Positions 1-64,000 of a stretch of 64,000 nucleotides of DNA are shown piece by piece. This DNA comes from Cellulophaga sp. RHA19 (GTDB lineage: Bacteria > Bacteroidota > Bacteroidia > Flavobacteriales > Flavobacteriaceae). The notes below the pieces were generated by a model. It ran no database searches, was not told the origin of the DNA, and was given only the letters and a program-made list of their open reading frames with translations. The DNA lies in contig NZ_PHUL01000001.1 of assembly GCF_002813425.1 (NCBI RefSeq), forward strand, positions 3,649,001 to 3,713,000, in the 5' to 3' direction. Numbering within the stretch: position 1 is the first letter of the stretch; each line of letters opens with the position of its first letter. The position numbers and the translations under genes are program-made.

Positions 1-2
1 AT

Positions 3-22
3 TTAATTAATTAATTAATTAA
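3..22. repeat. Short TTAA tandem repeat
   Basis: Five consecutive copies of TTAA lie at the left edge of the window, just outside the hairpin that follows the SDR gene. This is a simple-sequence tract in AT-rich intergenic DNA. No function can be assigned; tetranucleotide tracts can vary in length by slippage. Confidence 0.6.
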
Positions 23-28
23 GCTATT

Positions 29-62
29 GTAACAAGAGTGTGTTTCCTAAACACTCTTGTTA
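29..62 (-). terminator. Hairpin downstream of the SDR gene
   Basis: A perfect 13-base inverted repeat (GTAACAAGAGTGT at 29-41 with its complement at 50-62) encloses an 8-base loop. It starts 18 bases past the stop codon of the minus-strand SDR gene, where a transcription terminator is expected. The bases that follow on the minus strand are AT-rich but not a clean U-tract, so termination is inferred from position and stem strength. It could also serve a convergent gene outside the window. Confidence 0.6.
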
Positions 63-80
63 CATATATTTAAAAACAGC

Positions 81-842
81 TTATATCATTTGTCCTCCAG
101 ACACCTCTATACGTTGGGCATTAATCCATTTAGCATCATCTGTGCATAAAAAAGCAACAACACTACCTATATCACTAGCAACTCCTACTCTACCTAATGC
201 TGTTTGCGAACCTATAAAATCGTTTAAATTCTTATTATCTCTAACAGCTCCGCCACCAAAGTCGGTTTCAATAGCACCTGGAGCAACTGTATTTACTCTT
301 ATTTTACTTTTTCCTAATTCCTTTGCTAAATATAATGACAATACTTCTACGGCTCCTTTTGATGCTGCATACGCTGCATAACCAGGCAAAGTAAACCTAG
401 TTAAACCTGTAGATATATTTACTATTCCGCCTTCATTATTTAAATATGGCAATACTTTTTGTGCAAGAAAAAATGGTGCTTTAAAATGGATGTTTACCAT
501 TTTATCAAACTGATCTTCAGTAGTTGCTTTAATAGACTCATTAATACCAATACCGGCATTATTAACTAAAAAGTCTAATTTATCTACATTAAAAACCTCT
601 CTTAATGCAGTTTTTAAGTCTAAAAAAAACGAATCAAAATTTTTAGTATCATCAACATTTAAGTGTAAAACAGCGGCTTTACTCCCTAATGTTTCTATTT
701 CTTTAACAACAGCTAAGGCACCGTCTTTACTACTATTATAAGTTAAAATAATATCTAATCCCTTTTTAGCTAAACTTATAGCCATATTTTTACCCAAACC
801 ACGGCTACCACCTGTTACCAAAACTATTTTATTTTGCATCAT
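81..842 (-). CDS. SDR family NAD(P)-dependent oxidoreductase
   Basis: A 253-residue classical short-chain dehydrogenase/reductase, probably cytosolic. The Rossmann nucleotide-binding motif TGGSRGLG is at residues 10-17, the structural NNAG at 94-97, and the catalytic Ser144, Tyr158 and Lys162 (YAASK) are all in place. PG at 188-189 follows the last core strand. The length is normal for the family and no signal peptide is seen. The substrate cannot be read from sequence; the overall look is of a FabG-like 3-oxoacyl or sugar reductase. It lies 95 bases downstream of an AraC-type regulator on the same strand, so it is probably a target of that regulator or cotranscribed with it. Start: ATG at 842, with a second ATG directly after it. 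Confidence 0.9.
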   Translation of the reverse strand: MMQNKIVLVTGGSRGLGKNMAISLAKKGLDIILTYNSSKDGALAVVKEIETLGSKAAVLHLNVDDTKNFDSFFLDLKTALREVFNVDKLDFLVNNAGIGINESIKATTEDQFDKMVNIHFKAPFFLAQKVLPYLNNEGGIVNISTGLTRFTLPGYAAYAASKGAVEVLSLYLAKELGKSKIRVNTVAPGAIETDFGGGAVRDNKNLNDFIGSQTALGRVGVASDIGSVVAFLCTDDAKWINAQRIEVSGGQMI

Positions 843-937
843 AATATTCTATTTTTATTAAATACAAAGGTCTTAAAACAGTAAAAGCGTTAACTTACAA
901 AAAACAAAGAGATAGTTGTAAATTTCAAATAACTAGT

Positions 938-1843
938 TTAATTTCTAAATTTATTAGGAGAAAAAGAGGTTTGCTTTTTAAAGAAGTTTGAAAAATGAGC
1001 TACTTCATCAAAACCTAAGGAGTATGCAATTTCTGATACAGTCCAATTTGTTTGTTTTAATAAAAATTTTGCTTCTTGTGTTATTCTTTTAGATATAAAA
1101 TAAGTTGTAGTATTACCTGTACTCTCTTTTAAAGTTGTGTTTAAGTGGTTTACGTGTATCGCTAATCTATTTGCAAAATCTTTAGCAGACTTAAGCTTTA
1201 ATTGTTGCTGTGTAATCTCTATAGGAAATTGCCTTTCTAACAATTCTAAAAACAAGGATGTTATTCTTTTTGATGCTGTTTGCGCAGAATACAGAGCAGT
1301 GTTAGGCTGCAACTTTTGTCCAAAATGAATAATTTCTAAAATATAGTTCCTAATTAAGTCATATTTATAAGCGTAAGACGAATCTATTTCTGTTTGCATT
1401 TTTTTAAATAACACAGCCAATTCTTTATACTCTTTTTTGCTTAATTGAAATATTGGATAACCATTAGAGTTAAAAATAGGTAAGTCATCTAACACCACTC
1501 CACTTTTAGATTTTATTAAAAATTCATCTGTAAAAACACAAAACTTTCCTTTTTGTTTATCATCTAATGGCTCGTACTTATAAGGTACTTTAGGAGACCC
1601 AAACAACAATGCATACTTATCTATATTTACAACCTTATCTGCGTATTCAGCTCTATTTCTTCCGTTGATAAGGCTAATTTTATAATACATTCGCCTATTG
1701 TAGGGCATCACATTATCTGTCTTTAAATTAGCTAACATATCTGCTATATTAAAAATATTAAAGTGTCCAATATACTTACCTATTGCTTCAGGAAGCTCGG
1801 CATTTATCTCTCTGTAAAAATCTTTAATAGTAGTAGCCTTCAT
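938..1843 (-). CDS. AraC family transcriptional regulator
   Basis: A 301-residue one-component regulator. Residues of about 235-300 form the AraC-type double helix-turn-helix, with the typical second-helix text ISKRITQEAKFLL and the end motif SEIAYSLGFDEVAHFSNFFKK. The N-terminal 200 residues resemble a cupin-like effector domain, but no ligand can be named. It is a full-length paralogue of the regulator at 59367-60200: both have a RITSLF segment, QFPI, a LKS.KDF stretch and an H.NHLN motif ahead of the HTH. It probably controls the downstream SDR gene. A good -7/-33 pair lies just upstream of the ATG. Confidence 0.9.
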   Translation of the reverse strand: MKATTIKDFYREINAELPEAIGKYIGHFNIFNIADMLANLKTDNVMPYNRRMYYKISLINGRNRAEYADKVVNIDKYALLFGSPKVPYKYEPLDDKQKGKFCVFTDEFLIKSKSGVVLDDLPIFNSNGYPIFQLSKKEYKELAVLFKKMQTEIDSSYAYKYDLIRNYILEIIHFGQKLQPNTALYSAQTASKRITSLFLELLERQFPIEITQQQLKLKSAKDFANRLAIHVNHLNTTLKESTGNTTTYFISKRITQEAKFLLKQTNWTVSEIAYSLGFDEVAHFSNFFKKQTSFSPNKFRN

Positions 1844-1863
1844 TCTTAATTAATTGTAAAATT

Positions 1864-1891
1864 CAAATATAAAAATATTCTTAATAATCAA
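1864..1891 (-). promoter_or_regulatory. Promoter of the AraC regulator gene
   Basis: On the minus strand TATATTTG (1864-1871) matches the Bacteroidota -7 consensus TAnnTTTG, and TTG (1889-1891) lies 17 bases upstream as a -33 element. Transcription would start near 1857, giving a leader of about 14 bases before the ATG at 1843. The element is seen in the sequence; its use is inferred. Confidence 0.6.
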
Positions 1892-2028
1892 TTTCTAATT
1901 ATAGATTAAAGCAAATATGAATAGGAAAAATATAACCTTTTAACATTAATTTAAGCTATTAGTTTAAATTCTTTAGTAACTAAATTTTAATTTATAAATT
2001 GTACTTGTAAAAAATTGTTCAGCCCCAT

Positions 2029-5000
2029 ATGAAGAAATTACTACTTATTGTCTTTTTATTAATTTACTGTACTACCACATATTCACAAGATATTACCAAA
2101 GAATATAACTTTGTAAGTATTAAAGAAGGCATATCTAAAGTTGGTGTATCTACTATAATACAAGATCATAATGGTTATGTTTGGATGGGCACTAACGGTG
2201 TTGGGCTTTACCGTTATGATGGTATAGATTACACTTACTACAAACATATTTTAAACGACACAACCTCTATAAGTAGTAGTTTAGTTTATTGCTCTTACCT
2301 AGATAAAACAAACCGACTTTGGTTTGGAACAGAAGAAGGATTAAATGTATATGACAGAGATAAAGATCAGTTTAAAAAAGTACATTTAACTACCGACGAA
2401 AAAGAAAATAAGATAAACATATCTATACGTAGTTTAGAAGGTGATAGTAATGGAAATTTATTTATAGGTACTTATGATTTAGGATTGTTTAAACTAAATC
2501 TAAAAACCTTAAAAGCTGAAAAAATTGAAAATCAATACAAATATTTACCTATAAGTATTTATGCTTTAAAACTAGACCATAACAATAAAATTTACGCTGG
2601 CACAAATGTAGGTTTGCAAGAGTACGATACAAATACCAACAAACTAAAACAGTCCTTATTAAATACAGATGACAACTCTTCTGCAATAAAAGAAGGCATA
2701 CAGTCATTATTAGTTGATAAAAAAAATAATATTTGGGTTGGTACTATTAATAATGGTTTGTACAAAATTGATGATTTACTAAACACGCGTAACTACCCTA
2801 TTGCAAATACTAAGATTTTCTCTATTATTCAGTTACCAGACAATACAATTATGTTAGGTTCTGAAAACAATGGCCTTTTTCATATAAACACAAATGGTAA
2901 CATTATAAAAAACTACTTATCTAGTAAAACAGATGAAAAAAGTATTCTGTACAATTCTATTTGGTCTTTATTTTTAGATAAAAATGAGCGTATTTGGATG
3001 GGGTATTACAACTCTGGCGTTGCTGTTTATGATAAGTTATATGACAAGTTTAATAATATAGAAAGCCTTAACAACACTCCCAATTCACTACAAATTGGTT
3101 CTGTTACTGGTATTGCGCAAGATAAAAACGGTAAACTTTGGATTAGTATGGATGGTGGCGGCATAGACATTTTAAATCCAAAAACAAACAAGTTTACCCA
3201 CATTAATATTAAGGATAAAAGTACATATAGCGGACTAACTAGCGATTATATTGAAGCTATTTTTATAGATAGTAAAGAAAATATTTGGGCCACCAGTTGG
3301 GACAATGGTATTTATATGCTAAAAAAGGGCTCTAACAAATTCATTAATTTTAATATAGAAAATACAGCTGGTAAATTAAGCTCTAATACTATTTTAAGTA
3401 TAGATGAAGATTCTGAAGGAACCATTTGGATTGGATCTTTTTACAAAGGTCTACACTCTTACAACCCTAAAACAGAGAAAATATCCCACCACAACACAGA
3501 GATTTTTGTTAAAAATGATATTACCGTTAGTGATGTTTGGAAAGTGTTAGTGGACAAGGAAGATAATATTTGGCTAGGAACAACAGTTGGTTTATTTCGT
3601 GTTAAAAAAATGACCAACGGTAATTTTATAGTTACGCCTATGTCTTCACGTATGTCTAAAGAATATAAAAACCAAGCTAGCGCTAACCATATTTTAACAT
3701 TACACGAAGATACTCTTGGTAATATTTGGATAGGTACCAAAGGAGCTGGTTTAAGTAAATACAATCCAAAATTAGACACCTTTAAATGGTATAATAAATT
3801 TAACGGGCTAACCGAAGAAAATGTATGTGGTATTATAGAATGTAAAGAAGGTAATATATGGGTTACTGGAAACTCAGGAATTTCTAAAATAAACGTAACA
3901 GACAATAACATTACCAATTACACCAGCAATGACGGCTTATTGTCTAACGATTTTAATATTAATGCAACCTTTAAAGACTATAAAGGGCAACTGTATTTTG
4001 GTAATTACAAAGGAGTGGATTACTTTGACCCTAAAAAAATACAGACGAATAAAAACTTAACCTCTATATACTTAACAGACTTTAAGTTATTTAATAAAAA
4101 AGTAACTCCTACACAACACAAGTCACCATTAAAAAAAGTTATATCAGAAACAGATAGTATTAGTCTTACCAGTAAACAGGCTGTATTTACTATAGAGTAT
4201 TCTGGTATAAACTACACAAGACCAGAAAAAAATGAATATGCATATTACTTAGAAGGATATGAAAAAAATTGGAACTATGTAGGTGCAGTTAGAAGCGCAA
4301 CTTACACAAATTTAGATCCAGGTAATTATATATTTAAACTAAAAGCATCTAACAATGATGGTGTTTGGAACGAAGATCATTTAGAGTTAAAAATTACTAT
4401 TTTACCACCTTGGTGGAAAAGCGTCTGGGCAGTAATAGCTTATATTCTACTGTTTTTATTGGGCATTTATATGCTTAATAAAATGACACAAAGTAGAATT
4501 AAAGAAAAGCAAATAATTAATAATGAAAGAGATAAGCGTTTACAAGAAAAAGATTTAGACGAGAAAAAATTTCAATTCTTTACCAATATATCGCATGAAT
4601 TTAGAACTCCGCTAACACTTATTTTAAATCCTTTAAAAGATATTTTAAGTGATACTAGTCTTAATTTACCAACAAGAACTAAGGAAAAACTAAATATAAT
4701 ACATAAAAACACAGACCGACTTTACCGTTTAATAAACGAACTTTTAGATTTTAGAAAATTAGAATTAAACAAAGTAAACATAAAGGTTAGAGAACTTAAT
4801 TTAGTTGCTTTTACAAAAGAAATAGCTAGTCATTTTACAGAGGAAGCCAACTCTAAAAATATAAACTTATGGGTAAGTTCTGTCTTAGATGACATTCCTA
4901 TTTGGGCAGATGAAAACAAACTTGAAAAAATAATTTTCAATATTTTGTCTAACGCAATGAAAGTTACACCAAACGGAGGCGCAATAAAAATTAAGTTAGA

Positions 5001-6168
5001 ACCTAAAAACAAATTAGCAATACTGCCTTTAGTAAACCCTATAACTCCGGTTAAAGCAATAAAAATTACAGTATCAGATACTGGGCCTGGACTTAAAAAA
5101 GAACAAGTAAAACGTATTTTTGAGCGCTTTTATCAGGTAGATAATTTAAACAAGACCTATTATGACGGTACAGGTATTGGTTTAGAAGTAGTAAAAAGTT
5201 TTGTGCAATTACACAAAGGAAAAGTAGAAGTTAATAGTACTGTTGGTAAAGGCACCAAGTTTAAAATTATACTACCAGCAGGTAAGTCGCACTTTACTAC
5301 TGAAGAAATTGTACCAGATATTGCAAACACAACTATTAACAAAAATGACCAAATAAAAAAAGAAAGTACCACAAATGATACTGAAAATGAATTAGATAGT
5401 GCTCCTAATTTACACACACTATTAATTGTAGAAGACAACACAGAGTTAAGAAATTATATTAAAAATGAATTTAAACACTTATACAAAGTACTTACTGCTG
5501 TTAATGGTGCCGAAGGATTAAAAATTGCAAAAGAATCTTTACCAGACGTTATTATTACAGATGTTATTATGCCAGAAATGAATGGTTATAAGTTTTGTAA
5601 AAGCATAAAAAACGATCTTAGAACAAGTCATATTCCTTTATTAATGCTTACCGCAAAAGCAAGAATTGACGACCGTATAGAAGGTATAGAGACCGGAGCA
5701 GATGCTTATATGGTAAAGCCTTTTGATATGAGACTTTTAAAACTAAGAGTATCACAGTTAATTACAAGCAGGCAACTTATTTTTAATAAATATTTTAGTT
5801 TGATAAATGATGTACCTAAAAATATAAACACTACATCTTTAGACAAAGAGTTTATTCAAAAAGTATTGGTATATATAAATGATAATATAGACGATCCCGA
5901 ATTAAATGTAGAGTCTTTAGCATCTGAGTTAAATTTAAGTAGAAGTCAGTTTTACCGCAAAATAAAGGCACTCACAAACCAAACCGCTAGCGAATTTTTA
6001 CGTAACATACGTTTACAAAAAGCAAGACAAATAATAGAAATGGGCAACTCTAACATAAGTGAGGTATCATACAAAGTTGGTTTTTCATCACCATCTTACT
6101 TTACTAAATGCTTTAAAAACTATTTTGATTTATTACCTACAGACATTAAACCAACCAATCCTAAATAG
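2029..6168 (+). CDS. Hybrid two-component system sensor/regulator (HTCS)
   Basis: A 1379-residue inner-membrane protein that senses a periplasmic ligand and activates transcription directly. Order: signal peptide (1-19); about 14 Reg_prop repeats of the form D..G.IWIGT..GL..Y (about 30-680), enough for two 7-bladed propellers; a Y_Y_Y domain (about 700-790); one membrane helix (about 799-820); HisKA with SHEFRTP, phospho-acceptor His856; HATPase with Asn975, DTGPGL and GTGIGL; receiver with acidic ED at 1135-1136, phospho-acceptor Asp1178 and Lys of MVKPFD; then an AraC-type HTH (about 1280-1375). This is the SusR-replacing HTCS class that controls polysaccharide loci in Bacteroidota. The nearest target is the SusC/SusD pair downstream. 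All catalytic residues are present. Confidence 0.96.
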   Translation: MKKLLLIVFLLIYCTTTYSQDITKEYNFVSIKEGISKVGVSTIIQDHNGYVWMGTNGVGLYRYDGIDYTYYKHILNDTTSISSSLVYCSYLDKTNRLWFGTEEGLNVYDRDKDQFKKVHLTTDEKENKINISIRSLEGDSNGNLFIGTYDLGLFKLNLKTLKAEKIENQYKYLPISIYALKLDHNNKIYAGTNVGLQEYDTNTNKLKQSLLNTDDNSSAIKEGIQSLLVDKKNNIWVGTINNGLYKIDDLLNTRNYPIANTKIFSIIQLPDNTIMLGSENNGLFHINTNGNIIKNYLSSKTDEKSILYNSIWSLFLDKNERIWMGYYNSGVAVYDKLYDKFNNIESLNNTPNSLQIGSVTGIAQDKNGKLWISMDGGGIDILNPKTNKFTHINIKDKSTYSGLTSDYIEAIFIDSKENIWATSWDNGIYMLKKGSNKFINFNIENTAGKLSSNTILSIDEDSEGTIWIGSFYKGLHSYNPKTEKISHHNTEIFVKNDITVSDVWKVLVDKEDNIWLGTTVGLFRVKKMTNGNFIVTPMSSRMSKEYKNQASANHILTLHEDTLGNIWIGTKGAGLSKYNPKLDTFKWYNKFNGLTEENVCGIIECKEGNIWVTGNSGISKINVTDNNITNYTSNDGLLSNDFNINATFKDYKGQLYFGNYKGVDYFDPKKIQTNKNLTSIYLTDFKLFNKKVTPTQHKSPLKKVISETDSISLTSKQAVFTIEYSGINYTRPEKNEYAYYLEGYEKNWNYVGAVRSATYTNLDPGNYIFKLKASNNDGVWNEDHLELKITILPPWWKSVWAVIAYILLFLLGIYMLNKMTQSRIKEKQIINNERDKRLQEKDLDEKKFQFFTNISHEFRTPLTLILNPLKDILSDTSLNLPTRTKEKLNIIHKNTDRLYRLINELLDFRKLELNKVNIKVRELNLVAFTKEIASHFTEEANSKNINLWVSSVLDDIPIWADENKLEKIIFNILSNAMKVTPNGGAIKIKLEPKNKLAILPLVNPITPVKAIKITVSDTGPGLKKEQVKRIFERFYQVDNLNKTYYDGTGIGLEVVKSFVQLHKGKVEVNSTVGKGTKFKIILPAGKSHFTTEEIVPDIANTTINKNDQIKKESTTNDTENELDSAPNLHTLLIVEDNTELRNYIKNEFKHLYKVLTAVNGAEGLKIAKESLPDVIITDVIMPEMNGYKFCKSIKNDLRTSHIPLLMLTAKARIDDRIEGIETGADAYMVKPFDMRLLKLRVSQLITSRQLIFNKYFSLINDVPKNINTTSLDKEFIQKVLVYINDNIDDPELNVESLASELNLSRSQFYRKIKALTNQTASEFLRNIRLQKARQIIEMGNSNISEVSYKVGFSSPSYFTKCFKNYFDLLPTDIKPTNPK

Positions 6169-6218
6169 CTTAATTGCAGTCTTATTACAAACGAGTATAG
6201 TATCATTTTAAAAACAAT

Positions 6219-6245
6219 AATTATGCATTTTAAAGTGGCATAATT
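6219..6245 (+). terminator. Weak hairpin after the HTCS gene
   Basis: AATTATGC at 6219-6226 pairs with GCATAATT at 6238-6245 around an 11-base loop, about 50 bases past the sensor stop codon. The stem is AT-rich and the following sequence is only moderately T-rich, so this is a weak candidate terminator. Confidence 0.3.
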
Positions 6246-6388
6246 CTTCTATTACTACCCTTTTATATCTTAATGTTTTTATAAAATAGGAATAAGTATC
6301 TGTTAAAAAACACGTAGAAATATGTTAAAATTAACTGCTTTTTACTTGTTTACTATAACATATAAAGCACAAATTGGTAATTAAACAT

Positions 6389-6480
6389 ACTACACAGCTA
6401 CAACTTTAACATTTTAAAGTACTACAATGCTACAACATACACCTATTCGATAAAACGTATGTTGCATACAATGCTACAAA
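6389..6480 (+). promoter_or_regulatory. CTACAA direct repeats upstream of susC (candidate HTCS site)
   Basis: Three related copies are seen. ACTACACAGCTACAAC (6389-6404) and ACTACAATGCTACAAC (6421-6436) agree at 14 of 16 bases; a third at 6465-6480 shares TACAATGCTACAA. The copies start 32 and 44 bases apart, close to whole helical turns. ATGTTGCA also occurs twice (6459-6466, 6480-6487), 21 bases apart. They lie 89 to 180 bases upstream of the TATATTTG box, between a gene for an AraC-HTH activator and its likely target. Binding by the HTCS is inferred. Confidence 0.45.
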
Positions 6481-6568
6481 TGTTGCAAATAAGCGTATTT
6501 ACTAGTGTTTGCTACATATTTTGTAGTGAACGCTTTAAATGTTTTAACAACTAATTTACATCTGTAGG

Positions 6569-6576
6569 TATATTTG
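6569..6576 (+). promoter_or_regulatory. Candidate -7 box of the susC/susD promoter
   Basis: TATATTTG matches the Bacteroidota -7 consensus TAnnTTTG exactly. No clear TTG-type -33 element lies 17-21 bases upstream, which fits a promoter that depends on an activator. Transcription would start near 6583, leaving a leader of about 250 bases before susC. Confidence 0.5.
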
Positions 6577-6581
6577 AAAGT

Positions 6582-6680
6582 ATGAAAGTTAACTACACTA
6601 AATGGAGGCGCCTTGTAGAAATAGGCTTAATTATTGCAATTATTGCCCTCCTCATATTTATAATAATGTACATCGTATAA
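6582..6680 (+). CDS. Possible 32-residue membrane peptide
   Basis: ATG at 6582 opens a 32-codon frame ending in TAA at 6678-6680. The product has a basic start (MKVNYTKWRR) followed by about 20 hydrophobic residues rich in Ile, Leu and Ala, a credible single membrane helix with a positive-inside N-terminus. The predicted transcription start from the TATATTTG box falls on the ATG itself, so translation would have to be leaderless, or the promoter call is wrong. It may be a real small protein in the susC leader or a chance frame. No homologue is recognised. Confidence 0.35.
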   Translation: MKVNYTKWRRLVEIGLIIAIIALLIFIIMYIV

Positions 6681-6833
6681 TACCAAGCATAAACCACAAC
6701 AATTAAAACCAAACACAATAATTACTAACAACACATAAAAGAAAAAAAACGTATGAAGAACTAAGACAAAATCAAAAAAAAATAAACATTAAAACTAACA
6801 AAAAAACTATTTTACTAACTTAAACTTTTTAAT

Positions 6834-9800
6834 ATGATAATAAGGTTAAAACACGTGATTGCTACACTTGTAATTATTATTACTCAAACAGCATTTGCGC
6901 AGACAAAGACTATTAGTGGTCTTGTTACAGACCAAGCCGGTATACCACTTGGTGGTGTAACCGTTATTGTATCTGGAACCACAAATGGTACCAGTACAGA
7001 TTTTGATGGTAACTACACTATAGATAATGTAAAAGCTACAGACAAATTAGACTTTACATATATAGGTATGGTTGCACAAACCATAACTGTAGGAGCTAAA
7101 ACAACAATTAATGTTACTCTACAAGAAGATGCACAAGCCTTAGACGAGGTTGTAATTGTAGGTTATGGGTCTAAGAAAAAGAGCTTAGTAACAGGTGCAA
7201 TTTCTAGTATAGACAGTAAAGATATTAAAAGCACATCAGGACAAAGGGTAGAACAAGTTTTACAAGGTAGAACTTCTGGTGTTACTGTTTCTTCTTCTTC
7301 TGGTGCGCCAGGTTCTGGAGCTAAAATTAGAATTAGAGGTGCTGGATCAAGTGGTAACTCAGATCCTTTATACATTGTAGATGGTATGAAAACTTCTTCA
7401 ATTGTAGATATTGCTCCTGGTGATATTGCTAACCTTGAAATTTTAAAAGATGCTGCTTCTGCTGCAATTTATGGTACAGAAGGTGCAAACGGTGTTGTAA
7501 TTATAACTACTAAAAGAGGTAAGCAAGGTGGTTTAAAAGTTGGTTTTAACTCACAACTAGCTATACAAACCGTTAAAACCAATATGGAGTTAATGAATGC
7601 TGAACAATTTGTACAGTATATGAATGAAGCCGGACAAGCTAATGTTGCCTTAAATGGTTATGATACAGATTGGATAGACGAAACATTTAATAATGCATTA
7701 ATGTTTAGAAATGATGTTAACCTTTCTGGTGCTACAGAAAAATTATCATACTATATGTCTGCATCTAACTTAAACCAAGACGGTATAGTTGGTAAAGGCA
7801 ATTCTTCTTTTGAGCGTTCTACTTTTAGAGCAAACATTAAAGCAGATATTACAGACTGGTTAGAGGCTGGTGTAAATGCAACTTACTCTATTACAGACAA
7901 AAACGGTATTCAAGAAAATAGTGATACCAGAGGTGTTATTCAAAATATGCTAATTATAGATCCGTTAACTCCTGTAACTTATTCAAATGGTCAAGTACCA
8001 CAGTCTGTGTATGACAGAGCTACAGATAATGGTGTTCCTGTATTAACAGCAAATAATGGTAGTGTTTACGGTTACCCAAGCTATTCTACTGGTGAGGTAA
8101 TTAATCCTGTTGCTTTTGCTAATGATATTAATAAAACTATAACAGACACAGATCAGTTTTTAGGATCTGCTTACTTAAAGTTTAATTTGTTTGAAGGTTT
8201 TAACTTTACATCTAGATTTGGTTATGAAAACGGAAAAACAGAAGTTAGAAACAACGTAATTCCTTACTACGTATCTTCTGAAGCTGCAAATACAAAGTAT
8301 ACTACATCACAAACTAAGTATGAAACTAAAAAGTGGTTATGGGAAAACTTTGCTACATACACTAAAGCATTTAACGATCATAACTTTACATTATTAGCTG
8401 GTTACTCTGCAGAAGAAACAAGGTTTGAAACTGTTTTGTCTAGAAACGGTTCTGTAGATATAGACCAATTTACTGGTTTTGATTTAGACTTGCCTGGTTA
8501 CACTGTAGAGGTTAAAGATATTTTACCTGCTCCAGATAATATGGTTTCTATGTACGGTAGATTATCTTATGATTTTGCTGGTAAATATTTATTTGAAACA
8601 TCTATAAGAAGAGATAAGTCTGATAAATTCCCAGAAGCTAATAGAGCTGGTACATTCCCTGCTTTTTCTGCTGGTTGGGTATTATCTAAAGAAGATTTTT
8701 GGAAAGAAGATTCTAAATTAAACTACGCTAAATTAAGAGCCAGTTGGGGACAAAATGGTAGTAGAAGTAACTTAATAGGTAATGCAGATAAAACGTATGT
8801 TATTAGAGCTATTAATGGTGTAGGTATTAATTATGAAGGTGCAACGGGTGCTCAAATCTCTGGATACTCTAACCCTAACTTAGTTTGGGAAACATCTGAG
8901 CAGTTAGATTTTGGTGCAGACTTTAGAGCTTTTGAAAACAGATTAAATTTCTCTGTAGATTACTACAAAAAAACTACAAAAGATGCTATTGTTAACAATG
9001 GTGGTTTAATTACTCCTGGTTCTGCAGGTTTTCAATCTAACGAATTTAACGCTGGTACTATAGAAAATAAAGGATGGGAATTTGAACTTGGTTATGGAGA
9101 CACAACAAGTGGTGGTTTTAGATATGATTTTAACGCTAACCTATCAACTTTAAAAAATGAAGTAACAGAGATATTATTTGTTCCAGAAGGAGCTTCTATT
9201 ATTGGTGCTGGTGCACAACAAAATCCAGATGGTGTTACTCGTTTTACAGAAGGGCAACCATCTTGGTATTTCTACGGTTATAAAACAGATGGTATAGATA
9301 CTGCTACCGGAGAAGTTATAAAAGTAGATACTAACGGAGATAATATTGTAAATAACGCAGATAAAGTAAAGGTAGGTTCTCCTCACCCAGATGTTTTATT
9401 TGGTGGTAACATTGCTTTAGGTTACAAGGCATTTGATTTTAACTTACAATTTCAAGGTACAATTGGTAATGATATTTTTGCTACCTACCACCAACCATCT
9501 AGACCTATTACTAACAAGCCAGTACATTTTTATAACGAAAGATGGACACAACCTGGTGATGTAGCTACTTTTCCTGGTGCTGCCAATGTAATAGATTCTT
9601 ATGATACAGATTTAATGGTAGAAGATGGTTCTTATATGAGAATTAAGCAAATACAAGTTGGTTACACACTACCTAAGAAGATTGCAGAAAGACTAAAAAT
9701 AAACAATTTAAGAATCTATGTATCTTTAGATGACTACTTTACGTTTACAGACTATAAAGGCTTAGACCCAGAAATTGGTAACTTTAGCTATAATTCTATT

Positions 9801-9866
9801 GGTGTAGATAGAGGTTTTTATCCAACTGCTGCTAAAACAGTATTTGGCTTATCATTAGACTTTTAA
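6834..9866 (+). CDS. SusC/RagA-like TonB-dependent outer-membrane receptor
   Basis: A 1010-residue outer-membrane importer that takes up an oligomeric nutrient with its SusD partner, powered by TonB. Signal peptide 1-22 (cleavage near AFAQ); carboxypeptidase-regulatory-like domain about 24-105 (ISGLVTD, FDGNYTI); plug about 110-230 with the SusC signatures LQGRTSGV, IRGAGS and IYGTEGANGVVIITTKRG; then a beta-barrel ending in a terminal aromatic (GLSLDF). The susD gene follows after 17 bases. No glycoside hydrolase, sulfatase or protease gene lies nearby, so the substrate is unknown. Control by the upstream HTCS is inferred from position. Confidence 0.95.
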   Translation: MIIRLKHVIATLVIIITQTAFAQTKTISGLVTDQAGIPLGGVTVIVSGTTNGTSTDFDGNYTIDNVKATDKLDFTYIGMVAQTITVGAKTTINVTLQEDAQALDEVVIVGYGSKKKSLVTGAISSIDSKDIKSTSGQRVEQVLQGRTSGVTVSSSSGAPGSGAKIRIRGAGSSGNSDPLYIVDGMKTSSIVDIAPGDIANLEILKDAASAAIYGTEGANGVVIITTKRGKQGGLKVGFNSQLAIQTVKTNMELMNAEQFVQYMNEAGQANVALNGYDTDWIDETFNNALMFRNDVNLSGATEKLSYYMSASNLNQDGIVGKGNSSFERSTFRANIKADITDWLEAGVNATYSITDKNGIQENSDTRGVIQNMLIIDPLTPVTYSNGQVPQSVYDRATDNGVPVLTANNGSVYGYPSYSTGEVINPVAFANDINKTITDTDQFLGSAYLKFNLFEGFNFTSRFGYENGKTEVRNNVIPYYVSSEAANTKYTTSQTKYETKKWLWENFATYTKAFNDHNFTLLAGYSAEETRFETVLSRNGSVDIDQFTGFDLDLPGYTVEVKDILPAPDNMVSMYGRLSYDFAGKYLFETSIRRDKSDKFPEANRAGTFPAFSAGWVLSKEDFWKEDSKLNYAKLRASWGQNGSRSNLIGNADKTYVIRAINGVGINYEGATGAQISGYSNPNLVWETSEQLDFGADFRAFENRLNFSVDYYKKTTKDAIVNNGGLITPGSAGFQSNEFNAGTIENKGWEFELGYGDTTSGGFRYDFNANLSTLKNEVTEILFVPEGASIIGAGAQQNPDGVTRFTEGQPSWYFYGYKTDGIDTATGEVIKVDTNGDNIVNNADKVKVGSPHPDVLFGGNIALGYKAFDFNLQFQGTIGNDIFATYHQPSRPITNKPVHFYNERWTQPGDVATFPGAANVIDSYDTDLMVEDGSYMRIKQIQVGYTLPKKIAERLKINNLRIYVSLDDYFTFTDYKGLDPEIGNFSYNSIGVDRGFYPTAAKTVFGLSLDF

Positions 9867-9883
9867 TAAATAGATATATTATT

Positions 9884-11428
9884 ATGAAAAAAATTATAAT
9901 CGCAATGGTAACTATCCTTTTTATTGGAGGAGTTACTGCATGTAGTGAGGATTTTACAACAAATCCGCGAGAAGACGGAGAAGATTTGGAAACGTTTTTT
10001 CTTGAAGAAGAAAACGTAGACGCAGCCATAATTGGTATTTATGACTTAATGCAACACACCTACTCTGTAGATTGGCATAGTGCATTTTTAGTAAAACAAT
10101 TACCTGGTGATGATATGAATGCTGCTGGTGGTAATAGCGGTGATCAACCACAATTACAAGATATAGATGATTATGCAAACGTATCTACATCTAACCAATC
10201 TATAGAAAGTGTATGGAACTTGTTTTACAGAACAATTTCATTATCAAACTTAGTAATAGAAAACATTAAAGACAGTGATTTAAGTAACAAAGAATTAGCA
10301 TTAGCTGAAGCTAAATTTTTAAGAGCTTGGTCTTATTTTGAGCTTACTACAATGTTTGGTGATATCCCTTTAAGATTAACAATACCATCTACAGCAGATG
10401 AATTTGGAATTGCTAAGTCTCCCAGAGCTGATATTTACACACAAGTAAAAGCAGATTTAACAGATGCAATTGCTGGCCTACCAGATAAAACAGCTTTAGC
10501 AGAAGACTTTAGAGTATCTAAAGGTGCTGCACAAGCCTTAATGGGTAAAGTATTAGTTTTTGAAGGCTTATACGGAGAAGCTATTCCGTTTTTTGAAGCT
10601 GTAATTTCTAATCCAGCACACGACTTAGAAGCAACTGCTGCAGATGCGTGGGCTATAGATTATGAGTTTGGAAAGGAATCTTTATTTGAAATTGGTTTTA
10701 TTTCTACTACCGGAAGAGACTGGGGTAACTTTGCTTGGGGCGGAAGAAATGAAAACAACATACATATACAGTTAATGGGACCTAGAGGTGATGGTATTTT
10801 TGATGTATCTACAGTAGGTTTAATTAATGGTTGGGGCTTTAACCTACCAACAGCTAAACTTATGGATGCTTTTGATGCAGCTGGTGATACAGACCGTAAA
10901 TTAGCTACTGTTATGACAGAAGAAGAGTTAATTGCTGCTGGTGGTAGCGTAGATGAGTCTGCAGCAACTGGAGGTTCTATTTGGGATTATGAAGGTGGTA
11001 TTAGAATTAAGTATGCTACAAAAGAAGAAGATACTAGTGCAGATGGCGTAAAAGAATTAAACTATGGTACAAACTATAAATTATTCCGTTACGCAGAACT
11101 ATTGTTATTAGCTGCCGAAGCTTATAATAAAGACAACAAAGATGGTTTGGCAAGAGCCGAGTTAAATAAAGTTAGAAACAGAGCTGGTTTAGCAGATGTA
11201 GATGCATCTTTAGCTGGTGATGATTTATTTGAGGCTATTGTAAATGAAAAGTTCTTAGAGTTAGCTCATGAAGGACAACGTTTTTGGGATTTAGTTCGTT
11301 GGGGTAAAGCTGCAACAGAATTAGCAGGAACAGGATATTCGTCTAAAAATGATTTATTCCCTATTCCAGAAACAGAAATAGAAAAGAATTCTGAATTGAC
11401 ACAAGCAGATCAGAATCCAGGATATTAG
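9884..11428 (+). CDS. SusD/RagB family nutrient-binding lipoprotein
   Basis: A 514-residue surface lipoprotein acting as the lid of the SusC channel. The lipobox GVTAC places the lipidated Cys at residue 20. The N-terminal SusD-like domain with TPR-type helices (about residues 25-230; LRAWSYFELTTMFGDIP is diagnostic) and the RagB C-terminal region (LNKVRNRAGL, EKFLELAHEGQRFWDLVRWG, near the end) are both complete. It is cotranscribed with susC and followed by a strong terminator. The ligand cannot be named, since no enzyme genes accompany the pair. Confidence 0.95.
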   Translation: MKKIIIAMVTILFIGGVTACSEDFTTNPREDGEDLETFFLEEENVDAAIIGIYDLMQHTYSVDWHSAFLVKQLPGDDMNAAGGNSGDQPQLQDIDDYANVSTSNQSIESVWNLFYRTISLSNLVIENIKDSDLSNKELALAEAKFLRAWSYFELTTMFGDIPLRLTIPSTADEFGIAKSPRADIYTQVKADLTDAIAGLPDKTALAEDFRVSKGAAQALMGKVLVFEGLYGEAIPFFEAVISNPAHDLEATAADAWAIDYEFGKESLFEIGFISTTGRDWGNFAWGGRNENNIHIQLMGPRGDGIFDVSTVGLINGWGFNLPTAKLMDAFDAAGDTDRKLATVMTEEELIAAGGSVDESAATGGSIWDYEGGIRIKYATKEEDTSADGVKELNYGTNYKLFRYAELLLLAAEAYNKDNKDGLARAELNKVRNRAGLADVDASLAGDDLFEAIVNEKFLELAHEGQRFWDLVRWGKAATELAGTGYSSKNDLFPIPETEIEKNSELTQADQNPGY

Positions 11429-11450
11429 TAGTTAGATTTTTAGTTCATTT

Positions 11451-11490
11451 AATACGGCGGTATAAGTTTTCTTATATCGCCGTATTTTTT
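11451..11490 (+). terminator. Terminator of the susCD operon
   Basis: AATACGGCGGTATAAG (11451-11466) pairs with the segment at 11471-11486 over 16 positions with one G-T wobble, around a 4-base loop, and runs into TTTTTT. It begins 23 bases after the susD stop codon. This is a textbook intrinsic terminator. Confidence 0.9.
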
Positions 11491-11501
11491 TATCTAGTTT
11501 T

Positions 11502-11543
11502 AAATCGCATATAGAGCACGTTACTCTTTATGCGATTTTTTAC
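11502..11543 (+). terminator. Second tandem hairpin, probable back-up terminator
   Basis: AAATCGCATA (11502-11511) pairs with TATGCGATTT (11529-11538), with four further inner pairs (AGAG/CTCT), followed by T residues to 11541. It starts 12 bases after the first terminator. It could act as a back-up, or terminate antisense transcription since the stem is preceded by T residues. Confidence 0.7.
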
Positions 11544-11696
11544 ATATACAAAGGTTAATATGTAAAAAAACAAGCGTTTTATCTTCATAAAATAAACAAA
11601 AAAAGTAGTTAAAATTTAGCAATAACACAATTTAATATGCTGATAATTAACAATATAAACAAATAATTTCCTTTAACATTTAATTAACTTCGTTTA

Positions 11697-11714
11697 GTTC
11701 GGAACTTACCGAAC
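11697..11714 (+). promoter_or_regulatory. GTTCGG palindrome, candidate operator of the GbsR-type regulator
   Basis: GTTCGG (11697-11702) and CCGAAC (11709-11714) form a perfect inverted repeat with a 6-base spacer. It sits directly between the expected -33 region and the TATCTTTG -7 box, so a bound dimeric repressor would block RNA polymerase. The first gene downstream encodes a winged-helix regulator of a dimeric family. Autoregulation is inferred from this geometry. Confidence 0.65.
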
Positions 11715-11720
11715 CAATCA

Positions 11721-11728
11721 TATCTTTG
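11721..11728 (+). promoter_or_regulatory. -7 box of the efflux operon promoter
   Basis: TATCTTTG matches TAnnTTTG exactly. Transcription would begin near 11735, leaving a leader of about 59 bases before the ATG at 11794. Confidence 0.65.
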
Positions 11729-11793
11729 CACTTCTTTTTAAATCTAAAAAAGAGAAAATAAAATAAATACTAATAAAAAAAAGGGTATTGCAA

Positions 11794-12285
11794 ATGAAGA
11801 AGAATATGTGCAGCAAAAAAGGTACACTAGTAGAAAAGCTAGGAGTGCATATAGAATCTAACAATGGATATTCTCCTATAGCTTCTAGGGTGCTTGCTTA
11901 TATTATCCTAACAGGAAAAACAGGGACAACTTTTGAAGATTTAGTATCATTATTATGCGCTAGTAAAAGTACCATATCAACTCAGCTAAATTATTTAACA
12001 GATATAAAAGAGATAGAATATTTTACCAAAACTGGTGATCGTAAAAAATACTATGTTATTACTTCCAATAAAATTAAAAGTCACATTTCTAATATGATTC
12101 AGAAATGGGAAGTAGAAAAAGAGCTACACCAAGAAGTTAGAGATTATAAAAATGAAATTAATGATTTAGAAACCACTGCAGAAGATGAAAAATTTGATTT
12201 AACATTTCACAACAATTACATACAATTTTTAAACCAAGCAATTACGTCCATTTCAAAACTAAACGTGGACAACATTAACCTATAA
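11794..12285 (+). CDS. GbsR/MarR family transcriptional regulator
   Basis: A 163-residue winged-helix regulator with the GbsR-type start (LVEKLGVHIES, then SPIASRVLAYIIL) and a wHTH at about residues 40-100 (FEDLVSLLCASKSTISTQLNYL is the recognition region). The C-terminus is helical and probably dimerises. It is the first gene of an RND efflux operon, 13 bases ahead of the adaptor gene, and probably represses its own operon through the palindrome at 11697-11714. Start chosen at ATG 11794, preceded by AAGGG at good spacing; an upstream in-frame TTG at 11788 is too close to that site. The inducing ligand is unknown. Confidence 0.88.
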   Translation: MKKNMCSKKGTLVEKLGVHIESNNGYSPIASRVLAYIILTGKTGTTFEDLVSLLCASKSTISTQLNYLTDIKEIEYFTKTGDRKKYYVITSNKIKSHISNMIQKWEVEKELHQEVRDYKNEINDLETTAEDEKFDLTFHNNYIQFLNQAITSISKLNVDNINL

Positions 12286-12298
12286 AGACAGAATTAAG

Positions 12299-13429
12299 AT
12301 GAAAAAGAGAACTATTAGTAGAATTATAATTCCAATGGCAGCATTCCTAGTCATTGTTAGCTGTGGAAGCAAGCAAGAACAGCAAGCACCACAGGCACCA
12401 CCAGCACCGTTTCCGGTTGCACAATTACAAACTAAAACAGTAACAAGTTACAAAGAGTACCCTACTACAATAGAAGGTATTATAAATAGTGATGTTAGGG
12501 CAAAAACATCTGGTTACATACAAAAAGTATTAGTAGACGAAGGGCAAAAAGTACGTAAAGGTCAGGTTTTATTTAGATTAGAAACACAGTCTTTAAGTCA
12601 AGATGCTGGTGCTGCAAAAGCACGTATTAACGTTGCCCAAGTAGAGGTTAACAAATTAATACCACTAGTAGAAAAAAATATTATTAGTGCAGTACAACTA
12701 GAAACAGCAAAAGCTAATTTAGCACAAGCAAAAGCTAATTACAGTAGTGTAAGTGCAAATATTGGCTATGCTACAATTAAAAGTCCTGTAGATGGTTATG
12801 TTGGTGCTATTAATTTTAGAGAAGGAGCGTTAATTAGTCCAAGTGACCCTACTCCACTTACTACAGTTAGTGACATTAGCAAAGTTTATGCATTTTTCAG
12901 CTTAAACGAAACACAATATTTAGACTTTTTAGAAAAAGCAGAAGGTAAAACCTTGAATGAAAAATTAGCAAATTACCCAGAGGTAAGCTTAATTTTAGCA
13001 AATGGCAGTACGTATTCTGAAAAAGGTAAAATACAAACTAGTACAGGACAAATAAACCCTAACACTGGTACCGTAAGTTTAAGAGCCATATTTAACAACC
13101 CTAACCGTTTAATAACAAATGGTAACAGTGGTAAAATACAAATACCAAATACGTTTAAAAATGCAATTGTTGTACCACAACAAGCAACTTACGAACAACA
13201 AGGTAATGTAATGATATTTAAAGTAGGAGAAGATAATAAGGTAACTACATCTATCATTAAAATAAAGTCTACTGTAGATAATTTATATGTTGTAGAATCT
13301 GGTTTAGATCTTAAAGACAAAATTGTTACAACTGGTGTAGGCAAATTAAAAAATGGTGTGGTAATAGCTCCTCAAGAAACTTCTTTTGATGATGCCATAA
13401 AACCTATAGCTACATTATTTAAAAACTAA
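12299..13429 (+). CDS. RND efflux periplasmic adaptor (membrane fusion protein)
   Basis: A 376-residue AcrA/MexA-type lipoprotein (lipobox VIVSC, Cys22) that bridges the inner-membrane pump and the outer-membrane channel. It has the biotinyl-lipoyl halves (SGYIQKVLVDEGQKVRKGQVLF, then ATIKSPVDGYVGA), a short coiled-coil hairpin between them (residues about 105-155), a beta-barrel domain and a membrane-proximal domain. A Gln/Pro/Ala-rich linker (residues about 25-40) follows the lipid anchor. It is the second gene of a four-gene efflux operon, 21 bases from the pump gene. Confidence 0.93.
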   Translation: MKKRTISRIIIPMAAFLVIVSCGSKQEQQAPQAPPAPFPVAQLQTKTVTSYKEYPTTIEGIINSDVRAKTSGYIQKVLVDEGQKVRKGQVLFRLETQSLSQDAGAAKARINVAQVEVNKLIPLVEKNIISAVQLETAKANLAQAKANYSSVSANIGYATIKSPVDGYVGAINFREGALISPSDPTPLTTVSDISKVYAFFSLNETQYLDFLEKAEGKTLNEKLANYPEVSLILANGSTYSEKGKIQTSTGQINPNTGTVSLRAIFNNPNRLITNGNSGKIQIPNTFKNAIVVPQQATYEQQGNVMIFKVGEDNKVTTSIIKIKSTVDNLYVVESGLDLKDKIVTTGVGKLKNGVVIAPQETSFDDAIKPIATLFKN

Positions 13430-13450
13430 AAACTCTAAATTTATTTAGTT

Positions 13451-16400
13451 ATGTTAAAAACATTTATTGAAAGGCCCGTTCTTTCAACAGTAATATCTAT
13501 TATAATTGTTGTACTTGGTGTTATAAGTATAACAAGTTTACCAATAGAAGAATACCCAGATATTGCGCCACCAACAATTAAGGTGTCGGCATCATATACA
13601 GGAGCCAATGCAGAAACTGTATTAGAGAGTGTAATTATTCCTATAGAGGAGCAAATTAACGGTGTAGAAGGTATGAGTTATATTACCTCTACAGCATCAA
13701 ACAATGGTACTGCTGAAATTACAGTTTATTTTGATCAGGAAATAGATGCAGATATTGCTGCTGTAAACGTACAAAACCGTGTTGCAAGAGCAAATCCGCT
13801 ATTACCGCAAGAAGTAATACAAACAGGTGTAACTACGCAAAAGCAAGAAACTAGTGCTTTAATGTTTATATCTATGTATTCTGAGAATGAAGATTATGAT
13901 GCTACATTTATTCAGAATTACCTAAAAATAAACGTTATACCAGCAATGCAACGTATTAGTGGGGTTGGTGATGTATCTGTATTTTCTCAGCAAGACTATG
14001 CTATGCGTATTTGGTTAAAACCAGAAAAGCTAGCTGCTTATAATCTAATACCATCAGATATTTCTGCTGCTTTAGCAGAACAAAATTTAGAAGCTGCTGC
14101 TGGTTCTTTAGGAGAAAATAATGGTGAAGCATTTACATACACATTAACATATAGTGGACGTTTTAAAGAGCAAAAACAATATGGAGATATTATAATTAAA
14201 GCATTAGGTAACGGAGAATTTTTACGTTTAAATGATGTTGCTACAATAGAATTAGATGCACAATCTTACTCTTCTAACGCAATGAGTTTAGGAAACCCTG
14301 CTGTATTTATGGGTATTTTTCAAACAAAAGGTTCTAATGCTCAGGAGATTATAGAGAATATTAAAACTACTTTAACCTCTGTAGAAAAAGACCTACCAGA
14401 AGGTTTAAATATATTTGTTCCTTATGACACAAGTTTATTCTTAAACGCATCTATAGAAAAAGTAATTAGTACACTTGTTGAAGCCTTTTTATTGGTTTTC
14501 TTAGTTGTATTTATCTTTTTGCAAGATTTTAGATCTACTTTAATTCCTGCAATTGCAGTTCCTGTATCTATTATTGGTACATTCTTTTTCCTTAATGTTT
14601 TTGGGTACTCAATTAACCTTTTAACATTATTTGCTTTAGTGCTGGCTATTGGTATTGTGGTAGATGATGCTATTGTTGTGGTAGAGGCCGTCCACGCAAA
14701 AATGGATGAAGGGGTTAAAAACCCTAAAAAGGCTACACTTATAGCAATGAACGAGATTTCTGGAGCCATTATATCTATTACATTAGTAATGGCAGCTGTA
14801 TTTATTCCGGTAACATTTATTACTGGTCCTACTGGTGTGTTTTATGAGCAATTTGGAGTTACTTTAATTATTGCCATATTAATTTCTGCAGTAAACGCAT
14901 TAACATTAAGTCCGGCTTTATGTGCTTTATTATTAAAAGAACATAAACATGATGAAGAGTTAAAAGGCAAAAGTCCTTTACAACGTTTTTACACTTTGTT
15001 TAACCGTGGTTTTAATGCTACTATAAACAGGTATGGTAAATCGCTTCAATTTTTATACAAGAGAAAATTTGTATCTGTATTATTATTAATAATTGCAGGT
15101 GTAGGTATCTACTGGGCTTCACAAACAACACCAACAGGTTTTGTACCAGATGAAGATAGAGGTATTATTTTTGCTAACATAGAATTACCTGCGGGTTCTT
15201 CTTTAGATAGAACTGATGCTGTTGCTCGTAATTTATATTCTAAAATAAACGGTATAGAAGGTATTGCCGCTGTTAACTTTATTAAAGGTAGAAGTTTAAT
15301 TAGTGGTGCTGGTACCAACTACGGTTTTGGTATTATTAAATTAAAAGATTGGACAGAGCGTGAAGATCCTTCTACATCTGTACAAGCAATTACAGGTAAG
15401 TTATTTGGTGTAGTATCTACAATGCCAGAAGCTAATATTATTTTCTTTTCTCCACCAAGTATACGTGGTTTTGGTAACTCTGCCGGTTTTGAGGTTAACT
15501 TGCTAGATAAATTTGGAGGTGAATTTACAGACTTAGACAAAACAAACAAAGAGTTTGCAATGGCTTTAATGTCTCACCCAGAAATTAAGTATGCACAATC
15601 TTCGTTTAATACGAGTTACCCACAGTATGAGATGGATATTAATGTACCACTAGCTAAAGAAAAAGGAGTATCTGTTAGCAGTATCTTCTCTACTTTACAA
15701 GGGTATATTGGTGGAGTATACGCATCAGATTTTTCTAGATTTGGAAAACAATTTAGAGTATACATACAGGCATTACCTGAGGATAGAGCTAGTATTGAAA
15801 ACCTAAACAGTATGTATGTTAGAACAGATGCTGGTGAAATGACGCCTATTACACAATTTGTAAACTTAGAGCGTGTATATGGGCCACAATCTGTAACTCG
15901 TTTTAACCTATTTAATTCTACAAAAATAACAGGAGCAACTAATGATGGGTTTAGTACAGGTGATGCTATTAGAATTATTGAAGAAGAAGCAGCCAAATTA
16001 CCTAGTAATTACACCGTTGCATATTCTGGTTTAACAAGAGAAGAAGTAAGTGCTGGTAACCAAACTACATTTATTTTTATACTAAGTATCTTATTTGTTT
16101 ACTTTTTATTAAGTGCCCAGTACGAGAGTTACTTGCTGCCATTTGCAGTAGTGTTATCTCTACCATTTGGTGTATTTGGAGCTTATATTAGTACTAAGTT
16201 CTTAGGATTAGAAAATAACATATACTTTCAAATTGCACTAATAATGCTTATTGGTCTACTTGCTAAAAATGCCATATTAATTGTGGAGTTTGCTCTGCAA
16301 CGCAGAAAAGCAGGCGAATCTATTGTAGATGCTGCTATAGACGGTGCTAAGTCTCGTTTAAGACCAATTTTAATGACCTCTTTTGCTTTTATTTTAGGTT

Positions 16401-16588
16401 TAATGCCATTAGCGTTAGCAAAAGGTGTTGGTGCAGAAGGTAACAATTCTATTGGTACTGGTGCAGCAGGTGGTATGTTAATAGGTACAATATTAGGTGT
16501 ATTTGTTATTCCAATACTGTTTATTTTATTTCAATGGTTACAAGAAAAAGTTTCTGGTAAACCAGCAATTCAAACTACAGAAGAATAA
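13451..16588 (+). CDS. RND multidrug efflux pump, HAE1 family (AcrB-like)
   Basis: A 1045-residue proton-driven inner-membrane exporter of the AcrB/MexB type, which captures hydrophobic or amphiphilic compounds from the periplasm. The start MLKTFIERPVLSTVIS is typical. The two proton-relay aspartates of helix 4 are Asp405 and Asp406 (GIVVDDAIV), matching the AcrB pair, and the helix 10 Lys is present in the LIGLLAKNAILIVE stretch. Two large periplasmic loops follow helices 1 and 7. Length and motifs are complete. It overlaps no neighbour; the outer-membrane factor starts 5 bases downstream. Substrates cannot be predicted from sequence. Confidence 0.96.
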   Translation: MLKTFIERPVLSTVISIIIVVLGVISITSLPIEEYPDIAPPTIKVSASYTGANAETVLESVIIPIEEQINGVEGMSYITSTASNNGTAEITVYFDQEIDADIAAVNVQNRVARANPLLPQEVIQTGVTTQKQETSALMFISMYSENEDYDATFIQNYLKINVIPAMQRISGVGDVSVFSQQDYAMRIWLKPEKLAAYNLIPSDISAALAEQNLEAAAGSLGENNGEAFTYTLTYSGRFKEQKQYGDIIIKALGNGEFLRLNDVATIELDAQSYSSNAMSLGNPAVFMGIFQTKGSNAQEIIENIKTTLTSVEKDLPEGLNIFVPYDTSLFLNASIEKVISTLVEAFLLVFLVVFIFLQDFRSTLIPAIAVPVSIIGTFFFLNVFGYSINLLTLFALVLAIGIVVDDAIVVVEAVHAKMDEGVKNPKKATLIAMNEISGAIISITLVMAAVFIPVTFITGPTGVFYEQFGVTLIIAILISAVNALTLSPALCALLLKEHKHDEELKGKSPLQRFYTLFNRGFNATINRYGKSLQFLYKRKFVSVLLLIIAGVGIYWASQTTPTGFVPDEDRGIIFANIELPAGSSLDRTDAVARNLYSKINGIEGIAAVNFIKGRSLISGAGTNYGFGIIKLKDWTEREDPSTSVQAITGKLFGVVSTMPEANIIFFSPPSIRGFGNSAGFEVNLLDKFGGEFTDLDKTNKEFAMALMSHPEIKYAQSSFNTSYPQYEMDINVPLAKEKGVSVSSIFSTLQGYIGGVYASDFSRFGKQFRVYIQALPEDRASIENLNSMYVRTDAGEMTPITQFVNLERVYGPQSVTRFNLFNSTKITGATNDGFSTGDAIRIIEEEAAKLPSNYTVAYSGLTREEVSAGNQTTFIFILSILFVYFLLSAQYESYLLPFAVVLSLPFGVFGAYISTKFLGLENNIYFQIALIMLIGLLAKNAILIVEFALQRRKAGESIVDAAIDGAKSRLRPILMTSFAFILGLMPLALAKGVGAEGNNSIGTGAAGGMLIGTILGVFVIPILFILFQWLQEKVSGKPAIQTTEE

Positions 16589-16593
16589 GAACT

Positions 16594-18012
16594 ATGAGAT
16601 CTACAATAAAATATAAATTTATTAGCAAAACAGCACTTATAGTAGTTGTTGCTTTTACACTACAAAGTTGTTTTGTTGCTAAGGATTACAACAGGCCAGA
16701 GTTACCAGAAACCGAGGCCTTATACAGAACAGACAATTTGCCTACAGATAGTATATCTATGGCAAATGTGTCTTGGAAAAATTTATTTACTGATAATTAT
16801 TTAGAGCAGTACATTGCAGAAGGTTTACAAAACAATTTAGATATTAGAATTGCTATTCAACAATTGGCTGCTGCAGAAGCTTATGCTAAGCAGGGTAAAG
16901 CAGGATATTTTCCAACATTAAGTGTTGGTCCTAATTACACACACCAAGAATTATCTAAAAACAGTCAGTTTGGTTCTTTTTTAAGTAACACATCTACAGA
17001 CCAGTATGATATTACCGCTAACCTATCATGGGAAGCAGATATCTGGGGAAAAATTAGAAGTAACAAAAGAGCTACACAGGCTGCCTATATGCAAAGTGTT
17101 GCAGGTCACCAAGCTGTAAAAACGCAACTTATTTCTAGTATAGCAAATACGTACTATAATTTATTGGCTTTAGATGCTCAATTAGCTATTACTAAAGAAA
17201 CAATTAAAACTAGAGAAAGTAGTGTAGAAACAATTAAAGCCTTAAAAGATGCTGGTAATGTAACGCAAGTTGCAGTAGACCAAAACATAGCACAATACAA
17301 TAGTGCAAAAGCTTTAAAGGTAGATATTGAAGCTGCAATATTTAGAACAGAAAATACATTAAGTATATTATTAGGTAAGGCTCCCCAAAACTTTAAAAGA
17401 AGTAGCTTAGACATACAAAAAATAGAGACAGATTTGGCTCTTGGTGTACCGTCTACCCTACTTAGCAACAGACCAGATGTTATGGCAGCAGAATATGGTT
17501 TAATAAATTCTTTTGAGCTTACAAATGTAGCTCGTAGTAGTTTTTATCCATCTTTAACATTAACAGCTTCTGGAGGTTACCAAAGTTTAGAGTTAGATAA
17601 GTTGTTGGATGCTAACTCACTTTTTGCAAATATTGTTGGTGGTTTAACGCAGCCTATTTTTAATCAGCGTAAGTTAAAAACACAAAAAGAAGTTGCATTG
17701 GCACAACAAGAGCAATCTTTATTACAGTTTAAAAAGACACTTTTAACAGCTGGCTCTGAGGTTTCTAATGCCTTGTATACTTACAATGCAGAAACTGAAA
17801 AATATGAGTATAGACAAAAAGAAGTTGAAGCTTTACGCAGAGCAGAACAAAACTCAGAGGAATTACTTAAAAACGGGTACGCAAACTACCTAGATTTATT
17901 AACTGCCAGAGAAAGTGCTTTAAATGCAGAGCTTAATATTATTGATAGCAAATTACAACAACTAACAAGTATTGTAAATTTATATGAAGCTCTTGGTGGC
18001 GGTTGGAAATAA
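16594..18012 (+). CDS. TolC/NodT-type outer-membrane efflux lipoprotein
   Basis: A 472-residue outer-membrane factor that forms the exit duct of the pump. Lipobox TLQSC gives lipidated Cys26, as in OprM and NodT-type channels. Two OEP repeats are visible: the first ends near DQYDITANLSWEADIWGK, the second near SGGYQSLELDKL, and each is followed by the long helical hairpin region rich in Ala, Gln and Glu. The C-terminal L..RESALNAEL..IDSK motif is typical. It is cotranscribed with the adaptor and pump and completes a tripartite system. Confidence 0.94.
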   Translation: MRSTIKYKFISKTALIVVVAFTLQSCFVAKDYNRPELPETEALYRTDNLPTDSISMANVSWKNLFTDNYLEQYIAEGLQNNLDIRIAIQQLAAAEAYAKQGKAGYFPTLSVGPNYTHQELSKNSQFGSFLSNTSTDQYDITANLSWEADIWGKIRSNKRATQAAYMQSVAGHQAVKTQLISSIANTYYNLLALDAQLAITKETIKTRESSVETIKALKDAGNVTQVAVDQNIAQYNSAKALKVDIEAAIFRTENTLSILLGKAPQNFKRSSLDIQKIETDLALGVPSTLLSNRPDVMAAEYGLINSFELTNVARSSFYPSLTLTASGGYQSLELDKLLDANSLFANIVGGLTQPIFNQRKLKTQKEVALAQQEQSLLQFKKTLLTAGSEVSNALYTYNAETEKYEYRQKEVEALRRAEQNSEELLKNGYANYLDLLTARESALNAELNIIDSKLQQLTSIVNLYEALGGGWK

Positions 18013-18023
18013 GATAAGTAGTA

Positions 18024-18614
18024 ATGATCACTAAAAAAGAACTTTTAGAATGTGCTAAAGCCAGTTTTACAAAATTTGGCAGCAAACGTATTACTTTAGA
18101 TGAATTAGCAAAAACACTAGGGATATCTAAAAAAACGATTTATGTACATTTTAAAAACAAAGAAACTTTAGTGAACAAAAGTGTTGCGTCTTTAATAAAC
18201 GATTATAAATTGGATATTAATGAGATTGTTAAAAACAATACTAATGACGATATACTTACTATTATATTAATATACAAACGAGGGTTTGAGTATCTTAGAT
18301 ACTTTAAACCCTCGTTTATTTTTGGTTTAAAAAAATATTACCCACACGCCTATACTACTTTTGATAATTTTAGAAAAGAACTTTCTTATTCTACCATTTT
18401 AAATCTTTTAAATAGTGCCAAAGAAAAAGGACTAATTTTACCTAGTGTAAACGTTAAACTTATAACAGAATTATATTTTTTAAGAGTAGAATCTATTGCG
18501 TTTTCATCAAATAATCTTTTTACAACTTATGATTCTAAAACAATTTTAGACCATCTAATTGTTCATAATTTAAAAGCAATTACAGTAGACAGTTATAGTA
18601 ATTCTTATTTTTAG
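18024..18614 (+). CDS. TetR/AcrR family transcriptional regulator
   Basis: A 196-residue regulator with an N-terminal TetR HTH (residues about 5-50: FTKFGSKRITLDELAKTLG, then SKKTIYVHFKNKETL) and a helical ligand domain without recognisable signature. It is the last gene of the efflux operon, 11 bases after the channel gene, so the operon has a regulator at both ends. Its stop region overlaps the end of the convergent DUF5916 gene by 4 bases. It may respond to pump substrates or control distant genes. Confidence 0.9.
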   Translation: MITKKELLECAKASFTKFGSKRITLDELAKTLGISKKTIYVHFKNKETLVNKSVASLINDYKLDINEIVKNNTNDDILTIILIYKRGFEYLRYFKPSFIFGLKKYYPHAYTTFDNFRKELSYSTILNLLNSAKEKGLILPSVNVKLITELYFLRVESIAFSSNNLFTTYDSKTILDHLIVHNLKAITVDSYSNSYF

Positions 18615-21043
18615 CCTTTTCTCTTCTTTAAAATATTTGCATCTAAAAAGTATGTCATTTTTAAAGATACTGTAGTGCTATTTTTTTCTTCTAAAACACC
18701 TTTTAAATTTGTGCCATAATTAGAGTTTACTTCTGTATTGTAATAATTAGAACCTAGTTTACAAACTAAACTAATTTCACTGGCTGGTGCAAACTGCCAT
18801 TTAGATATAAAATCTATATTAAACTGGTTAAAATTATCATCATAATCATTTGGGTTTATGTTAAAACTATTTGTAGCAAAATCTCCATTTTCTTTTAATG
18901 AAAATTGATTGTTATAATCTACAGTAATCCAATAATGACGCAGACGCATATTTAAATTTAATTTAGAGTTTACAGCATAATTTAAAGTAAAGGCATTACT
19001 AAGTTGGTTTACTTTTCTACTACCAAAAATTATACTATTATTTTGCTTTGTTAAAAAGCCTACGCCCTGTGGTTTATTTTCTAAATCTTGACTAAAGTAT
19101 AATGAAAAATGCTGACCAACTCTTGCGTTAAGTCCATAACCTGCTATAAACTCTCTATTATAAATATCAGAATTAAAATATTTTACTAAAACCATATAAC
19201 CGGCTATAGAAACTGCTTTGTTATCATTTGTTTGGTATTCTAAAAATGTTTCTGCTTGTGCTGGTATATTAAAGTGTTTGTCTTTTGTACGTGCCTCAAA
19301 AAAATTTTTACTTTCTTCTATGTATCTAAACTCTGTAAAAAATGTATGGTTGTTTTTTTTAAAGACACCATAGGTTCCCAACTTATAATACGTTTGTTCT
19401 TGCTTCATTAAACTGTAATAGTACCTCTGCTGGTGATCTAAAAAAACTTGATATCTAGAGAATATTTTTTTAGGCTTATTATTGGTATAACTTAAATCTC
19501 CTCTAAAGCGCAGCTCATTGTTTCTAGACAAATAGCCAAAGTCATTAGAGTCAAATTTATCATCTAGTAATTTAATAGATGCTCCACCTCGCCATTTGCC
19601 ACTTACTTTGCCTGCATAACCATAATACTCGTGTCCAAATTCATCTTTTTTATCAGAAAAATATTTTTGCGAAAGTGCCTTTTTAAAGTACATAGAGTAC
19701 GTTCTATTTTTATTGTAATACCTATACAATAATGCTGTTAAATTAGCATCATAAACAGCGCCACTGCGTAATACAGAGTTATTTATAAAGGTTACTGATG
19801 AGTTATTTTTTAATGCTTTATCTAAAACAATTGCATTGTAATTGCTTAGTGGATTAGTTTTAAATTTTCTAAAATTATTAGTTGTTGTATTTTTTATGTG
19901 AGCTACACTTTTTGCTGTAATTCCGTTTAACACACCAATAGACAATCCGTTTTTAGATTTGCCTGTAAATTTAATTAAGTTAATAATGTTAGATGTAACT
20001 GGGTTTTCTACAACATCTTCATTTTCAAATAAATTAATATTATTTTTAGATATTGGCTCACCTCCTATTCTACGTGTATATAAATAGCCTCCTTTGTCAA
20101 AAATCTCTGTGCCTTCTACAAAAAACTGTCTATTTTCATTAAACTTTACTTCAAAAGGAGATAAGTTAAAAATTTGATCGTCTGATGGTGCCTGGCTAAA
20201 ATCTGGAATAAGAGAAACATCTAACGTATATGCATTTTTGTGAACGTACTTTACATCTAAACCTCCATTAAAAGTTGTGTTTTTGGTTCCTGTAGGACTC
20301 TTTTCTGTAACTACAGACACAAAAGGGTTAAATGATAAATTTAGTGGCGGTGCTATATTACTTAACCCTTTTAATTCTCCAAGCTGATTTAAATATCCAT
20401 CTACATCTAACCGTATAGGATTCCAATAAGCATCTTCATTTAAACTATTGGTTATGCGCTGAAAATTAATTTTAAAATTACTTAAATCTTCTTTTGGGAA
20501 CCTAATACTATTAAAAGGTATTTTCATTTCTACTACCCATTTATTATCATATAATTTTACCTTACTCTGCCACACAACATTGTAATTAGCGTAAGAGTCA
20601 TTGGCACTTAATTTCTTATCAGATTGCACTCCTGCTGCAGTAACAGAAAAATCGTAACCCTCTCTAGCCTCTCCAAAAGGATCTATTTGTATACCAAAAA
20701 CATCTGCATTACCAGTATCATCCCTAGCTGTTAATTGGTTGCTTATATCTTTTTTATTATCTACATATAAAACACCTAAGACGTACAAATAACTATCATC
20801 AAACAAAATAGCAATATCTGTTTTTTGTTTAGATTGTTTTCCGGCATCTGGTAGTGTTTGTATAAAGTTACCTGCTTGTAAATGTTGTTGCCAAATTGCT
20901 TCTGTTGCATCACCATCAATCTTTATAGGCTCGTTTACTTTATGTATTATTATACTTTTTTGAGCAGACATCTTATGCACCATAAGACTTAGTACACAAA
21001 AGACAAATAATTTATACGTATTGTTTTTATTTGATAGTTTCAT
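18611..21043 (-). CDS. DUF5916 protein with CBM9-like N-terminal domain
   Basis: An 810-residue secreted protein (signal peptide ending MSAQ). Residues about 30-230 form a CBM9/DOMON-like beta-sandwich (IKIDGDATEAIWQQ, DDSYLYVLGVLY, DVFGIQIDPFGEAREGYDFSVTAAG), followed by the DUF5916 region whose strand pattern and N...Q.F.EG..IF motif (FNENRQFFVEGTEIF) suggest an outer-membrane beta-barrel. The family is common in Bacteroidota and functionally undefined. Start chosen at 21043, where a clear signal peptide begins, rather than at an ATG 27 bases upstream. It is divergent from an OmpR-type sensor pair; direct repeats in the shared upstream region suggest joint control. Confidence 0.88.
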   Translation of the reverse strand: MKLSNKNNTYKLFVFCVLSLMVHKMSAQKSIIIHKVNEPIKIDGDATEAIWQQHLQAGNFIQTLPDAGKQSKQKTDIAILFDDSYLYVLGVLYVDNKKDISNQLTARDDTGNADVFGIQIDPFGEAREGYDFSVTAAGVQSDKKLSANDSYANYNVVWQSKVKLYDNKWVVEMKIPFNSIRFPKEDLSNFKINFQRITNSLNEDAYWNPIRLDVDGYLNQLGELKGLSNIAPPLNLSFNPFVSVVTEKSPTGTKNTTFNGGLDVKYVHKNAYTLDVSLIPDFSQAPSDDQIFNLSPFEVKFNENRQFFVEGTEIFDKGGYLYTRRIGGEPISKNNINLFENEDVVENPVTSNIINLIKFTGKSKNGLSIGVLNGITAKSVAHIKNTTTNNFRKFKTNPLSNYNAIVLDKALKNNSSVTFINNSVLRSGAVYDANLTALLYRYYNKNRTYSMYFKKALSQKYFSDKKDEFGHEYYGYAGKVSGKWRGGASIKLLDDKFDSNDFGYLSRNNELRFRGDLSYTNNKPKKIFSRYQVFLDHQQRYYYSLMKQEQTYYKLGTYGVFKKNNHTFFTEFRYIEESKNFFEARTKDKHFNIPAQAETFLEYQTNDNKAVSIAGYMVLVKYFNSDIYNREFIAGYGLNARVGQHFSLYFSQDLENKPQGVGFLTKQNNSIIFGSRKVNQLSNAFTLNYAVNSKLNLNMRLRHYWITVDYNNQFSLKENGDFATNSFNINPNDYDDNFNQFNIDFISKWQFAPASEISLVCKLGSNYYNTEVNSNYGTNLKGVLEEKNSTTVSLKMTYFLDANILKKRKG

Positions 21044-21069
21044 TATTGGTAGTTTTTTAATTGATGCCA

Positions 21070-21077
21070 CAAATGTG
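21070..21077 (-). promoter_or_regulatory. Candidate -7 box of the DUF5916 gene
   Basis: On the minus strand CACATTTG differs from TAnnTTTG only at the first base. It would start transcription near 21063, about 20 bases before the ATG at 21043. The three GGTTAA repeats at 21099-21126 lie directly upstream, a usual place for an activator. Confidence 0.4.
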
Positions 21078-21098
21078 AGGTTGTTCTATTAATAAATT

Positions 21099-21126
21099 GG
21101 TTAACCCAAGGTTAAAGGGAGGTTAA
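21099..21126. promoter_or_regulatory. Triple GGTTAA direct repeat, 11-base spacing
   Basis: GGTTAA occurs at 21099, 21110 and 21121, each exactly 11 bases after the previous one, so all three face the same side of the helix. Tandem direct repeats of about 11 bases are the typical recognition pattern of OmpR/PhoB-family regulators, and such a regulator is encoded in the divergent operon at 22677-23387. Binding by that protein is inferred. Confidence 0.6.
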
Positions 21127-21206
21127 TGGCAAAACCGCTAAAAAGTTTATTAAATTAACAAAAGAGCAAAAGACCTTTAAATACTGTGAACACAGCATAT
21201 ATTAAC

Positions 21207-21222
21207 GTTAATGAAGGGTTAA
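21207..21222. promoter_or_regulatory. Second GTTAA direct-repeat pair, 11-base spacing
   Basis: GTTAA occurs at 21207-21211 and again at 21218-21222, the same 11-base period as the triple repeat 85 bases to the left. This pair lies upstream of the TACTTTTG box that precedes the kinase gene, suggesting autoregulation of the sensor operon. Confidence 0.55.
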
Positions 21223-21259
21223 CGGCTTCTGTTTGTACTACTTAATCTAGGTTTATTGG

Positions 21260-21267
21260 TACTTTTG
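21260..21267 (+). promoter_or_regulatory. Candidate -7 box of the sensor kinase operon
   Basis: TACTTTTG matches TAnnTTTG. A TTTG at 21232-21235 lies 24 bases upstream, slightly far for a -33 element. Transcription would start near 21274, 12 bases before the chosen ATG at 21286. Confidence 0.45.
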
Positions 21268-21285
21268 ACTTGCAGAAAAAAACCA

Positions 21286-22677
21286 ATGAAAAACAAAACA
21301 ACCATATTAATAAGTACTGCTATACTAGTTTTAATAGCATTATCGTCTATACAGGCATACCTAATAAACAATACCTACCAACTAAAAAAGAAAGCATTTA
21401 TTAATGAAACTACAGATGTTATTTCTGTAATAGATGACAATCCTAAACTAGATTCTTTGTACAATATTTGGGGAGATAATTTAAAAAACTACATAGCAGA
21501 TTATAAAAATAATCGTTTATCTAAATCTCAAATTATAAGTAGGTCTAACGAAAAAAGTGATAGCTTAAATACCGAGTTTAAAAAAATATTTAAGGAAGAA
21601 CTTAAAAAAGTAAATTTAGGATATGATGTAGATTTTAAAATGAATTTAACCAGCGTTGTTCTTTTAGATAAAATTAAAAATGATACCATATTTTATGCTG
21701 GCAAAAAACAATCTAGATTATTTGGAGAGGAATTTGATGATAAAAATGCAAAAACCATTAACAATGCAAAGTGGTTTTCTGAGCAAGAATTTGTAGAAAA
21801 AGTTGAAGGTGAAATAAAAATAAACACATTTGATTTAGAAGTAAAAACAGAAAACAAAATATTAATTAAAGAGTGGAAAAGTATTGTATACAAAAGAATG
21901 GCGTTTCTACTCTTTGCTTCTGTACTTATATTTTTAATAGTTATTGGCCTATTATATTACTCTATAAAAAACTTAATTACACAGAAAAAAATAACAGCAA
22001 TTAAAACCGACTTTATAAATAACATTACACACGAGTTAAAAACACCTTTAGCTACTTTAAGTATAGCATCTAAAAGTTTAAAAAAAGCAGAAATTAAGAA
22101 TAACGAAGCTATATTTAACAGTACACTAAATATTGTAGACAGACAAAATGAACGTTTGCAAAAGCTAATAGATCAAGTAATGACTAATAGCCTTAGTTCT
22201 AAAGAAATTGTTTTAAATAAAGAACAAGTTATAGATAACGAATACTTTAAGCATTTGATTGAAGATTTTAAATTATCTGTACAACAACAAGATGTTACCA
22301 TAATAAATAAAGTTTGCACTGCAGAAGTTTTACTACGTATAGACAAGTTTCATTTTACTACGGCACTATTAAATATATTAGAAAATGCGGTAAAGTATGG
22401 TACAGAATCTATACAAATCACTATAGAAACCAAACATACAAACGGAGAATATAGTATTGTAATTAAAGACAATGGCATTGGCATTCCACAAAAAAACCTA
22501 CCCTTAATTTTTGATAAATTCTATAGAGTTACAGATGGTAACCTACATAATGTAAAAGGCTTAGGACTGGGGCTATATTACACAAAACAAATAATAAATG
22601 CACACAATGGCTCTATTATAATTGAAAGTCAATTACATAAAGGAACAATATTTACTATTAAAACACCTATAAACTAA
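21286..22677 (+). CDS. Sensor histidine kinase (OmpR-partner type)
   Basis: A 463-residue inner-membrane kinase: membrane helix at about 5-25, periplasmic sensor region of about 180 residues, second helix at about 205-225, HisKA with THELKTP (phospho-acceptor His249), then HATPase with the N-box ILENAVKYG, DNGIGIP and GLGLGLYY. Architecture and the paired regulator resemble RprX/RprY of Bacteroides. Start chosen at ATG 21286; an in-frame TTG 30 bases upstream would add a non-hydrophobic extension and lies before the predicted promoter box. The stop codon overlaps the regulator ATG by one base, showing translational coupling. The signal sensed is unknown. Confidence 0.93.
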   Translation: MKNKTTILISTAILVLIALSSIQAYLINNTYQLKKKAFINETTDVISVIDDNPKLDSLYNIWGDNLKNYIADYKNNRLSKSQIISRSNEKSDSLNTEFKKIFKEELKKVNLGYDVDFKMNLTSVVLLDKIKNDTIFYAGKKQSRLFGEEFDDKNAKTINNAKWFSEQEFVEKVEGEIKINTFDLEVKTENKILIKEWKSIVYKRMAFLLFASVLIFLIVIGLLYYSIKNLITQKKITAIKTDFINNITHELKTPLATLSIASKSLKKAEIKNNEAIFNSTLNIVDRQNERLQKLIDQVMTNSLSSKEIVLNKEQVIDNEYFKHLIEDFKLSVQQQDVTIINKVCTAEVLLRIDKFHFTTALLNILENAVKYGTESIQITIETKHTNGEYSIVIKDNGIGIPQKNLPLIFDKFYRVTDGNLHNVKGLGLGLYYTKQIINAHNGSIIIESQLHKGTIFTIKTPIN

Positions 22678-23387
22678 TGCAAAAGACAACTGTTTTATTA
22701 GCCGAAGACGATTTTGATTTTGGAAGTATTTTAAAGCAATACTTAGAAATTCATGATTTTACTGTTACCTGGGCAAAAGATGGAAAAGAGGCTTTAGATT
22801 TTTTTATAGAAGAAGCAAGTAACAACAATCCTTTTGATATTTGTGTTTTTGATGTTATGATGCCAAAAATGGATGGTTTTACCTTGGCCGAAAAAATAAT
22901 AAACAATAGTCCAGAAACTCCTTTTGTTTTTTTAACAGCTAAAAAAATGAAAGATGATAAAATTAAAGGCTTAAAGCTTGGGGCAGACGATTATATAGTA
23001 AAACCCTTTGAAGCAGATATACTAATATTACGATTAAAAAATATATTAAAAAGAACACAAAAAATCATTCATCAATCAAAAAACAACAGTAGTTACAACA
23101 TAGGCGCCTATGTTTTTAACCCTGTTAATTACCAATTACTTTTTAATAACAAAATACAACGACTAACAGAAAAAGAAGCTCAGTTAATAGCTTATTTTTT
23201 TGAGAATAAAAACCAAATGGTAAAAAGAGATCATCTGCTTACTGCTGTTTGGGGCACAGACGATTTTTTCTCTGGTCGTAGTATGGATGTTTTTATTAGT
23301 AGACTCCGTAAATATTTTAAAGAAGACAACAACATATCTATAGAAAGCGCGCGTGGTGTTGGCTTAACCTTTAAAATTAAGGAGTAA
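22677..23387 (+). CDS. OmpR/PhoB family response regulator
   Basis: A 236-residue cytosolic regulator. Receiver: acidic EDD near residues 10-12, phospho-acceptor Asp59 (FDVMMPKMDG), Thr of FLTAK and Lys of YIVKPFE. C-terminal winged-helix Trans_reg_C domain (about 135-235; LTEKEAQLIAYF, GRSMDVFISRLRKYF and the RGVGLTFK end). RprY-like. It is the cognate partner of the kinase just upstream. The 11-base GTTAA repeats in front of the operon fit its DNA-binding mode, so it probably regulates both its own operon and the divergent DUF5916 gene. Confidence 0.94.
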   Translation: MQKTTVLLAEDDFDFGSILKQYLEIHDFTVTWAKDGKEALDFFIEEASNNNPFDICVFDVMMPKMDGFTLAEKIINNSPETPFVFLTAKKMKDDKIKGLKLGADDYIVKPFEADILILRLKNILKRTQKIIHQSKNNSSYNIGAYVFNPVNYQLLFNNKIQRLTEKEAQLIAYFFENKNQMVKRDHLLTAVWGTDDFFSGRSMDVFISRLRKYFKEDNNISIESARGVGLTFKIKE

Positions 23388-23437
23388 AATGTAACAACAA
23401 AAACTTCTGTTTAAAGCAGAAATCAAAAACAAAATCT

Positions 23438-24712
23438 ATGAAAACAAAAGCAATATTAACCGTACACATTATTCTATTTTTGCTAGGAAACACAGTACTG
23501 GCACAAACAATACCAACCCCTCCAAAACCACCAACAACACATTCATCCTCTTCTAGTTCTATGTCTTATTCTAGATCTAGCAGCAATAATAGTAGTGGTA
23601 GTATTTCTATAGCTATTAGCAATACAAATGATAGTTATAAGTTTAAAGCAAAATTCCCTCAAAAAAGATACTCAGAGTTAGTATCTGTATTAAAAAATGA
23701 ATTAGAATCTAAAAAAATGACCAAATCTGGTAATTCTTATTCTTGGATTTCTAATGCTGATGAGAATGAAGTTTATAATGTAAACCTAAATTCTAAAAAA
23801 CTAGTAATGTTTTTAGATAAAAATGTAGCTTCTGATGCGCTTATTACAAAGTTTGAAGCCTTAGGAAAAACATTAAAAACAGTCATATCTGGTAATGATG
23901 AAACAAAACGAGAAGCAGAAGAATTACAGCGCGAAGCAGATAGGCTACTTAGAGATGCAGAAAGAATGAAACGTGAAGCTGCAAGAATACAAAGAGAAGC
24001 AGAACGTTTAGAACAGGCTAACCTACAAAGCTACAAGGATGATGCTATACATATTGCCGAAGAAGCAAAACGGCTAGCAGAAAAAGCCGCAGATATTAGT
24101 ACAAAAGCTAGTCATAAAGGAGCAATTAGTGCTCCTTTAAAAATGCTTTTAAGTAGCAGTAAAACTATTTTAAGTAATAGTATACAAAATGCTAATAACT
24201 ACACTTGGCCAAATGCACAAACAGAACTTATTACCGCTCTTTTAAAAGATAAAATAATACAGTCTAAAAATGATATTGCTTGCAACGCAGACCAAACAGG
24301 CGTTTACATTAACGGAACAAAACTTACCAACACACAAATTAACCAATATAAGAGTGTTTTAAAAAAATACAATATTAGCTCAGAAAATACATTTTCATTT
24401 TACAAAACTGGTCAAAACATTGTTATATTAAATGACAATGCAAAACTGACTAATTTTCTAAAAACATTAAAAGAAAAAGGATATATATCCTCTTTAAAAG
24501 AAAAGTTGCTTTTAGAAATTAATGGCACAACAATTATAAAAAACGGAAAAACTATTTCTGCTAAAGATGTAGCAATTTACAACACACTGCTTTTACAAAA
24601 TAACATTATACCTGCACCTGGTAAAATTATAGAAATAACAGATGCTAATGCTTATAAATTAGGATACACACTAAACAGCAAAGCACATTTAGGAACTTGG
24701 GTTATGCCTTAA
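23438..24712 (+). CDS. Secreted coiled-coil protein of unknown function
   Basis: A 424-residue protein not assigned to a named family. Signal peptide (ending VLAQ), a Pro-rich then Ser-rich linker (about 24-60), a small globular region (about 65-150), a highly charged Arg/Glu/Ala coiled coil with repeating EAERL/REA units (about 155-215), and a C-terminal half in which a unit resembling GVYINGTKLTNTQINQYKSV recurs as an ING/IKNG...ISAKD..IYN version. It starts 50 bases after the response regulator gene and is probably in that operon, which suggests an envelope function sensed or controlled by the pair. Confidence 0.75.
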   Translation: MKTKAILTVHIILFLLGNTVLAQTIPTPPKPPTTHSSSSSSMSYSRSSSNNSSGSISIAISNTNDSYKFKAKFPQKRYSELVSVLKNELESKKMTKSGNSYSWISNADENEVYNVNLNSKKLVMFLDKNVASDALITKFEALGKTLKTVISGNDETKREAEELQREADRLLRDAERMKREAARIQREAERLEQANLQSYKDDAIHIAEEAKRLAEKAADISTKASHKGAISAPLKMLLSSSKTILSNSIQNANNYTWPNAQTELITALLKDKIIQSKNDIACNADQTGVYINGTKLTNTQINQYKSVLKKYNISSENTFSFYKTGQNIVILNDNAKLTNFLKTLKEKGYISSLKEKLLLEINGTTIIKNGKTISAKDVAIYNTLLLQNNIIPAPGKIIEITDANAYKLGYTLNSKAHLGTWVMP

Positions 24713-24744
24713 GTAAAGCACAACCCAGTTCTTAATTTTTAAAA

Positions 24745-27048
24745 TTATTTTTTTGTTATGGACATTGAGTATGGTTTAGCATTTTTATCCATTCCTCTAT
24801 TCTTGTTAGGTGTATTTTTCATACCAAAATTATAAGTTGAACCACTCATAATATCATCAAACGTAATGTAGTTTTTCTTATAACTATTTCCGTTTTTCTG
24901 TACCTCATCAATATAAATATTTTCTTTACTATTGTTTGGAGCATTAACTGTAAAAGTGTTTCCATTTCTTAAATGCATTTTTACACTTTTAAACAACGGA
25001 CTGCCCAAAGCATATTCTCCTGTTCCTGGAGTTACAGGATAAAAACCTGCAGCAGAAAACACGTACCAAGCAGATGTTTGCCCATTATCCTCATCACCAC
25101 ACAAACCATCTGGTGCAGAAGAATAAAGCTTATCCATTACATTACGCACATGTATTTGTGTTTTCCAAGGTTGGTCTAACCAATTATATAAATAAATAGC
25201 GTGTTGTACGGGTTGGTTTCCGTGTGCATATTGCCCCATATCTGCAACTAACATTTCTGTAATTTCATGTATTTGTTGTCCGTAATAAGAGTCGTTAAAA
25301 GTAGGTGCTGCAGTAAAAACATCGTCTAACCTAGAGCGCATTTTAGCTACACCTCCAAAGTCTTCTGCTAAACCTAACGGATCATGAAAAACACACCACG
25401 TCCAGTGCCAAGCAGCACCTTCTGTAAAAGCATCTCCCCATTTATCTGGCGTATACGTAGTTGCCCAAGAACCATCTTTATTTTTACCTCGCATAAAACC
25501 TATTTTAGGATCAAAGACATTCTTATAATTTAGAGATCGTTCTCTAAATAACTTCACCTCTTTTTTAGGCTTTCCTAATGCTTCTCCCAATTCTGCAATA
25601 CTCCAATCTGCAAATGCATATTCTAGTGTACGTGCAGCATTTTCATTAACGCCAACATCATAAGGTACATATCCTAAATCATTATAAAATTCAGCACCAA
25701 AACGACCAACAGAATTAACTGGTCCTTTGCTTGTAGAATTCTTTTTAACAGCTTCATAAAGAGTTTCAACATCGTACCCTCTAATTCCTCTTAAGTAAGC
25801 ATCTGCAATGTTTATGGCAGAGTTAGACCCTATCATACAATCTCTATGTCCAGGACTTGCCCACTCTGGCAACCAACCACTTTCATTATACGTATTTACT
25901 AAGCCTTGCATTACATTACTTAAATACTCTGGGTACATTATAGTAAAGAATGGAAAAACCGCTCTAAATGTATCCCAAAAGCCATTATCTGTAAACATAT
26001 AACCTGGTAATACTTTACCATTGTAAGGACTGTAATGCACTATTTCATCTGCAGCGTTTAACTCATAAAACTTTCTTGGAAATAATAGTACTCTGTACAA
26101 AGCAGTATAAAATGTTCTGTATTGTTCTACAGTACCACCATCTACTTCCATACGGCCTAATTCTTTATTCCATGCAGTTGCAGCTTTTTCTTTAGTCTGA
26201 CTAAAAGTGTCTTCTCCTATTTCTCTTTTTAGGTTGATTTCTGCTTGTTCTAAACTTATAAAAGACGATGCCACTTTTGCAGTAACTTGCTCACCATCTT
26301 TAGTTGAAAAACTAATTGCAGCACCAACGTGGTAACCTTCTGCTTCTTTATTAAAAGATGTTTGTTCTTTACCTTCTTTTTCTTTTTTCCAAGTTAAAAC
26401 CTCATCAAAATCTTTATCAAAAACTAATACAAAGTAATTGTGAAAATTCTCTGGTACACCACCGCTATTATTTCTGCAATAGCCAATAATTTTACGTTCT
26501 TCTGGTATTATTTTTACCATAGAACCTTTAAAAAAACCATCTACAAGAATATGAGATTTTTTAGATTCTGGAAATGTAAATCTAAACTGTGCTCCTCTTT
26601 CTGTTGGTGTAATTTCTGTAGTTACATCATAATCTGCCAAGTAAGCACTGTAGTAATGTGGTTTGCTAATTTCTGATTTGTGTGAATACCAAGAAGCTCT
26701 ATCATCTTCATTAATTTTTAATTTTCCTGTTTCTGGAAATAATGAAAATGCAGCATAATCATTAATCCACGGACTTGGCTGATGCGTTTGTTTAAAACCT
26801 CTAAGTTTAAGGGCATCGTAGGTATATCCCCAGCCGTCTCCCATTTTTCCTGTTTGGGGAGTCCAAAAGTTCATACCCCAAGGCGTAGCAATTGCAGGGT
26901 AAGTGTTACCATTAGACAATGCAAACTCGGAGTCTGAGCCCACCAATGGGTTTACATAATCTACATAAGAAACTGCCGTAGTAGATTGTGCTACTACAGC
27001 AGTTGTAATAATTGCAATAAGGGGAAAAAGTATTTTAGTTAATTTCAT
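24745..27048 (-). CDS. GH92 alpha-mannosidase (alpha-1,2-type active site)
   Basis: A 767-residue exo-alpha-mannosidase of the calcium-dependent inverting family GH92, exported by a signal peptide (ending VVAQ). The start YVDYVNPLVGSDS and the (alpha/alpha)6 barrel motifs are typical. Glu543 of EGAAW fits the catalytic acid, and GDED (Asp652, Asp654) fits the base region. His593-Glu594 match by spacing the HE pair that confers alpha-1,2 specificity in Bacteroides BT3990, recalled from the literature. It is separated from susD by a terminator-like hairpin, so it may be expressed at a lower level than the transporter. It probably trims terminal alpha-1,2-mannose from high-mannose glycans. Confidence 0.93.
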   Translation of the reverse strand: MKLTKILFPLIAIITTAVVAQSTTAVSYVDYVNPLVGSDSEFALSNGNTYPAIATPWGMNFWTPQTGKMGDGWGYTYDALKLRGFKQTHQPSPWINDYAAFSLFPETGKLKINEDDRASWYSHKSEISKPHYYSAYLADYDVTTEITPTERGAQFRFTFPESKKSHILVDGFFKGSMVKIIPEERKIIGYCRNNSGGVPENFHNYFVLVFDKDFDEVLTWKKEKEGKEQTSFNKEAEGYHVGAAISFSTKDGEQVTAKVASSFISLEQAEINLKREIGEDTFSQTKEKAATAWNKELGRMEVDGGTVEQYRTFYTALYRVLLFPRKFYELNAADEIVHYSPYNGKVLPGYMFTDNGFWDTFRAVFPFFTIMYPEYLSNVMQGLVNTYNESGWLPEWASPGHRDCMIGSNSAINIADAYLRGIRGYDVETLYEAVKKNSTSKGPVNSVGRFGAEFYNDLGYVPYDVGVNENAARTLEYAFADWSIAELGEALGKPKKEVKLFRERSLNYKNVFDPKIGFMRGKNKDGSWATTYTPDKWGDAFTEGAAWHWTWCVFHDPLGLAEDFGGVAKMRSRLDDVFTAAPTFNDSYYGQQIHEITEMLVADMGQYAHGNQPVQHAIYLYNWLDQPWKTQIHVRNVMDKLYSSAPDGLCGDEDNGQTSAWYVFSAAGFYPVTPGTGEYALGSPLFKSVKMHLRNGNTFTVNAPNNSKENIYIDEVQKNGNSYKKNYITFDDIMSGSTYNFGMKNTPNKNRGMDKNAKPYSMSITKK

Positions 27049-27112
27049 TTTTTGGGTTTGAGTTCTATTTTAAGAATGCTTTTTTAAATATAAGATTATT
27101 ACAGAAACTAGT

Positions 27113-27153
27113 GTAATAAAAAAAGAGAAGGAATACTTTTTTCCTCCTCTTTT
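27113..27153 (-). terminator. Terminator between susD and the downstream GH92 gene
   Basis: AAAAGAGAAGGAA (27121-27133) pairs with 27141-27153 as a 7-bp and a 5-bp stem separated by one mismatch, with a 7-base loop. On the minus strand the stem runs into a long T tract (27113-27120). It lies 28 bases past the susD stop codon and may reduce expression of the GH92 gene that follows. Confidence 0.7.
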
Positions 27154-27180
27154 AAAAAACTAAATAATTACACTAAAAAA

Positions 27181-28665
27181 CTATTTATCCCACCATACTC
27201 TTGTGGTAAGTACATCTGGACCTTGAGATGCAATTGCCGCAGCATAGTTATCTGGGTTATTACTTTGTTCGCTAGTAGCGTACGTTAATCTTCTTGGTAT
27301 AGTACCACCAGTCTCATTACCTGGATAATTTGTAGGTGTTAAATTAGGAAAACCTGTTCTTCTCCAATTAGCAAAAGCCTCGTACTCATTTAAAAAAGTA
27401 GCTGCCCAATACTGTGTATTAATTTGCTCTAATGCATTTGCTGCATCAAAAGGGTTAGCTACTAAATAAGCATCTATAGCAGAGTCATCAATTACAGCTG
27501 CATCTCCGTAAATAGCTAACATTTTCATTGCTGCTCTTACTCCATTATTATAATGCATAGCTGCATCACCACCAGCTAAGCCCCAACGCTCTGCTGCTTC
27601 TGCAAGCATAAATTCTACTTCTGCATAAGTCTGAAAAAACATTGGCGCACCTTCACCAGTAATAATACTTCTGTTAGGTTCTGCATATAAGTCTGTATCT
27701 TTTTCTCCTGTAGACTCTTCTAATAATTGACTATCTAAACCGTTTGGTAAACCTTTTAAATCTGCAACATCTGTACTACCATCACTTCTACGAGCTGCTA
27801 AAATTGGCAGTCTAGGGTCTCCTTGTAAAAAGTCTATAAACGTTTTGCTCATTCTAGGGTTGGCATCTGCAGTAAAAACCTCTCCATTACCGTTTTTATT
27901 TATTCCCTCAGGTCCAGCTGTATGCTGTATGTATGCAATATCATCATTAGATTCCATTACGCCACCAGCTATAGCTTTAGTTGCCCAAGCTTCTGCCGCA
28001 GCAGGATCTACTTTTATTAAGCGTAGACCTAACCTAAGCATCATTGAATTTCCAAATTTTTTCCATTGAGATTGATCTCCTTGAAACATTAAATCTGCAT
28101 CTCCAAAACCAGAAACACCAGTACCTAATGCTGCTACAGACTCCTCTAACTCTTTAAGCATATCTGCATAAATATCACTCTGTTTGTCATATTTTGGAGT
28201 TAAGTTTCCTGTTAATACCGCTTTACCAGCTTCAGAATAAGGAACATCACCATACAAATCTGTTAATCTGTGGTAAATAAAAACTCTCATTATTCTAGTA
28301 ATAGCTTTCATTTCTTCTGGTTGTTCTTCTTGGTCTAACTGAACAAGCATATCCTCTACGGTTTTTATAGCATTACCGTAAATACGATCTATCATAGAAG
28401 ATGCATAGCCTTTGTTCCAAGTGTATTTATCTCCAGACCAATAGCCTGCTGTTGTAGACAAATGTTGCATCATTGTAGACGAGTAAATTAAATTTGCTCT
28501 CCAGTTCTCATAACGCTCACCAGAAGTATATAATTGAGCTGCACTAAGTTTAGTGGTAGCTGGCACCTGATTTGGTGCTGTAGGGTTAACGTTTAGCTCT
28601 TCAAAACCTTTATCACAGGCTCCAAGAACTAGTACAAATGATAATATAAATAATATTTTTCTCAT
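27181..28665 (-). CDS. SusD-like lipoprotein (SusD-like group 2)
   Basis: A 494-residue surface glycan-binding lipoprotein (lipobox VLGAC, Cys17). It belongs to the SusD-like_2 branch: the N-terminus has LNVNPTAPN, a YHRLTDLYGDVPY segment, and the C-terminal ANWRRTGFPNL and IPRRLTY signatures. It is cotranscribed with the SusC gene 4 bases upstream. Within the glycan locus it probably binds mannose/GlcNAc-containing oligosaccharides and delivers them to the SusC pore. Confidence 0.94.
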   Translation of the reverse strand: MRKILFILSFVLVLGACDKGFEELNVNPTAPNQVPATTKLSAAQLYTSGERYENWRANLIYSSTMMQHLSTTAGYWSGDKYTWNKGYASSMIDRIYGNAIKTVEDMLVQLDQEEQPEEMKAITRIMRVFIYHRLTDLYGDVPYSEAGKAVLTGNLTPKYDKQSDIYADMLKELEESVAALGTGVSGFGDADLMFQGDQSQWKKFGNSMMLRLGLRLIKVDPAAAEAWATKAIAGGVMESNDDIAYIQHTAGPEGINKNGNGEVFTADANPRMSKTFIDFLQGDPRLPILAARRSDGSTDVADLKGLPNGLDSQLLEESTGEKDTDLYAEPNRSIITGEGAPMFFQTYAEVEFMLAEAAERWGLAGGDAAMHYNNGVRAAMKMLAIYGDAAVIDDSAIDAYLVANPFDAANALEQINTQYWAATFLNEYEAFANWRRTGFPNLTPTNYPGNETGGTIPRRLTYATSEQSNNPDNYAAAIASQGPDVLTTRVWWDK

Positions 28666-28669
28666 GTTC

Positions 28670-31600
28670 TTAAAATTTTACATTTAGACTAAAACCATAG
28701 TTTCTAGTTGATGGCACACCAAAATATTCTAAACCTTGTGAGTTACCTGAGTTGTATGTACTTTCTGGATCTACATTATCTATGCTTCTTGAAATGTAGA
28801 ATAAGTTTCTTGCTATTAATGATACATTTACACTACTTATAAATGTTTTTTCTAGCATTTTTTCTGGTAATGAATACCCTAAACTAAACTCTCTAAACTT
28901 TATATAGTCAGAATCCTCTACAAATTCCTCTGCAATACGACTAACTCTTCCATAGTATGTTTGTAAATCTTCTGGTGCAACAGTAGTTGTAAATGGTTGT
29001 CCTGTATCTCCGTCTATACCAGAAACTACTAATCCGTTTTCTCTTCCTTTTAAAGTTTCTTTGTGTAAACCTGTACTATAACCTAAAGCATTAGTACCAG
29101 ATAATAATTGTCCGCCAAATTTACCGTCAATTAAAAAGCCTAAGCTAAAATCTTTATATCTAAAGGTATTACTCCAACCTAAAGTTAATGGTGGCACACC
29201 TTCTCCTAGTATTTTACGCTCTCCTTCTTGTGCAATTGGCACACCTTCAGAGTTTATATCGTATATAATGTTACCTGCATCATCTCTATTATAAGATACA
29301 CCTACTATAGAACCATAAGGCTCACCTACAACGTGTGTAATTCTTGCGTTTTGTGTTCTTGGTTCATCTAAACTAATAGGTGTACCCTCATCATTAGTAG
29401 CAGTAACTTCACTTTTATTGTAAGATCCATTAAAGCTTGTGTTCCATCTAAAATTTTCAGTTTGTATTGGTGTACCAGATATTAAAAACTCTATACCTTT
29501 ATTTTCTAACTTACCAATGTTAGCAGTTGCGCTATCATAACCAGAGAATACAGATGTTGAAATGTTTACAATATCTTTAGTTGTTTCATTTTGATAGTAA
29601 GCAACATCAAAAGATAATCTGTTTCCAAAAAGTCTAAGATCTAAACCTATTTCTGTTTCATCTTTTTCCCAAGGAACTAAATTTGGATTTGGAACAGAAC
29701 TACCATTAATTCTACCTAAAGTTTGCCCTTGGTGTCCTTGTCCAAAAATTTGGTATGTTGGCGCTAATTGGTATGCTAAATCTCCACCACCAGCTACACC
29801 AGAATAACCACCTCTAATTTTTAAGAAGTCTATAAAGCTAGGTAGCTCTAATACATCTGATAAAATAACACTTGTATTTACAGAAAAGTAAAACTCGTTG
29901 TTTGGTGTAGTTTTACCTGGGTAAGATAATGTAGAAAACCAATCGTTTCTTCCTGTAAAAGTTAAGTAAGCCCACTTATCATAAGAAAAACCAAGAGAAC
30001 CATAAATACCAGAAATTTTTCTTTCTTGAAATTCTCTACTTCTACTTTGATCTCTAAGGTTTGATATATCTTCAAAACCTGGAACAACAAAATTATCTCC
30101 TCCTAAAATTAAAGTTTCAGTTTTAACGTGGTTTGTATTTGCACCTACCAAACCATCAATAGCAAATTTTTCTGTAATATTTTTGTCTATACCTAACATT
30201 ACATCAGCATCTATTTGTGTATATCTACCTTCAGTCTCGTTCATACCTCCTAAAAGTTTATATGCTGTTCCCCAAGGCTCTATAGATGTAGATTTTCTTG
30301 TGTAATGATCTACACCAACACGGGTAGAAGCGTATAACCAATCTAAAATATCATAACGTAAAGATGTAGAAGCTATAATTCTGTTTTTTAAATCTTGATT
30401 ACTAAAGTTATAGGCAGAATAATAAGGGTTTTGCGAGTAAATGTTTGCAGAATACCCTCTTTCAGATCCGTCTGGATTTGCACCCGGATTCATATCACGT
30501 ACATCTACGTTTGGAGACAATAATGCAACCGTATAATTTGCATTTCCTGGTGCATCAGACAATCTTGGTCTGTTATTTACATTTTCTACAATATACTTTA
30601 CATTAACCTGACTTGTTAACTTGTCTGCTAAAACAGCACTTGTATTTAAAGAAAATGATTTTCTATTTATACCAGAATTAGGAACAATATCTTGATTATC
30701 TAAATCTGATACAGAAAGTCTATAACTCATTTTTTCAGAGCCACTAGTAATAGCTATTGTGTTTATAAATGTAGTACCTGTTCTGTAAAAATGATCTCTG
30801 TTGTCACCAACATAAGAGTATGGTCTTTCTTCTCCATCCCATTGTACAACGCTAGAACCATCTAGTTTTGGACCCCAAGAAGACAATCCTAAATCAAAAG
30901 CTTCAGACTGGTTAGCAGGTACTCTACCTCTAGTACCTTGTCCATATGAAGTTTGAAAATCTGTTAATGAAGTATCTACCTCATCAAAAGTAACAGAACT
31001 ACTTATTTCTACTCCTAATCCTTTTTTCTGAGAACCATTTTTAGTAGTAATAATTATGACACCATTACCTGCTCTAGAGCCATAAAGAGCTGCAGCTGCA
31101 CCACCTTTTAATACACTTACAGATGCAATATCATCTGGATTTATACTAGAGATACCATCACCTCCGTCACTACCACCATAAGTGCCAGCTGATCCACTAT
31201 TTTCATTACCAATAGGAATACCATCTACAACATACAAAGGTTGGTTGTTACCTGTTAATGTGCTGTTACCACGAATAATAACCCTACTAGAACCAGCGGC
31301 ACCAGTTGAGTTTTGTGTAATATTTACACCTGCAACCTTACCTTGTAAAGAGTTAATTGCACTAACTTGCTTTACATTAGATAGCTCATCTCCTCCAACT
31401 TCTGTTAAAGAATATCCTAATGCTTTTGCTTCTTTTTTAATACCTAAAGCTGTCACAACTACTTCGCCTAACTGCTCTGCATCTTCAACCATAGAAACAT
31501 TAAGTGTGGTTTGCCCTGCTACTGTAGCACTTTTGGCCGTATAACCTATAGAGGTAAACTCTAGTATTGAAGAGTCACCTGCTACAGTTATTGTGTATTT

Positions 31601-31777
31601 ACCATCAAAATCTGTAGATGTACCATTAGATGTTCCTTTTTCTAAAACATTAACTCCTAGTAAAGGTACTCCTGCTTCATCTGTAACCGTACCAGTCACA
31701 GTTTTGTTTTGCGCTACCATACCACTAGTAAGGAGAAATAGCACAAACAACAATAAGTAATGTGTTTGTTTTTGCAT
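28670..31777 (-). CDS. SusC/RagA-like TonB-dependent outer-membrane receptor
   Basis: A 1035-residue outer-membrane importer. Signal peptide (ending MVAQ), carboxypeptidase-regulatory-like domain (VTGTVTDEAG, FDGKYTI; about 25-105), plug with VAGVNITQ, IRGNSTL and LYGSRAGNGVIIITTK (about 110-250), then the barrel ending GFSLNVKF. It is the transporter of the GH92/GH20 locus and partner of the SusD-like protein. A 270-base gap separates it from the upstream enzyme genes on the same strand, so it may have its own promoter, although no exact TAnnTTTG box was found there. Confidence 0.95.
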   Translation of the reverse strand: MQKQTHYLLLFVLFLLTSGMVAQNKTVTGTVTDEAGVPLLGVNVLEKGTSNGTSTDFDGKYTITVAGDSSILEFTSIGYTAKSATVAGQTTLNVSMVEDAEQLGEVVVTALGIKKEAKALGYSLTEVGGDELSNVKQVSAINSLQGKVAGVNITQNSTGAAGSSRVIIRGNSTLTGNNQPLYVVDGIPIGNENSGSAGTYGGSDGGDGISSINPDDIASVSVLKGGAAAALYGSRAGNGVIIITTKNGSQKKGLGVEISSSVTFDEVDTSLTDFQTSYGQGTRGRVPANQSEAFDLGLSSWGPKLDGSSVVQWDGEERPYSYVGDNRDHFYRTGTTFINTIAITSGSEKMSYRLSVSDLDNQDIVPNSGINRKSFSLNTSAVLADKLTSQVNVKYIVENVNNRPRLSDAPGNANYTVALLSPNVDVRDMNPGANPDGSERGYSANIYSQNPYYSAYNFSNQDLKNRIIASTSLRYDILDWLYASTRVGVDHYTRKSTSIEPWGTAYKLLGGMNETEGRYTQIDADVMLGIDKNITEKFAIDGLVGANTNHVKTETLILGGDNFVVPGFEDISNLRDQSRSREFQERKISGIYGSLGFSYDKWAYLTFTGRNDWFSTLSYPGKTTPNNEFYFSVNTSVILSDVLELPSFIDFLKIRGGYSGVAGGGDLAYQLAPTYQIFGQGHQGQTLGRINGSSVPNPNLVPWEKDETEIGLDLRLFGNRLSFDVAYYQNETTKDIVNISTSVFSGYDSATANIGKLENKGIEFLISGTPIQTENFRWNTSFNGSYNKSEVTATNDEGTPISLDEPRTQNARITHVVGEPYGSIVGVSYNRDDAGNIIYDINSEGVPIAQEGERKILGEGVPPLTLGWSNTFRYKDFSLGFLIDGKFGGQLLSGTNALGYSTGLHKETLKGRENGLVVSGIDGDTGQPFTTTVAPEDLQTYYGRVSRIAEEFVEDSDYIKFREFSLGYSLPEKMLEKTFISSVNVSLIARNLFYISRSIDNVDPESTYNSGNSQGLEYFGVPSTRNYGFSLNVKF

Positions 31778-32047
31778 ACTTAAATGAGTTTTAATTGTTA
31801 AGTTAGTTATTAGTTAATTTACCTCTAAATTTTACCTATTAATGTTAAATGCAGAAATTAATTCGACTAACAACTTTGTGGAAAAGCTAAGCGACAATAT
31901 ACAGAGGTGTTAAAAATTTGAATACTTTATTATCAATTCCGTAATTAATACACAAACAAATACACATTTTAGAATTGCAGATGCAAAAACCTACAAAGTC
32001 AAGGTAATAAGAGACTTACAACAGAGAAAACTTGTTAAATTAAAATT

Positions 32048-34261
32048 TTACTCCAACCCTATTTCTAAAACAGAGCCATTTAACAAGTCTTTATGAGAAA
32101 CAAAATACCCTTTAAGTTCTTTATTATTTAAATGAATAGATTTAATTTTTCCATTAACATTTCCTGTTCGCTTAATAATTAACTTTTCTTTTTTATAATA
32201 AGTTGTATCTAAATGAATAGTCATAGAAGTAAATCTTGGTGTAGAAATAGTATAAACTGGTGAAGCCGGACTAACAGGGTAAATTCCCATCATTGCATAT
32301 ACTAACCACGCAGACATTGTGCCTGTATCATCATTACCTGGCAAACCTGCAGGCGTATTTGTAAAATATGTTTTTATTAACGCCTGTACTCTTTTTTGAG
32401 TTTTCCATTCGTCTCCTTTACTGTAGTTATATAAAAAAGGATAAGCAATATCTGGCTCATTAGCCATATCAAACTGATTATTATCAAAAATATAATCTAG
32501 GTGAGAAACAAATTGTTTTTTTCCTCCCATTAGCTTCATTAAACCTTTAATATCGTGTGGTACCATAAAAGCGTACTGCCACGCATTGCCCTCTATATAA
32601 CCCACATTTTTTTCAAAATTTGCCCCTTTGTAAGGATCAAAAGGTGTGTACCAGCTACCATCACTATTTTTAGGTCTTAGTAGCTTTAAATCACTATCAA
32701 ATAATTTTTTATAAGATAAAGATTGATTATAAAACTTTTTATAGTCTGCCTTTTTACCCAATTCTTTTGCTAGTTGAGAAATAGCAAAATCTGCAATATT
32801 ATATTCTTCTGTAGTAGAAACAGGCCCCTCTGCACTACCGCCTACACTTAAATATCCATTCTCCCAATACTCTTTATTTCCTGGCCTTAACGGATTATTT
32901 ACAATCTTGGTTGCTCCTTTTAACATTGCTGCGTAAGCTAAATCAACATTAAAATCTGTAATACCACGTAAATATGTATCTGCTATAACTACTGGTGCTG
33001 GGTCACCAACCATTGTAAAAGTTTCTGTAGAGTTTAACTCCCATTTAGGCAGCCAACCATTTTCTTTGTACATAGACAACATACTTTTTACCATATTAGA
33101 TTGTTGTGCTGGGTACAAAGTACTCATTAATGGGTGGTAGTTTCTGTACGTATCCCAAAGCGAAAAAACGGTGTATCTAGTACCTTTAGTGTTTCCTATT
33201 TTACCAGTTGCAATCTCAGGATAATCGCCATTAAAATCATTTAACGTATTTGGGTGTATTTGTGTGTGGTACAATGCTGTATAAAATATTGTTTTATCAT
33301 TTGTAGAACCACCTTCTACCTCTACAGTAGACAAAGTCTTGTTCCAAGCAGCTTTTGTAGTAGCATAAACATCATCAAAATTTTTATTAGCTGTTTCCTT
33401 TTCCAAATTTTCCCTAGCATTATCTATACTTACGTAAGACACACCAATTTTAACCTCAACAGTAGTTTTCTTTTTAAAATTGTAACGCATATAAGCACCA
33501 ATACTATCACCTACAACTTCTCTTGTAAACCCTTTCATTAGTCTAGTTTTGCCATTGTAGCCCATCCATTGTGCTTCTACCTCATTGTATTTATGTGGTT
33601 TTTTCCAAGCTCCAAACTCATCTGCTGGACTAGAAAATTTAGCAACAAAATATACTGGGTAAGCCTGTTCTGGACTATTATAACAGAAAGAGCCAACTGT
33701 GCGCATTCCTTCAATTTCTGTATTAGATACCACTTTTACCATTGCGCCTTGCTCATTAGTTAAGCCAAGTCCTAAATTTAAAAGTATGTTAGATTTTCCT
33801 GCTGGAAATGTATACCTAGACACTCCTACTCTTGTTGTTGCAGTAAGTTCTGTTTTTATATTGTATTTAGATAAGTTAACTGAGTAATAGCCTGCTTTAG
33901 AAACCTCATCTATGTAAGTGGTTCCGTATTGCATATGGTTTGTTTTTAAGTCTCCTGAAGTTGGCATAGTTAAAATAACTCCCAAATCTGGACAACCAAC
34001 TCCGCTTAAGTTTACGTGTGTAAATCCTGTTAAAAAATTGTATTGTTTAACATATGGGTTAGATAACCAACCTGCATCTTTTTGCACTGCTACGTTAAAT
34101 GGAGATACACTAGCCATACCTCTTGGCGCAATTGCACCTGGGTTTGTTGCTCCAAAATTAGAGGTTCCTATAAACGGGTTTACATAGTCTACAGGTTGTT
34201 GACCAAAGGCAAAACTTACTACAACTAAAACAATACTTAAAATTTTAAATTTTATACTCAT
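32048..34261 (-). CDS. GH92 alpha-mannosidase (non-alpha-1,2-type active site)
   Basis: A 737-residue secreted GH92 exo-mannosidase (signal peptide ending AFGQ; mature start DYVNPFIGTSNFG). Glu557 of EGNAWQY fits the catalytic acid and GNDDTG (643-645) the base region, with Asp645 in the position of the base and Asn643 replacing the Asp found in the other GH92. Where the other enzyme has QIHE this one has a FDMANEPD stretch, so it lacks the alpha-1,2 pair and probably cuts another linkage, such as alpha-1,3 or alpha-1,6. It starts 4 bases after the GH20 gene, in the same operon. Confidence 0.93.
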   Translation of the reverse strand: MSIKFKILSIVLVVVSFAFGQQPVDYVNPFIGTSNFGATNPGAIAPRGMASVSPFNVAVQKDAGWLSNPYVKQYNFLTGFTHVNLSGVGCPDLGVILTMPTSGDLKTNHMQYGTTYIDEVSKAGYYSVNLSKYNIKTELTATTRVGVSRYTFPAGKSNILLNLGLGLTNEQGAMVKVVSNTEIEGMRTVGSFCYNSPEQAYPVYFVAKFSSPADEFGAWKKPHKYNEVEAQWMGYNGKTRLMKGFTREVVGDSIGAYMRYNFKKKTTVEVKIGVSYVSIDNARENLEKETANKNFDDVYATTKAAWNKTLSTVEVEGGSTNDKTIFYTALYHTQIHPNTLNDFNGDYPEIATGKIGNTKGTRYTVFSLWDTYRNYHPLMSTLYPAQQSNMVKSMLSMYKENGWLPKWELNSTETFTMVGDPAPVVIADTYLRGITDFNVDLAYAAMLKGATKIVNNPLRPGNKEYWENGYLSVGGSAEGPVSTTEEYNIADFAISQLAKELGKKADYKKFYNQSLSYKKLFDSDLKLLRPKNSDGSWYTPFDPYKGANFEKNVGYIEGNAWQYAFMVPHDIKGLMKLMGGKKQFVSHLDYIFDNNQFDMANEPDIAYPFLYNYSKGDEWKTQKRVQALIKTYFTNTPAGLPGNDDTGTMSAWLVYAMMGIYPVSPASPVYTISTPRFTSMTIHLDTTYYKKEKLIIKRTGNVNGKIKSIHLNNKELKGYFVSHKDLLNGSVLEIGLE

Positions 34262-34265
34262 AATT

Positions 34266-36590
34266 CTATTCTACTATAATTTCATCTACAAACAACCAAG
34301 CACCACCACCATTAGGCGGACTTTTTAAATTAGTTGCTACCACCTTTATGTACCTAGCTTTAGTTGGTTTAAAATTGATTTTAAAATCTTTTAATTCTGA
34401 TGCATTGCTTACTTTAAATGCTCTAGTAACCTCTGCAACTTTGGTAAACTTTTTTCTGTGTTCTGATGTAAAGACTTCTATTTTTACAGGAAAATAAATT
34501 CCTGAACTTTGATTTTCTAGTGTACCAACCGTTACTGCAGAGAACTCTGTTTCTACATCAAAATCTATTACCACATCCATATTATTACCCAACCAACCTT
34601 GCCACTGTCCGTCGTGAAAATTTTTAGATCCTCTTAATACATTTACCAAACCAAGCTGTTGTTCTCCTTGGTAATTTTTATGATACTTAGTGTTATAAAC
34701 TATATATTTACCAACCGCATTATGGTAATTAAACTCTTTAGTTAAGGTTTGTCCTAATTGCTTACCATTTTTAAACATTGCAGCCTTTAGTGTAGCTGTT
34801 TTATTTAGTTGAATTGGTTTTTGATATTGTAAAGACGACTGTGAAAGCAAAGAACCGTCTATAGAGTATCTAATATCTGCATCTGGAAATTCATTTTTTA
34901 ATAAGATAGATAATTCGCCTTTTTCTATGTCAACTTTAGCATCTGTAGTTATCTGATAAGCACTTTTGGCATAGTTAACACCCATAACATCATAACGCTT
35001 AAACAGCTCTTTTACCCTACCTGAAAAGTTATTCCAATTTTTATTTTCTACTGGTGTCCAAAGAGCCTCAGACATAGCAGCAAGCCTAGGAAAAATCATA
35101 TACTCAGACTGTTGCTCTGTTGGTATATGCTCTGCCCACAAATTTGCTTGTCCGCCTAACACGTGTTTCTCCTGCTCTGGAGTCATTTTATCTACCACTG
35201 GGTTAAACTCATACACTTTACTAAGCGGAGTATAACCACCAAATGCTAAAGGTTCTTGATCTTGATTTCCTTGGTAATGATCAAAATAACAATGTGTACC
35301 AGGTGTCATAACAACATTATGCCCTTCTGCAGATGCTTCTAAGCCACCTTTTACACCACGCCAACTCATAACAGTTGCCCCTGGAGCCAAACCGCCCTCT
35401 AAAATTTCATCCCAACCAATTAAAACTCTATTTTTAGAACTTATAAAACGCTCTATTCTTTTAATAAAATAGCTCTGCAATTGGTCTACATTTACTAAGC
35501 CTTCTGTTTGTAATCTGGTGGTGCAATGTGTACAAGTTTTCCAATTGGTTTTTGTAGCTTCATCTCCGCCAACATGTATGTATTTAAATGGAAACAACTC
35601 CATAACCTCTGTTAATACATCTTGTAAAAAGATAAATGTTTCTTCCTTACCTGCACAGTAAATATCTGTAATTGGCCATACTCCACCAGACGGAACCATA
35701 ATTTGCTCATCTAAACAAGAAAACTCTGGATACGCAGCTATTGCACTACTAACGTGTGCTGGCATCTCTATTTCTGGCACTACAGTTATACCCCTTTCTG
35801 CTGCATAAGCTACTACTTCTTTTATTTGCTCTTGTGTATAAAAACCGCCATAAGTAGCTTTTGTTCCTAAAGGTGCATTTGGTCTAGCGTTCCAACCTTT
35901 ATCTTCTTGGTCTACTCTATAACCACCAACAGACGTTAGTTTTGGATATTTTTTAATTTCTATTCGCCATCCTTGATCATCTACTAAATGCCAATGAAAA
36001 GTATTCATTTTTAGCATTGCCATACGGTCTAACGTTTTTTTAATATAATCTACCTCAAAAAAATGTCTAGACACATCTAACATTAGTCCTCGCCATTTAA
36101 AACGAGGAGTATCTTTAATTTCTATTACTGGAACTATCCACTCTTTTTGCACAAACGTTGTACTTTCTATACTTGCAGGAAGCAACTGCTTTATAGTTTC
36201 TAATCCATATACAAAACCAGAATACGTTTTTGCAGATACTGTTATATGATTAGAATTTATTGATAAATTATAACCTTCATGAGGTAAAGAATCTATTGTT
36301 TTAAACTGTAAAAAATTAGTAGAAGGTGCATTATTTACTACATCTAATTTTACACCAGAGACCTGTTTAAAATTTTGAGAAAAAGACGTTAATAATTTTT
36401 GCTCATTTTTTGTGCTTGCAACCAATTTTGTGTTTGCATTAAAACTAAAACTACCTTTGTATAACTCTGTAAATACAGGCTTAGGAATAATATTAATTTC
36501 TTCTTCTGTAAAGTTTTTTTCTTTTTTAGTTGTACAACTAAACGTTAGTAACAAAAGAAAAATGGTTATGTGGCAGTTAAGTTTTTTCAA
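34266..36590 (-). CDS. GH20 beta-N-acetylhexosaminidase lipoprotein
   Basis: A 774-residue lipoprotein (lipobox LTFSC, Cys19) that removes terminal beta-linked GlcNAc or GalNAc by substrate-assisted catalysis. Order: GH20b domain (about 30-155), TIM barrel (about 160-510) with FHWHLVDDQGWR and the catalytic pair Asp343-Glu344 in HVGGDEATK, a chitobiase-type C-terminal beta-sandwich (about 550-625) and an F5/8C-like discoidin domain (about 635-774) ending WLFVDEIIVE. The last two modules recur in proteins at 45907 and 46713. It lies between the GHL and GH92 genes in one operon and supplies hexosaminidase activity for glycans such as N-glycan antennae. Confidence 0.95.
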   Translation of the reverse strand: MKKLNCHITIFLLLLTFSCTTKKEKNFTEEEINIIPKPVFTELYKGSFSFNANTKLVASTKNEQKLLTSFSQNFKQVSGVKLDVVNNAPSTNFLQFKTIDSLPHEGYNLSINSNHITVSAKTYSGFVYGLETIKQLLPASIESTTFVQKEWIVPVIEIKDTPRFKWRGLMLDVSRHFFEVDYIKKTLDRMAMLKMNTFHWHLVDDQGWRIEIKKYPKLTSVGGYRVDQEDKGWNARPNAPLGTKATYGGFYTQEQIKEVVAYAAERGITVVPEIEMPAHVSSAIAAYPEFSCLDEQIMVPSGGVWPITDIYCAGKEETFIFLQDVLTEVMELFPFKYIHVGGDEATKTNWKTCTHCTTRLQTEGLVNVDQLQSYFIKRIERFISSKNRVLIGWDEILEGGLAPGATVMSWRGVKGGLEASAEGHNVVMTPGTHCYFDHYQGNQDQEPLAFGGYTPLSKVYEFNPVVDKMTPEQEKHVLGGQANLWAEHIPTEQQSEYMIFPRLAAMSEALWTPVENKNWNNFSGRVKELFKRYDVMGVNYAKSAYQITTDAKVDIEKGELSILLKNEFPDADIRYSIDGSLLSQSSLQYQKPIQLNKTATLKAAMFKNGKQLGQTLTKEFNYHNAVGKYIVYNTKYHKNYQGEQQLGLVNVLRGSKNFHDGQWQGWLGNNMDVVIDFDVETEFSAVTVGTLENQSSGIYFPVKIEVFTSEHRKKFTKVAEVTRAFKVSNASELKDFKINFKPTKARYIKVVATNLKSPPNGGGAWLFVDEIIVE

Positions 36591-36602
36591 AATGAAATAC
36601 GT

Positions 36603-37727
36603 TTAATTAAATTTCTTACTAAGTTTTTTTATTACCGCATATTGCTCATCTGTAAGTGCATTACCATCAAAAATAGAGACTCCTTTTGCTCCATTATCTT
36701 TTGCTAATAGAATTGCTTTTTCTAAATCTGAAACAGACATATTTGGTACATAAATACCAGTATGCAGTTCTGTATTAGAATTTTTAAGGTCTTTTACACC
36801 TTGTCCTGTTGCAAACCCAATCCAGTCTATTTCTTCATTATAAAAGTTATGATAAATCATTGGCAGTACTTTATCTACATTCCATTTGTCCCAGCGTTGG
36901 CGCACCATATGATCTGCCATTTCTGGATAAGGAAATACTGCTGCAGTTAATATTTTGTTGTTATTATGCGCAATGATATAAGCTTCATCTACAATAGCTT
37001 TTACTTTATTTAACCTAAATTGTTTCCACTCCATATCTATAGCTGGGTTTTTAGACTCTTTAGGGTTTTTATGGTGTTCCTTTTTAAACTCTGCTATACA
37101 TACATCACAGTAACAAAAATCAAACTCAGGTAACTCTACCTCTTGTTTTAAATTGTATTTTGGTAGTAAACCAATTGGTAAAAAAATATCTGAGTAACGA
37201 ATATAATCTAAATGTACACTTGCTACATCTTCAACCTTTGCCAAACCTTCTACTAAACTTAATATATGAGCCTTAGACTCTTTTCTTGTTGGGCATAGCC
37301 ATTTGTAATACCCTACATATGGTGGCTCATCAAAACAAGATTTACCATCTCTACTAACCGCGTACCACTCTGGGTGCTGTTCTGCAATAGCATCTCCAGG
37401 CCTGTTTACAGTAAACATCCAAGCGTGTACATTTAACCCTTCCTTTTTTGCAAAAGGAACTATTCTTTTTAGCAACTCTGGATCTGTACCTGTATTAATT
37501 AGCACATCTGTAATTCCGTTTGCGCTATATTTAGCAAATTCTTCTTGGTAAGCAGTATCCTCTTTTTCATTACTAGCAGATGTCCAAGTCCAAAATGTAA
37601 AACTATTTGTTATAGCATCTTCCTTTTCTACTACATTTTTGTCTTGTTTTTTATTCTCACAAGAAAATAAGACAAAGCCCAACAATAAAAAACTCATTAC
37701 CCTTAAAAATATCTTATTCTGCTTCAT
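36603..37727 (-). CDS. Putative glycoside hydrolase-like (GHL) TIM-barrel lipoprotein
   Basis: A 374-residue lipoprotein (lipobox LFSC, Cys23) resembling the hypothetical glycosyl hydrolase families GHL6/GHL10. The HLDYIRYSD motif has the acidic and aromatic residues usual at a barrel strand end, and a Cys-rich CYCDVC motif plus Cys of SCFDEPP and WLCPT suggest a metal or disulfide site. An NxGxD start of the barrel (INTGTDPELL) and a DEAYIIAHNNN stretch are consistent. The substrate is unproven. Start chosen at 37727, where the lipoprotein signal begins; it overlaps the upstream gene by 14 bases. Its place between the CBM9-like and GH20 genes suggests action on the same glycan. Confidence 0.8.
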   Translation of the reverse strand: MKQNKIFLRVMSFLLLGFVLFSCENKKQDKNVVEKEDAITNSFTFWTWTSASNEKEDTAYQEEFAKYSANGITDVLINTGTDPELLKRIVPFAKKEGLNVHAWMFTVNRPGDAIAEQHPEWYAVSRDGKSCFDEPPYVGYYKWLCPTRKESKAHILSLVEGLAKVEDVASVHLDYIRYSDIFLPIGLLPKYNLKQEVELPEFDFCYCDVCIAEFKKEHHKNPKESKNPAIDMEWKQFRLNKVKAIVDEAYIIAHNNNKILTAAVFPYPEMADHMVRQRWDKWNVDKVLPMIYHNFYNEEIDWIGFATGQGVKDLKNSNTELHTGIYVPNMSVSDLEKAILLAKDNGAKGVSIFDGNALTDEQYAVIKKLSKKFN

Positions 37728-38748
37728 TACTACTAAATTTACCATCTTCTTTAATTACTAATATTTTGTTTGTAAACGGACTTTTTAGCCAGATGTTAAA
37801 TCCGGTTTTATGCTTCTCTAATTGTGGACTCACTAAAGCTCCTAAAATAGATTTAGATTGTATCTCTTTTTCATCATTATTTTCTACATAATTTAAAAAT
37901 ACTTTATACAAATACCATTTTATCTGTTCATCTTTTGGAATGTTCCAATCTATATTTTCTTCAGTTTTATCAGAAAAATAAACATAACCCCAAGTATTAG
38001 GTTTATGCATATTAACTACGCCTTGTGGAGACCAAACCCAATTATACTCTGGTAAATCTTTGCCGTTAGCATCTTTCTTTTTAACATATTTACCGTCTAT
38101 TAAAGTATGTTGCCATTGTACCCTAGAAAAATTTATACGCCAAAAATCATTTACTGGTATTTCTGCTATTTTAGAAGGTTCAAAAAGTGATTTCCAAGGA
38201 ATAGCAATTTCTGTAGACCAACTTTTATCTGTATCACCAGCGTTGTTTAAAGTTCCGTTAATATGCACAGCAGTTTTTAACCCGTTTATATCCCAATTAT
38301 TAATGGCTGCACCACCTTGACTATATGTTTTTGTTAACAACAAATCCCACACAGTATTTAGTGCATTTATCTCTAGTTCCATATAATTATGAGTAGTACC
38401 AGGCGGATCTATAAAAATTTCAAAATCGTTGTTATAAAAAATTACAGCATCTCTTTTTGTAATATCTCCCCATACATGAGGCTCCTCTAGCAAGGCAAAG
38501 AAATACAAATAAGTATCATCCCAAAGCATTTTTACCCTAGTTATATAAGTCGCTTTTTTATCGCCTTCAATATCTATAAACTCTTTTGTCCATTTAGCAG
38601 TTTCCCAAGACTTTTCATTAGCTACGCCATCTATTATTAAACTATCTACTGCCTTGTTTGCTATATATTTATTAGGTGTATTTTGAGCTATTAGTGAAGC
38701 ACAACCTAGGTAAATTAAAAAAAGAAAAGCAGCAATTATTCTTTTCAT
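37714..38748 (-). CDS. CBM9-like carbohydrate-binding protein
   Basis: A 344-residue exported protein (signal peptide ending SLIAQ). It is a CBM9-type beta-sandwich: IIDGVANEKSWETAKW, WDDTYLYFFALLEEP, FYNNDFEIFIDPPG and a YMELEINALNTVWD strand, then AIPWKSL and NFSRVQW. This subfamily is found beside glycoside hydrolases in Bacteroidota and probably binds sugar; no catalytic residues are evident. It is the first gene of the four-gene enzyme operon and divergent from a LytS/LytTR pair. Start at 38748; an upstream in-frame ATG at 38772 would precede the signal peptide with a charged extension. Confidence 0.85.
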   Translation of the reverse strand: MKRIIAAFLFLIYLGCASLIAQNTPNKYIANKAVDSLIIDGVANEKSWETAKWTKEFIDIEGDKKATYITRVKMLWDDTYLYFFALLEEPHVWGDITKRDAVIFYNNDFEIFIDPPGTTHNYMELEINALNTVWDLLLTKTYSQGGAAINNWDINGLKTAVHINGTLNNAGDTDKSWSTEIAIPWKSLFEPSKIAEIPVNDFWRINFSRVQWQHTLIDGKYVKKKDANGKDLPEYNWVWSPQGVVNMHKPNTWGYVYFSDKTEENIDWNIPKDEQIKWYLYKVFLNYVENNDEKEIQSKSILGALVSPQLEKHKTGFNIWLKSPFTNKILVIKEDGKFSSNEAE

Positions 38749-38813
38749 TTTTATAGAAGGTTCAATATCCATATTCTTTATTATTAGTAACTTTTTTTTA
38801 ACATTAATATAAT

Positions 38814-38978
38814 TTAGTTGCTAATTAAATTATTTTTTATACTTTTCAGACGTTCAATTCTGCGTGTTTAGCAAAACGCTATATCTAGTTTTTAAGCTAC
38901 ATAGCAACACTTTATAAATATTCCTTTTTTTATTTGTAATGGAAATAATTTTAGACCAATAACGATAGCCAAATGCTA
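38814..38978. promoter_or_regulatory. TAGC/GCTA palindromes in the divergent promoter region
   Basis: The 273-base gap between the enzyme operon and the LytS gene has no exact TAnnTTTG box but holds four short inverted repeats: TTAG-TTG-CTAA (38814-38824), TAGC-N5-GCTA (38869-38881), GCTA-CA-TAGC (38896-38905) and TAGC-N5-GCTA (38966-38978). Two share the same arms and 5-base spacer, and both spacers contain AAA. They could be binding sites for a regulator of one or both divergent operons. Confidence 0.35.
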
Positions 38979-39021
38979 AACGATAAAATAGTGCAGACAA
39001 AAACAAACCGAAACCAAACTA

Positions 39022-40107
39022 ATGAATATAAACACAGATGTAGATTCTTTTTTAAACAAGAATTCTTCTAAAAGCTTTGAAATAAATTACAAACACCATA
39101 TAATTTTTTGGGTTATATATTTTATTTTTAACAGCTTAAGGTATAGCAACATTCACCAAGATTTTATGCTCTCTTTGCGTATGAATCTTATAGGTTTTCC
39201 TATACATATGGCAATTGCATACTTTAACGTGTACTACTTAATGCCTAAGTTTGTTTTTAAGAAAAAATACATTAGTTACACTTTTTCTGTTATTGCCACA
39301 TTATTTATTATGTTATTGGTTAAGTACTCCTTAACCTATTATTTTATTGGACCAAATGTATGGCCAGAGGGACCTGAAGAACTAAAAGGCTTAACACTTA
39401 ATTATGCCACTACAATGATGGTTGGTGAACTGTACGTTTCCTCTTTTGTTGCAGCCATAAAACTCACAATAGATTGGCTAAAAGAACACAGCAAACTACA
39501 TGAGTTAGAAAAGAGACAGCTAAGCACAGAATTACGTTTTTTACGCTCACAGGTTTCTCCACATTTCTTTTTTAACACGCTTAATAATGTTTACTCTTTA
39601 ACTCTAGAAAAGTCTGATAAAGCTCCAGAAGTTATATTAAAATTATCTGAATTAATGCGATACTTGTTATATGCTACCAAAAAAAACAAACAAGATTTAA
39701 AGAGCGAGCTAGACTGTATACAAAACTATTTAGACCTAGAACGTTTACGTTTTGATGAGTCTTTAAATATAAACATTAGTATTTCTGGTGATCTAGAAGG
39801 TAAACGTATTTCACCTATGTTGTTAATTCCGGTAATAGAAAATTGTTTTAAACACGGAGCTAGTAAAAACATAGGAGATATGATAATAGATATAGATGTA
39901 AAGGTTAGTGAAGATTTGCTTCATTTTAAAGTATCTAACACCATACCCGTACAAAGCGCAGATAGCTTAATACCCATTAGAAGTGGTGGTATTGGACTAA
40001 GCAATTTAAAAAAACGCTTAGAGCTAGGGTATAAAAAAGAAGATTATCACCTATCTATTTTTGAAAAAGACAATATGTTTAATGTAATTCTAAAACTTAA
40101 AGTATGA
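39022..40107 (+). CDS. LytS/YpdA-type sensor histidine kinase
   Basis: A 361-residue membrane kinase of the His_kinase (PF06580) class. Four membrane helices occupy about residues 25-160 (IIFWVIYFIF, FPIHMAIAYFNVYY, YTFSVIATLFIMLL, then VGELYVSSFVAAI), followed by a short coiled coil and the diagnostic SQVSPHFFFNTLN with phospho-acceptor His181. The HATPase has PVIENCFKHG and GGIGLSNLKKRL. It has no extracytoplasmic sensor domain, so it probably senses within the membrane. Its stop overlaps the start of the LytTR gene by 4 bases. It lies between the glycan locus and the cytochrome/DUF1501 set and is the only sensor close to either. Confidence 0.93.
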   Translation: MNINTDVDSFLNKNSSKSFEINYKHHIIFWVIYFIFNSLRYSNIHQDFMLSLRMNLIGFPIHMAIAYFNVYYLMPKFVFKKKYISYTFSVIATLFIMLLVKYSLTYYFIGPNVWPEGPEELKGLTLNYATTMMVGELYVSSFVAAIKLTIDWLKEHSKLHELEKRQLSTELRFLRSQVSPHFFFNTLNNVYSLTLEKSDKAPEVILKLSELMRYLLYATKKNKQDLKSELDCIQNYLDLERLRFDESLNINISISGDLEGKRISPMLLIPVIENCFKHGASKNIGDMIIDIDVKVSEDLLHFKVSNTIPVQSADSLIPIRSGGIGLSNLKKRLELGYKKEDYHLSIFEKDNMFNVILKLKV

Positions 40108-40823
40108 TTAAATTAAGAACCATAATTGTAGATGATGAACCGTTGGCTATAAATGTTTTAAAAAATTATGTTTCACAAATACAGGAATTAGAGTTACTAG
40201 AAACATTCTCTAATGCTGTTACAGCAACTACTTTTGTTCAAAACAATGAAATTGATATCATTTTTTTAGATATTAATATGCCTATATTAGATGGCTTAGA
40301 TTTTCTCAAAAGCTTACAATCTATGCCAATGGTAGTTATGACAACTGCACATGAAGAGTATGCACTTACTAGTTATGAACTACAAGCTATAGATTATTTG
40401 GTTAAACCAATACCATTTCCTAGGTTTTTACAAGCAGTACAGCGCATTATAAAATTAAAACAAGGCAGTACTACAAAAGCCATAACTACCAATACTTCTA
40501 CAGATAACGCTAGTATTTTTATTAAGATAGATAAAAAGAAGTTGCAAAAAATAGTGTTAGATGACATTATGGTAATTGAAAGTTTAAAGGACTATATCCG
40601 TATAAAAACAAAATCAGATAAATACATTATACACAGAACTTTAAGTAGTTTTACAGATGAATTACCTAGTGATAAATTTATAAGAATACACAGGTCTTAT
40701 ACCATATCTATCTCTAAAGTAGATACCATAGAAGGTAATAGTTTAGAAATTGGTGGTATACGGTACACAATTGGGCGTAGTTACATTAATGACGTAAAAG
40801 AAACACTTTTGGGACGCGCATAA
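40104..40823 (+). CDS. LytTR family response regulator
   Basis: A 239-residue regulator: receiver domain with DDE at 10-12, phospho-acceptor Asp56 (FLDINMPILDG), TTAHEEYA and DYLVKPIPF, then a LytTR DNA-binding domain (about 140-237; VIESLKDYIRIKT, FIRIHRSYTISI, GRSY at the end). It is translationally coupled to the LytS kinase through a 4-base ATGA overlap. The 143-base gap to the PSCyt1/DUF1553 gene on the same strand shows no terminator, so readthrough is possible. It probably controls the divergent glycan enzyme operon, the downstream set, or both. Confidence 0.93.
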   Translation: MIKLRTIIVDDEPLAINVLKNYVSQIQELELLETFSNAVTATTFVQNNEIDIIFLDINMPILDGLDFLKSLQSMPMVVMTTAHEEYALTSYELQAIDYLVKPIPFPRFLQAVQRIIKLKQGSTTKAITTNTSTDNASIFIKIDKKKLQKIVLDDIMVIESLKDYIRIKTKSDKYIIHRTLSSFTDELPSDKFIRIHRSYTISISKVDTIEGNSLEIGGIRYTIGRSYINDVKETLLGRA

Positions 40824-40966
40824 ATTTCAATTTTTAAGAAAAAGCTGTTAGGTTTTCATTTTGTATTTATTAAGCTATTGTTACAAGTTACTGGTCGATT
40901 TTTATTGCTAACAATTTAAAGAATAACAATATTTAAGAACAATAAACTAGCTGATTCTTAAAAATT

Positions 40967-43330
40967 ATGATATTATCTAATTGGTTTCTATATCAAAAAA
41001 ATAATGTAGCAAAAATAGCTTTTGCTGTATTAATTACTATTGGTGCTACTAGTTGCAAAACAGAAAACAAATATTCTGAGGTTGCCATAGCAGAAAATGG
41101 TACAGCAGCAATTCCTGATAAAATAGACTTTACATTTCACGTAAAACCTATTATATCTGATAGGTGTTTTATTTGCCACGGACCAGATAAAAATGCTGTT
41201 GAAGGTAATTTTTCTATGGTTACACCAGAGGAGGCTTATAAAGCTTTAGGAGAAAACTTAGACCATTATGCTATTGTGCCAGGAGACACAGAAAAAAGCG
41301 GAATGCTAGACCGTATTTACTCCAAAGATCCGGGGAGTATAATGCCGCCTCCAGAGTCTAACTTAATACTTACCGAGTACGAAAAAGAAATATTAAAAAA
41401 ATGGGTAGAGCAAGGTGCAGAATATAAAGACCATTGGGCTTTTACACCTCCAGAAAATCAAAATGTACCTAAAACTAAAGATACTTGGGGAAATAACGAA
41501 ATAGATAACTTTATTTATCAAAAATTAGAAGAAAACAACTTACAACCTTCTGAGCAGGCTCCAAAAGAAAAATTATTACGTAGAGTTTATTTTGATTTAA
41601 CTGGCTTGCCACCATCTACAAAAGACATAAACAATTTTTTACAAGATTCTTCTGCTAATGCATATGAAAAAGTAGTAGATAAACTTTTAGAATCACAAGA
41701 CTATGCAGAAAATATGGCTGCAGAATGGATGGATATTGCTCGTTATGCAGACACACACGGTTACCAAGATGATTTTGAACGTATTATGTGGCCTTGGAGA
41801 GATTGGGTAATTAACGCTTTTAACAAAAATATACCTTACAATAAATTTGTTACAGACCAATTAGCAGGAGATTTAATACCGGATGCATCTTTAGAACAAG
41901 TTTTAGCTACAGGTTTTAACCGTAACCATAAAATTACTTATGAAGGCGGAGTAATACCAGAAGAATACAGAGTAGAATACGTAGAGGACCGTATTACTAC
42001 TTTTGGTACTGCTTTTTTAGGATTAACATTAGAGTGTGCGCGTTGTCATGACCATAAATATGATCCTATTAGTCAAAAAGCACATTTCTCATTCTTTAGC
42101 TTTTTTAATAATATAGATGAAGACGGATTAGTAAACGGCGGTTCTGGCGTAATTCCTAAACCATATATTACAATTACAGAGAAAGAAAAAAATGAAGTTT
42201 TAGATTTTGTTCAATTACAAAAATCAGACATAAAAGAAGTTCCTGTAATGGTTATGCAAGAGATGAAAACTCCTAGACAAGCATATATTCTTAACAGAGG
42301 ATTATATGATCAGCACGGAGAAAAAGTATATCCAGATACTCCAAAAACTATTTTAACTTACCCAGAAGAGTTTGAAAAAAACAGACTTGGACTGGCAAAA
42401 TGGTTGTTTCATAAAGACAATCCTTTAACTGCCAGAGTTGCTGTTAACCGTTTTTGGCAACGTATGTTTGGTACCGGTATTGTAGCTAGTTCTTATGATT
42501 TTGGCAACCAAGGAGCATTACCTACACATCCAGAATTGCTAGACTATTTGGCATTACAATTTAGAGACAGTGATTGGGATACCAAAAAAATGCTAAAGCT
42601 AATGGCTATGTCAAAAACTTATCAGCAAAAAACAGTTATTAGTAAAGAAGCTTTAGAAAAAGACCCAGAAAACAAATGGTTAGCACGCGGACCAAGAATA
42701 CGTTTGTCTGCAGAAATGATAAGAGACCAAGCCCTTTTTGTAAGCGGACTATTAAATAAAGAAGTTGGTGGACCAAGTGTAAAACCATACCAGCCAGAAG
42801 GAATTTGGGAAGAAACTACAGGAGGTGGTGGCGGTAGTACATCTTCTTACGTTTTAAGCGAAGGAAAAGATTTGTACCGTAAAAGTTTGTATACATTTTG
42901 GAAACGTACCGTACCTCCACCAAGTATGATAACTTTTGATGCTGCTTCTAGAGATTTATGTTCTGTAAAAAGACAAGAAACCAACACACCATTGCAAGCA
43001 TTGGTTTTATTAAATGACCCGCAACTAATAGAGGCTGCACGTGTATTAGCTGCTAATGCAATTAAAAAAGAGACAAGTATAGAAAAACAAATTTCATACA
43101 TTTTTCAATCTTCTACATCTAGACTACCAGATGAAACAGAGGTTACAGAACTTACCAACCACTATAATGATATGTTAAACAGAGTAAAAAGTAACGAAAT
43201 TAATACAGACGAATATTTAGCCATTGGCTCTTATAAAGTTGATGCTTCTATTACTGTAGATAATTTAGCTGCTTTGTCTTTAACAGCGCATACCATTTTA
43301 AATTTAGATGAAACTATAACCAAAGGATAG
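40967..43330 (+). CDS. PSCyt1/DUF1549/DUF1553 cytochrome lipoprotein
   Basis: A 787-residue lipoprotein (lipobox GATSC, Cys30) of the planctomycete-type cytochrome family. A cytochrome c-like domain carries CFICH (Cys67, Cys70, His71) with a possible axial Met in SIMPPPES; DUF1549 follows (about 175-375) with ARYADTHGYQDD and a second CARCH motif (357-361, then DHKYDPI); DUF1553 (about 465-720) has NPLTARVAVNRFWQ and the CSVKRQETNTPLQALVLLND end. The reaction is unknown. The gene is followed after 2 bases by DUF1501, its usual partner. It could be an oxidoreductase or electron-transfer enzyme at the cell envelope. Confidence 0.9.
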   Translation: MILSNWFLYQKNNVAKIAFAVLITIGATSCKTENKYSEVAIAENGTAAIPDKIDFTFHVKPIISDRCFICHGPDKNAVEGNFSMVTPEEAYKALGENLDHYAIVPGDTEKSGMLDRIYSKDPGSIMPPPESNLILTEYEKEILKKWVEQGAEYKDHWAFTPPENQNVPKTKDTWGNNEIDNFIYQKLEENNLQPSEQAPKEKLLRRVYFDLTGLPPSTKDINNFLQDSSANAYEKVVDKLLESQDYAENMAAEWMDIARYADTHGYQDDFERIMWPWRDWVINAFNKNIPYNKFVTDQLAGDLIPDASLEQVLATGFNRNHKITYEGGVIPEEYRVEYVEDRITTFGTAFLGLTLECARCHDHKYDPISQKAHFSFFSFFNNIDEDGLVNGGSGVIPKPYITITEKEKNEVLDFVQLQKSDIKEVPVMVMQEMKTPRQAYILNRGLYDQHGEKVYPDTPKTILTYPEEFEKNRLGLAKWLFHKDNPLTARVAVNRFWQRMFGTGIVASSYDFGNQGALPTHPELLDYLALQFRDSDWDTKKMLKLMAMSKTYQQKTVISKEALEKDPENKWLARGPRIRLSAEMIRDQALFVSGLLNKEVGGPSVKPYQPEGIWEETTGGGGGSTSSYVLSEGKDLYRKSLYTFWKRTVPPPSMITFDAASRDLCSVKRQETNTPLQALVLLNDPQLIEAARVLAANAIKKETSIEKQISYIFQSSTSRLPDETEVTELTNHYNDMLNRVKSNEINTDEYLAIGSYKVDASITVDNLAALSLTAHTILNLDETITKG

Positions 43331-43332
43331 TT

Positions 43333-44826
43333 ATGAGCGAGAAAAAAATACTAGAAGAAAGGTCTTTAATCTTAAACCGTAGAAACTTTTTAGGCAAAGC
43401 AGCTTTAGGAGTTGGTGGTACCGCTTTAGCATCATTAATGGGTTGTAGCTTTTTTAATAAAAGTGAAGCTGGCATACTAACACCTGCAAATACAATAAGC
43501 GGGTCTAAAGGCGCTTTAAACAGTTTGCATCATCCTGCAAAAATAAAAAGAGTTATTTATTTGTTTCAAAGTGGTGGTCCGTCTCAATTAGAGTTGTTTG
43601 ATTATAAACCACTTTTAAATGTACGCAGAGGTGAAGATTTACCAGAATCTATTAGAAACGGGCAACGTTTAACTGGTATGACATCTGGGCAAGACAAGTT
43701 TCCTTTAGTTGGCTCACAATTTGATTTTAAACAGTATGGTAAAAACGGAACTTGGATTAGTGACTTATTACCCTACACCGCTAAAATGGTAGATGATTTG
43801 TGTTTTATAAAATCTATGCATACTGAAGCAATTAATCATGATCCAGCAGTTACGTTTTTTCAAACAGGATCACAACAACCAGGTAGACCTAGTATTGGTT
43901 CTTGGTTAAGTTATGGTATTGGTAGTGAAAATGACAACCTACCTGCTTTTACCGTATTATTATCTAGAGGTAGCGGAAGGCCTCAAGGTCAGCCTTTATA
44001 TACCAGATTATGGGGCAACGGATTTTTACATTCCTTACACCAAGGAGTACAATTTAGGGCTGCCAAAGATCCTGTATTGTATTTAAATGACCCTAAAGGA
44101 ACTACTAAAGACACCAAACGTGCTATTTTAGATAAGTTAGCTGCCTTAAACGACAAGCAGTATGAGGAGTTTGGAGATCCTGAAATACAAAGTAGAATTT
44201 CACAATATGAAATGGCATACAGAATGCAAACCTCTGTACCAGATGTTATGAATATTGATGATGAGCCAGATTATATTTATAAAATGTATGGCTCAGATGC
44301 AAAAATACCTGGCACTTATGCTGCAAACTGTTTGCTAGCAAGAAAACTAGCCGAAAAAGATGTGCGTTTTATACAGTTGTACCATATGGGTTGGGACCAA
44401 CATGATAATTTACCCGGTGCTATAGAAAAGCAAGCCAAAGATGTAGACCAAGCATCTGCTGCCCTTGTAGCAGATTTAAAACAGCGTGGTTTATTAGAAG
44501 ATACGCTTATTGTTTGGGGAGGTGAGTTTGGAAGAACCAACTACTCACAAGGAATATTAACAGCAGATAATTACGGAAGAGATCACCACCCAAGAAGTTT
44601 TACAATGTGGATGGCCGGTGGCGGTATTAAACCAGGTATTAGTTACGGTGAAACCGATGATTTTGGATATAACATTGTTAAAAACCCTGTGCATGTACAC
44701 GATTTTCAGGCTACAATGATGCACTTACTAGGTATAGATCATAAAAAATTAACCTATAAATATCAAGGTCGTAGATTTAGATTAACAGATGTAGAGGGCC
44801 ACGTTATTAAAGATATTTTGTCTTAA
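43333..44826 (+). CDS. Tat-exported DUF1501 protein
   Basis: A 497-residue protein of the DUF1501 family, which shares the alkaline-phosphatase/sulfatase-like fold but has no proven activity. The N-terminus has a twin-arginine motif (NRRNFLGKA, Arg16-Arg17), a hydrophobic stretch and Cys38 in SLMGC, so it is probably a Tat-exported lipoprotein. Family motifs are QSGGPSQLELFDYKP, NHDPAVTFFQTGS, GWDQHDN, WGGEFGRT and DHHPRSFTMWMAGGG; the Asp and His clusters suit a metal site. Tat export implies folding or cofactor loading in the cytoplasm. It lies between its usual DUF1553 partner and an NHL propeller gene. Confidence 0.9.
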   Translation: MSEKKILEERSLILNRRNFLGKAALGVGGTALASLMGCSFFNKSEAGILTPANTISGSKGALNSLHHPAKIKRVIYLFQSGGPSQLELFDYKPLLNVRRGEDLPESIRNGQRLTGMTSGQDKFPLVGSQFDFKQYGKNGTWISDLLPYTAKMVDDLCFIKSMHTEAINHDPAVTFFQTGSQQPGRPSIGSWLSYGIGSENDNLPAFTVLLSRGSGRPQGQPLYTRLWGNGFLHSLHQGVQFRAAKDPVLYLNDPKGTTKDTKRAILDKLAALNDKQYEEFGDPEIQSRISQYEMAYRMQTSVPDVMNIDDEPDYIYKMYGSDAKIPGTYAANCLLARKLAEKDVRFIQLYHMGWDQHDNLPGAIEKQAKDVDQASAALVADLKQRGLLEDTLIVWGGEFGRTNYSQGILTADNYGRDHHPRSFTMWMAGGGIKPGISYGETDDFGYNIVKNPVHVHDFQATMMHLLGIDHKKLTYKYQGRRFRLTDVEGHVIKDILS

Positions 44827-44859
44827 ACCATAATACCAACCAACTACTTTAACCAACTT

Positions 44860-45897
44860 ATGAACCGACGAACTTTTATACAAACCTCTAGCTTAGCTAG
44901 TGCAGGACTTTTTTTAAGTACACCTGCCTTACACGCAATGCAACCCTATAAAGATGCCATAATTGGTCATGGTGATTTTAAATATAAGATAGACTTAAAT
45001 TGGGGTGCCCTAAACTCTAATTACTACCCTGTAGAAAACTGCCATGAAATGGTGCAAGATTCTAAAGGAAGGATAATTTTACTTACAGACCATACCAAAA
45101 ACAATGTAATAGTTTATGATAAATCTGGAAATTTAATTGAAGTTTGGGGCACAGAGTTTCCTGGCGCACACGGACTAACATTAAATGTAGAAAACGGAGA
45201 AGACTTTTTGTACATAGCAGATAATAACCGTCATGAAGTAATAAAAACAACTATTGACGGTAAAGTTGTTCAAATTTTTAAATTTCCTAAAGGCTCTGGT
45301 AGTTATAAAAATATAACAGAATACATTCCTACAGAAACTGCTATTGCTGCTAATGGCGATGTTTATATTACAGATGGCTACGGAGCACAACATATTTTAC
45401 ATTATAATGAAAAAGGTGAGTTATTACACATTTTTGGAGGTAAAGGAAAAGAAGATCATTTATTTGGTAATGCACACGGTATTACAATAGACACACGCAA
45501 CAATACAGCTCCTACACTACTAATTACTGACCGTATGGAAAATAAGTTTAAGCGTTTTAGTATGCAGGGCGATTATATAAATACAATACACTTACCTGGT
45601 GCTTTTGTTTGCAGACCTGTAATACATAAAAATAATATTTACACAGCTACTATTTGGTCTGGAGATGGTGCTATGGATACAGGTTTTGTATCAATCTTAA
45701 ATAGTGAAAACAAATTAGTTTCTGCTCCTGGTGGCACTGAACCAAAGTATAATAATAATGGTGCTTTGCAGCCAATGCAACAAGCACTAAAAATATTTAA
45801 AAACCCACATGATGTTTGCATAGATGATGATGACAACCTGTATGTTGCACAATGGAACTCTGGTAAAACATACCCAATAAAATTAACCAGAGTCTAA
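44860..45897 (+). CDS. Tat-exported NHL-repeat beta-propeller protein
   Basis: A 345-residue exported protein with a Tat-type start (NRRTFIQTSS, Arg3-Arg4) and signal cleavage near LHAMQ. The body is a six-bladed propeller with NHL-like repeats: VIVYDKSGNLIEVWG, HGLTLN, FLYIADNNRHEV, NGDVYITDGYG, GNAHGITID and PHDVCIDDDDNLYVAQW. NHL proteins bind ligands or act as lyases or lactonases; no catalytic set can be assigned. It starts 33 bases after DUF1501, and its Tat export suggests a folded partner of that protein. Confidence 0.85.
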   Translation: MNRRTFIQTSSLASAGLFLSTPALHAMQPYKDAIIGHGDFKYKIDLNWGALNSNYYPVENCHEMVQDSKGRIILLTDHTKNNVIVYDKSGNLIEVWGTEFPGAHGLTLNVENGEDFLYIADNNRHEVIKTTIDGKVVQIFKFPKGSGSYKNITEYIPTETAIAANGDVYITDGYGAQHILHYNEKGELLHIFGGKGKEDHLFGNAHGITIDTRNNTAPTLLITDRMENKFKRFSMQGDYINTIHLPGAFVCRPVIHKNNIYTATIWSGDGAMDTGFVSILNSENKLVSAPGGTEPKYNNNGALQPMQQALKIFKNPHDVCIDDDDNLYVAQWNSGKTYPIKLTRV

Positions 45898-45906
45898 TTA
45901 ATTTCT

Positions 45907-46713
45907 ATGAAAAAAATAACATACATATTAATTTTTATAGTTGGATTTTCTTGTACTAAGAACAAGAAACAAAATTATGCCCAAACAAAAGAAATACAGC
46001 TAGTTCCCCCAAACTTTACCGTAGATTCTATATTTTTTAAAAACAATGCTACTATTAACTTCTCTAGTACTTTAGCAAATACTACACTAAAATATTCAGT
46101 TGGTAATAGTAGCATTACTCACGACTCTAAAATATTAGAATCTCCTTTAAAAATAGAAAAATCATCTACATTGGCTGTTAAAGCTTTTCATACAGATTAT
46201 AAAGAGAGTGAAACTGTTAAGCTTCAGGTAAAAAAAATAAAACATAACATATCAAATGCATCAATACGTATTTTTCCTGAGCCTAGTGACACTTACTCTG
46301 CCAATGGTGCTGCTAGTCTTACAGATTTAAAAAGTGGTTACCCTCAATTCAAAAAAAACAATGCTTGGTTAGGTTTTAATACAAAAGAAATTAGCATTAA
46401 TGTAGTTTTAGACAAACCTTTATTACTCTCTAAAATAACATTACACATATTAACTGCACAAGGAGACTGGATTTTTGCTCCAGAGCAAATTAGTATTAAA
46501 AACAACAATAAAGTTATAGGAGAGCTAGTAAATAAAAAAGCTAGCAAAAAAAGCTTAAGTGGTGCAAACGTAAACTTTACAGAAGTGCCCATTACTCCTA
46601 AAACTTACAATGAGTTTACCATTGTAGTTAAAAGCTTAAATGGCATACCAAATTGGCATTCTGGTGCCAATAGTACCCCTTGGTTTTTTATTGACGAAAT
46701 TATAGTAGAATAA
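45907..46713 (+). CDS. Lipoprotein with chitobiase-type and discoidin-like modules
   Basis: A 268-residue lipoprotein (lipobox VGFSC, near Cys16). Residues about 40-115 form a chitobiase/Fn3-associated beta-sandwich (FKNNATINFSS, LKYSVGNSS, AVKAFHTDY); residues about 120-268 form an F5/8C-like domain with YSANGAASLTDL, NNAWLGFNTKE and the end WFFIDEIIVE. These two modules match the C-terminal tail of the GH20 enzyme and of the protein encoded next. No catalytic domain is present, so a binding role is likely. It overlaps the next gene by one base, showing tight coupling. Confidence 0.82.
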   Translation: MKKITYILIFIVGFSCTKNKKQNYAQTKEIQLVPPNFTVDSIFFKNNATINFSSTLANTTLKYSVGNSSITHDSKILESPLKIEKSSTLAVKAFHTDYKESETVKLQVKKIKHNISNASIRIFPEPSDTYSANGAASLTDLKSGYPQFKKNNAWLGFNTKEISINVVLDKPLLLSKITLHILTAQGDWIFAPEQISIKNNNKVIGELVNKKASKKSLSGANVNFTEVPITPKTYNEFTIVVKSLNGIPNWHSGANSTPWFFIDEIIVE

Positions 46714-48773
46714 TGCAGATACACACACTATACATACATATAGGAAATTTACACCCTTTATTTGTTCACCTTCCAATAGGCATACTAAGTTTTGCTTTTA
46801 TATTAGAAATTTATTTAAAAATTAAAAAATCTAAAGAAACAGACATTGCTAAACTGGCATTGGGTTTAGCTGCTATTACTGCTTTATTTTCTTTAGGTAC
46901 AGGATGGCTTTTAGGTGACAATGGTGGCTATGATGAGCAAGCACTATCTAGACATAAATGGATGGCTGTTGCACTTACAGTATGCAGTGTGTTGTTATTT
47001 ATTTTACGCTCTTTAAATCAGAAATGGAGCTCAAAAATTTTCTTTCCATTATTTATAATTACACTTGTATTACTTGGTATTACAGGTCATTTAGGAGGAA
47101 ATATGACTCACGGAGATGATTTTCTTTTTCAAGATAACTCTACCAAAGAAGTAGCTATTACAGATATTAATAAAGCTAAAGTATACAAAGATGTTGTACA
47201 GCCTATTTTAGATACCAAATGCGTTAGCTGTCACAATGCAAACAAAGCAAAAGGAGAACTTATACTTACTAGTAAAGCCTTTATATTGGCTGGTGGTGAA
47301 AATGGCAGTGTTTTAGATTCTATAAACGGAGAACAAGCCTCACTATTAGGAAGAATACATATGCCAGTAGAAGACAAATTGCATATGCCTCCTAAAGGAA
47401 AAGTACAGCTTACAACTGAAGAAGTTAATTTGTTAGAATGGTGGATGAAGAACAATAATTGTTTTGATTGTACTGTAAATGAAACTAACACCAGTGCACA
47501 AACTAAAGCTATTTTAAAAAATTTAGAAAAAGACACTACATCTATTGATATACTTACAGCAAGTTTAGAACCTGCTCCCTTAGAGTGGATAGCTAAAATG
47601 AATGCAAACGGATTTAGCATTCTTCCGCTAGCAGAAAAAAGTCCTTTATTACTTGTAACCCTTGCTAACAGAAAAGGTATTACCAGTAAAGACATTAAAA
47701 AACTAGAAGATTATGCAGATAATATTGTAGAACTTAATTTAGGTTTTACAGATTTTAATGATGATATGGCAATGCTATTGCCCAACTTTAAAAATATTAT
47801 AAAATTACAGCTACAGAAAACAAAAATAACATCTAAAGCTTTAGAGGAGATTGAAAAGCTAGAGTTATTAGAGTCCTTAAATTTATATGGTACAGCCGTT
47901 ACTAGTGATATTTTTAAGCATTTAAAAAAATTAGATAAATTACAAAAAGTATACTTATACCAAACTAAAATACAAAACAGTGAGCTAGCTAATTTACAAA
48001 AAGACAAACCACAGCTTGTTACAAAGCATTTATCTGATACAATTTTTAATGATGCCGAACTAAACAATCCGTTTATTGTAAATGCCACAGATTTTTTTAA
48101 TACTGAAATTGATATAGAGCTTACGCACGTTTTTAAAACTGCAAACATATTTTACACTTTAGACGGTACTGAGCCAGACACAACATCTACTAAGTATACT
48201 GCTCCTATTAAACTTACAGACTCCAAAACCATAAAGTTTTATGCACACAAAGATGACTGGAAACAAAGCAACGTGGTAACAGCCAATATTAAAAAAAGTG
48301 GTTTAAAATTAGATTCTATTTGGTTAGATAAAAAACCACATGAAAATTATAAAGGTGATGGTGCAAACTCTTTAAAAGACTTAAAAAGAGGCTCTATAAA
48401 TTTCCAAGACGGTTTGTGGTTAGCATACCAAGGAGAAAACTTAAATGCTACTATTGCTTTTAATGAACCTAAAGAGATAAGTACAGTTTCTGTTGGTTCT
48501 TTAACTAAACCTACTAGTTGGATATTTAACCCTATTGGTTACAAGGTATGGACAAGTACTAATAACAAAGATTATACACTTATAAAAACAATAAAATTAC
48601 CTGTTCCCCAAAAATATGTAGATGATGCCATTTCTTTTTACGATATAACTTTTGATAAAACAGTGGCTAAATACGTAAAAGTTGAAGTGGTCAATATAAC
48701 AAAAAACCCAGCTTGGCATCCAAATCCTGGAGGCAAAAGCTGGGTTTTTGTTGATGAAATTCTTGTAAACTAA
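46713..48773 (+). CDS. Membrane DUF2231-like/cytochrome c/LRR fusion with binding tail
   Basis: A 686-residue fusion protein. Four membrane helices of a DUF2231-type domain come first (about 15-128; HPLFVHLPIG and HLGGNMTHG hold possible haem-ligand His residues), then a cytochrome-type CVSCH (Cys170, Cys173, His174; MPPKGK may supply an axial Met), a leucine-rich stretch (about 330-435), a chitobiase-type sandwich (about 465-530; FYTLDGTEPDT) and an F5/8C-like end (WVFVDEILVN). The membrane haem/cytochrome part could pass electrons between the periplasm and the quinone pool. It ends the five-gene set and overlaps the convergent clpS gene by 4 bases. Confidence 0.85.
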   Translation: MQIHTLYIHIGNLHPLFVHLPIGILSFAFILEIYLKIKKSKETDIAKLALGLAAITALFSLGTGWLLGDNGGYDEQALSRHKWMAVALTVCSVLLFILRSLNQKWSSKIFFPLFIITLVLLGITGHLGGNMTHGDDFLFQDNSTKEVAITDINKAKVYKDVVQPILDTKCVSCHNANKAKGELILTSKAFILAGGENGSVLDSINGEQASLLGRIHMPVEDKLHMPPKGKVQLTTEEVNLLEWWMKNNNCFDCTVNETNTSAQTKAILKNLEKDTTSIDILTASLEPAPLEWIAKMNANGFSILPLAEKSPLLLVTLANRKGITSKDIKKLEDYADNIVELNLGFTDFNDDMAMLLPNFKNIIKLQLQKTKITSKALEEIEKLELLESLNLYGTAVTSDIFKHLKKLDKLQKVYLYQTKIQNSELANLQKDKPQLVTKHLSDTIFNDAELNNPFIVNATDFFNTEIDIELTHVFKTANIFYTLDGTEPDTTSTKYTAPIKLTDSKTIKFYAHKDDWKQSNVVTANIKKSGLKLDSIWLDKKPHENYKGDGANSLKDLKRGSINFQDGLWLAYQGENLNATIAFNEPKEISTVSVGSLTKPTSWIFNPIGYKVWTSTNNKDYTLIKTIKLPVPQKYVDDAISFYDITFDKTVAKYVKVEVVNITKNPAWHPNPGGKSWVFVDEILVN

Positions 48774-49045
48774 ACTATTTCTGCACTTAAGCCTGCTTGT
48801 AATAGTTTGCTACATCTTGGTTCTAAATCTTTATATGAACCGGTTTTAACGGTACATTTACCTTTGTAATGCACCAAAAAAGCGCATTGTTCTGCTTGTA
48901 TTGGTGTATGGTCGCAAGCATCTACCAGTGTGTCTATAACATGATCAAAAGTATTTACATCATCATTAAACAACACTATTTCATTATTGTTTGCTACCTC
49001 TTCTTCAACTAAAAGTTCTTCTAAATATTTTTCCTGATTACTCAT
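48770..49045 (-). CDS. clpS: ATP-dependent Clp protease adaptor ClpS
   Basis: A 91-residue adaptor that brings N-degron substrates to ClpA-type unfoldase. The conserved core VLFNDDVNTFDHVI and the CDHTPIQAEQCAFLVHYKG stretch are present. An acidic N-terminal tail (about residues 1-20) precedes the core. It is the last gene of the tpiA-prmA-clpS order, 22 bases after prmA, an arrangement often seen in Flavobacteriaceae. Confidence 0.93.
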   Translation of the reverse strand: MSNQEKYLEELLVEEEVANNNEIVLFNDDVNTFDHVIDTLVDACDHTPIQAEQCAFLVHYKGKCTVKTGSYKDLEPRCSKLLQAGLSAEIV

Positions 49046-49067
49046 AATCTTCTAACATTTATACTAA

Positions 49068-49904
49068 CTAAAATACATATTTTACGGCAACCCAATTATT
49101 TTTTTCAAGATTTTTTTCAAACTTTAAACCTACTTCATTACATTTTTCTGTAATTACCGGGATATCTTCTTTGTAAAATCCGCTTAAAAATAAAATACCG
49201 TCTTTAGTTAAACACTTTGCATACTCTGGTATATCTGCTAATAAAATATTTCTATTAATATTAGCTATAATAATATTATACTTCTGGTCTTTAAGCAAGC
49301 TAACATCTCCCTCAAAAACATTTATTTGGCTACAATTGTTACGTTCTTTATTTTCTAAAGCATTTAAGTAACACCAATTATCTATATCTATTGCATCTAT
49401 AGAACCTGCATTTTTCATTGCTGCTAAAATTGCCAAAACACCTGTTCCGCTACCCATATCTAAAACAGATTTTCCTGTAAAATCATGTTCTAAAATATGC
49501 TGTAACATCATATGTGTAGTTTCATGATGTCCAGTACCAAAACTCATTTTTGGTTCTATAACAATATCAAACTTGGTATTTGGCTTTTCATGAAAAGGTG
49601 CACGCACAGTACAAACGTCATCAACTACAATTTTCTCAAAGTTTTTTTCCCACTCTGCATTCCAGTTCTGTTGTTCTATTTCTTTAAAGTTAAAGCTAAT
49701 ATCAAAATTTTCATTAGATAATATTTGCACATTTTTTACATTCTCTTCTGTCCAAAGATCCTTTAAAATATATGCTTGTACTCCTTCTTCATTTTCTACA
49801 AAACTATCAAAACCAACTTCGCCTAATTGCGCAATTAATATGTCTGATGCTGGTTGCAATGGTGTAACCTTAAAATTGTATTCTATATAGACTAAATCTG
49901 CCAT
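49068..49904 (-). CDS. prmA: Ribosomal protein L11 methyltransferase PrmA
   Basis: A 278-residue cytosolic SAM-dependent enzyme that methylates ribosomal protein L11. The N-terminal substrate domain (residues about 1-110) precedes the Rossmann domain with motif I LDMGSGTGVLAILAA, preceded by KMSFGTGHHETT, and ANINRNILL as motif IV. Length and motifs are normal. It lies 42 bases downstream of tpiA on the same strand. Confidence 0.95.
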   Translation of the reverse strand: MADLVYIEYNFKVTPLQPASDILIAQLGEVGFDSFVENEEGVQAYILKDLWTEENVKNVQILSNENFDISFNFKEIEQQNWNAEWEKNFEKIVVDDVCTVRAPFHEKPNTKFDIVIEPKMSFGTGHHETTHMMLQHILEHDFTGKSVLDMGSGTGVLAILAAMKNAGSIDAIDIDNWCYLNALENKERNNCSQINVFEGDVSLLKDQKYNIIIANINRNILLADIPEYAKCLTKDGILFLSGFYKEDIPVITEKCNEVGLKFEKNLEKNNWVAVKYVF

Positions 49905-49946
49905 TATGTACGTATTAGTAACTTTTTTTAAAAGTGCAAAGGTACT

Positions 49947-50696
49947 TTATATTGCGTCTATAATAGCAATAAAATCGTCTGCTTTTAGTGCTGCTCCACC
50001 AATTAAGCCACCATCTACATCTGTCTTAGAAAAAATTTCTTTAGCATTTGCAGGTTTTACACTACCACCGTATAAAATAGAAACAGCTTCTGCAATTTCT
50101 GTAGTATACTCATTAGCTATTGTTTTTCTAATAAAAGCGTGCATTTCTTGCGCTTGTTCTGGAGATGCAGTTTCACCTGTACCAATTGCCCATACTGGTT
50201 CATATGCCAAAACAATGTTAGACCAAGCTTCTGGCTTTAAATTAAAAAGTGCATTTTTTAATTGAGATGCAACAACGTTAAAATGATTATCAGATTTACG
50301 ATCTTCTAATTCTTCACCAAAACAAAAAACAACACGTATATTTTTTTCTAAAGCAGTAATTACTTTTTTAGCTAAAATTTCATCAGTTTCTCCAAAATAA
50401 GCTCTACGCTCAGAGTGACCAATAATTGCTGTATTTATACCAATATCTAACAACATATCTGCAGAAATTTCACCAGTATAAGCTCCGTTTTCTGCAAAGT
50501 GCATATTTTGTGCAATTACCTGTATTGTAGATGATTTTACATCTTGTACAGCCGCTGCTAAATTTACATAGGTTGGTGCTACCATAACTTCTGCTTCTGT
50601 ATCTGGTAATTTACCAGCTAGCTCTGCTAATAAAGCATTTGTTTCTGTTAAGGTTTTATTCATTTTCCAGTTACCTGCAACTATTTTTGCTCTCAT
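49947..50696 (-). CDS. tpiA: Triose-phosphate isomerase
   Basis: A 249-residue glycolytic TIM-barrel enzyme interconverting dihydroxyacetone phosphate and glyceraldehyde 3-phosphate. Lys of NWKMN, the catalytic His in IIGHSERR, the catalytic Glu in AYEPVWAIGTG, and the phosphate-binding YGGSVKPAN and GLIGGAAL are all present. Complete and normal in length. It heads the tpiA-prmA-clpS group. Confidence 0.97.
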   Translation of the reverse strand: MRAKIVAGNWKMNKTLTETNALLAELAGKLPDTEAEVMVAPTYVNLAAAVQDVKSSTIQVIAQNMHFAENGAYTGEISADMLLDIGINTAIIGHSERRAYFGETDEILAKKVITALEKNIRVVFCFGEELEDRKSDNHFNVVASQLKNALFNLKPEAWSNIVLAYEPVWAIGTGETASPEQAQEMHAFIRKTIANEYTTEIAEAVSILYGGSVKPANAKEIFSKTDVDGGLIGGAALKADDFIAIIDAI

Positions 50697-50832
50697 TTTT
50701 ATGTGTTTTAAGAGTTCATTATCAATTTAAAACATCAAATATAGCATATAATATTTGTATCACTTAATGATTTCTCATTAGTAACAAATAACTATCTAAT
50801 CCTTAAAAAAAAGGCTTTAGTCTGATAAAAAT

Positions 50833-51342
50833 TTAATGTTTTTTGCTTTTTATTGGTATCCAAACTTCCTCTACAGAATCTGGATTTGCTGCTCCTAAAT
50901 ATCTGTGGTCTAAAAACTCAAAATGTGGTCTTTGGTCTAGGTCATAATCTGACTTAGCTAGCCATTCTGAAAATATATATTGAAATGCAGAAGAAAAATC
51001 TTTGGCCATACCCTTGTATAAAAACACAGCATACAAACCACCTTTAAGCTCTAACATTTGCATACCGCTAGGAACCTCATGTTTTTTTAACACTGCTACA
51101 GCTGCCCATTTATTAAACTTTGCTGCTGGGTTAAAATTTACAAAAGAGTACTCTTTTCCATAATCTTGAACCGAATAATATTCGCCTTTAATATGGTTAG
51201 TTACTTCTTCTCTCCTAGTCATAAAACTTTTCCAGTGTGTAACATTATCCATAGTAAGTACAGAAACCTCCTTTTTAATACCTATTAAAATTTTAGGTTC
51301 TAATTCTTTTATCTCTGGTGTTATACTTACTAAGTTACCCAT
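50833..51342 (-). CDS. GyrI-like small-molecule-binding domain protein
   Basis: A 169-residue protein that looks like the GyrI-like effector-binding fold without a DNA-binding domain: LEPKILIGIKKEVS start, AAVAVLKKHEVPSGM and GGLYAVFLYKG strands, and the closing DHRYLGAANPDSVEEVWIPIK. Stand-alone members may hydrolyse or bind lipophilic compounds. It is cytosolic with no signal peptide. It follows the PH-like gene by 2 bases, so both are cotranscribed with the BT_3928-family gene upstream. Confidence 0.72.
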   Translation of the reverse strand: MGNLVSITPEIKELEPKILIGIKKEVSVLTMDNVTHWKSFMTRREEVTNHIKGEYYSVQDYGKEYSFVNFNPAAKFNKWAAVAVLKKHEVPSGMQMLELKGGLYAVFLYKGMAKDFSSAFQYIFSEWLAKSDYDLDQRPHFEFLDHRYLGAANPDSVEEVWIPIKSKKH

Positions 51343-51344
51343 TG

Positions 51345-51776
51345 TTATGCTTCAATAATTTTTATGGAACTATTATGCTTTAAAATTTCTTTGATAAAGC
51401 TATTGTTTGTTTTTGGGCTTATGTAAACCTCATCAAACTTATTATATTTTATAATTAAGCCTTTACTTGCTGTAGCTGGCTTAAGACCAACCCATAGTGT
51501 TTTACCTTTTATAATTTGGTGTATATCTTTAATAAGAATATCACCTTTAAACGGACCACTTTTATAACTTAAAGTTGTAGAATTAAGCTTGTAGCTTGTA
51601 CCATAAAACACCCACAATATTAAGCATAATACCAAAACGTTAATTACTGCACTAACTATGTGATTTGTAGTTTTTACTTCATTAAAAATACTAAAGAAAA
51701 GAACTGAGCATAATAATAGTATTACAACTATCATAATACCATTGAACAAATTATCTTTTCTACTTTTAAAAATCAT
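51345..51776 (-). CDS. Small membrane protein with PH-like domain
   Basis: A 143-residue protein with two membrane helices (about 14-32 and 38-55) followed by a PH-like beta domain (about 58-143; YKLNSTTLSYKSGPFKGDI, then DIHQIIKGKT and YISPKTNNSFI), reminiscent of the bacterial PH family bPH_4 (DUF1200). Function unknown; probably inner membrane. It begins 1 base after the upstream gene ends and 2 bases before the next, so it is in one operon with both. Confidence 0.65.
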   Translation of the reverse strand: MIFKSRKDNLFNGIMIVVILLLCSVLFFSIFNEVKTTNHIVSAVINVLVLCLILWVFYGTSYKLNSTTLSYKSGPFKGDILIKDIHQIIKGKTLWVGLKPATASKGLIIKYNKFDEVYISPKTNNSFIKEILKHNSSIKIIEA

Positions 51777-51777
51777 T

Positions 51778-52872
51778 TTAAAACTTTAAATCATCTACAT
51801 CATTATAATGTACTTTTTGTTTAATTGTACCTTTTTCTAATACCAAAACAGCCGGATTAGAACGAACTACAGTTTTTAACGCAGTTTCATCTGTAAAATA
51901 AAAACTAAAATCTAGATTGTATTTTTTTACAATTTGACTAGATAAATCATTGTTAGAAGCAGACATCCCAATAACTTTATATCCCTTAGCTATAGCTTTG
52001 TCTGTAACTGTTTTTATTGCCGTAAAAGCATCATAATCACTTTTTGCCAAATCATATGCAATTACCATAACCAAGTTATCTTCTTGCAATAAAGAAGATG
52101 CAAAATCTTCATCATCTTTTTCAATTGTAAAATCGTGTATAGGTGGCTCGTACCCTTTTTGTACCTCTGTAGTTTCTACACTTACATACTCGCCATCTAC
52201 AGTTGGGTAATCTCCTTGTGTAACGTATATTTTTTCTTCGCCGTTTACATTAAACTTCCATTCGTAATCAAAAATTGGCTCTGGCGCACCTTCTGGCACA
52301 GACATACCTTCTACTATATTAGCACCAATTTTATAAGGTCTAAAATCTTTAACAGGCAAATGGTCTAGTACGTAGTTTGCAAATAACACACAGGCAAGTA
52401 AGCCTAGCAAAACAATGCCTCTTGTTACATTAAAATTAAAAAGTGGCTTTATATGTTTAATTCCAAAGAATAAAAGTAGAATATAAAATAATAGTATTAC
52501 GTCTTTAATAAAAGACTGAAAAGGAGTAAGTTTTATTGCATCTCCAAAGCAACCACAATCTGTTACTTTATTAAAATAGAAAGAATAGAAGGTTAAAAAG
52601 GTAAAAAAGACAATCATCCCCAGTAAGCTATATACTGTAAACTTTGGTCTGTAACCAACCAAAAGCATAATACCAAGTAATACTTCTACAATTACAACTA
52701 CTATAGAAATTGATAAAGCGTGAGGCTCAAAAAAAGGCATATTTAATACACCAACGCTAAAATATTCTTCTAATTTAAACGAAAAACCAACCGGATCGTT
52801 AAGTTTTATTAATCCGCTTATGATAAATAATATTCCAACAAAGACCCTACTTAAACCTACTAAAAACTTCAT
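51778..52872 (-). CDS. BT_3928 family protein (DoxX/MauE-like membrane and thioredoxin-like)
   Basis: A 364-residue membrane protein. The N-terminal half has four or more helices of the DoxX/MauE type (LSRVFVGILFIISGLIKL is typical) and a DCGCFGD motif between helices. The C-terminal part (about 230-364) resembles a thioredoxin-like fold with a TD-ETALKTVVRSNP stretch. The family is conserved in Bacteroidota, often beside tpiA, and may act in redox or disulfide metabolism; the DCGC cysteines suit that. Function is not proven. It lies downstream of the DUF1599 gene with a 70-base gap. Confidence 0.85.
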   Translation of the reverse strand: MKFLVGLSRVFVGILFIISGLIKLNDPVGFSFKLEEYFSVGVLNMPFFEPHALSISIVVVIVEVLLGIMLLVGYRPKFTVYSLLGMIVFFTFLTFYSFYFNKVTDCGCFGDAIKLTPFQSFIKDVILLFYILLLFFGIKHIKPLFNFNVTRGIVLLGLLACVLFANYVLDHLPVKDFRPYKIGANIVEGMSVPEGAPEPIFDYEWKFNVNGEEKIYVTQGDYPTVDGEYVSVETTEVQKGYEPPIHDFTIEKDDEDFASSLLQEDNLVMVIAYDLAKSDYDAFTAIKTVTDKAIAKGYKVIGMSASNNDLSSQIVKKYNLDFSFYFTDETALKTVVRSNPAVLVLEKGTIKQKVHYNDVDDLKF

Positions 52873-52942
52873 ACAATAATTAAATTTGAAAAATACAACT
52901 TAAAAGTACGCCTGCGTAGCTTTTAACTTTTGCTTATAATTT

Positions 52943-53479
52943 TTACTCATTTAAGTGAATTAGTGCAAAAACCGAATAATTTATAATATCTTGGTAATTA
53001 GCATCTATACCCTCACTTACAATAGTTTTTCCTTTGTTGTCTTCTATTTGCTTAACACGCAACAACTTTTGTAAAATAAGATCTGTTAAAGAGCTTACAC
53101 GCATTTCTCTCCAAGCCTCACCATAGTCGTGATTCTTATTTTCCATTAAGGTTTTTGTAATGGTAATGTGCTTGTTATAAAGTTCTACAGCCTCAGCAAC
53201 ATCTAAATCTGGTTGTTCTACAATCCCTTTTTCAATTTGCACCAATGCCATAATAGCATAATTAATAATGCCAATAAATTCAGATTTTTCACCTTCATCT
53301 ACCTTTCTAACATCGTTTTCTTGCAAACCACGTATACGTTGTGCTTTTATATAAATTTGGTCTGTTAAAGACGGTAAACGTAAAATACGCCAAGCACTAC
53401 CGTAATCTTTCATTTTTTTTTGAAAAAGCTCACGGCATTCTTTTATAACCGCATCATATTGTTCTGATGTATTCTGCAT
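52943..53479 (-). CDS. DUF1599 protein with internal duplication
   Basis: A 178-residue cytosolic protein made of two copies of the same unit: DYGSAWRILRLPSLTDQI (from about residue 20) and DYGEAWREMRVSSLTDLI (from about residue 118), each followed by K..R...E. The family is widespread in Bacteroidota and of unknown function, though the all-helical pattern is reminiscent of nucleotide-related domains. It is divergent from folP and upstream of the BT_3928-family gene, both in the usual flavobacterial order. Confidence 0.85.
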   Translation of the reverse strand: MQNTSEQYDAVIKECRELFQKKMKDYGSAWRILRLPSLTDQIYIKAQRIRGLQENDVRKVDEGEKSEFIGIINYAIMALVQIEKGIVEQPDLDVAEAVELYNKHITITKTLMENKNHDYGEAWREMRVSSLTDLILQKLLRVKQIEDNKGKTIVSEGIDANYQDIINYSVFALIHLNE

Positions 53480-53526
53480 TTATCTTGTGTAATTTGTGTA
53501 AATTTCGCTTAAAATTTTGAACTAAT

Positions 53527-53534
53527 CAAAAGTA
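53527..53534 (-). promoter_or_regulatory. -7 box of the DUF1599 gene
   Basis: On the minus strand TACTTTTG matches TAnnTTTG exactly and would start transcription near 53520, leaving a leader of about 41 bases before the ATG at 53479. No clear -33 TTG is seen. Confidence 0.5.
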
Positions 53535-53595
53535 AGGGTTTTATCTTAAATCATTTATTTTTAAAAAGTTTATAAAAATCATTTTAACACACAGT

Positions 53596-54432
53596 ATGAC
53601 AATTAATTGCAACGGAAATTTAATAGACCTATCTACACCTAAGGTAATGGGAATATTAAACCTTACGCCTGACTCTTTTTATGACGGCGGAAGTTATAAA
53701 GATGAAAACGACATTGTAACCAAGGTTGATAAAATGCTTGCAGATGGCGCTACTTTTATAGATGTTGGCGCTTATAGCTCTAGACCAAATGCAACTAACA
53801 TCTCTGTTGATGAAGAAATTAATCGTATTGTACCAGTAGTAAAACTGCTTGTAAAAAAATTTCCTGGCATTATACTTTCTATTGATACTTTTAGGAGTGC
53901 TGTAGCTAAGGCCTGTTTAAATAATGGTGCTGTATTAATTAACGATATTTCTGCTGGTGCTTTAGATGATAAAATGATGAGCGTAATTGCAGAATACAAA
54001 GTACCGTATATTATGATGCATATGCGTGGCACTCCAGAAACTATGCAACAACTAACTACATATACAAATGTAACTTTAGACATAAAGCAGTATTTTGCTA
54101 AAAAACTTGCTGAAGCAAGAGCTTTAGGTATTATAGATTTAGTAGTTGATCCTGGTTTTGGATTTGCAAAAACTACAGAACAAAACTTTAGCGTATTACA
54201 AAACTTAGACCTTTTTAAAACAATGAATGTACCAGTACTTGCAGGTATTAGCAGAAAATCTATGATTTATAAAACGTTAGACACCACTGCTAATAATGCT
54301 CTAAATGGTACAACTGCACTAAACACTATTGCTTTAACAAAAGGAGCTAATATTTTAAGAGTACATGATGTTAAAGAGGCTGTAGAATGTATTACTCTTT
54401 ATACTGCTTTACAGTTAAATGAAACCTTATAA
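53596..54432 (+). CDS. folP: Dihydropteroate synthase
   Basis: A 278-residue cytosolic TIM-barrel enzyme of folate synthesis that joins p-aminobenzoate to dihydropterin pyrophosphate and is the target of sulfonamides. Signatures GILNLTPDSFYDGG, DVGAYSSRPNA, SIDTFR, DPGFGFAKT and GISRKSM are intact. It heads a short plus-strand run with cdaA 44 bases downstream, a common order in this phylum. Confidence 0.97.
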   Translation: MTINCNGNLIDLSTPKVMGILNLTPDSFYDGGSYKDENDIVTKVDKMLADGATFIDVGAYSSRPNATNISVDEEINRIVPVVKLLVKKFPGIILSIDTFRSAVAKACLNNGAVLINDISAGALDDKMMSVIAEYKVPYIMMHMRGTPETMQQLTTYTNVTLDIKQYFAKKLAEARALGIIDLVVDPGFGFAKTTEQNFSVLQNLDLFKTMNVPVLAGISRKSMIYKTLDTTANNALNGTTALNTIALTKGANILRVHDVKEAVECITLYTALQLNETL

Positions 54433-54476
54433 TTTAATTACTCATTTTTTTTATAATTTTACAAAAACCCTTTTAC

Positions 54477-55265
54477 TTGGATTTTCTAAATTTTCTTGAT
54501 TTTAAAATAACAGATATTATAGACATAATTTTAGTGGCTGTACTACTGTACTACATATATAAGCTAGTACGTGGCTCTGTTGCTATTAATATTTTTATTG
54601 GTATTGTAATTGTTTGGGCACTTTGGAAACTTACCGAATTGTTAGATATGAAAATGATTAGCAGTATGGTTGGTGGGTTTATGAATATTGGATTAATTGC
54701 CCTAATTATTGTTTTTCAGCAAGAGTTGCGTAAGTTTTTATTAATGATAGGTTCTACCAATTTTGCCACAAAACGTAATTTTATAAAACATTTTAAATTT
54801 TTAAAGCAAGAAGCTATGACTACAGATACCAATGTAGAAGCCATAGTAAATGCTTGTGATAAAATGGGTAAATCTAAAACAGGAGCACTACTGGTTTTAG
54901 AACGCACTAACTCTTTAGACTTTGTAAAAAGCACTGGAGATAAAATGAATATTGAAATTACCCAGCCTATTTTAGAAAGTATTTTTTACAAAAATAGTCC
55001 GTTACATGATGGTGCTGCCGTTGTAGAGAATAATACCATTGTTGCCACCAGAGTAATACTACCCGTATCACAAGAGCGTACCATACCATTACGCTTTGGA
55101 TTAAGACATAGAGCTGCAGTTGGTATTACAGAAAAAACCGATAGTTTAGCACTTGTTGTTAGCGAAGAAACTGGCACCATATCTTACATAAAAAACGGAG
55201 AGTTTGTACTTTACAAAGATTTAGACGAACTTACGAGTCTTATAAAAGAGGACTTAATATCTTAA
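54477..55265 (+). CDS. cdaA: Diadenylate cyclase CdaA (TTG start)
   Basis: A 262-residue membrane enzyme making c-di-AMP from two ATP. Three N-terminal helices (about 10-95) precede the DisA_N domain with the catalytic DGA (in PLHDGAAVV) and RHRAA motifs. The only start that keeps the first helix is TTG at 54477; the next ATG falls after it, and the start text MDFLNFLDFKITDIID fits the family. It follows folP and precedes a DUF3667 gene by 1 base. Confidence 0.93.
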   Translation: MDFLNFLDFKITDIIDIILVAVLLYYIYKLVRGSVAINIFIGIVIVWALWKLTELLDMKMISSMVGGFMNIGLIALIIVFQQELRKFLLMIGSTNFATKRNFIKHFKFLKQEAMTTDTNVEAIVNACDKMGKSKTGALLVLERTNSLDFVKSTGDKMNIEITQPILESIFYKNSPLHDGAAVVENNTIVATRVILPVSQERTIPLRFGLRHRAAVGITEKTDSLALVVSEETGTISYIKNGEFVLYKDLDELTSLIKEDLIS

Positions 55266-55266
55266 A

Positions 55267-56046
55267 ATGAATTGTAAAAATTGTGCAAATAGTCTACAAA
55301 CAGACTATTCTTTTTGTCCAGATTGTGGTGCAAAAATTATTAGAAATAGACTTACTATTAAAAATTTACTTAGTGACATTACAGAGCGCTACTTTAACCT
55401 AGACAATACTTTTTTACGCACTTTTTTACATTTATTTACAAAACCAGATATTGTTATAAATGGTTATGTAAATGGCACAAGAAGAAAATACGTTAACCCT
55501 ATTAGCTATTTTGGTATTGCACTAATGTTAGCAGGGTTCTTAATGTTTTTTATGCGCAAGGTTTTTGATTTTGAAATGGATTTTGATGCTTTTGACCAAG
55601 GAATGAATCCTGAGTTTACTAAAAAAATGATGGATGTACAATATGATTACTCCTCCTTATTTTTTATAAGCTACATACCTATTTTTTTAATTGTAGGACT
55701 CATTACATTAAACAAAAGAAAACACATACTAGCTGAATATACAATTAGTGTAATTTATAGCTTAGCTCAATGGAGTATTTTGTCTTTTTTTACAAGTATG
55801 CTTATGATTACCTATTTCCCAGAATCATTCTTAAATTATAGTTTACTGCTTACCCTATTTTTAATTTTGTATTTTTTATACGTACAGCAAAAGTTGAATA
55901 AGTATTCTACTTGGCAAATAATTTACAAATCAGTATTGTTTACAGGTATATTTTTTACAATATTTATGGGGCTAATATTTTTTATAATGATAGTTGCTAT
56001 GGTTACAGGCCATTTAAATCCTGCAGATTTTGTTCCTGCAAAATAA
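55267..56046 (+). CDS. DUF3667 zinc-ribbon membrane protein
   Basis: A 259-residue membrane protein: an N-terminal zinc ribbon (CKNC at 3-6, CPDC at about 17-20), a cytosolic segment with the family text FLRTFLHLFTKPDIVINGYVNG, then about five membrane helices. The function of the family is unknown. It starts 1 base after cdaA, so it is cotranscribed. It may be involved in membrane or stress functions related to c-di-AMP, which is only a guess from position. Confidence 0.8.
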   Translation: MNCKNCANSLQTDYSFCPDCGAKIIRNRLTIKNLLSDITERYFNLDNTFLRTFLHLFTKPDIVINGYVNGTRRKYVNPISYFGIALMLAGFLMFFMRKVFDFEMDFDAFDQGMNPEFTKKMMDVQYDYSSLFFISYIPIFLIVGLITLNKRKHILAEYTISVIYSLAQWSILSFFTSMLMITYFPESFLNYSLLLTLFLILYFLYVQQKLNKYSTWQIIYKSVLFTGIFFTIFMGLIFFIMIVAMVTGHLNPADFVPAK

Positions 56047-56047
56047 T

Positions 56048-57823
56048 TTAAGCTACTTCATCTGCTACAAACTGTGCTTGGTAAAGATTGTAATAATAAC
56101 CTCCTTTTTTAAGTAACTCTTTATGTGAACCGCTTTCTATAATATTACCTGCATCCATAACAATAATTTTGTCCGCTTTTTTAATAGTTGCCAAACGGTG
56201 TGCAATAACAATAGATGTTCTGCCTTGCGTAATTTTCTCTGTCGCCTTTTGTATTAGTTGTTCTGAGTATGTATCTACAGAAGATGTAGCCTCATCTAAA
56301 ATTAAAATACTTGGGTTACTTACATAAGCACGTAAAAAAGCTAACAATTGGCGTTGTCCACTAGATAGCATAGTACCACGCTCTTTTACATTATACTGGT
56401 AATCATTAGGAAGACTTGTAATAAAATCGTGAACAGATATTTCTTGTGCTGCCTGTGTTATTGTGTCTAACGTTATATCTTCATTCTTTAAAGAAATGTT
56501 ATTTTCTATGGTATCAGCAAATAAAAATACATCTTGCAATACAACCGCTATTTTATCTCTTAATGATGCTAACTTGTAGTTTTTAATATCAACACCATCA
56601 ACCAAAATTTCACCAGAATTTATTTCGTAAAAACGGTTTAATAAATTTATAATGGTAGATTTTCCTGCTCCTGTAGCACCAACAATAGCTATTGTTTCAC
56701 CAGCTTTTACATCAAAAGAAATTCCGTGCAAAACCTCTTCTCCTTCTACATATCCAAAATGCACATTTTTAAAAGAGATGTCACCTTTTATAGATGGTTT
56801 CTCAAAAGATCCTTCATTTGTAATTGTGTCTTCTCTGTCTAATATTGCAAACACTCTATTAGCAGCTACCATACCCATTTGTAGTACATTAAATTTATCT
56901 GCTATTTGCCTTAATGGTCTAAATAACATTTGTGAGAGTTGTATAAACATAAATATGGTACCCAACTCATCTAGATCATTATTTAAAACAACACGTAAAC
57001 CACCGTACCATACAATTAAACCAATAGCTACAGATGAAACAATTTCTGCAATTGGAAAAAAGATAGAGTTGTACCAAACTGTTTTTAACCAAGCGTTTCT
57101 ATGTTTTTCATTTATAACTCTAAACTTTTCTTGCTCTACTTTTTCTCTGTTAAAAAACTGAACAATTTTCATTCCTGTTAAGCGCTCTTGTACAAAGGTA
57201 TTTAGGTTAGATACTTGCGCCCTAACATCTATAAAAGCAACCTTCATTGCCTTTTGAAAAACGCGTGTAGCATAGATTATTATTGGCATAATAGCAAAAA
57301 CTATAAGTGCTAATTTCCAACTATAAAATAGCATTACACCCGCTACAACTACCATTTTTAAAAGATCAGAAACAATCATAAAAAAACCTTGACTAAAGAT
57401 TTCTCCAATACGTTGTATGTCTGTGACTGCACGTGTTACTAGTAAACCTACCGAAGAATTATCATAATACTTCATTTTAAAACTAAGCATATGCTTAAAC
57501 AGTTTTATTCTAATATCTTTAATAACAGATTCTCCCAACCAGTTAGCGTAATACACAAATGAAAGCTGACTTAACACTTCTAAAATTAACACAACCATCA
57601 TTAAAACAATAATGTTTAACAACAATCCGTGATCTTTATTTTCTAAAGCTGTATTTACAATTTGCCTTAGTAAAATTGGACTTAAAACTGCAAAAGCAGA
57701 TAAGGATATTGCAGCAATTACAACACCATAAAAAGTAATTTTATACGGTTTTGTAAACTCTAGCAATCGTTTTAACAGCGTATAGTCAAACGCTTTTCCT
57801 GTATCTTTTTCTGTTTTAGCCAT
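56048..57823 (-). CDS. ABC exporter, MsbA-like fused permease/ATPase
   Basis: A 591-residue half-transporter: six membrane helices (about 25-320) followed by an ATPase domain with Walker A GATGAGKST, a Q-loop VLQDVFLF, signature LSSGQRQ, Walker B ILILDEATS and switch His in IAHRLAT. It works as a homo- or heterodimer to export lipid, drug or peptide; substrate unknown. It overlaps the truA gene upstream by 8 bases, so they are cotranscribed. Confidence 0.94.
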   Translation of the reverse strand: MAKTEKDTGKAFDYTLLKRLLEFTKPYKITFYGVVIAAISLSAFAVLSPILLRQIVNTALENKDHGLLLNIIVLMMVVLILEVLSQLSFVYYANWLGESVIKDIRIKLFKHMLSFKMKYYDNSSVGLLVTRAVTDIQRIGEIFSQGFFMIVSDLLKMVVVAGVMLFYSWKLALIVFAIMPIIIYATRVFQKAMKVAFIDVRAQVSNLNTFVQERLTGMKIVQFFNREKVEQEKFRVINEKHRNAWLKTVWYNSIFFPIAEIVSSVAIGLIVWYGGLRVVLNNDLDELGTIFMFIQLSQMLFRPLRQIADKFNVLQMGMVAANRVFAILDREDTITNEGSFEKPSIKGDISFKNVHFGYVEGEEVLHGISFDVKAGETIAIVGATGAGKSTIINLLNRFYEINSGEILVDGVDIKNYKLASLRDKIAVVLQDVFLFADTIENNISLKNEDITLDTITQAAQEISVHDFITSLPNDYQYNVKERGTMLSSGQRQLLAFLRAYVSNPSILILDEATSSVDTYSEQLIQKATEKITQGRTSIVIAHRLATIKKADKIIVMDAGNIIESGSHKELLKKGGYYYNLYQAQFVADEVA

Positions 57824-58568
57824 TCTTCTTAATAATATTTTCGGGGTACAAAACCTGCGTTAAATATAATGCTTTTGCTGGCACAGAGGTACCTGCCTCT
57901 GCCCTACTTTTACTTGCTATAATTGTGCGTATGTGGTCTACAGTAATTTTACCCGTGCCAACATCTAAAAGCGTACCAACAATGGCTCTTACCATATTAC
58001 GTAAAAACCTATCTGCAGTAATTGTAAACACAAATTTATCTTCTTTTTGTTCCCACACTGCTTTTTTAACATTACAGTAATAGGTTTTAACATCTGTTTT
58101 AGATTTAGAAAAACACTCAAAATCCTGTTTACCTAATAATAATTCGGCAGCTCTATTCATCTTTACAACATCTAATTGTTGCTTAACATAGTGTGCTGTA
58201 GACAAACTAAAAGGGTCTTTTTTATGTGTAACTAAATATTCGTAAGTACGTTCTGTAGCATTAAACCTAGCATGAGCATCTTCAGGAACCTCATAAATAT
58301 TTTGCACCGCAATATCATCTGGTAAAAAAGAATTTAACCTACGTATTAGATCTTTAGAGTCTGTTATAGTTACCACATTAAAATGTGCATACATTTGCTT
58401 AGCGTGTACACCAGCATCTGTTCTACCAGCACCCATTAAAGAAACTTTTTCTTTTAAAAGTGTACTAAATGCTTTTTCTAACTCTTCTTGTACAGTTATA
58501 GCGTTTGGCTGTATTTGCCATCCGTGGTAAACTGCTCCAAAGTATGAAAATGCCACAAAATATCTCAA
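57816..58568 (-). CDS. truA: tRNA pseudouridine synthase A
   Basis: A 250-residue cytosolic enzyme that makes pseudouridine at positions 38-40 of the tRNA anticodon arm. The catalytic Asp is in GAGRTDAGVHA; RFNATERTYEYLV and FLRNMVRAIVGTL are the usual flanking motifs. Start at ATG 58568. It is divergent from a phosphoesterase gene and coupled to the ABC exporter gene downstream. Confidence 0.96.
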   Translation of the reverse strand: MRYFVAFSYFGAVYHGWQIQPNAITVQEELEKAFSTLLKEKVSLMGAGRTDAGVHAKQMYAHFNVVTITDSKDLIRRLNSFLPDDIAVQNIYEVPEDAHARFNATERTYEYLVTHKKDPFSLSTAHYVKQQLDVVKMNRAAELLLGKQDFECFSKSKTDVKTYYCNVKKAVWEQKEDKFVFTITADRFLRNMVRAIVGTLLDVGTGKITVDHIRTIIASKSRAEAGTSVPAKALYLTQVLYPENIIKKNG

Positions 58569-58706
58569 ATTGAATTCCTATTTTTGTAAGCTACAAAGAT
58601 ACTTAATATAAGTAAGATTTTAGCAGCCAGTAAAACGTATTACTTTAATTTAAGATTAAATTATGCCGCTACTTCTTTTCAATTTTATAAAAACTAATTA
58701 ATTAGA

Positions 58707-59201
58707 ATGACAAAAATTTTATTACTGTCTGATACCCATAGCCATATTGATGATGCTATTTTAAAATACGTTAAGCAAGCTGATGAAGTTTGGCACGCCG
58801 GTGATATTGGTAGTTTAGATGTTACTGATAAAATAAAAGCTCTTAAACCTTTAAAAGGTGTTTATGGTAATATTGATGATGACAAAGCTAGACTAGAGTT
58901 TCCGTTAGACAATAAATTTATGTGTGAGAAGGTAGCAGTTTGGATTACACATATTGGAGGTTATCCAGATAAATATAATGTACGCATAAGAGAAGAGATA
59001 AAAGTAAATTCTCCTAAAATATTCATTAGCGGACACTCGCACATTTTAAAAGTTATGTTTGATAAAAAATTAAACTTATTACATATGAACCCTGGCGCCT
59101 GTGGCAAACACGGTTTTCATCAAGTACGTACTATGCTCCGCTTTACAATAGATGGCGAGGACATAAAAGATTTAGAAGTAATAGAACTTGGCAAAAAATA
59201 A
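58707..59201 (+). CDS. YfcE/MJ0936 family metallophosphoesterase
   Basis: A 164-residue calcineurin-like phosphoesterase with all metal-binding motifs: SDTHSH, HAGDIG, GNIDD, THIGG and SGHSH. Members cleave phosphodiesters or cyclic nucleotides; the natural substrate is not known. Cytosolic, normal length. It is divergent from truA, with 138 bases of gap, and followed by a 165-base AT-rich gap before the AraC gene. Confidence 0.92.
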   Translation: MTKILLLSDTHSHIDDAILKYVKQADEVWHAGDIGSLDVTDKIKALKPLKGVYGNIDDDKARLEFPLDNKFMCEKVAVWITHIGGYPDKYNVRIREEIKVNSPKIFISGHSHILKVMFDKKLNLLHMNPGACGKHGFHQVRTMLRFTIDGEDIKDLEVIELGKK

Positions 59202-59366
59202 ATTTTAAGTAATATCACAAATTTTGCTTTTAACAGGGTGACAAATAATTATTTATAATTTTTATATAACTCGTGTTTTTTTATATTTACAATAACAAAC
59301 CATAATATTAATATTAGACGAGTATATACCAAACTTACATTATTAACCACATATTTTCCCCAATTT

Positions 59367-60200
59367 ATGATTAATAACTCTAAAATTACTGTTGTAGATT
59401 TAGAAACCTACAAAGTAGACCCTGAAATACATAATAATAAAAATTTTTATAAAATATGTATTATTCACCCCAAAAGTAAATTACATTACCCTAGTAAAAC
59501 TATAACTATAGATAAAACAGTTTTAGTTTTTACAAATCCGTCATTAGTTTACAAATGGGAACCCATATCTGATGAACAAATAGGATACTCTTGCTTATTT
59601 AACCCTACTTTTTTAGCTAAAAACACAAACGATTTAGAAAAAAAATGTCCTTTATTTAAATTAGGATCCAATAATATTTTTTATTTAAATAATGAGCAAG
59701 AAAAACACGTTACAACTATTTACAAAAAAATAGAAGCAGAATTAAAAAGTAGCTATAAAAATAAAGATGCTGTAATAAGTAACTATATAAGTTTATTAAT
59801 ACATGAAGCTCTTAAACTAGAGACAAATTCAGAAAACAACAATCCTAAATGTGCAGCATCTAGAATTACTTCTTTGTTTTTTGAACAATTAAATAAACAG
59901 TTTCCTATAAAAAATACAAACACATGTATTACTTTAAAATCTCCTAAAGACTTCTCAGAAAACTTATCTATACATATTAATCATTTAAACGACTCTGTAA
60001 AAAGTATTACAGGTAAATCTACATCTACTCACATAAAAGAAAAATTAATTGCAGAAGCAGAAAATATGCTTTACAATACAGATTTAAATATATCTGAAGT
60101 TGCATATTGCTTAGGTTTTAACTATCCAAATAACTTTAGCAAGTTTTTTAAAACAAACACAGGTAAATCTCCTTTAGAATACAGAACTGTTATTCTTTGA
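59367..60200 (+). CDS. AraC family transcriptional regulator (paralogue of 938-1843)
   Basis: A 277-residue regulator with the AraC-type double HTH at about 215-275 (HIKEKLIAEAENML, then ISEVAYCLGFNYPNNFSKFFK). The N-terminal domain and central text (ASRITSLFFEQLNKQFPI, LKSPKDFSENL, IHINHLN) match the regulator at 938-1843 along the full length, so the two derive from one duplication. No SDR gene accompanies this copy; a small BamE-like gene follows at 60287. Target unknown. Confidence 0.88.
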   Translation: MINNSKITVVDLETYKVDPEIHNNKNFYKICIIHPKSKLHYPSKTITIDKTVLVFTNPSLVYKWEPISDEQIGYSCLFNPTFLAKNTNDLEKKCPLFKLGSNNIFYLNNEQEKHVTTIYKKIEAELKSSYKNKDAVISNYISLLIHEALKLETNSENNNPKCAASRITSLFFEQLNKQFPIKNTNTCITLKSPKDFSENLSIHINHLNDSVKSITGKSTSTHIKEKLIAEAENMLYNTDLNISEVAYCLGFNYPNNFSKFFKTNTGKSPLEYRTVIL

Positions 60201-60286
60201 TTTTTATATGCTATGGTTTGATTTTGATACTTTTTTATAAGAATCAATATTTAATTTTACTAAACCAAACCCATATATAGTCTTTT

Positions 60287-60478
60287 ATGATTAATGATAT
60301 TGAACTAAAAGGAAGAACTAAAACCGAAGTTCTTAACCTTTTTGGCTCTCCTACAAAGGGAGCAATTACTAATGTTTGGACGTATAAAATAACGTCTAAC
60401 AATTTAGATAAAGAAATAACTATTTATTTTGACCCAGAAAACGGAAAAGTGCTTTTATACGATTATGAAAAGGTATAA
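60287..60478 (+). CDS. Small BamE/SmpA-like protein
   Basis: A 63-residue protein with the BamE/SmpA-type fold pattern: LKGRTKTEVLNLFGSPTKG helix-turn, then VWTYKI and a closing hairpin ITIYFDPENGKVLLYDYEKV. Unlike BamE it has no signal peptide or lipobox, so it is probably cytosolic or a free-standing module, or translation begins further upstream. It follows the AraC gene by 86 bases and ends just before a strong bidirectional terminator. Confidence 0.6.
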   Translation: MINDIELKGRTKTEVLNLFGSPTKGAITNVWTYKITSNNLDKEITIYFDPENGKVLLYDYEKV

Positions 60479-60483
60479 AAAGT

Positions 60484-60511
60484 AAAAAACCCGGGAACAA
60501 CCCCGGGTTTT
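60484..60511. terminator. Bidirectional terminator between convergent genes
   Basis: AAAACCCGGG (60486-60495) pairs perfectly with CCCGGGTTTT (60502-60511) around a 6-base loop. The stem is GC-rich for this genome, and T tracts follow on both strands, serving the small BamE-like gene and the convergent DUF4293 gene. Confidence 0.88.
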
Positions 60512-60539
60512 ACGCACTAATATAACTAAGATGTTAGGT

Positions 60540-60950
60540 TTAACGCAAGCGATCAACAGATTTTACAAGATCTTCATCCTTTTTAATGAACCTATTGGCT
60601 AACACTAAAAATACGATAGAAAATAGTGGAATCAACATCCCAATACCCTTCTCAGAAACAACAGTTTCTCCGGATAAGTTTAGCGATCGGGAAACGAAAA
60701 ATCCTAGTATAAAAAGATTACATATCATATTCAACCTGTTTAAAACAAATTGATTTTTTCTATTTCTAAATAATAAAATGGACAAAAAAGCTAATATAGC
60801 AGATATATAAAAAGCAATAGAAATGTACATTTCATCTCTAGCAAAAATAATAGTTCCGTTGTCTAATGTCCATAAGCTAGCAAAAAAAGGAAGCACAGCT
60901 GCCAAGACAACTACTACTAATAAAAAAACAGTTTGTATTCTCTGAATCAT
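60540..60950 (-). CDS. DUF4293 membrane protein
   Basis: A 136-residue protein with four membrane helices in the compact arrangement of DUF4293, starting MIQRIQTVFLLVVVVLAA. It is conserved in Bacteroidota next to rho. Function is unknown. Start chosen at 60950, where the family begins; an upstream ATG at 61001 adds a Lys/Phe-rich stretch that does not match the family. It is divergent from rho. Confidence 0.85.
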   Translation of the reverse strand: MIQRIQTVFLLVVVVLAAVLPFFASLWTLDNGTIIFARDEMYISIAFYISAILAFLSILLFRNRKNQFVLNRLNMICNLFILGFFVSRSLNLSGETVVSEKGIGMLIPLFSIVFLVLANRFIKKDEDLVKSVDRLR

Positions 60951-61063
60951 TTTTTTCTTTTTTTGAAAAAACAAAAATAGCGTCTTTTTAAGATTTATCA
61001 ATGAAATATTAAAAATAATTTGTAATATTGCTACAGAATATTAGTAATATCGCTTACCGACAG

Positions 61064-61077
61064 GGACTTTCAAGTCC
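61064..61077. promoter_or_regulatory. GGACTT/AAGTCC palindrome in the rho leader region
   Basis: GGACTT and AAGTCC form a perfect inverted repeat separated by TC, 71 bases upstream of the rho ATG. It could be an operator for a dimeric protein or, as RNA, a small hairpin. No promoter box with an exact TAnnTTTG was found near it; TAATATTG at about 61023 is a one-mismatch candidate. Confidence 0.3.
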
Positions 61078-61147
61078 AAATAAGTACCCAAATTACACAC
61101 TTCAAGATTTCATATTTTTCAACAAAGTATAACTTATTCAACATTAC

Positions 61148-62812
61148 ATGTTTGAGATTTCCGATTTAAAAGCAAAAAAGCTTCCTGAGTTACAGGATAT
61201 TGCAAAAGGTTTAAATGTTCCTAAGTTTAAAACATTAAAAAAACTAGATTTAGTTTATCAAATTTTAGATGTACAAGCAGCTAACCCTAAAGCGGTAGAA
61301 GAAGTTGTTGTAAAAGAACCTAAAAAAACTGAAGAAAAACCTGTTGCTAAGGCAAAAACTGCTGAAAAACCTAAACCACGCCCTGTAAAAAGAGAGCGCG
61401 TTTTAAGAGAAAAGCCTAAGCCAAAAGCAAAAGAAGAAACAACTACTGAAGAAGAAAAAAAGGAACCAGCTGCAAAAAAAGCTCCTCTTCCTAGAAAAGC
61501 GCCCGTAGCAAAAACTGCTAAGCCAACTACTTCTCCAGAAAAAAAACCTGTACATAGGAACTCACCTCAGCAGGGACTAAAAAATAACAATCAGCACAAA
61601 AACCAAAACAAAAAACCACAACATCAAAAAAACCAAAGAGACAAGAGTAATTTTGATAAAGACTTAAAAAATAGGTATAAAGAACCAGAATTTGAGTTTG
61701 ATAGTATTATTGCTAGTGAAGGTGTTTTAGACATTATGCAAGATGGTTATGGTTTTTTAAGATCGTCTGATTATAACTACCTTTCTTCTCCTGATGATAT
61801 TTATGTGTCACAATCACAAATTAGATTATTTGGTTTAAAAACAGGAGACACAGTATTAGGAAATGTACGCCCACCAAAAGAAGGTGAAAAGTATTTTCCG
61901 CTTATTAAAGTAAATAAAATTAATGGTATAGATCCACAAGTTGTGCGTGACCGTGTTTCTTTTGAACATTTGACACCATTATTTCCTCAAGAAAAATTTA
62001 ACCTTGCAGACAGGCAAAGTAATATTTCTACAAGAATTATAGATTTGTTTTCACCAATTGGTAAAGGACAACGTGGTATGATCGTTGCACAGCCAAAAAC
62101 TGGTAAAACGATGCTTTTAAAAGACATAGCTAACGGTATTGCTGCAAACCACCCAGAGGTTTATCAAATTGTATTATTAATTGATGAACGCCCGGAAGAG
62201 GTTACAGATATGCAACGAAATGTACAAGGAGAAGTAATTGCTTCTACCTTTGACAAAGAACCATCTGAACACGTACGTGTAGCTAACATTGTACTAGAAA
62301 AAGCAAAGAGGTTAGTAGAATGTGGCCATGATGTGGTTATTTTATTAGATTCTATTACACGTTTAGCAAGAGCATACAACACAGTACAACCTGCATCTGG
62401 TAAAGTATTAAGTGGTGGTGTAGATGCCAACGCTTTAAACAAACCAAAACGTTTCTTTGGAGCTGCTCGTAATATAGAAGGTGGCGGATCATTATCTATT
62501 ATAGCTACAGCACTTACTGAAACCGGTTCTAAAATGGACGAGGTTATATTTGAAGAATTTAAAGGAACTGGTAATATGGAGCTTCAGTTAGATCGTAAAA
62601 TATCTAACAGAAGAATATTCCCTGCTATTGACCTTACATCTTCTAGTACACGTAGAGATGATTTACTACTAGATAAAGAAACTATACAACGTATGTGGAT
62701 TATGCGTAAGTATCTTGCAGACATGAACCCTGTAGAAGCTATGGAGTTTATAGAGCAACGTTTTAAACAAACAAAAAACAACGAAGAGTTTTTATTGACA
62801 ATGAATCAATAA
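61148..62812 (+). CDS. rho: Transcription termination factor Rho
   Basis: A 554-residue hexameric RNA helicase that ends transcription. Rho N domain (about 1-40; [15 protein letters not shown]), then a Lys/Pro/Glu/Gln-rich insertion of about 115 residues (about 55-170), the cold-shock-like RNA-binding domain ([20 protein letters not shown]), and the ATPase with Walker [33 protein letters not shown] and the Q-loop region GGVDANAL. The long basic insertion is usual in Bacteroidota Rho and probably adds RNA contacts. The gene is flanked by the DUF4293 gene and ends at a strong terminator. Confidence 0.97.
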
Positions 62813-62832
62813 CAAACAACTTTACTACATAC

Positions 62833-62868
62833 AAAAATCCTACTAATTAATTTTAGTAGGATTTTTTA
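62833..62868 (+). terminator. Terminator of rho
   Basis: AAAAATCCTACTAA (62833-62846) pairs with TTAGTAGGATTTTT (62853-62866) over 14 bases around a 6-base loop and runs into T residues, starting 21 bases after the rho stop codon. Confidence 0.9.
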
Positions 62869-62933
62869 TTTCTTGATTTTCAGAATACTACAAAAAAGTG
62901 ACTATATTTATGCGACCGTAAAACCCAATACTT

Positions 62934-63569
62934 ATGATGACCAATAAAATGAAAGCTTTTTACTTTATCTTATCATTATCAATACTAGTAGTTAGTAGTT
63001 GTGAAAGTCCTAAAAAGCAACAGGAAGAACATCCAGAACCAGCCAAAGAAGTAAAACCACCTTCTGAAATAATAAGCACAAAAAAAGCTCAGACTCTTTT
63101 TGATAGCTACTCTAAAAGAAGAGCTCCACTAATACAAGAATATGAAGACAAGTTAGATCCTAGTACAACTTTTGATGTTGCTAGATATGGTTATTACGAC
63201 CTTGAAACTTTAAAAAATTACATTGCATTTATAGAGCAAGAAGCCAAAAAAGCAGATGTAAAAATTAGCACCTTACGATTTTACCTAGCTAATTACCCGG
63301 ACAGCAAAGAATATAAGCACCCTAAACAAAATACATTTTTTATAGCACCTACAACCACTGTAGACGGTAAAGAGTATCCATTTTCTGTAATTACAGATGG
63401 TAAAACATACAAACCAAAGTTTTTAAAAGATAACTTTATTATAAAACCATTTGAGAAAACTACCACAGAAGAGGCTTCTTTTTTTCCTAATATTTCATTT
63501 TTTAATGAAGATGACGAGCAGAGTTTAATTCTGAATGAATTTGGTTTATTTCCACCCCCTTACAATTAG
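62934..63569 (+). CDS. Hypothetical lipoprotein
   Basis: A 211-residue lipoprotein of a family not recognised by name. The signal ends in VVSSC (Cys23), followed by a Pro/Glu/Lys-rich linker. The mature part has a Tyr-rich YGYYDLETLKNYIAFIEQEA helix, a RFYLANYPDS motif and a Pro-rich end. It is 6 bases ahead of a membrane-protein gene, so both are probably cotranscribed. Start is uncertain: ATGs at 62934, 62937 and 62949 are possible, and the last would give a shorter signal. Confidence 0.75.
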   Translation: MMTNKMKAFYFILSLSILVVSSCESPKKQQEEHPEPAKEVKPPSEIISTKKAQTLFDSYSKRRAPLIQEYEDKLDPSTTFDVARYGYYDLETLKNYIAFIEQEAKKADVKISTLRFYLANYPDSKEYKHPKQNTFFIAPTTTVDGKEYPFSVITDGKTYKPKFLKDNFIIKPFEKTTTEEASFFPNISFFNEDDEQSLILNEFGLFPPPYN

Positions 63570-63575
63570 AAATTA

Positions 63576-64000
63576 ATGCCAAATATAACATTATACATTA
63601 TTTTATTTTTTTACGCTTTAACGTTAGCTATTGCACTATGGCGTTATCCTAAATATTACAATACAGCATTAAAATATTATCCTATCCTAATAGCATATAC
63701 ACTTGCATCAGAAGCAATTGGTATTGCTATTAGGATATATCCAGATTCAATAATGTTACCTATATCCAAGTTTTACCAAAACTACAATAGACCTATTTAT
63801 AACGTATTTAACATCATATTTTTTTTATATTTTTTTAATCTTTATAAAAACTACACAGATAGTCTTGCTCTAAAAAAATATATAAAAATTGGAAGCTCCT
63901 TATTTATAGCAATTAGTATCTCAAATATTTTTACACAAGACTTCCTTACAGACGGACAAATACTAACTTATGTTACTGGTGGGTTTTTATTGATACTGAT
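63576..64000 (+). CDS. Membrane protein, partial at the window end
   Basis: ATG at 63576 opens a frame that stays open to the end of the window (141 complete codons). The start MPNITLYIILFFYALTLAIALW and later segments (YYPILIAYTLASEAIGIAI, IIFFLYFF, SLFIAISISNIF) form at least four hydrophobic helices. The family is not recognised by name. It follows the lipoprotein gene by 6 bases. The C-terminus lies outside the window. Confidence 0.75.
   Translation, partial: MPNITLYIILFFYALTLAIALWRYPKYYNTALKYYPILIAYTLASEAIGIAIRIYPDSIMLPISKFYQNYNRPIYNVFNIIFFLYFFNLYKNYTDSLALKKYIKIGSSLFIAISISNIFTQDFLTDGQILTYVTGGFLLIL

Follow-up and report, generated by a model that had tools for sequence, protein, structure and literature searches.

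A gene set of DUF1549/DUF1553, DUF1501 and a DUF2231-cytochrome fusion beside an N-glycan/mannan locus in Cellulophaga sp. RHA19

We analyzed a stretch of 64,000 nucleotides from Cellulophaga sp. RHA19 (NZ_PHUL01000001.1, positions 3,649,001 to 3,713,000), which we call the window. As a preliminary description of this DNA had it, five genes lie in a row on the + strand, and in the list of open reading frames three of the four junctions between them are gaps, of 2, 33 and 9 bases in order, while the last is a 1-base overlap. The first gene (40967..43330, + strand) encodes a protein with PSCyt1 (amino acids 67-130), DUF1549 (178-384) and DUF1553 (472-732) domains, which we call PSD. All three domains are above their Pfam cut-offs, which makes this a member of the PSCyt/PSD family, and the protein has two CxxCH motifs, CFICH at 67 and CARCH at 357. 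(Cys30, read by eye, might make PSD a lipoprotein.) The second gene (43333..44826, + strand) encodes a DUF1501 protein, with a Pfam score of 519.3 bits against a cut-off of 27. The third gene (44860..45897, + strand) encodes an NHL or 6-bladed propeller, again by Pfam, and its place in the set, which we call slot 3, is exchangeable. Both of these proteins start with a predicted Tat-type RR signal (motif NRRNFLG in the DUF1501 protein and NRRTFIQ in the propeller).

The fifth gene (46713..48773, + strand) encodes a fusion protein, FUS, which the preliminary description had read as DUF2231, cytochrome and LRR. Pfam agrees on the first two parts: a four-helix membrane domain, DUF2231 (46746..47108, + strand; amino acids 12-132; 43.2 bits against a cut-off of 26.4), and a PSCyt1 domain that is predicted to bind haem (47220..47399, + strand; amino acids 170-229). 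The LRR part is less clear, as it gives weak matches to solved LRR proteins here and is recognized by Pfam in some relatives of FUS. Pfam also finds CHB_HEX_C/Fn3_assoc, and FUS ends with a CHB_HEX_C and F5/8C-like module (48093..48770, + strand). This module is related to the C-terminus of a GH20 enzyme that is encoded at 34266-36590 and to the beta-hexosaminidase 6q63, a Bacteroides GH20 of N-glycan use. The module is common to FUS and the local GH20, but 6q63 is a hydrolase and has neither haem nor a membrane part.

The fourth gene (45907..46713, + strand) encodes a protein of 268 amino acids that matches no Pfam family. It had been described as a two-module lipoprotein. The protein is a stand-alone copy of the C-terminal module of FUS, at 24% identity, and of the related module of GH20. 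None of the five proteins matches a lipobox pattern, so the lipoprotein label comes from a Cys after a hydrophobic stretch, as read by eye.

Upstream of the gene set, and on the opposite strand, is a divergent operon (24745..38772, - strand) with genes for GH92, SusD, SusC, GH92, GH20, GHL10 and a CBM9-like protein. The SusC/SusD pair, together with GH92 and GH20, marks this operon as an N-glycan/mannan PUL. A LytS-type histidine kinase (39022..40107, + strand; Pfam) and a LytTR response regulator (40104..40823, + strand; Pfam) lie directly upstream of PSD and are its likely regulators. This pair is kept as neighbors at loci L034-L037 and L043. The spacer with the PSD promoter contains the 10-bp motif GTTACTGGTC (40887..40896, + strand), and GTTATTGGTC (38954..38963, - strand) lies in the divergent spacer that separates the kinase gene from the glycan operon. 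The same 10-mer occurs once each in L064, L079 and L081. A longer version of 20 bases, with one mismatch allowed, matches the genome 4 times, while a backward control has 3 matches; the two sites that it finds are those from which it was built, which makes its uniqueness partly circular. The gene set probably shares a predicted LytTR-type operator with the divergent N-glycan/mannan locus.

The kinase/LytTR pair was absent from the preliminary description, as were the conservation of the core genes and a second copy of the gene set elsewhere in the same genome. We searched 60 genomes (its own and 59 relatives) for the core. A strong DUF1501 match lies within 4 kb of every one of the 50 DUF1549 sites, and all 49 strong DUF1501 sites have DUF1549, where the strong sites are the 49 rows with E < 1e-60 (47 weaker rows, with E of 1.4e-32 and up, were left out). 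DUF1501 is within 4 kb of 42 of the 45 FUS sites; a row counts as a FUS site here if at least 150 residues of the N-terminal part are matched, which excludes shorter and C-terminal-only rows. At 38 of the 42 linked sites, the genes are ordered PSD-DUF1501-FUS on one strand, and the other 4 are fusions. Conversely, FUS is missing from the 4 kb around 7 of the 49 DUF1501/DUF1549 pairs.

We also drew 148 genomes from across the Bacteroidota: FUS and DUF1549 were found in the identical 12 genomes, and 7 of the 30 DUF1549 rows from this phylum draw were without FUS. FUS and DUF1549 are in one open frame at 7 sites (4 among the relatives and 3 in the phylum draw). At one fused site among the relatives, L066, Pfam sees all four domains. 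Of the 3 sites from the phylum draw, one matches only residues 112-251 of FUS. Over 29 loci, distances co-vary (r = 0.93, 0.71 and 0.65). Also, a long PSD and a long FUS, as judged mainly by length, never occur together in 32 loci or in 20 pairs from the phylum draw (Fisher values of 0.00012 and 0.0022, which ignore kinship). The loci that we read in detail (20 + 20 regions, four named loci and five plasmid stretches) were chosen by hand and are only part of the sites in the linkage tables; and because orthologs, including five Cellulophaga copies, are present in the alignments and tallies, the counts are not independent events. Within the genus, 7 of 17 genomes are without DUF1549. Absence of the neighborhood outside close relatives had been named beforehand as one outcome that would refute the preliminary description, and the neighborhood is present far outside them. 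The core is not peculiar to the window, as its three genes are found together across the Bacteroidota and also in at least one other phylum.

Both CxxCH motifs of PSD are kept in all 42 aligned sequences (including the window protein), and PSD has profile matches, via PSCyt1, to FoxE and hydrazine synthase alpha. For the DUF1501 protein, the C-terminal part is similar to a profile of 18 sulfatases (hhalign probability 90.7, E = 1.2e-6), and weak matches in PDB cover the same region (best E = 0.069). An Asp, a His and a Glu are invariant among its aligned relatives. These similarities would suit an explanation in which DUF1501 is the real enzyme, a phosphatase- or phosphodiesterase-type hydrolase of the alkaline phosphatase superfamily, and the haem proteins sense or protect without turning over a substrate. 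However, the window protein lacks C/S-x-P/A-x-R, the formylglycine motif that defines type I sulfatases, as do 38 of 40 relatives. As a control, 15 of the 18 sulfatases carry it within their first 150 residues. Where the aligned sulfatases have Asp-Asn, which are metal ligands, DUF1501 reads Glu-Phe. A hydrolase would also leave the constant haem partners unexplained, and we consider this explanation improbable. DUF1501 appears to be a distant member of the alkaline-phosphatase/sulfatase superfamily; we rejected a type I sulfatase on account of the missing formylglycine motif.

Planctomycete PSCyt-PSD genes were reportedly treated by Studholme et al. in 2004. The portions of He et al. 2017 (PMC5615132) that deal with the planctomycete and verrucomicrobial genes describe similar PSCyt-PSD architectures, with added lectin-type or F5/8C modules, adjoining gene families of unknown function, and sulfatases nearby. 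These portions already suggest a role in carbohydrate metabolism and state that the functions of the gene arrangements are wholly unknown. For Rhodopirellula baltica, PMC2754498 gives a count of 41 copies each for two of the domains of the set. Section 13 of He et al. (PMC5615132) mentions no membrane DUF2231-cytochrome partner, whereas here it is a regular third core gene.

What might this third gene do? Its histidines 14, 19, 81 and 126 are inside DUF2231, and His133 is just beyond; the PSCyt1 part has C170xxCH174 and Met225. The five histidines, the CxxCH and Met225 are identical in 41 of 41 sequences. In cytochrome b561, pairs of transmembrane His bind two b-haems. The five histidines of FUS are all on one predicted side, an arrangement that would suit a site for a single b-haem, a metal or a quinone more readily than the two haems of a b561. 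In Pfam, the membrane part matches DUF2231 only and not the b561 family, and a search of PDB with the DUF2231 profile gave chance-like matches only, with no credible solved b-type cytochrome.

One operon, from a single Saccharobesus plasmid record, has a different arrangement. Its PSD is without PSCyt1 and keeps only the second CxxCH, and FUS was not found anywhere in the record. Instead, DUF1501 is followed by two small proteins with CxxCH, namely a CKSCH protein and a cytochrome c', and by a cytochrome b561, so that a prokaryotic b561 and small c-type cytochromes occupy the place of FUS. (DUF2231 is a separate Pfam family from b561, and the haem of FUS is predicted only.) This replacement is a single case.

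The invariant His and CxxCH of FUS, its natural fusion to DUF1549/DUF1553, and the b561 in its place in Saccharobesus favor the earlier proposal that the membrane protein relays electrons. On balance, we lean toward the view that the set is a periplasmic, quinone-linked redox unit with predicted haems and that the copy in the window is aimed at N-glycan/mannan products. DUF1549/DUF1553 would bind the substrate, with DUF1501 as a constant partner. The substrate would hand electrons to DUF1549 at its CARCH haem; from there they would move to the PSCyt1 haems, first that of PSD and then that of FUS, and on through the His-rich four-helix domain of DUF2231 to the quinone pool. Slot 3 (a propeller or a TIM barrel) and the lectin-like modules could adapt one core to different substrates. 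In the window, the CHB_HEX_C/F5/8C modules on FUS and the 268-amino-acid protein would aim the unit at the products of the divergent locus. Several observations speak against such a unit: the lack of a credible profile match between DUF2231 and a solved b-type cytochrome, the five histidines on one predicted side, the pairs without FUS, the single b561 case, the MauG-type genes after FUS at two loci (which would also suit an oxidizing direction), the many units with no recognized glycan gene nearby, and the same-genus genomes without DUF1549.

No sequence feature fixes the direction of the electrons. If they flowed from quinol through FUS to PSD, then PSD might use O2 or peroxide for oxidative cleavage or modification of the substrate. 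CCP_MauG genes lie directly after FUS in L057 and L080, and most of the named hosts are marine aerobes, which would be consistent with reverse flow. But these are the only two CCP_MauG neighbors that we saw, and Pfam shows no oxygenase family on any of the five proteins, so we consider reverse flow rather unlikely.

More broadly, and quite tentatively, DUF1549/DUF1553 and DUF1501 might be the catalytic core of periplasmic haem oxidoreductases that form a class not yet described. The DUF2231-cytochrome (or b561 in its absence) would plug this core into the quinone pool, and interchangeable lectin-like modules would aim it at particular glycans, as a respiratory branch of PULs; we see this as possible rather than probable. 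The gene set offers a testable handle on two families without a known function, DUF1501 and DUF1549/DUF1553: the compact flavobacterial operon, with its membrane partner, natural fusions, b561 substitute and probable regulator, makes the question of function testable. If the electron path is true, it would link the breakdown of glycans by marine bacteria directly to respiration, which is not seen in the annotation of the locus.

The preliminary description also had a glycan, or its sugar product, as the substrate. This is supported in part: the copy in the window is tied to the N-glycan locus by the glycan-enzyme-type modules on two of the proteins and by the 10-bp motif, which is present in each of the flanking spacers. 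Several findings speak against a general role: other copies adjoin sulfatases, transporters or nothing glycan-like, and for many units, no glycan gene was recognized nearby. We rejected the statement that the unit is part of glycan loci in general because of these non-glycan neighbors. Some units adjoin M20, FGE-like and YceI genes; some adjoin a TRAP transporter or a RidA-like gene; and a sodium/dicarboxylate-sulfate-type symporter also occurs as a neighbor. We did not adopt the idea of a keto-sugar substrate, whose sole basis was that some units have TIM-barrel and Gfo/Idh-type genes nearby.

Among a selection of genomes with units (fragments excluded), a GH92 match lies within 25 kb of 1 of 30 separate short-form units. 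For separate units with a long-form FUS, the count is 6 of 8, and 5 of these 6 are from one Cellulophaga lineage. DUF1549 is absent from two genomes of the same genus, each of which has five GH92 matches. The set might instead be a general redox or stress system of the envelope, whose glycan neighborhood in the window is accidental. The varied neighbors would fit with this, as would Rhodopirellula baltica, for which PMC2754498 proposes a stress-induced sigma factor as the regulator of the DUF1549/DUF1553 protein RB10051. We think that a general system is unlikely, as it would not account for the CHB_HEX_C/F5/8C-type modules on FUS and the 268-amino-acid protein, for the motif that is common to both spacers, or for the presence of GH92 near most of the long-form units and beside both Muricauda copies.

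The five open reading frames that the preliminary description had placed on one strand, with gaps of 2, 33 and 9 bases and one 1-base overlap, are present in the window as stated. In order, Pfam assigns their products to PSCyt1-DUF1549-DUF1553 (PSD; 40967..43330, + strand), DUF1501 (43333..44826, +), an NHL propeller (44860..45897, +), no family (a 268-amino-acid protein; 45907..46713, +), and DUF2231-PSCyt1-CHB_HEX_C (FUS; 46713..48773, +). We refer to PSD, DUF1501 and FUS as the core genes, to one set of them as a unit, and to the exchangeable gene after DUF1501 as slot 3. The window's PSD shares 97% identity with proteins labelled Cellulophaga lytica, and we take its source to be a Cellulophaga or a very close relative. 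Immediately 5' of PSD, on its strand, are a LytS-type kinase (39022..40107) and a LytTR regulator (40104..40823). The divergent operon (24745..38772, − strand) encodes CBM9-like, GHL10, GH20, GH92, SusC, SusD and GH92 proteins. Between a two-component system and this N-glycan locus is a 424-amino-acid reading frame without a Pfam family (23438-24712), and at 12299-18614 are the HlyD-type, AcrB-type, outer membrane efflux and TetR-type genes of an ordinary RND efflux system.

In the whole genome (3.93 Mb on a single contig, of which the window is positions 3,649,001-3,713,000), DUF1549 matches twice and PSCyt1 four times, and all four PSCyt1 lie within two units. The second unit (locus L038) comprises PSD, DUF1501, NHL and FUS. 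Its PSD has 1,084 amino acids with a Laminin_G_3 insertion, and its FUS has 462 amino acids and lacks the C-terminal module. An alpha-L-fucosidase and then SusC/SusD are 3' of this FUS, and sulfatase matches start about 10 kb beyond.

The preliminary description proposed searching relatives for DUF1501/DUF1553 with a cytochrome fusion, and this search did find a conserved neighbourhood. We used 60 genomes (this one and 59 relatives), considered neighbours within 4 kb, and counted strong DUF1501 matches (E below 1e-60), which excluded 47 weaker rows of the family. DUF1549 was found at 50 sites in 19 of the 60 genomes, with a strong DUF1501 nearby at all 50, and DUF1549 was present at 49 of 49 strong DUF1501 sites. 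The N-terminal part of FUS was near DUF1501 at 42 of 45 sites: 38 of the 42 have the one-strand order PSD-DUF1501-FUS, and in the other four FUS and DUF1549 share a single open frame. FUS was absent near 7 of the 49 DUF1501 genes. One locus (L072:9905-14631) has a tandem pair of PSD genes ahead of a single DUF1501 and a single FUS.

We also drew 148 genomes from across the phylum (83 genera, our genome included), with cutoffs of E ≤ 1e-8 for FUS and E ≤ 0.001 for DUF1549. FUS and DUF1549 were found in the identical 12 genomes, from 11 of the 83 genera. Outside our genome, 23 of 25 FUS matches were on the same strand as DUF1549 and within 9 kb of it (three in one frame with it); 7 of 30 DUF1549 rows were without FUS.

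Of 72,556 plasmid records, five match DUF1501, and PSD matches in the same five; three of these also match FUS (29-32% identity). In the gammaproteobacterium Catenovulum adriaticum, DUF1553, DUF1501, a propeller and the cytochrome protein are together on two plasmids, one with GH115, GH98 and GH43 genes nearby and the other with a fucose permease. The three core genes are arranged in a different order on a Haliscomenobacter (Bacteroidota) plasmid, and a planctomycete plasmid carries PSD-DUF1501 as two pairs, with no FUS match in that record. The PSD on a Saccharobesus litoralis plasmid lacks PSCyt1, and its sole remaining CxxCH is the CARCH of DUF1549. This plasmid's DUF1501 is followed by a 141-amino-acid CKSCH protein, a cytochrome c', and a cytochrome b561 that Pfam recognizes. 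We take PSCyt1 and FUS to have been replaced there by known kinds of electron carrier, which would be a single case, from a plasmid record. Overall, the five-gene observation is stronger than first reported: the core is conserved and mobile, and it has a membrane partner.

The proteins vary in a modular way. We examined 32 loci with separate PSD and FUS, and classified them as long or short by protein length (with Pfam on a subset). PSD had at least 848 amino acids in 19 loci, all 19 with a short FUS, and at most 826 in 13 loci, eight with a long FUS. In the phylum draw, the partner of each of the 6 long FUS was a PSD frame under 845, and 11 of 14 short FUS had a longer partner. Pfam found Laminin_G_3 in the PSD of L038, L078, L054, L075, L049 and L118, sub-threshold CBM_6 in L047, and no named family in the insertions of L046, L053, L079 and L083. 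Slot 3 holds an NHL propeller in 16 of the 32 loci, a Mala_s_1-like propeller in two (L046, L053), a xylose-isomerase-like TIM barrel in five (L047, L055, L081-L083), and nothing recognized in nine. Distances among the three core proteins co-vary (29 loci).

All 41 aligned FUS sequences, those of Catenovulum and Haliscomenobacter among them, share His14, 19, 81, 126 and 133, the CxxCH and Met225; without these two genera, the count was 38 of 38. Simple hydropathy scanning predicts four helices (about 16-34, 48-66, 83-101 and 109-127), and in this topology the five histidines would be on the side of the haem domain (the periplasm). Both CxxCH and Met126 of PSD are conserved (42/42), as are both arginines of the Tat-type signal of DUF1501 (41/41). 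Profile searching of the PDB matched PSCyt1 of PSD to FoxE (1.2e-5) and hydrazine synthase alpha (1.6e-4). The C-terminal part of DUF1501 matches a sulfatase profile made from 18 sequences (probability 90.7), but the window's protein does not have the nucleophile motif of sulfatases.

Literature searches by domain names, with partial coverage, found no paper that names DUF1501 and DUF1553 together and no description of the DUF2231-cytochrome partner. He et al. 2017 (PMC5615132) mention unknown gene families next door, lectin-type modules and sulfatases in the vicinity, and state that the function is not known. PMC2754498 reports 41 copies each of two of these domains in R. baltica and relays a redox suggestion; PMC11495043 uses the domain name, and PMC12828279 names DUF2231 once. 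Our best reading, toward which we lean slightly, is a quinone-linked haem redox unit.

A glycan link is likely for the window's copy. FUS and the GH20 from the divergent operon share 33% identity in their C-terminal modules, the 268-amino-acid protein is a further copy of this module, and the module of FUS also matches a solved beta-hexosaminidase (6q63). GH92 is within 25 kb of 6 of 8 separate long-form units (five of the six are Cellulophaga orthologues), 1 of 30 separate short-form units (at 22 kb), and 1 of 4 fused units. In both Muricauda copies, GH92 adjoins the kinase. Other findings speak against a glycan link. DUF1549 is absent from 7 of 17 genomes of the same genus, and two of these seven (G004 and G017) have five GH92 matches each, which makes the unit dispensable for this lifestyle. 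Neighbours of other units include M20, FGE-like and YceI genes, a TRAP transporter and a symporter.

Several minor observations concern these neighbours and modules. The CHB_HEX_C/F5/8C-type module of FUS is also matched by the C-terminal stretch of GH92 frames of 956-996 amino acids in seven relatives (G029, G025, G022, G026, G043, G056 and G058). An orphan long FUS (genome G021; L041:4543-9005) has a sulfatase and an Asparaginase_2 gene before it and, after it, SusC/SusD that are close to the window's; this genome carries its PSD and DUF1501 on a different contig (L073). A CCP_MauG di-haem peroxidase gene is directly 3' of FUS in two units (L057:11838-13010 and L080:12530-13732). Downstream of another unit is a 1,036-amino-acid protein with 4Fe-4S dicluster domains (L046:14232-17342), possibly an alternative complex III subunit.

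Also bearing on the link to the glycan locus, the 10-mer GTTRYTGGTC has exactly two sites in the window (40887..40896, +, and 38954..38963, −), one in each spacer flanking the kinase-regulator pair. With one mismatch, GTTATTGGTC has nine matches in the window, which is not significant (7 of 100 shuffles reached this number); the weight of the 10-mer lies in its placing and conservation, not in the number of matches. L035, L036 and L037 carry it in each of the two spacers, and L034 has it in one spacer and a one-mismatch copy in the other. In L043, one copy is in the divergent spacer and another lies close to the start of PSD, the latter inside the longest frame reading. A single copy is 66 bases before PSD in L039, and L064, L079 and L081 have one copy of the 10-mer each.
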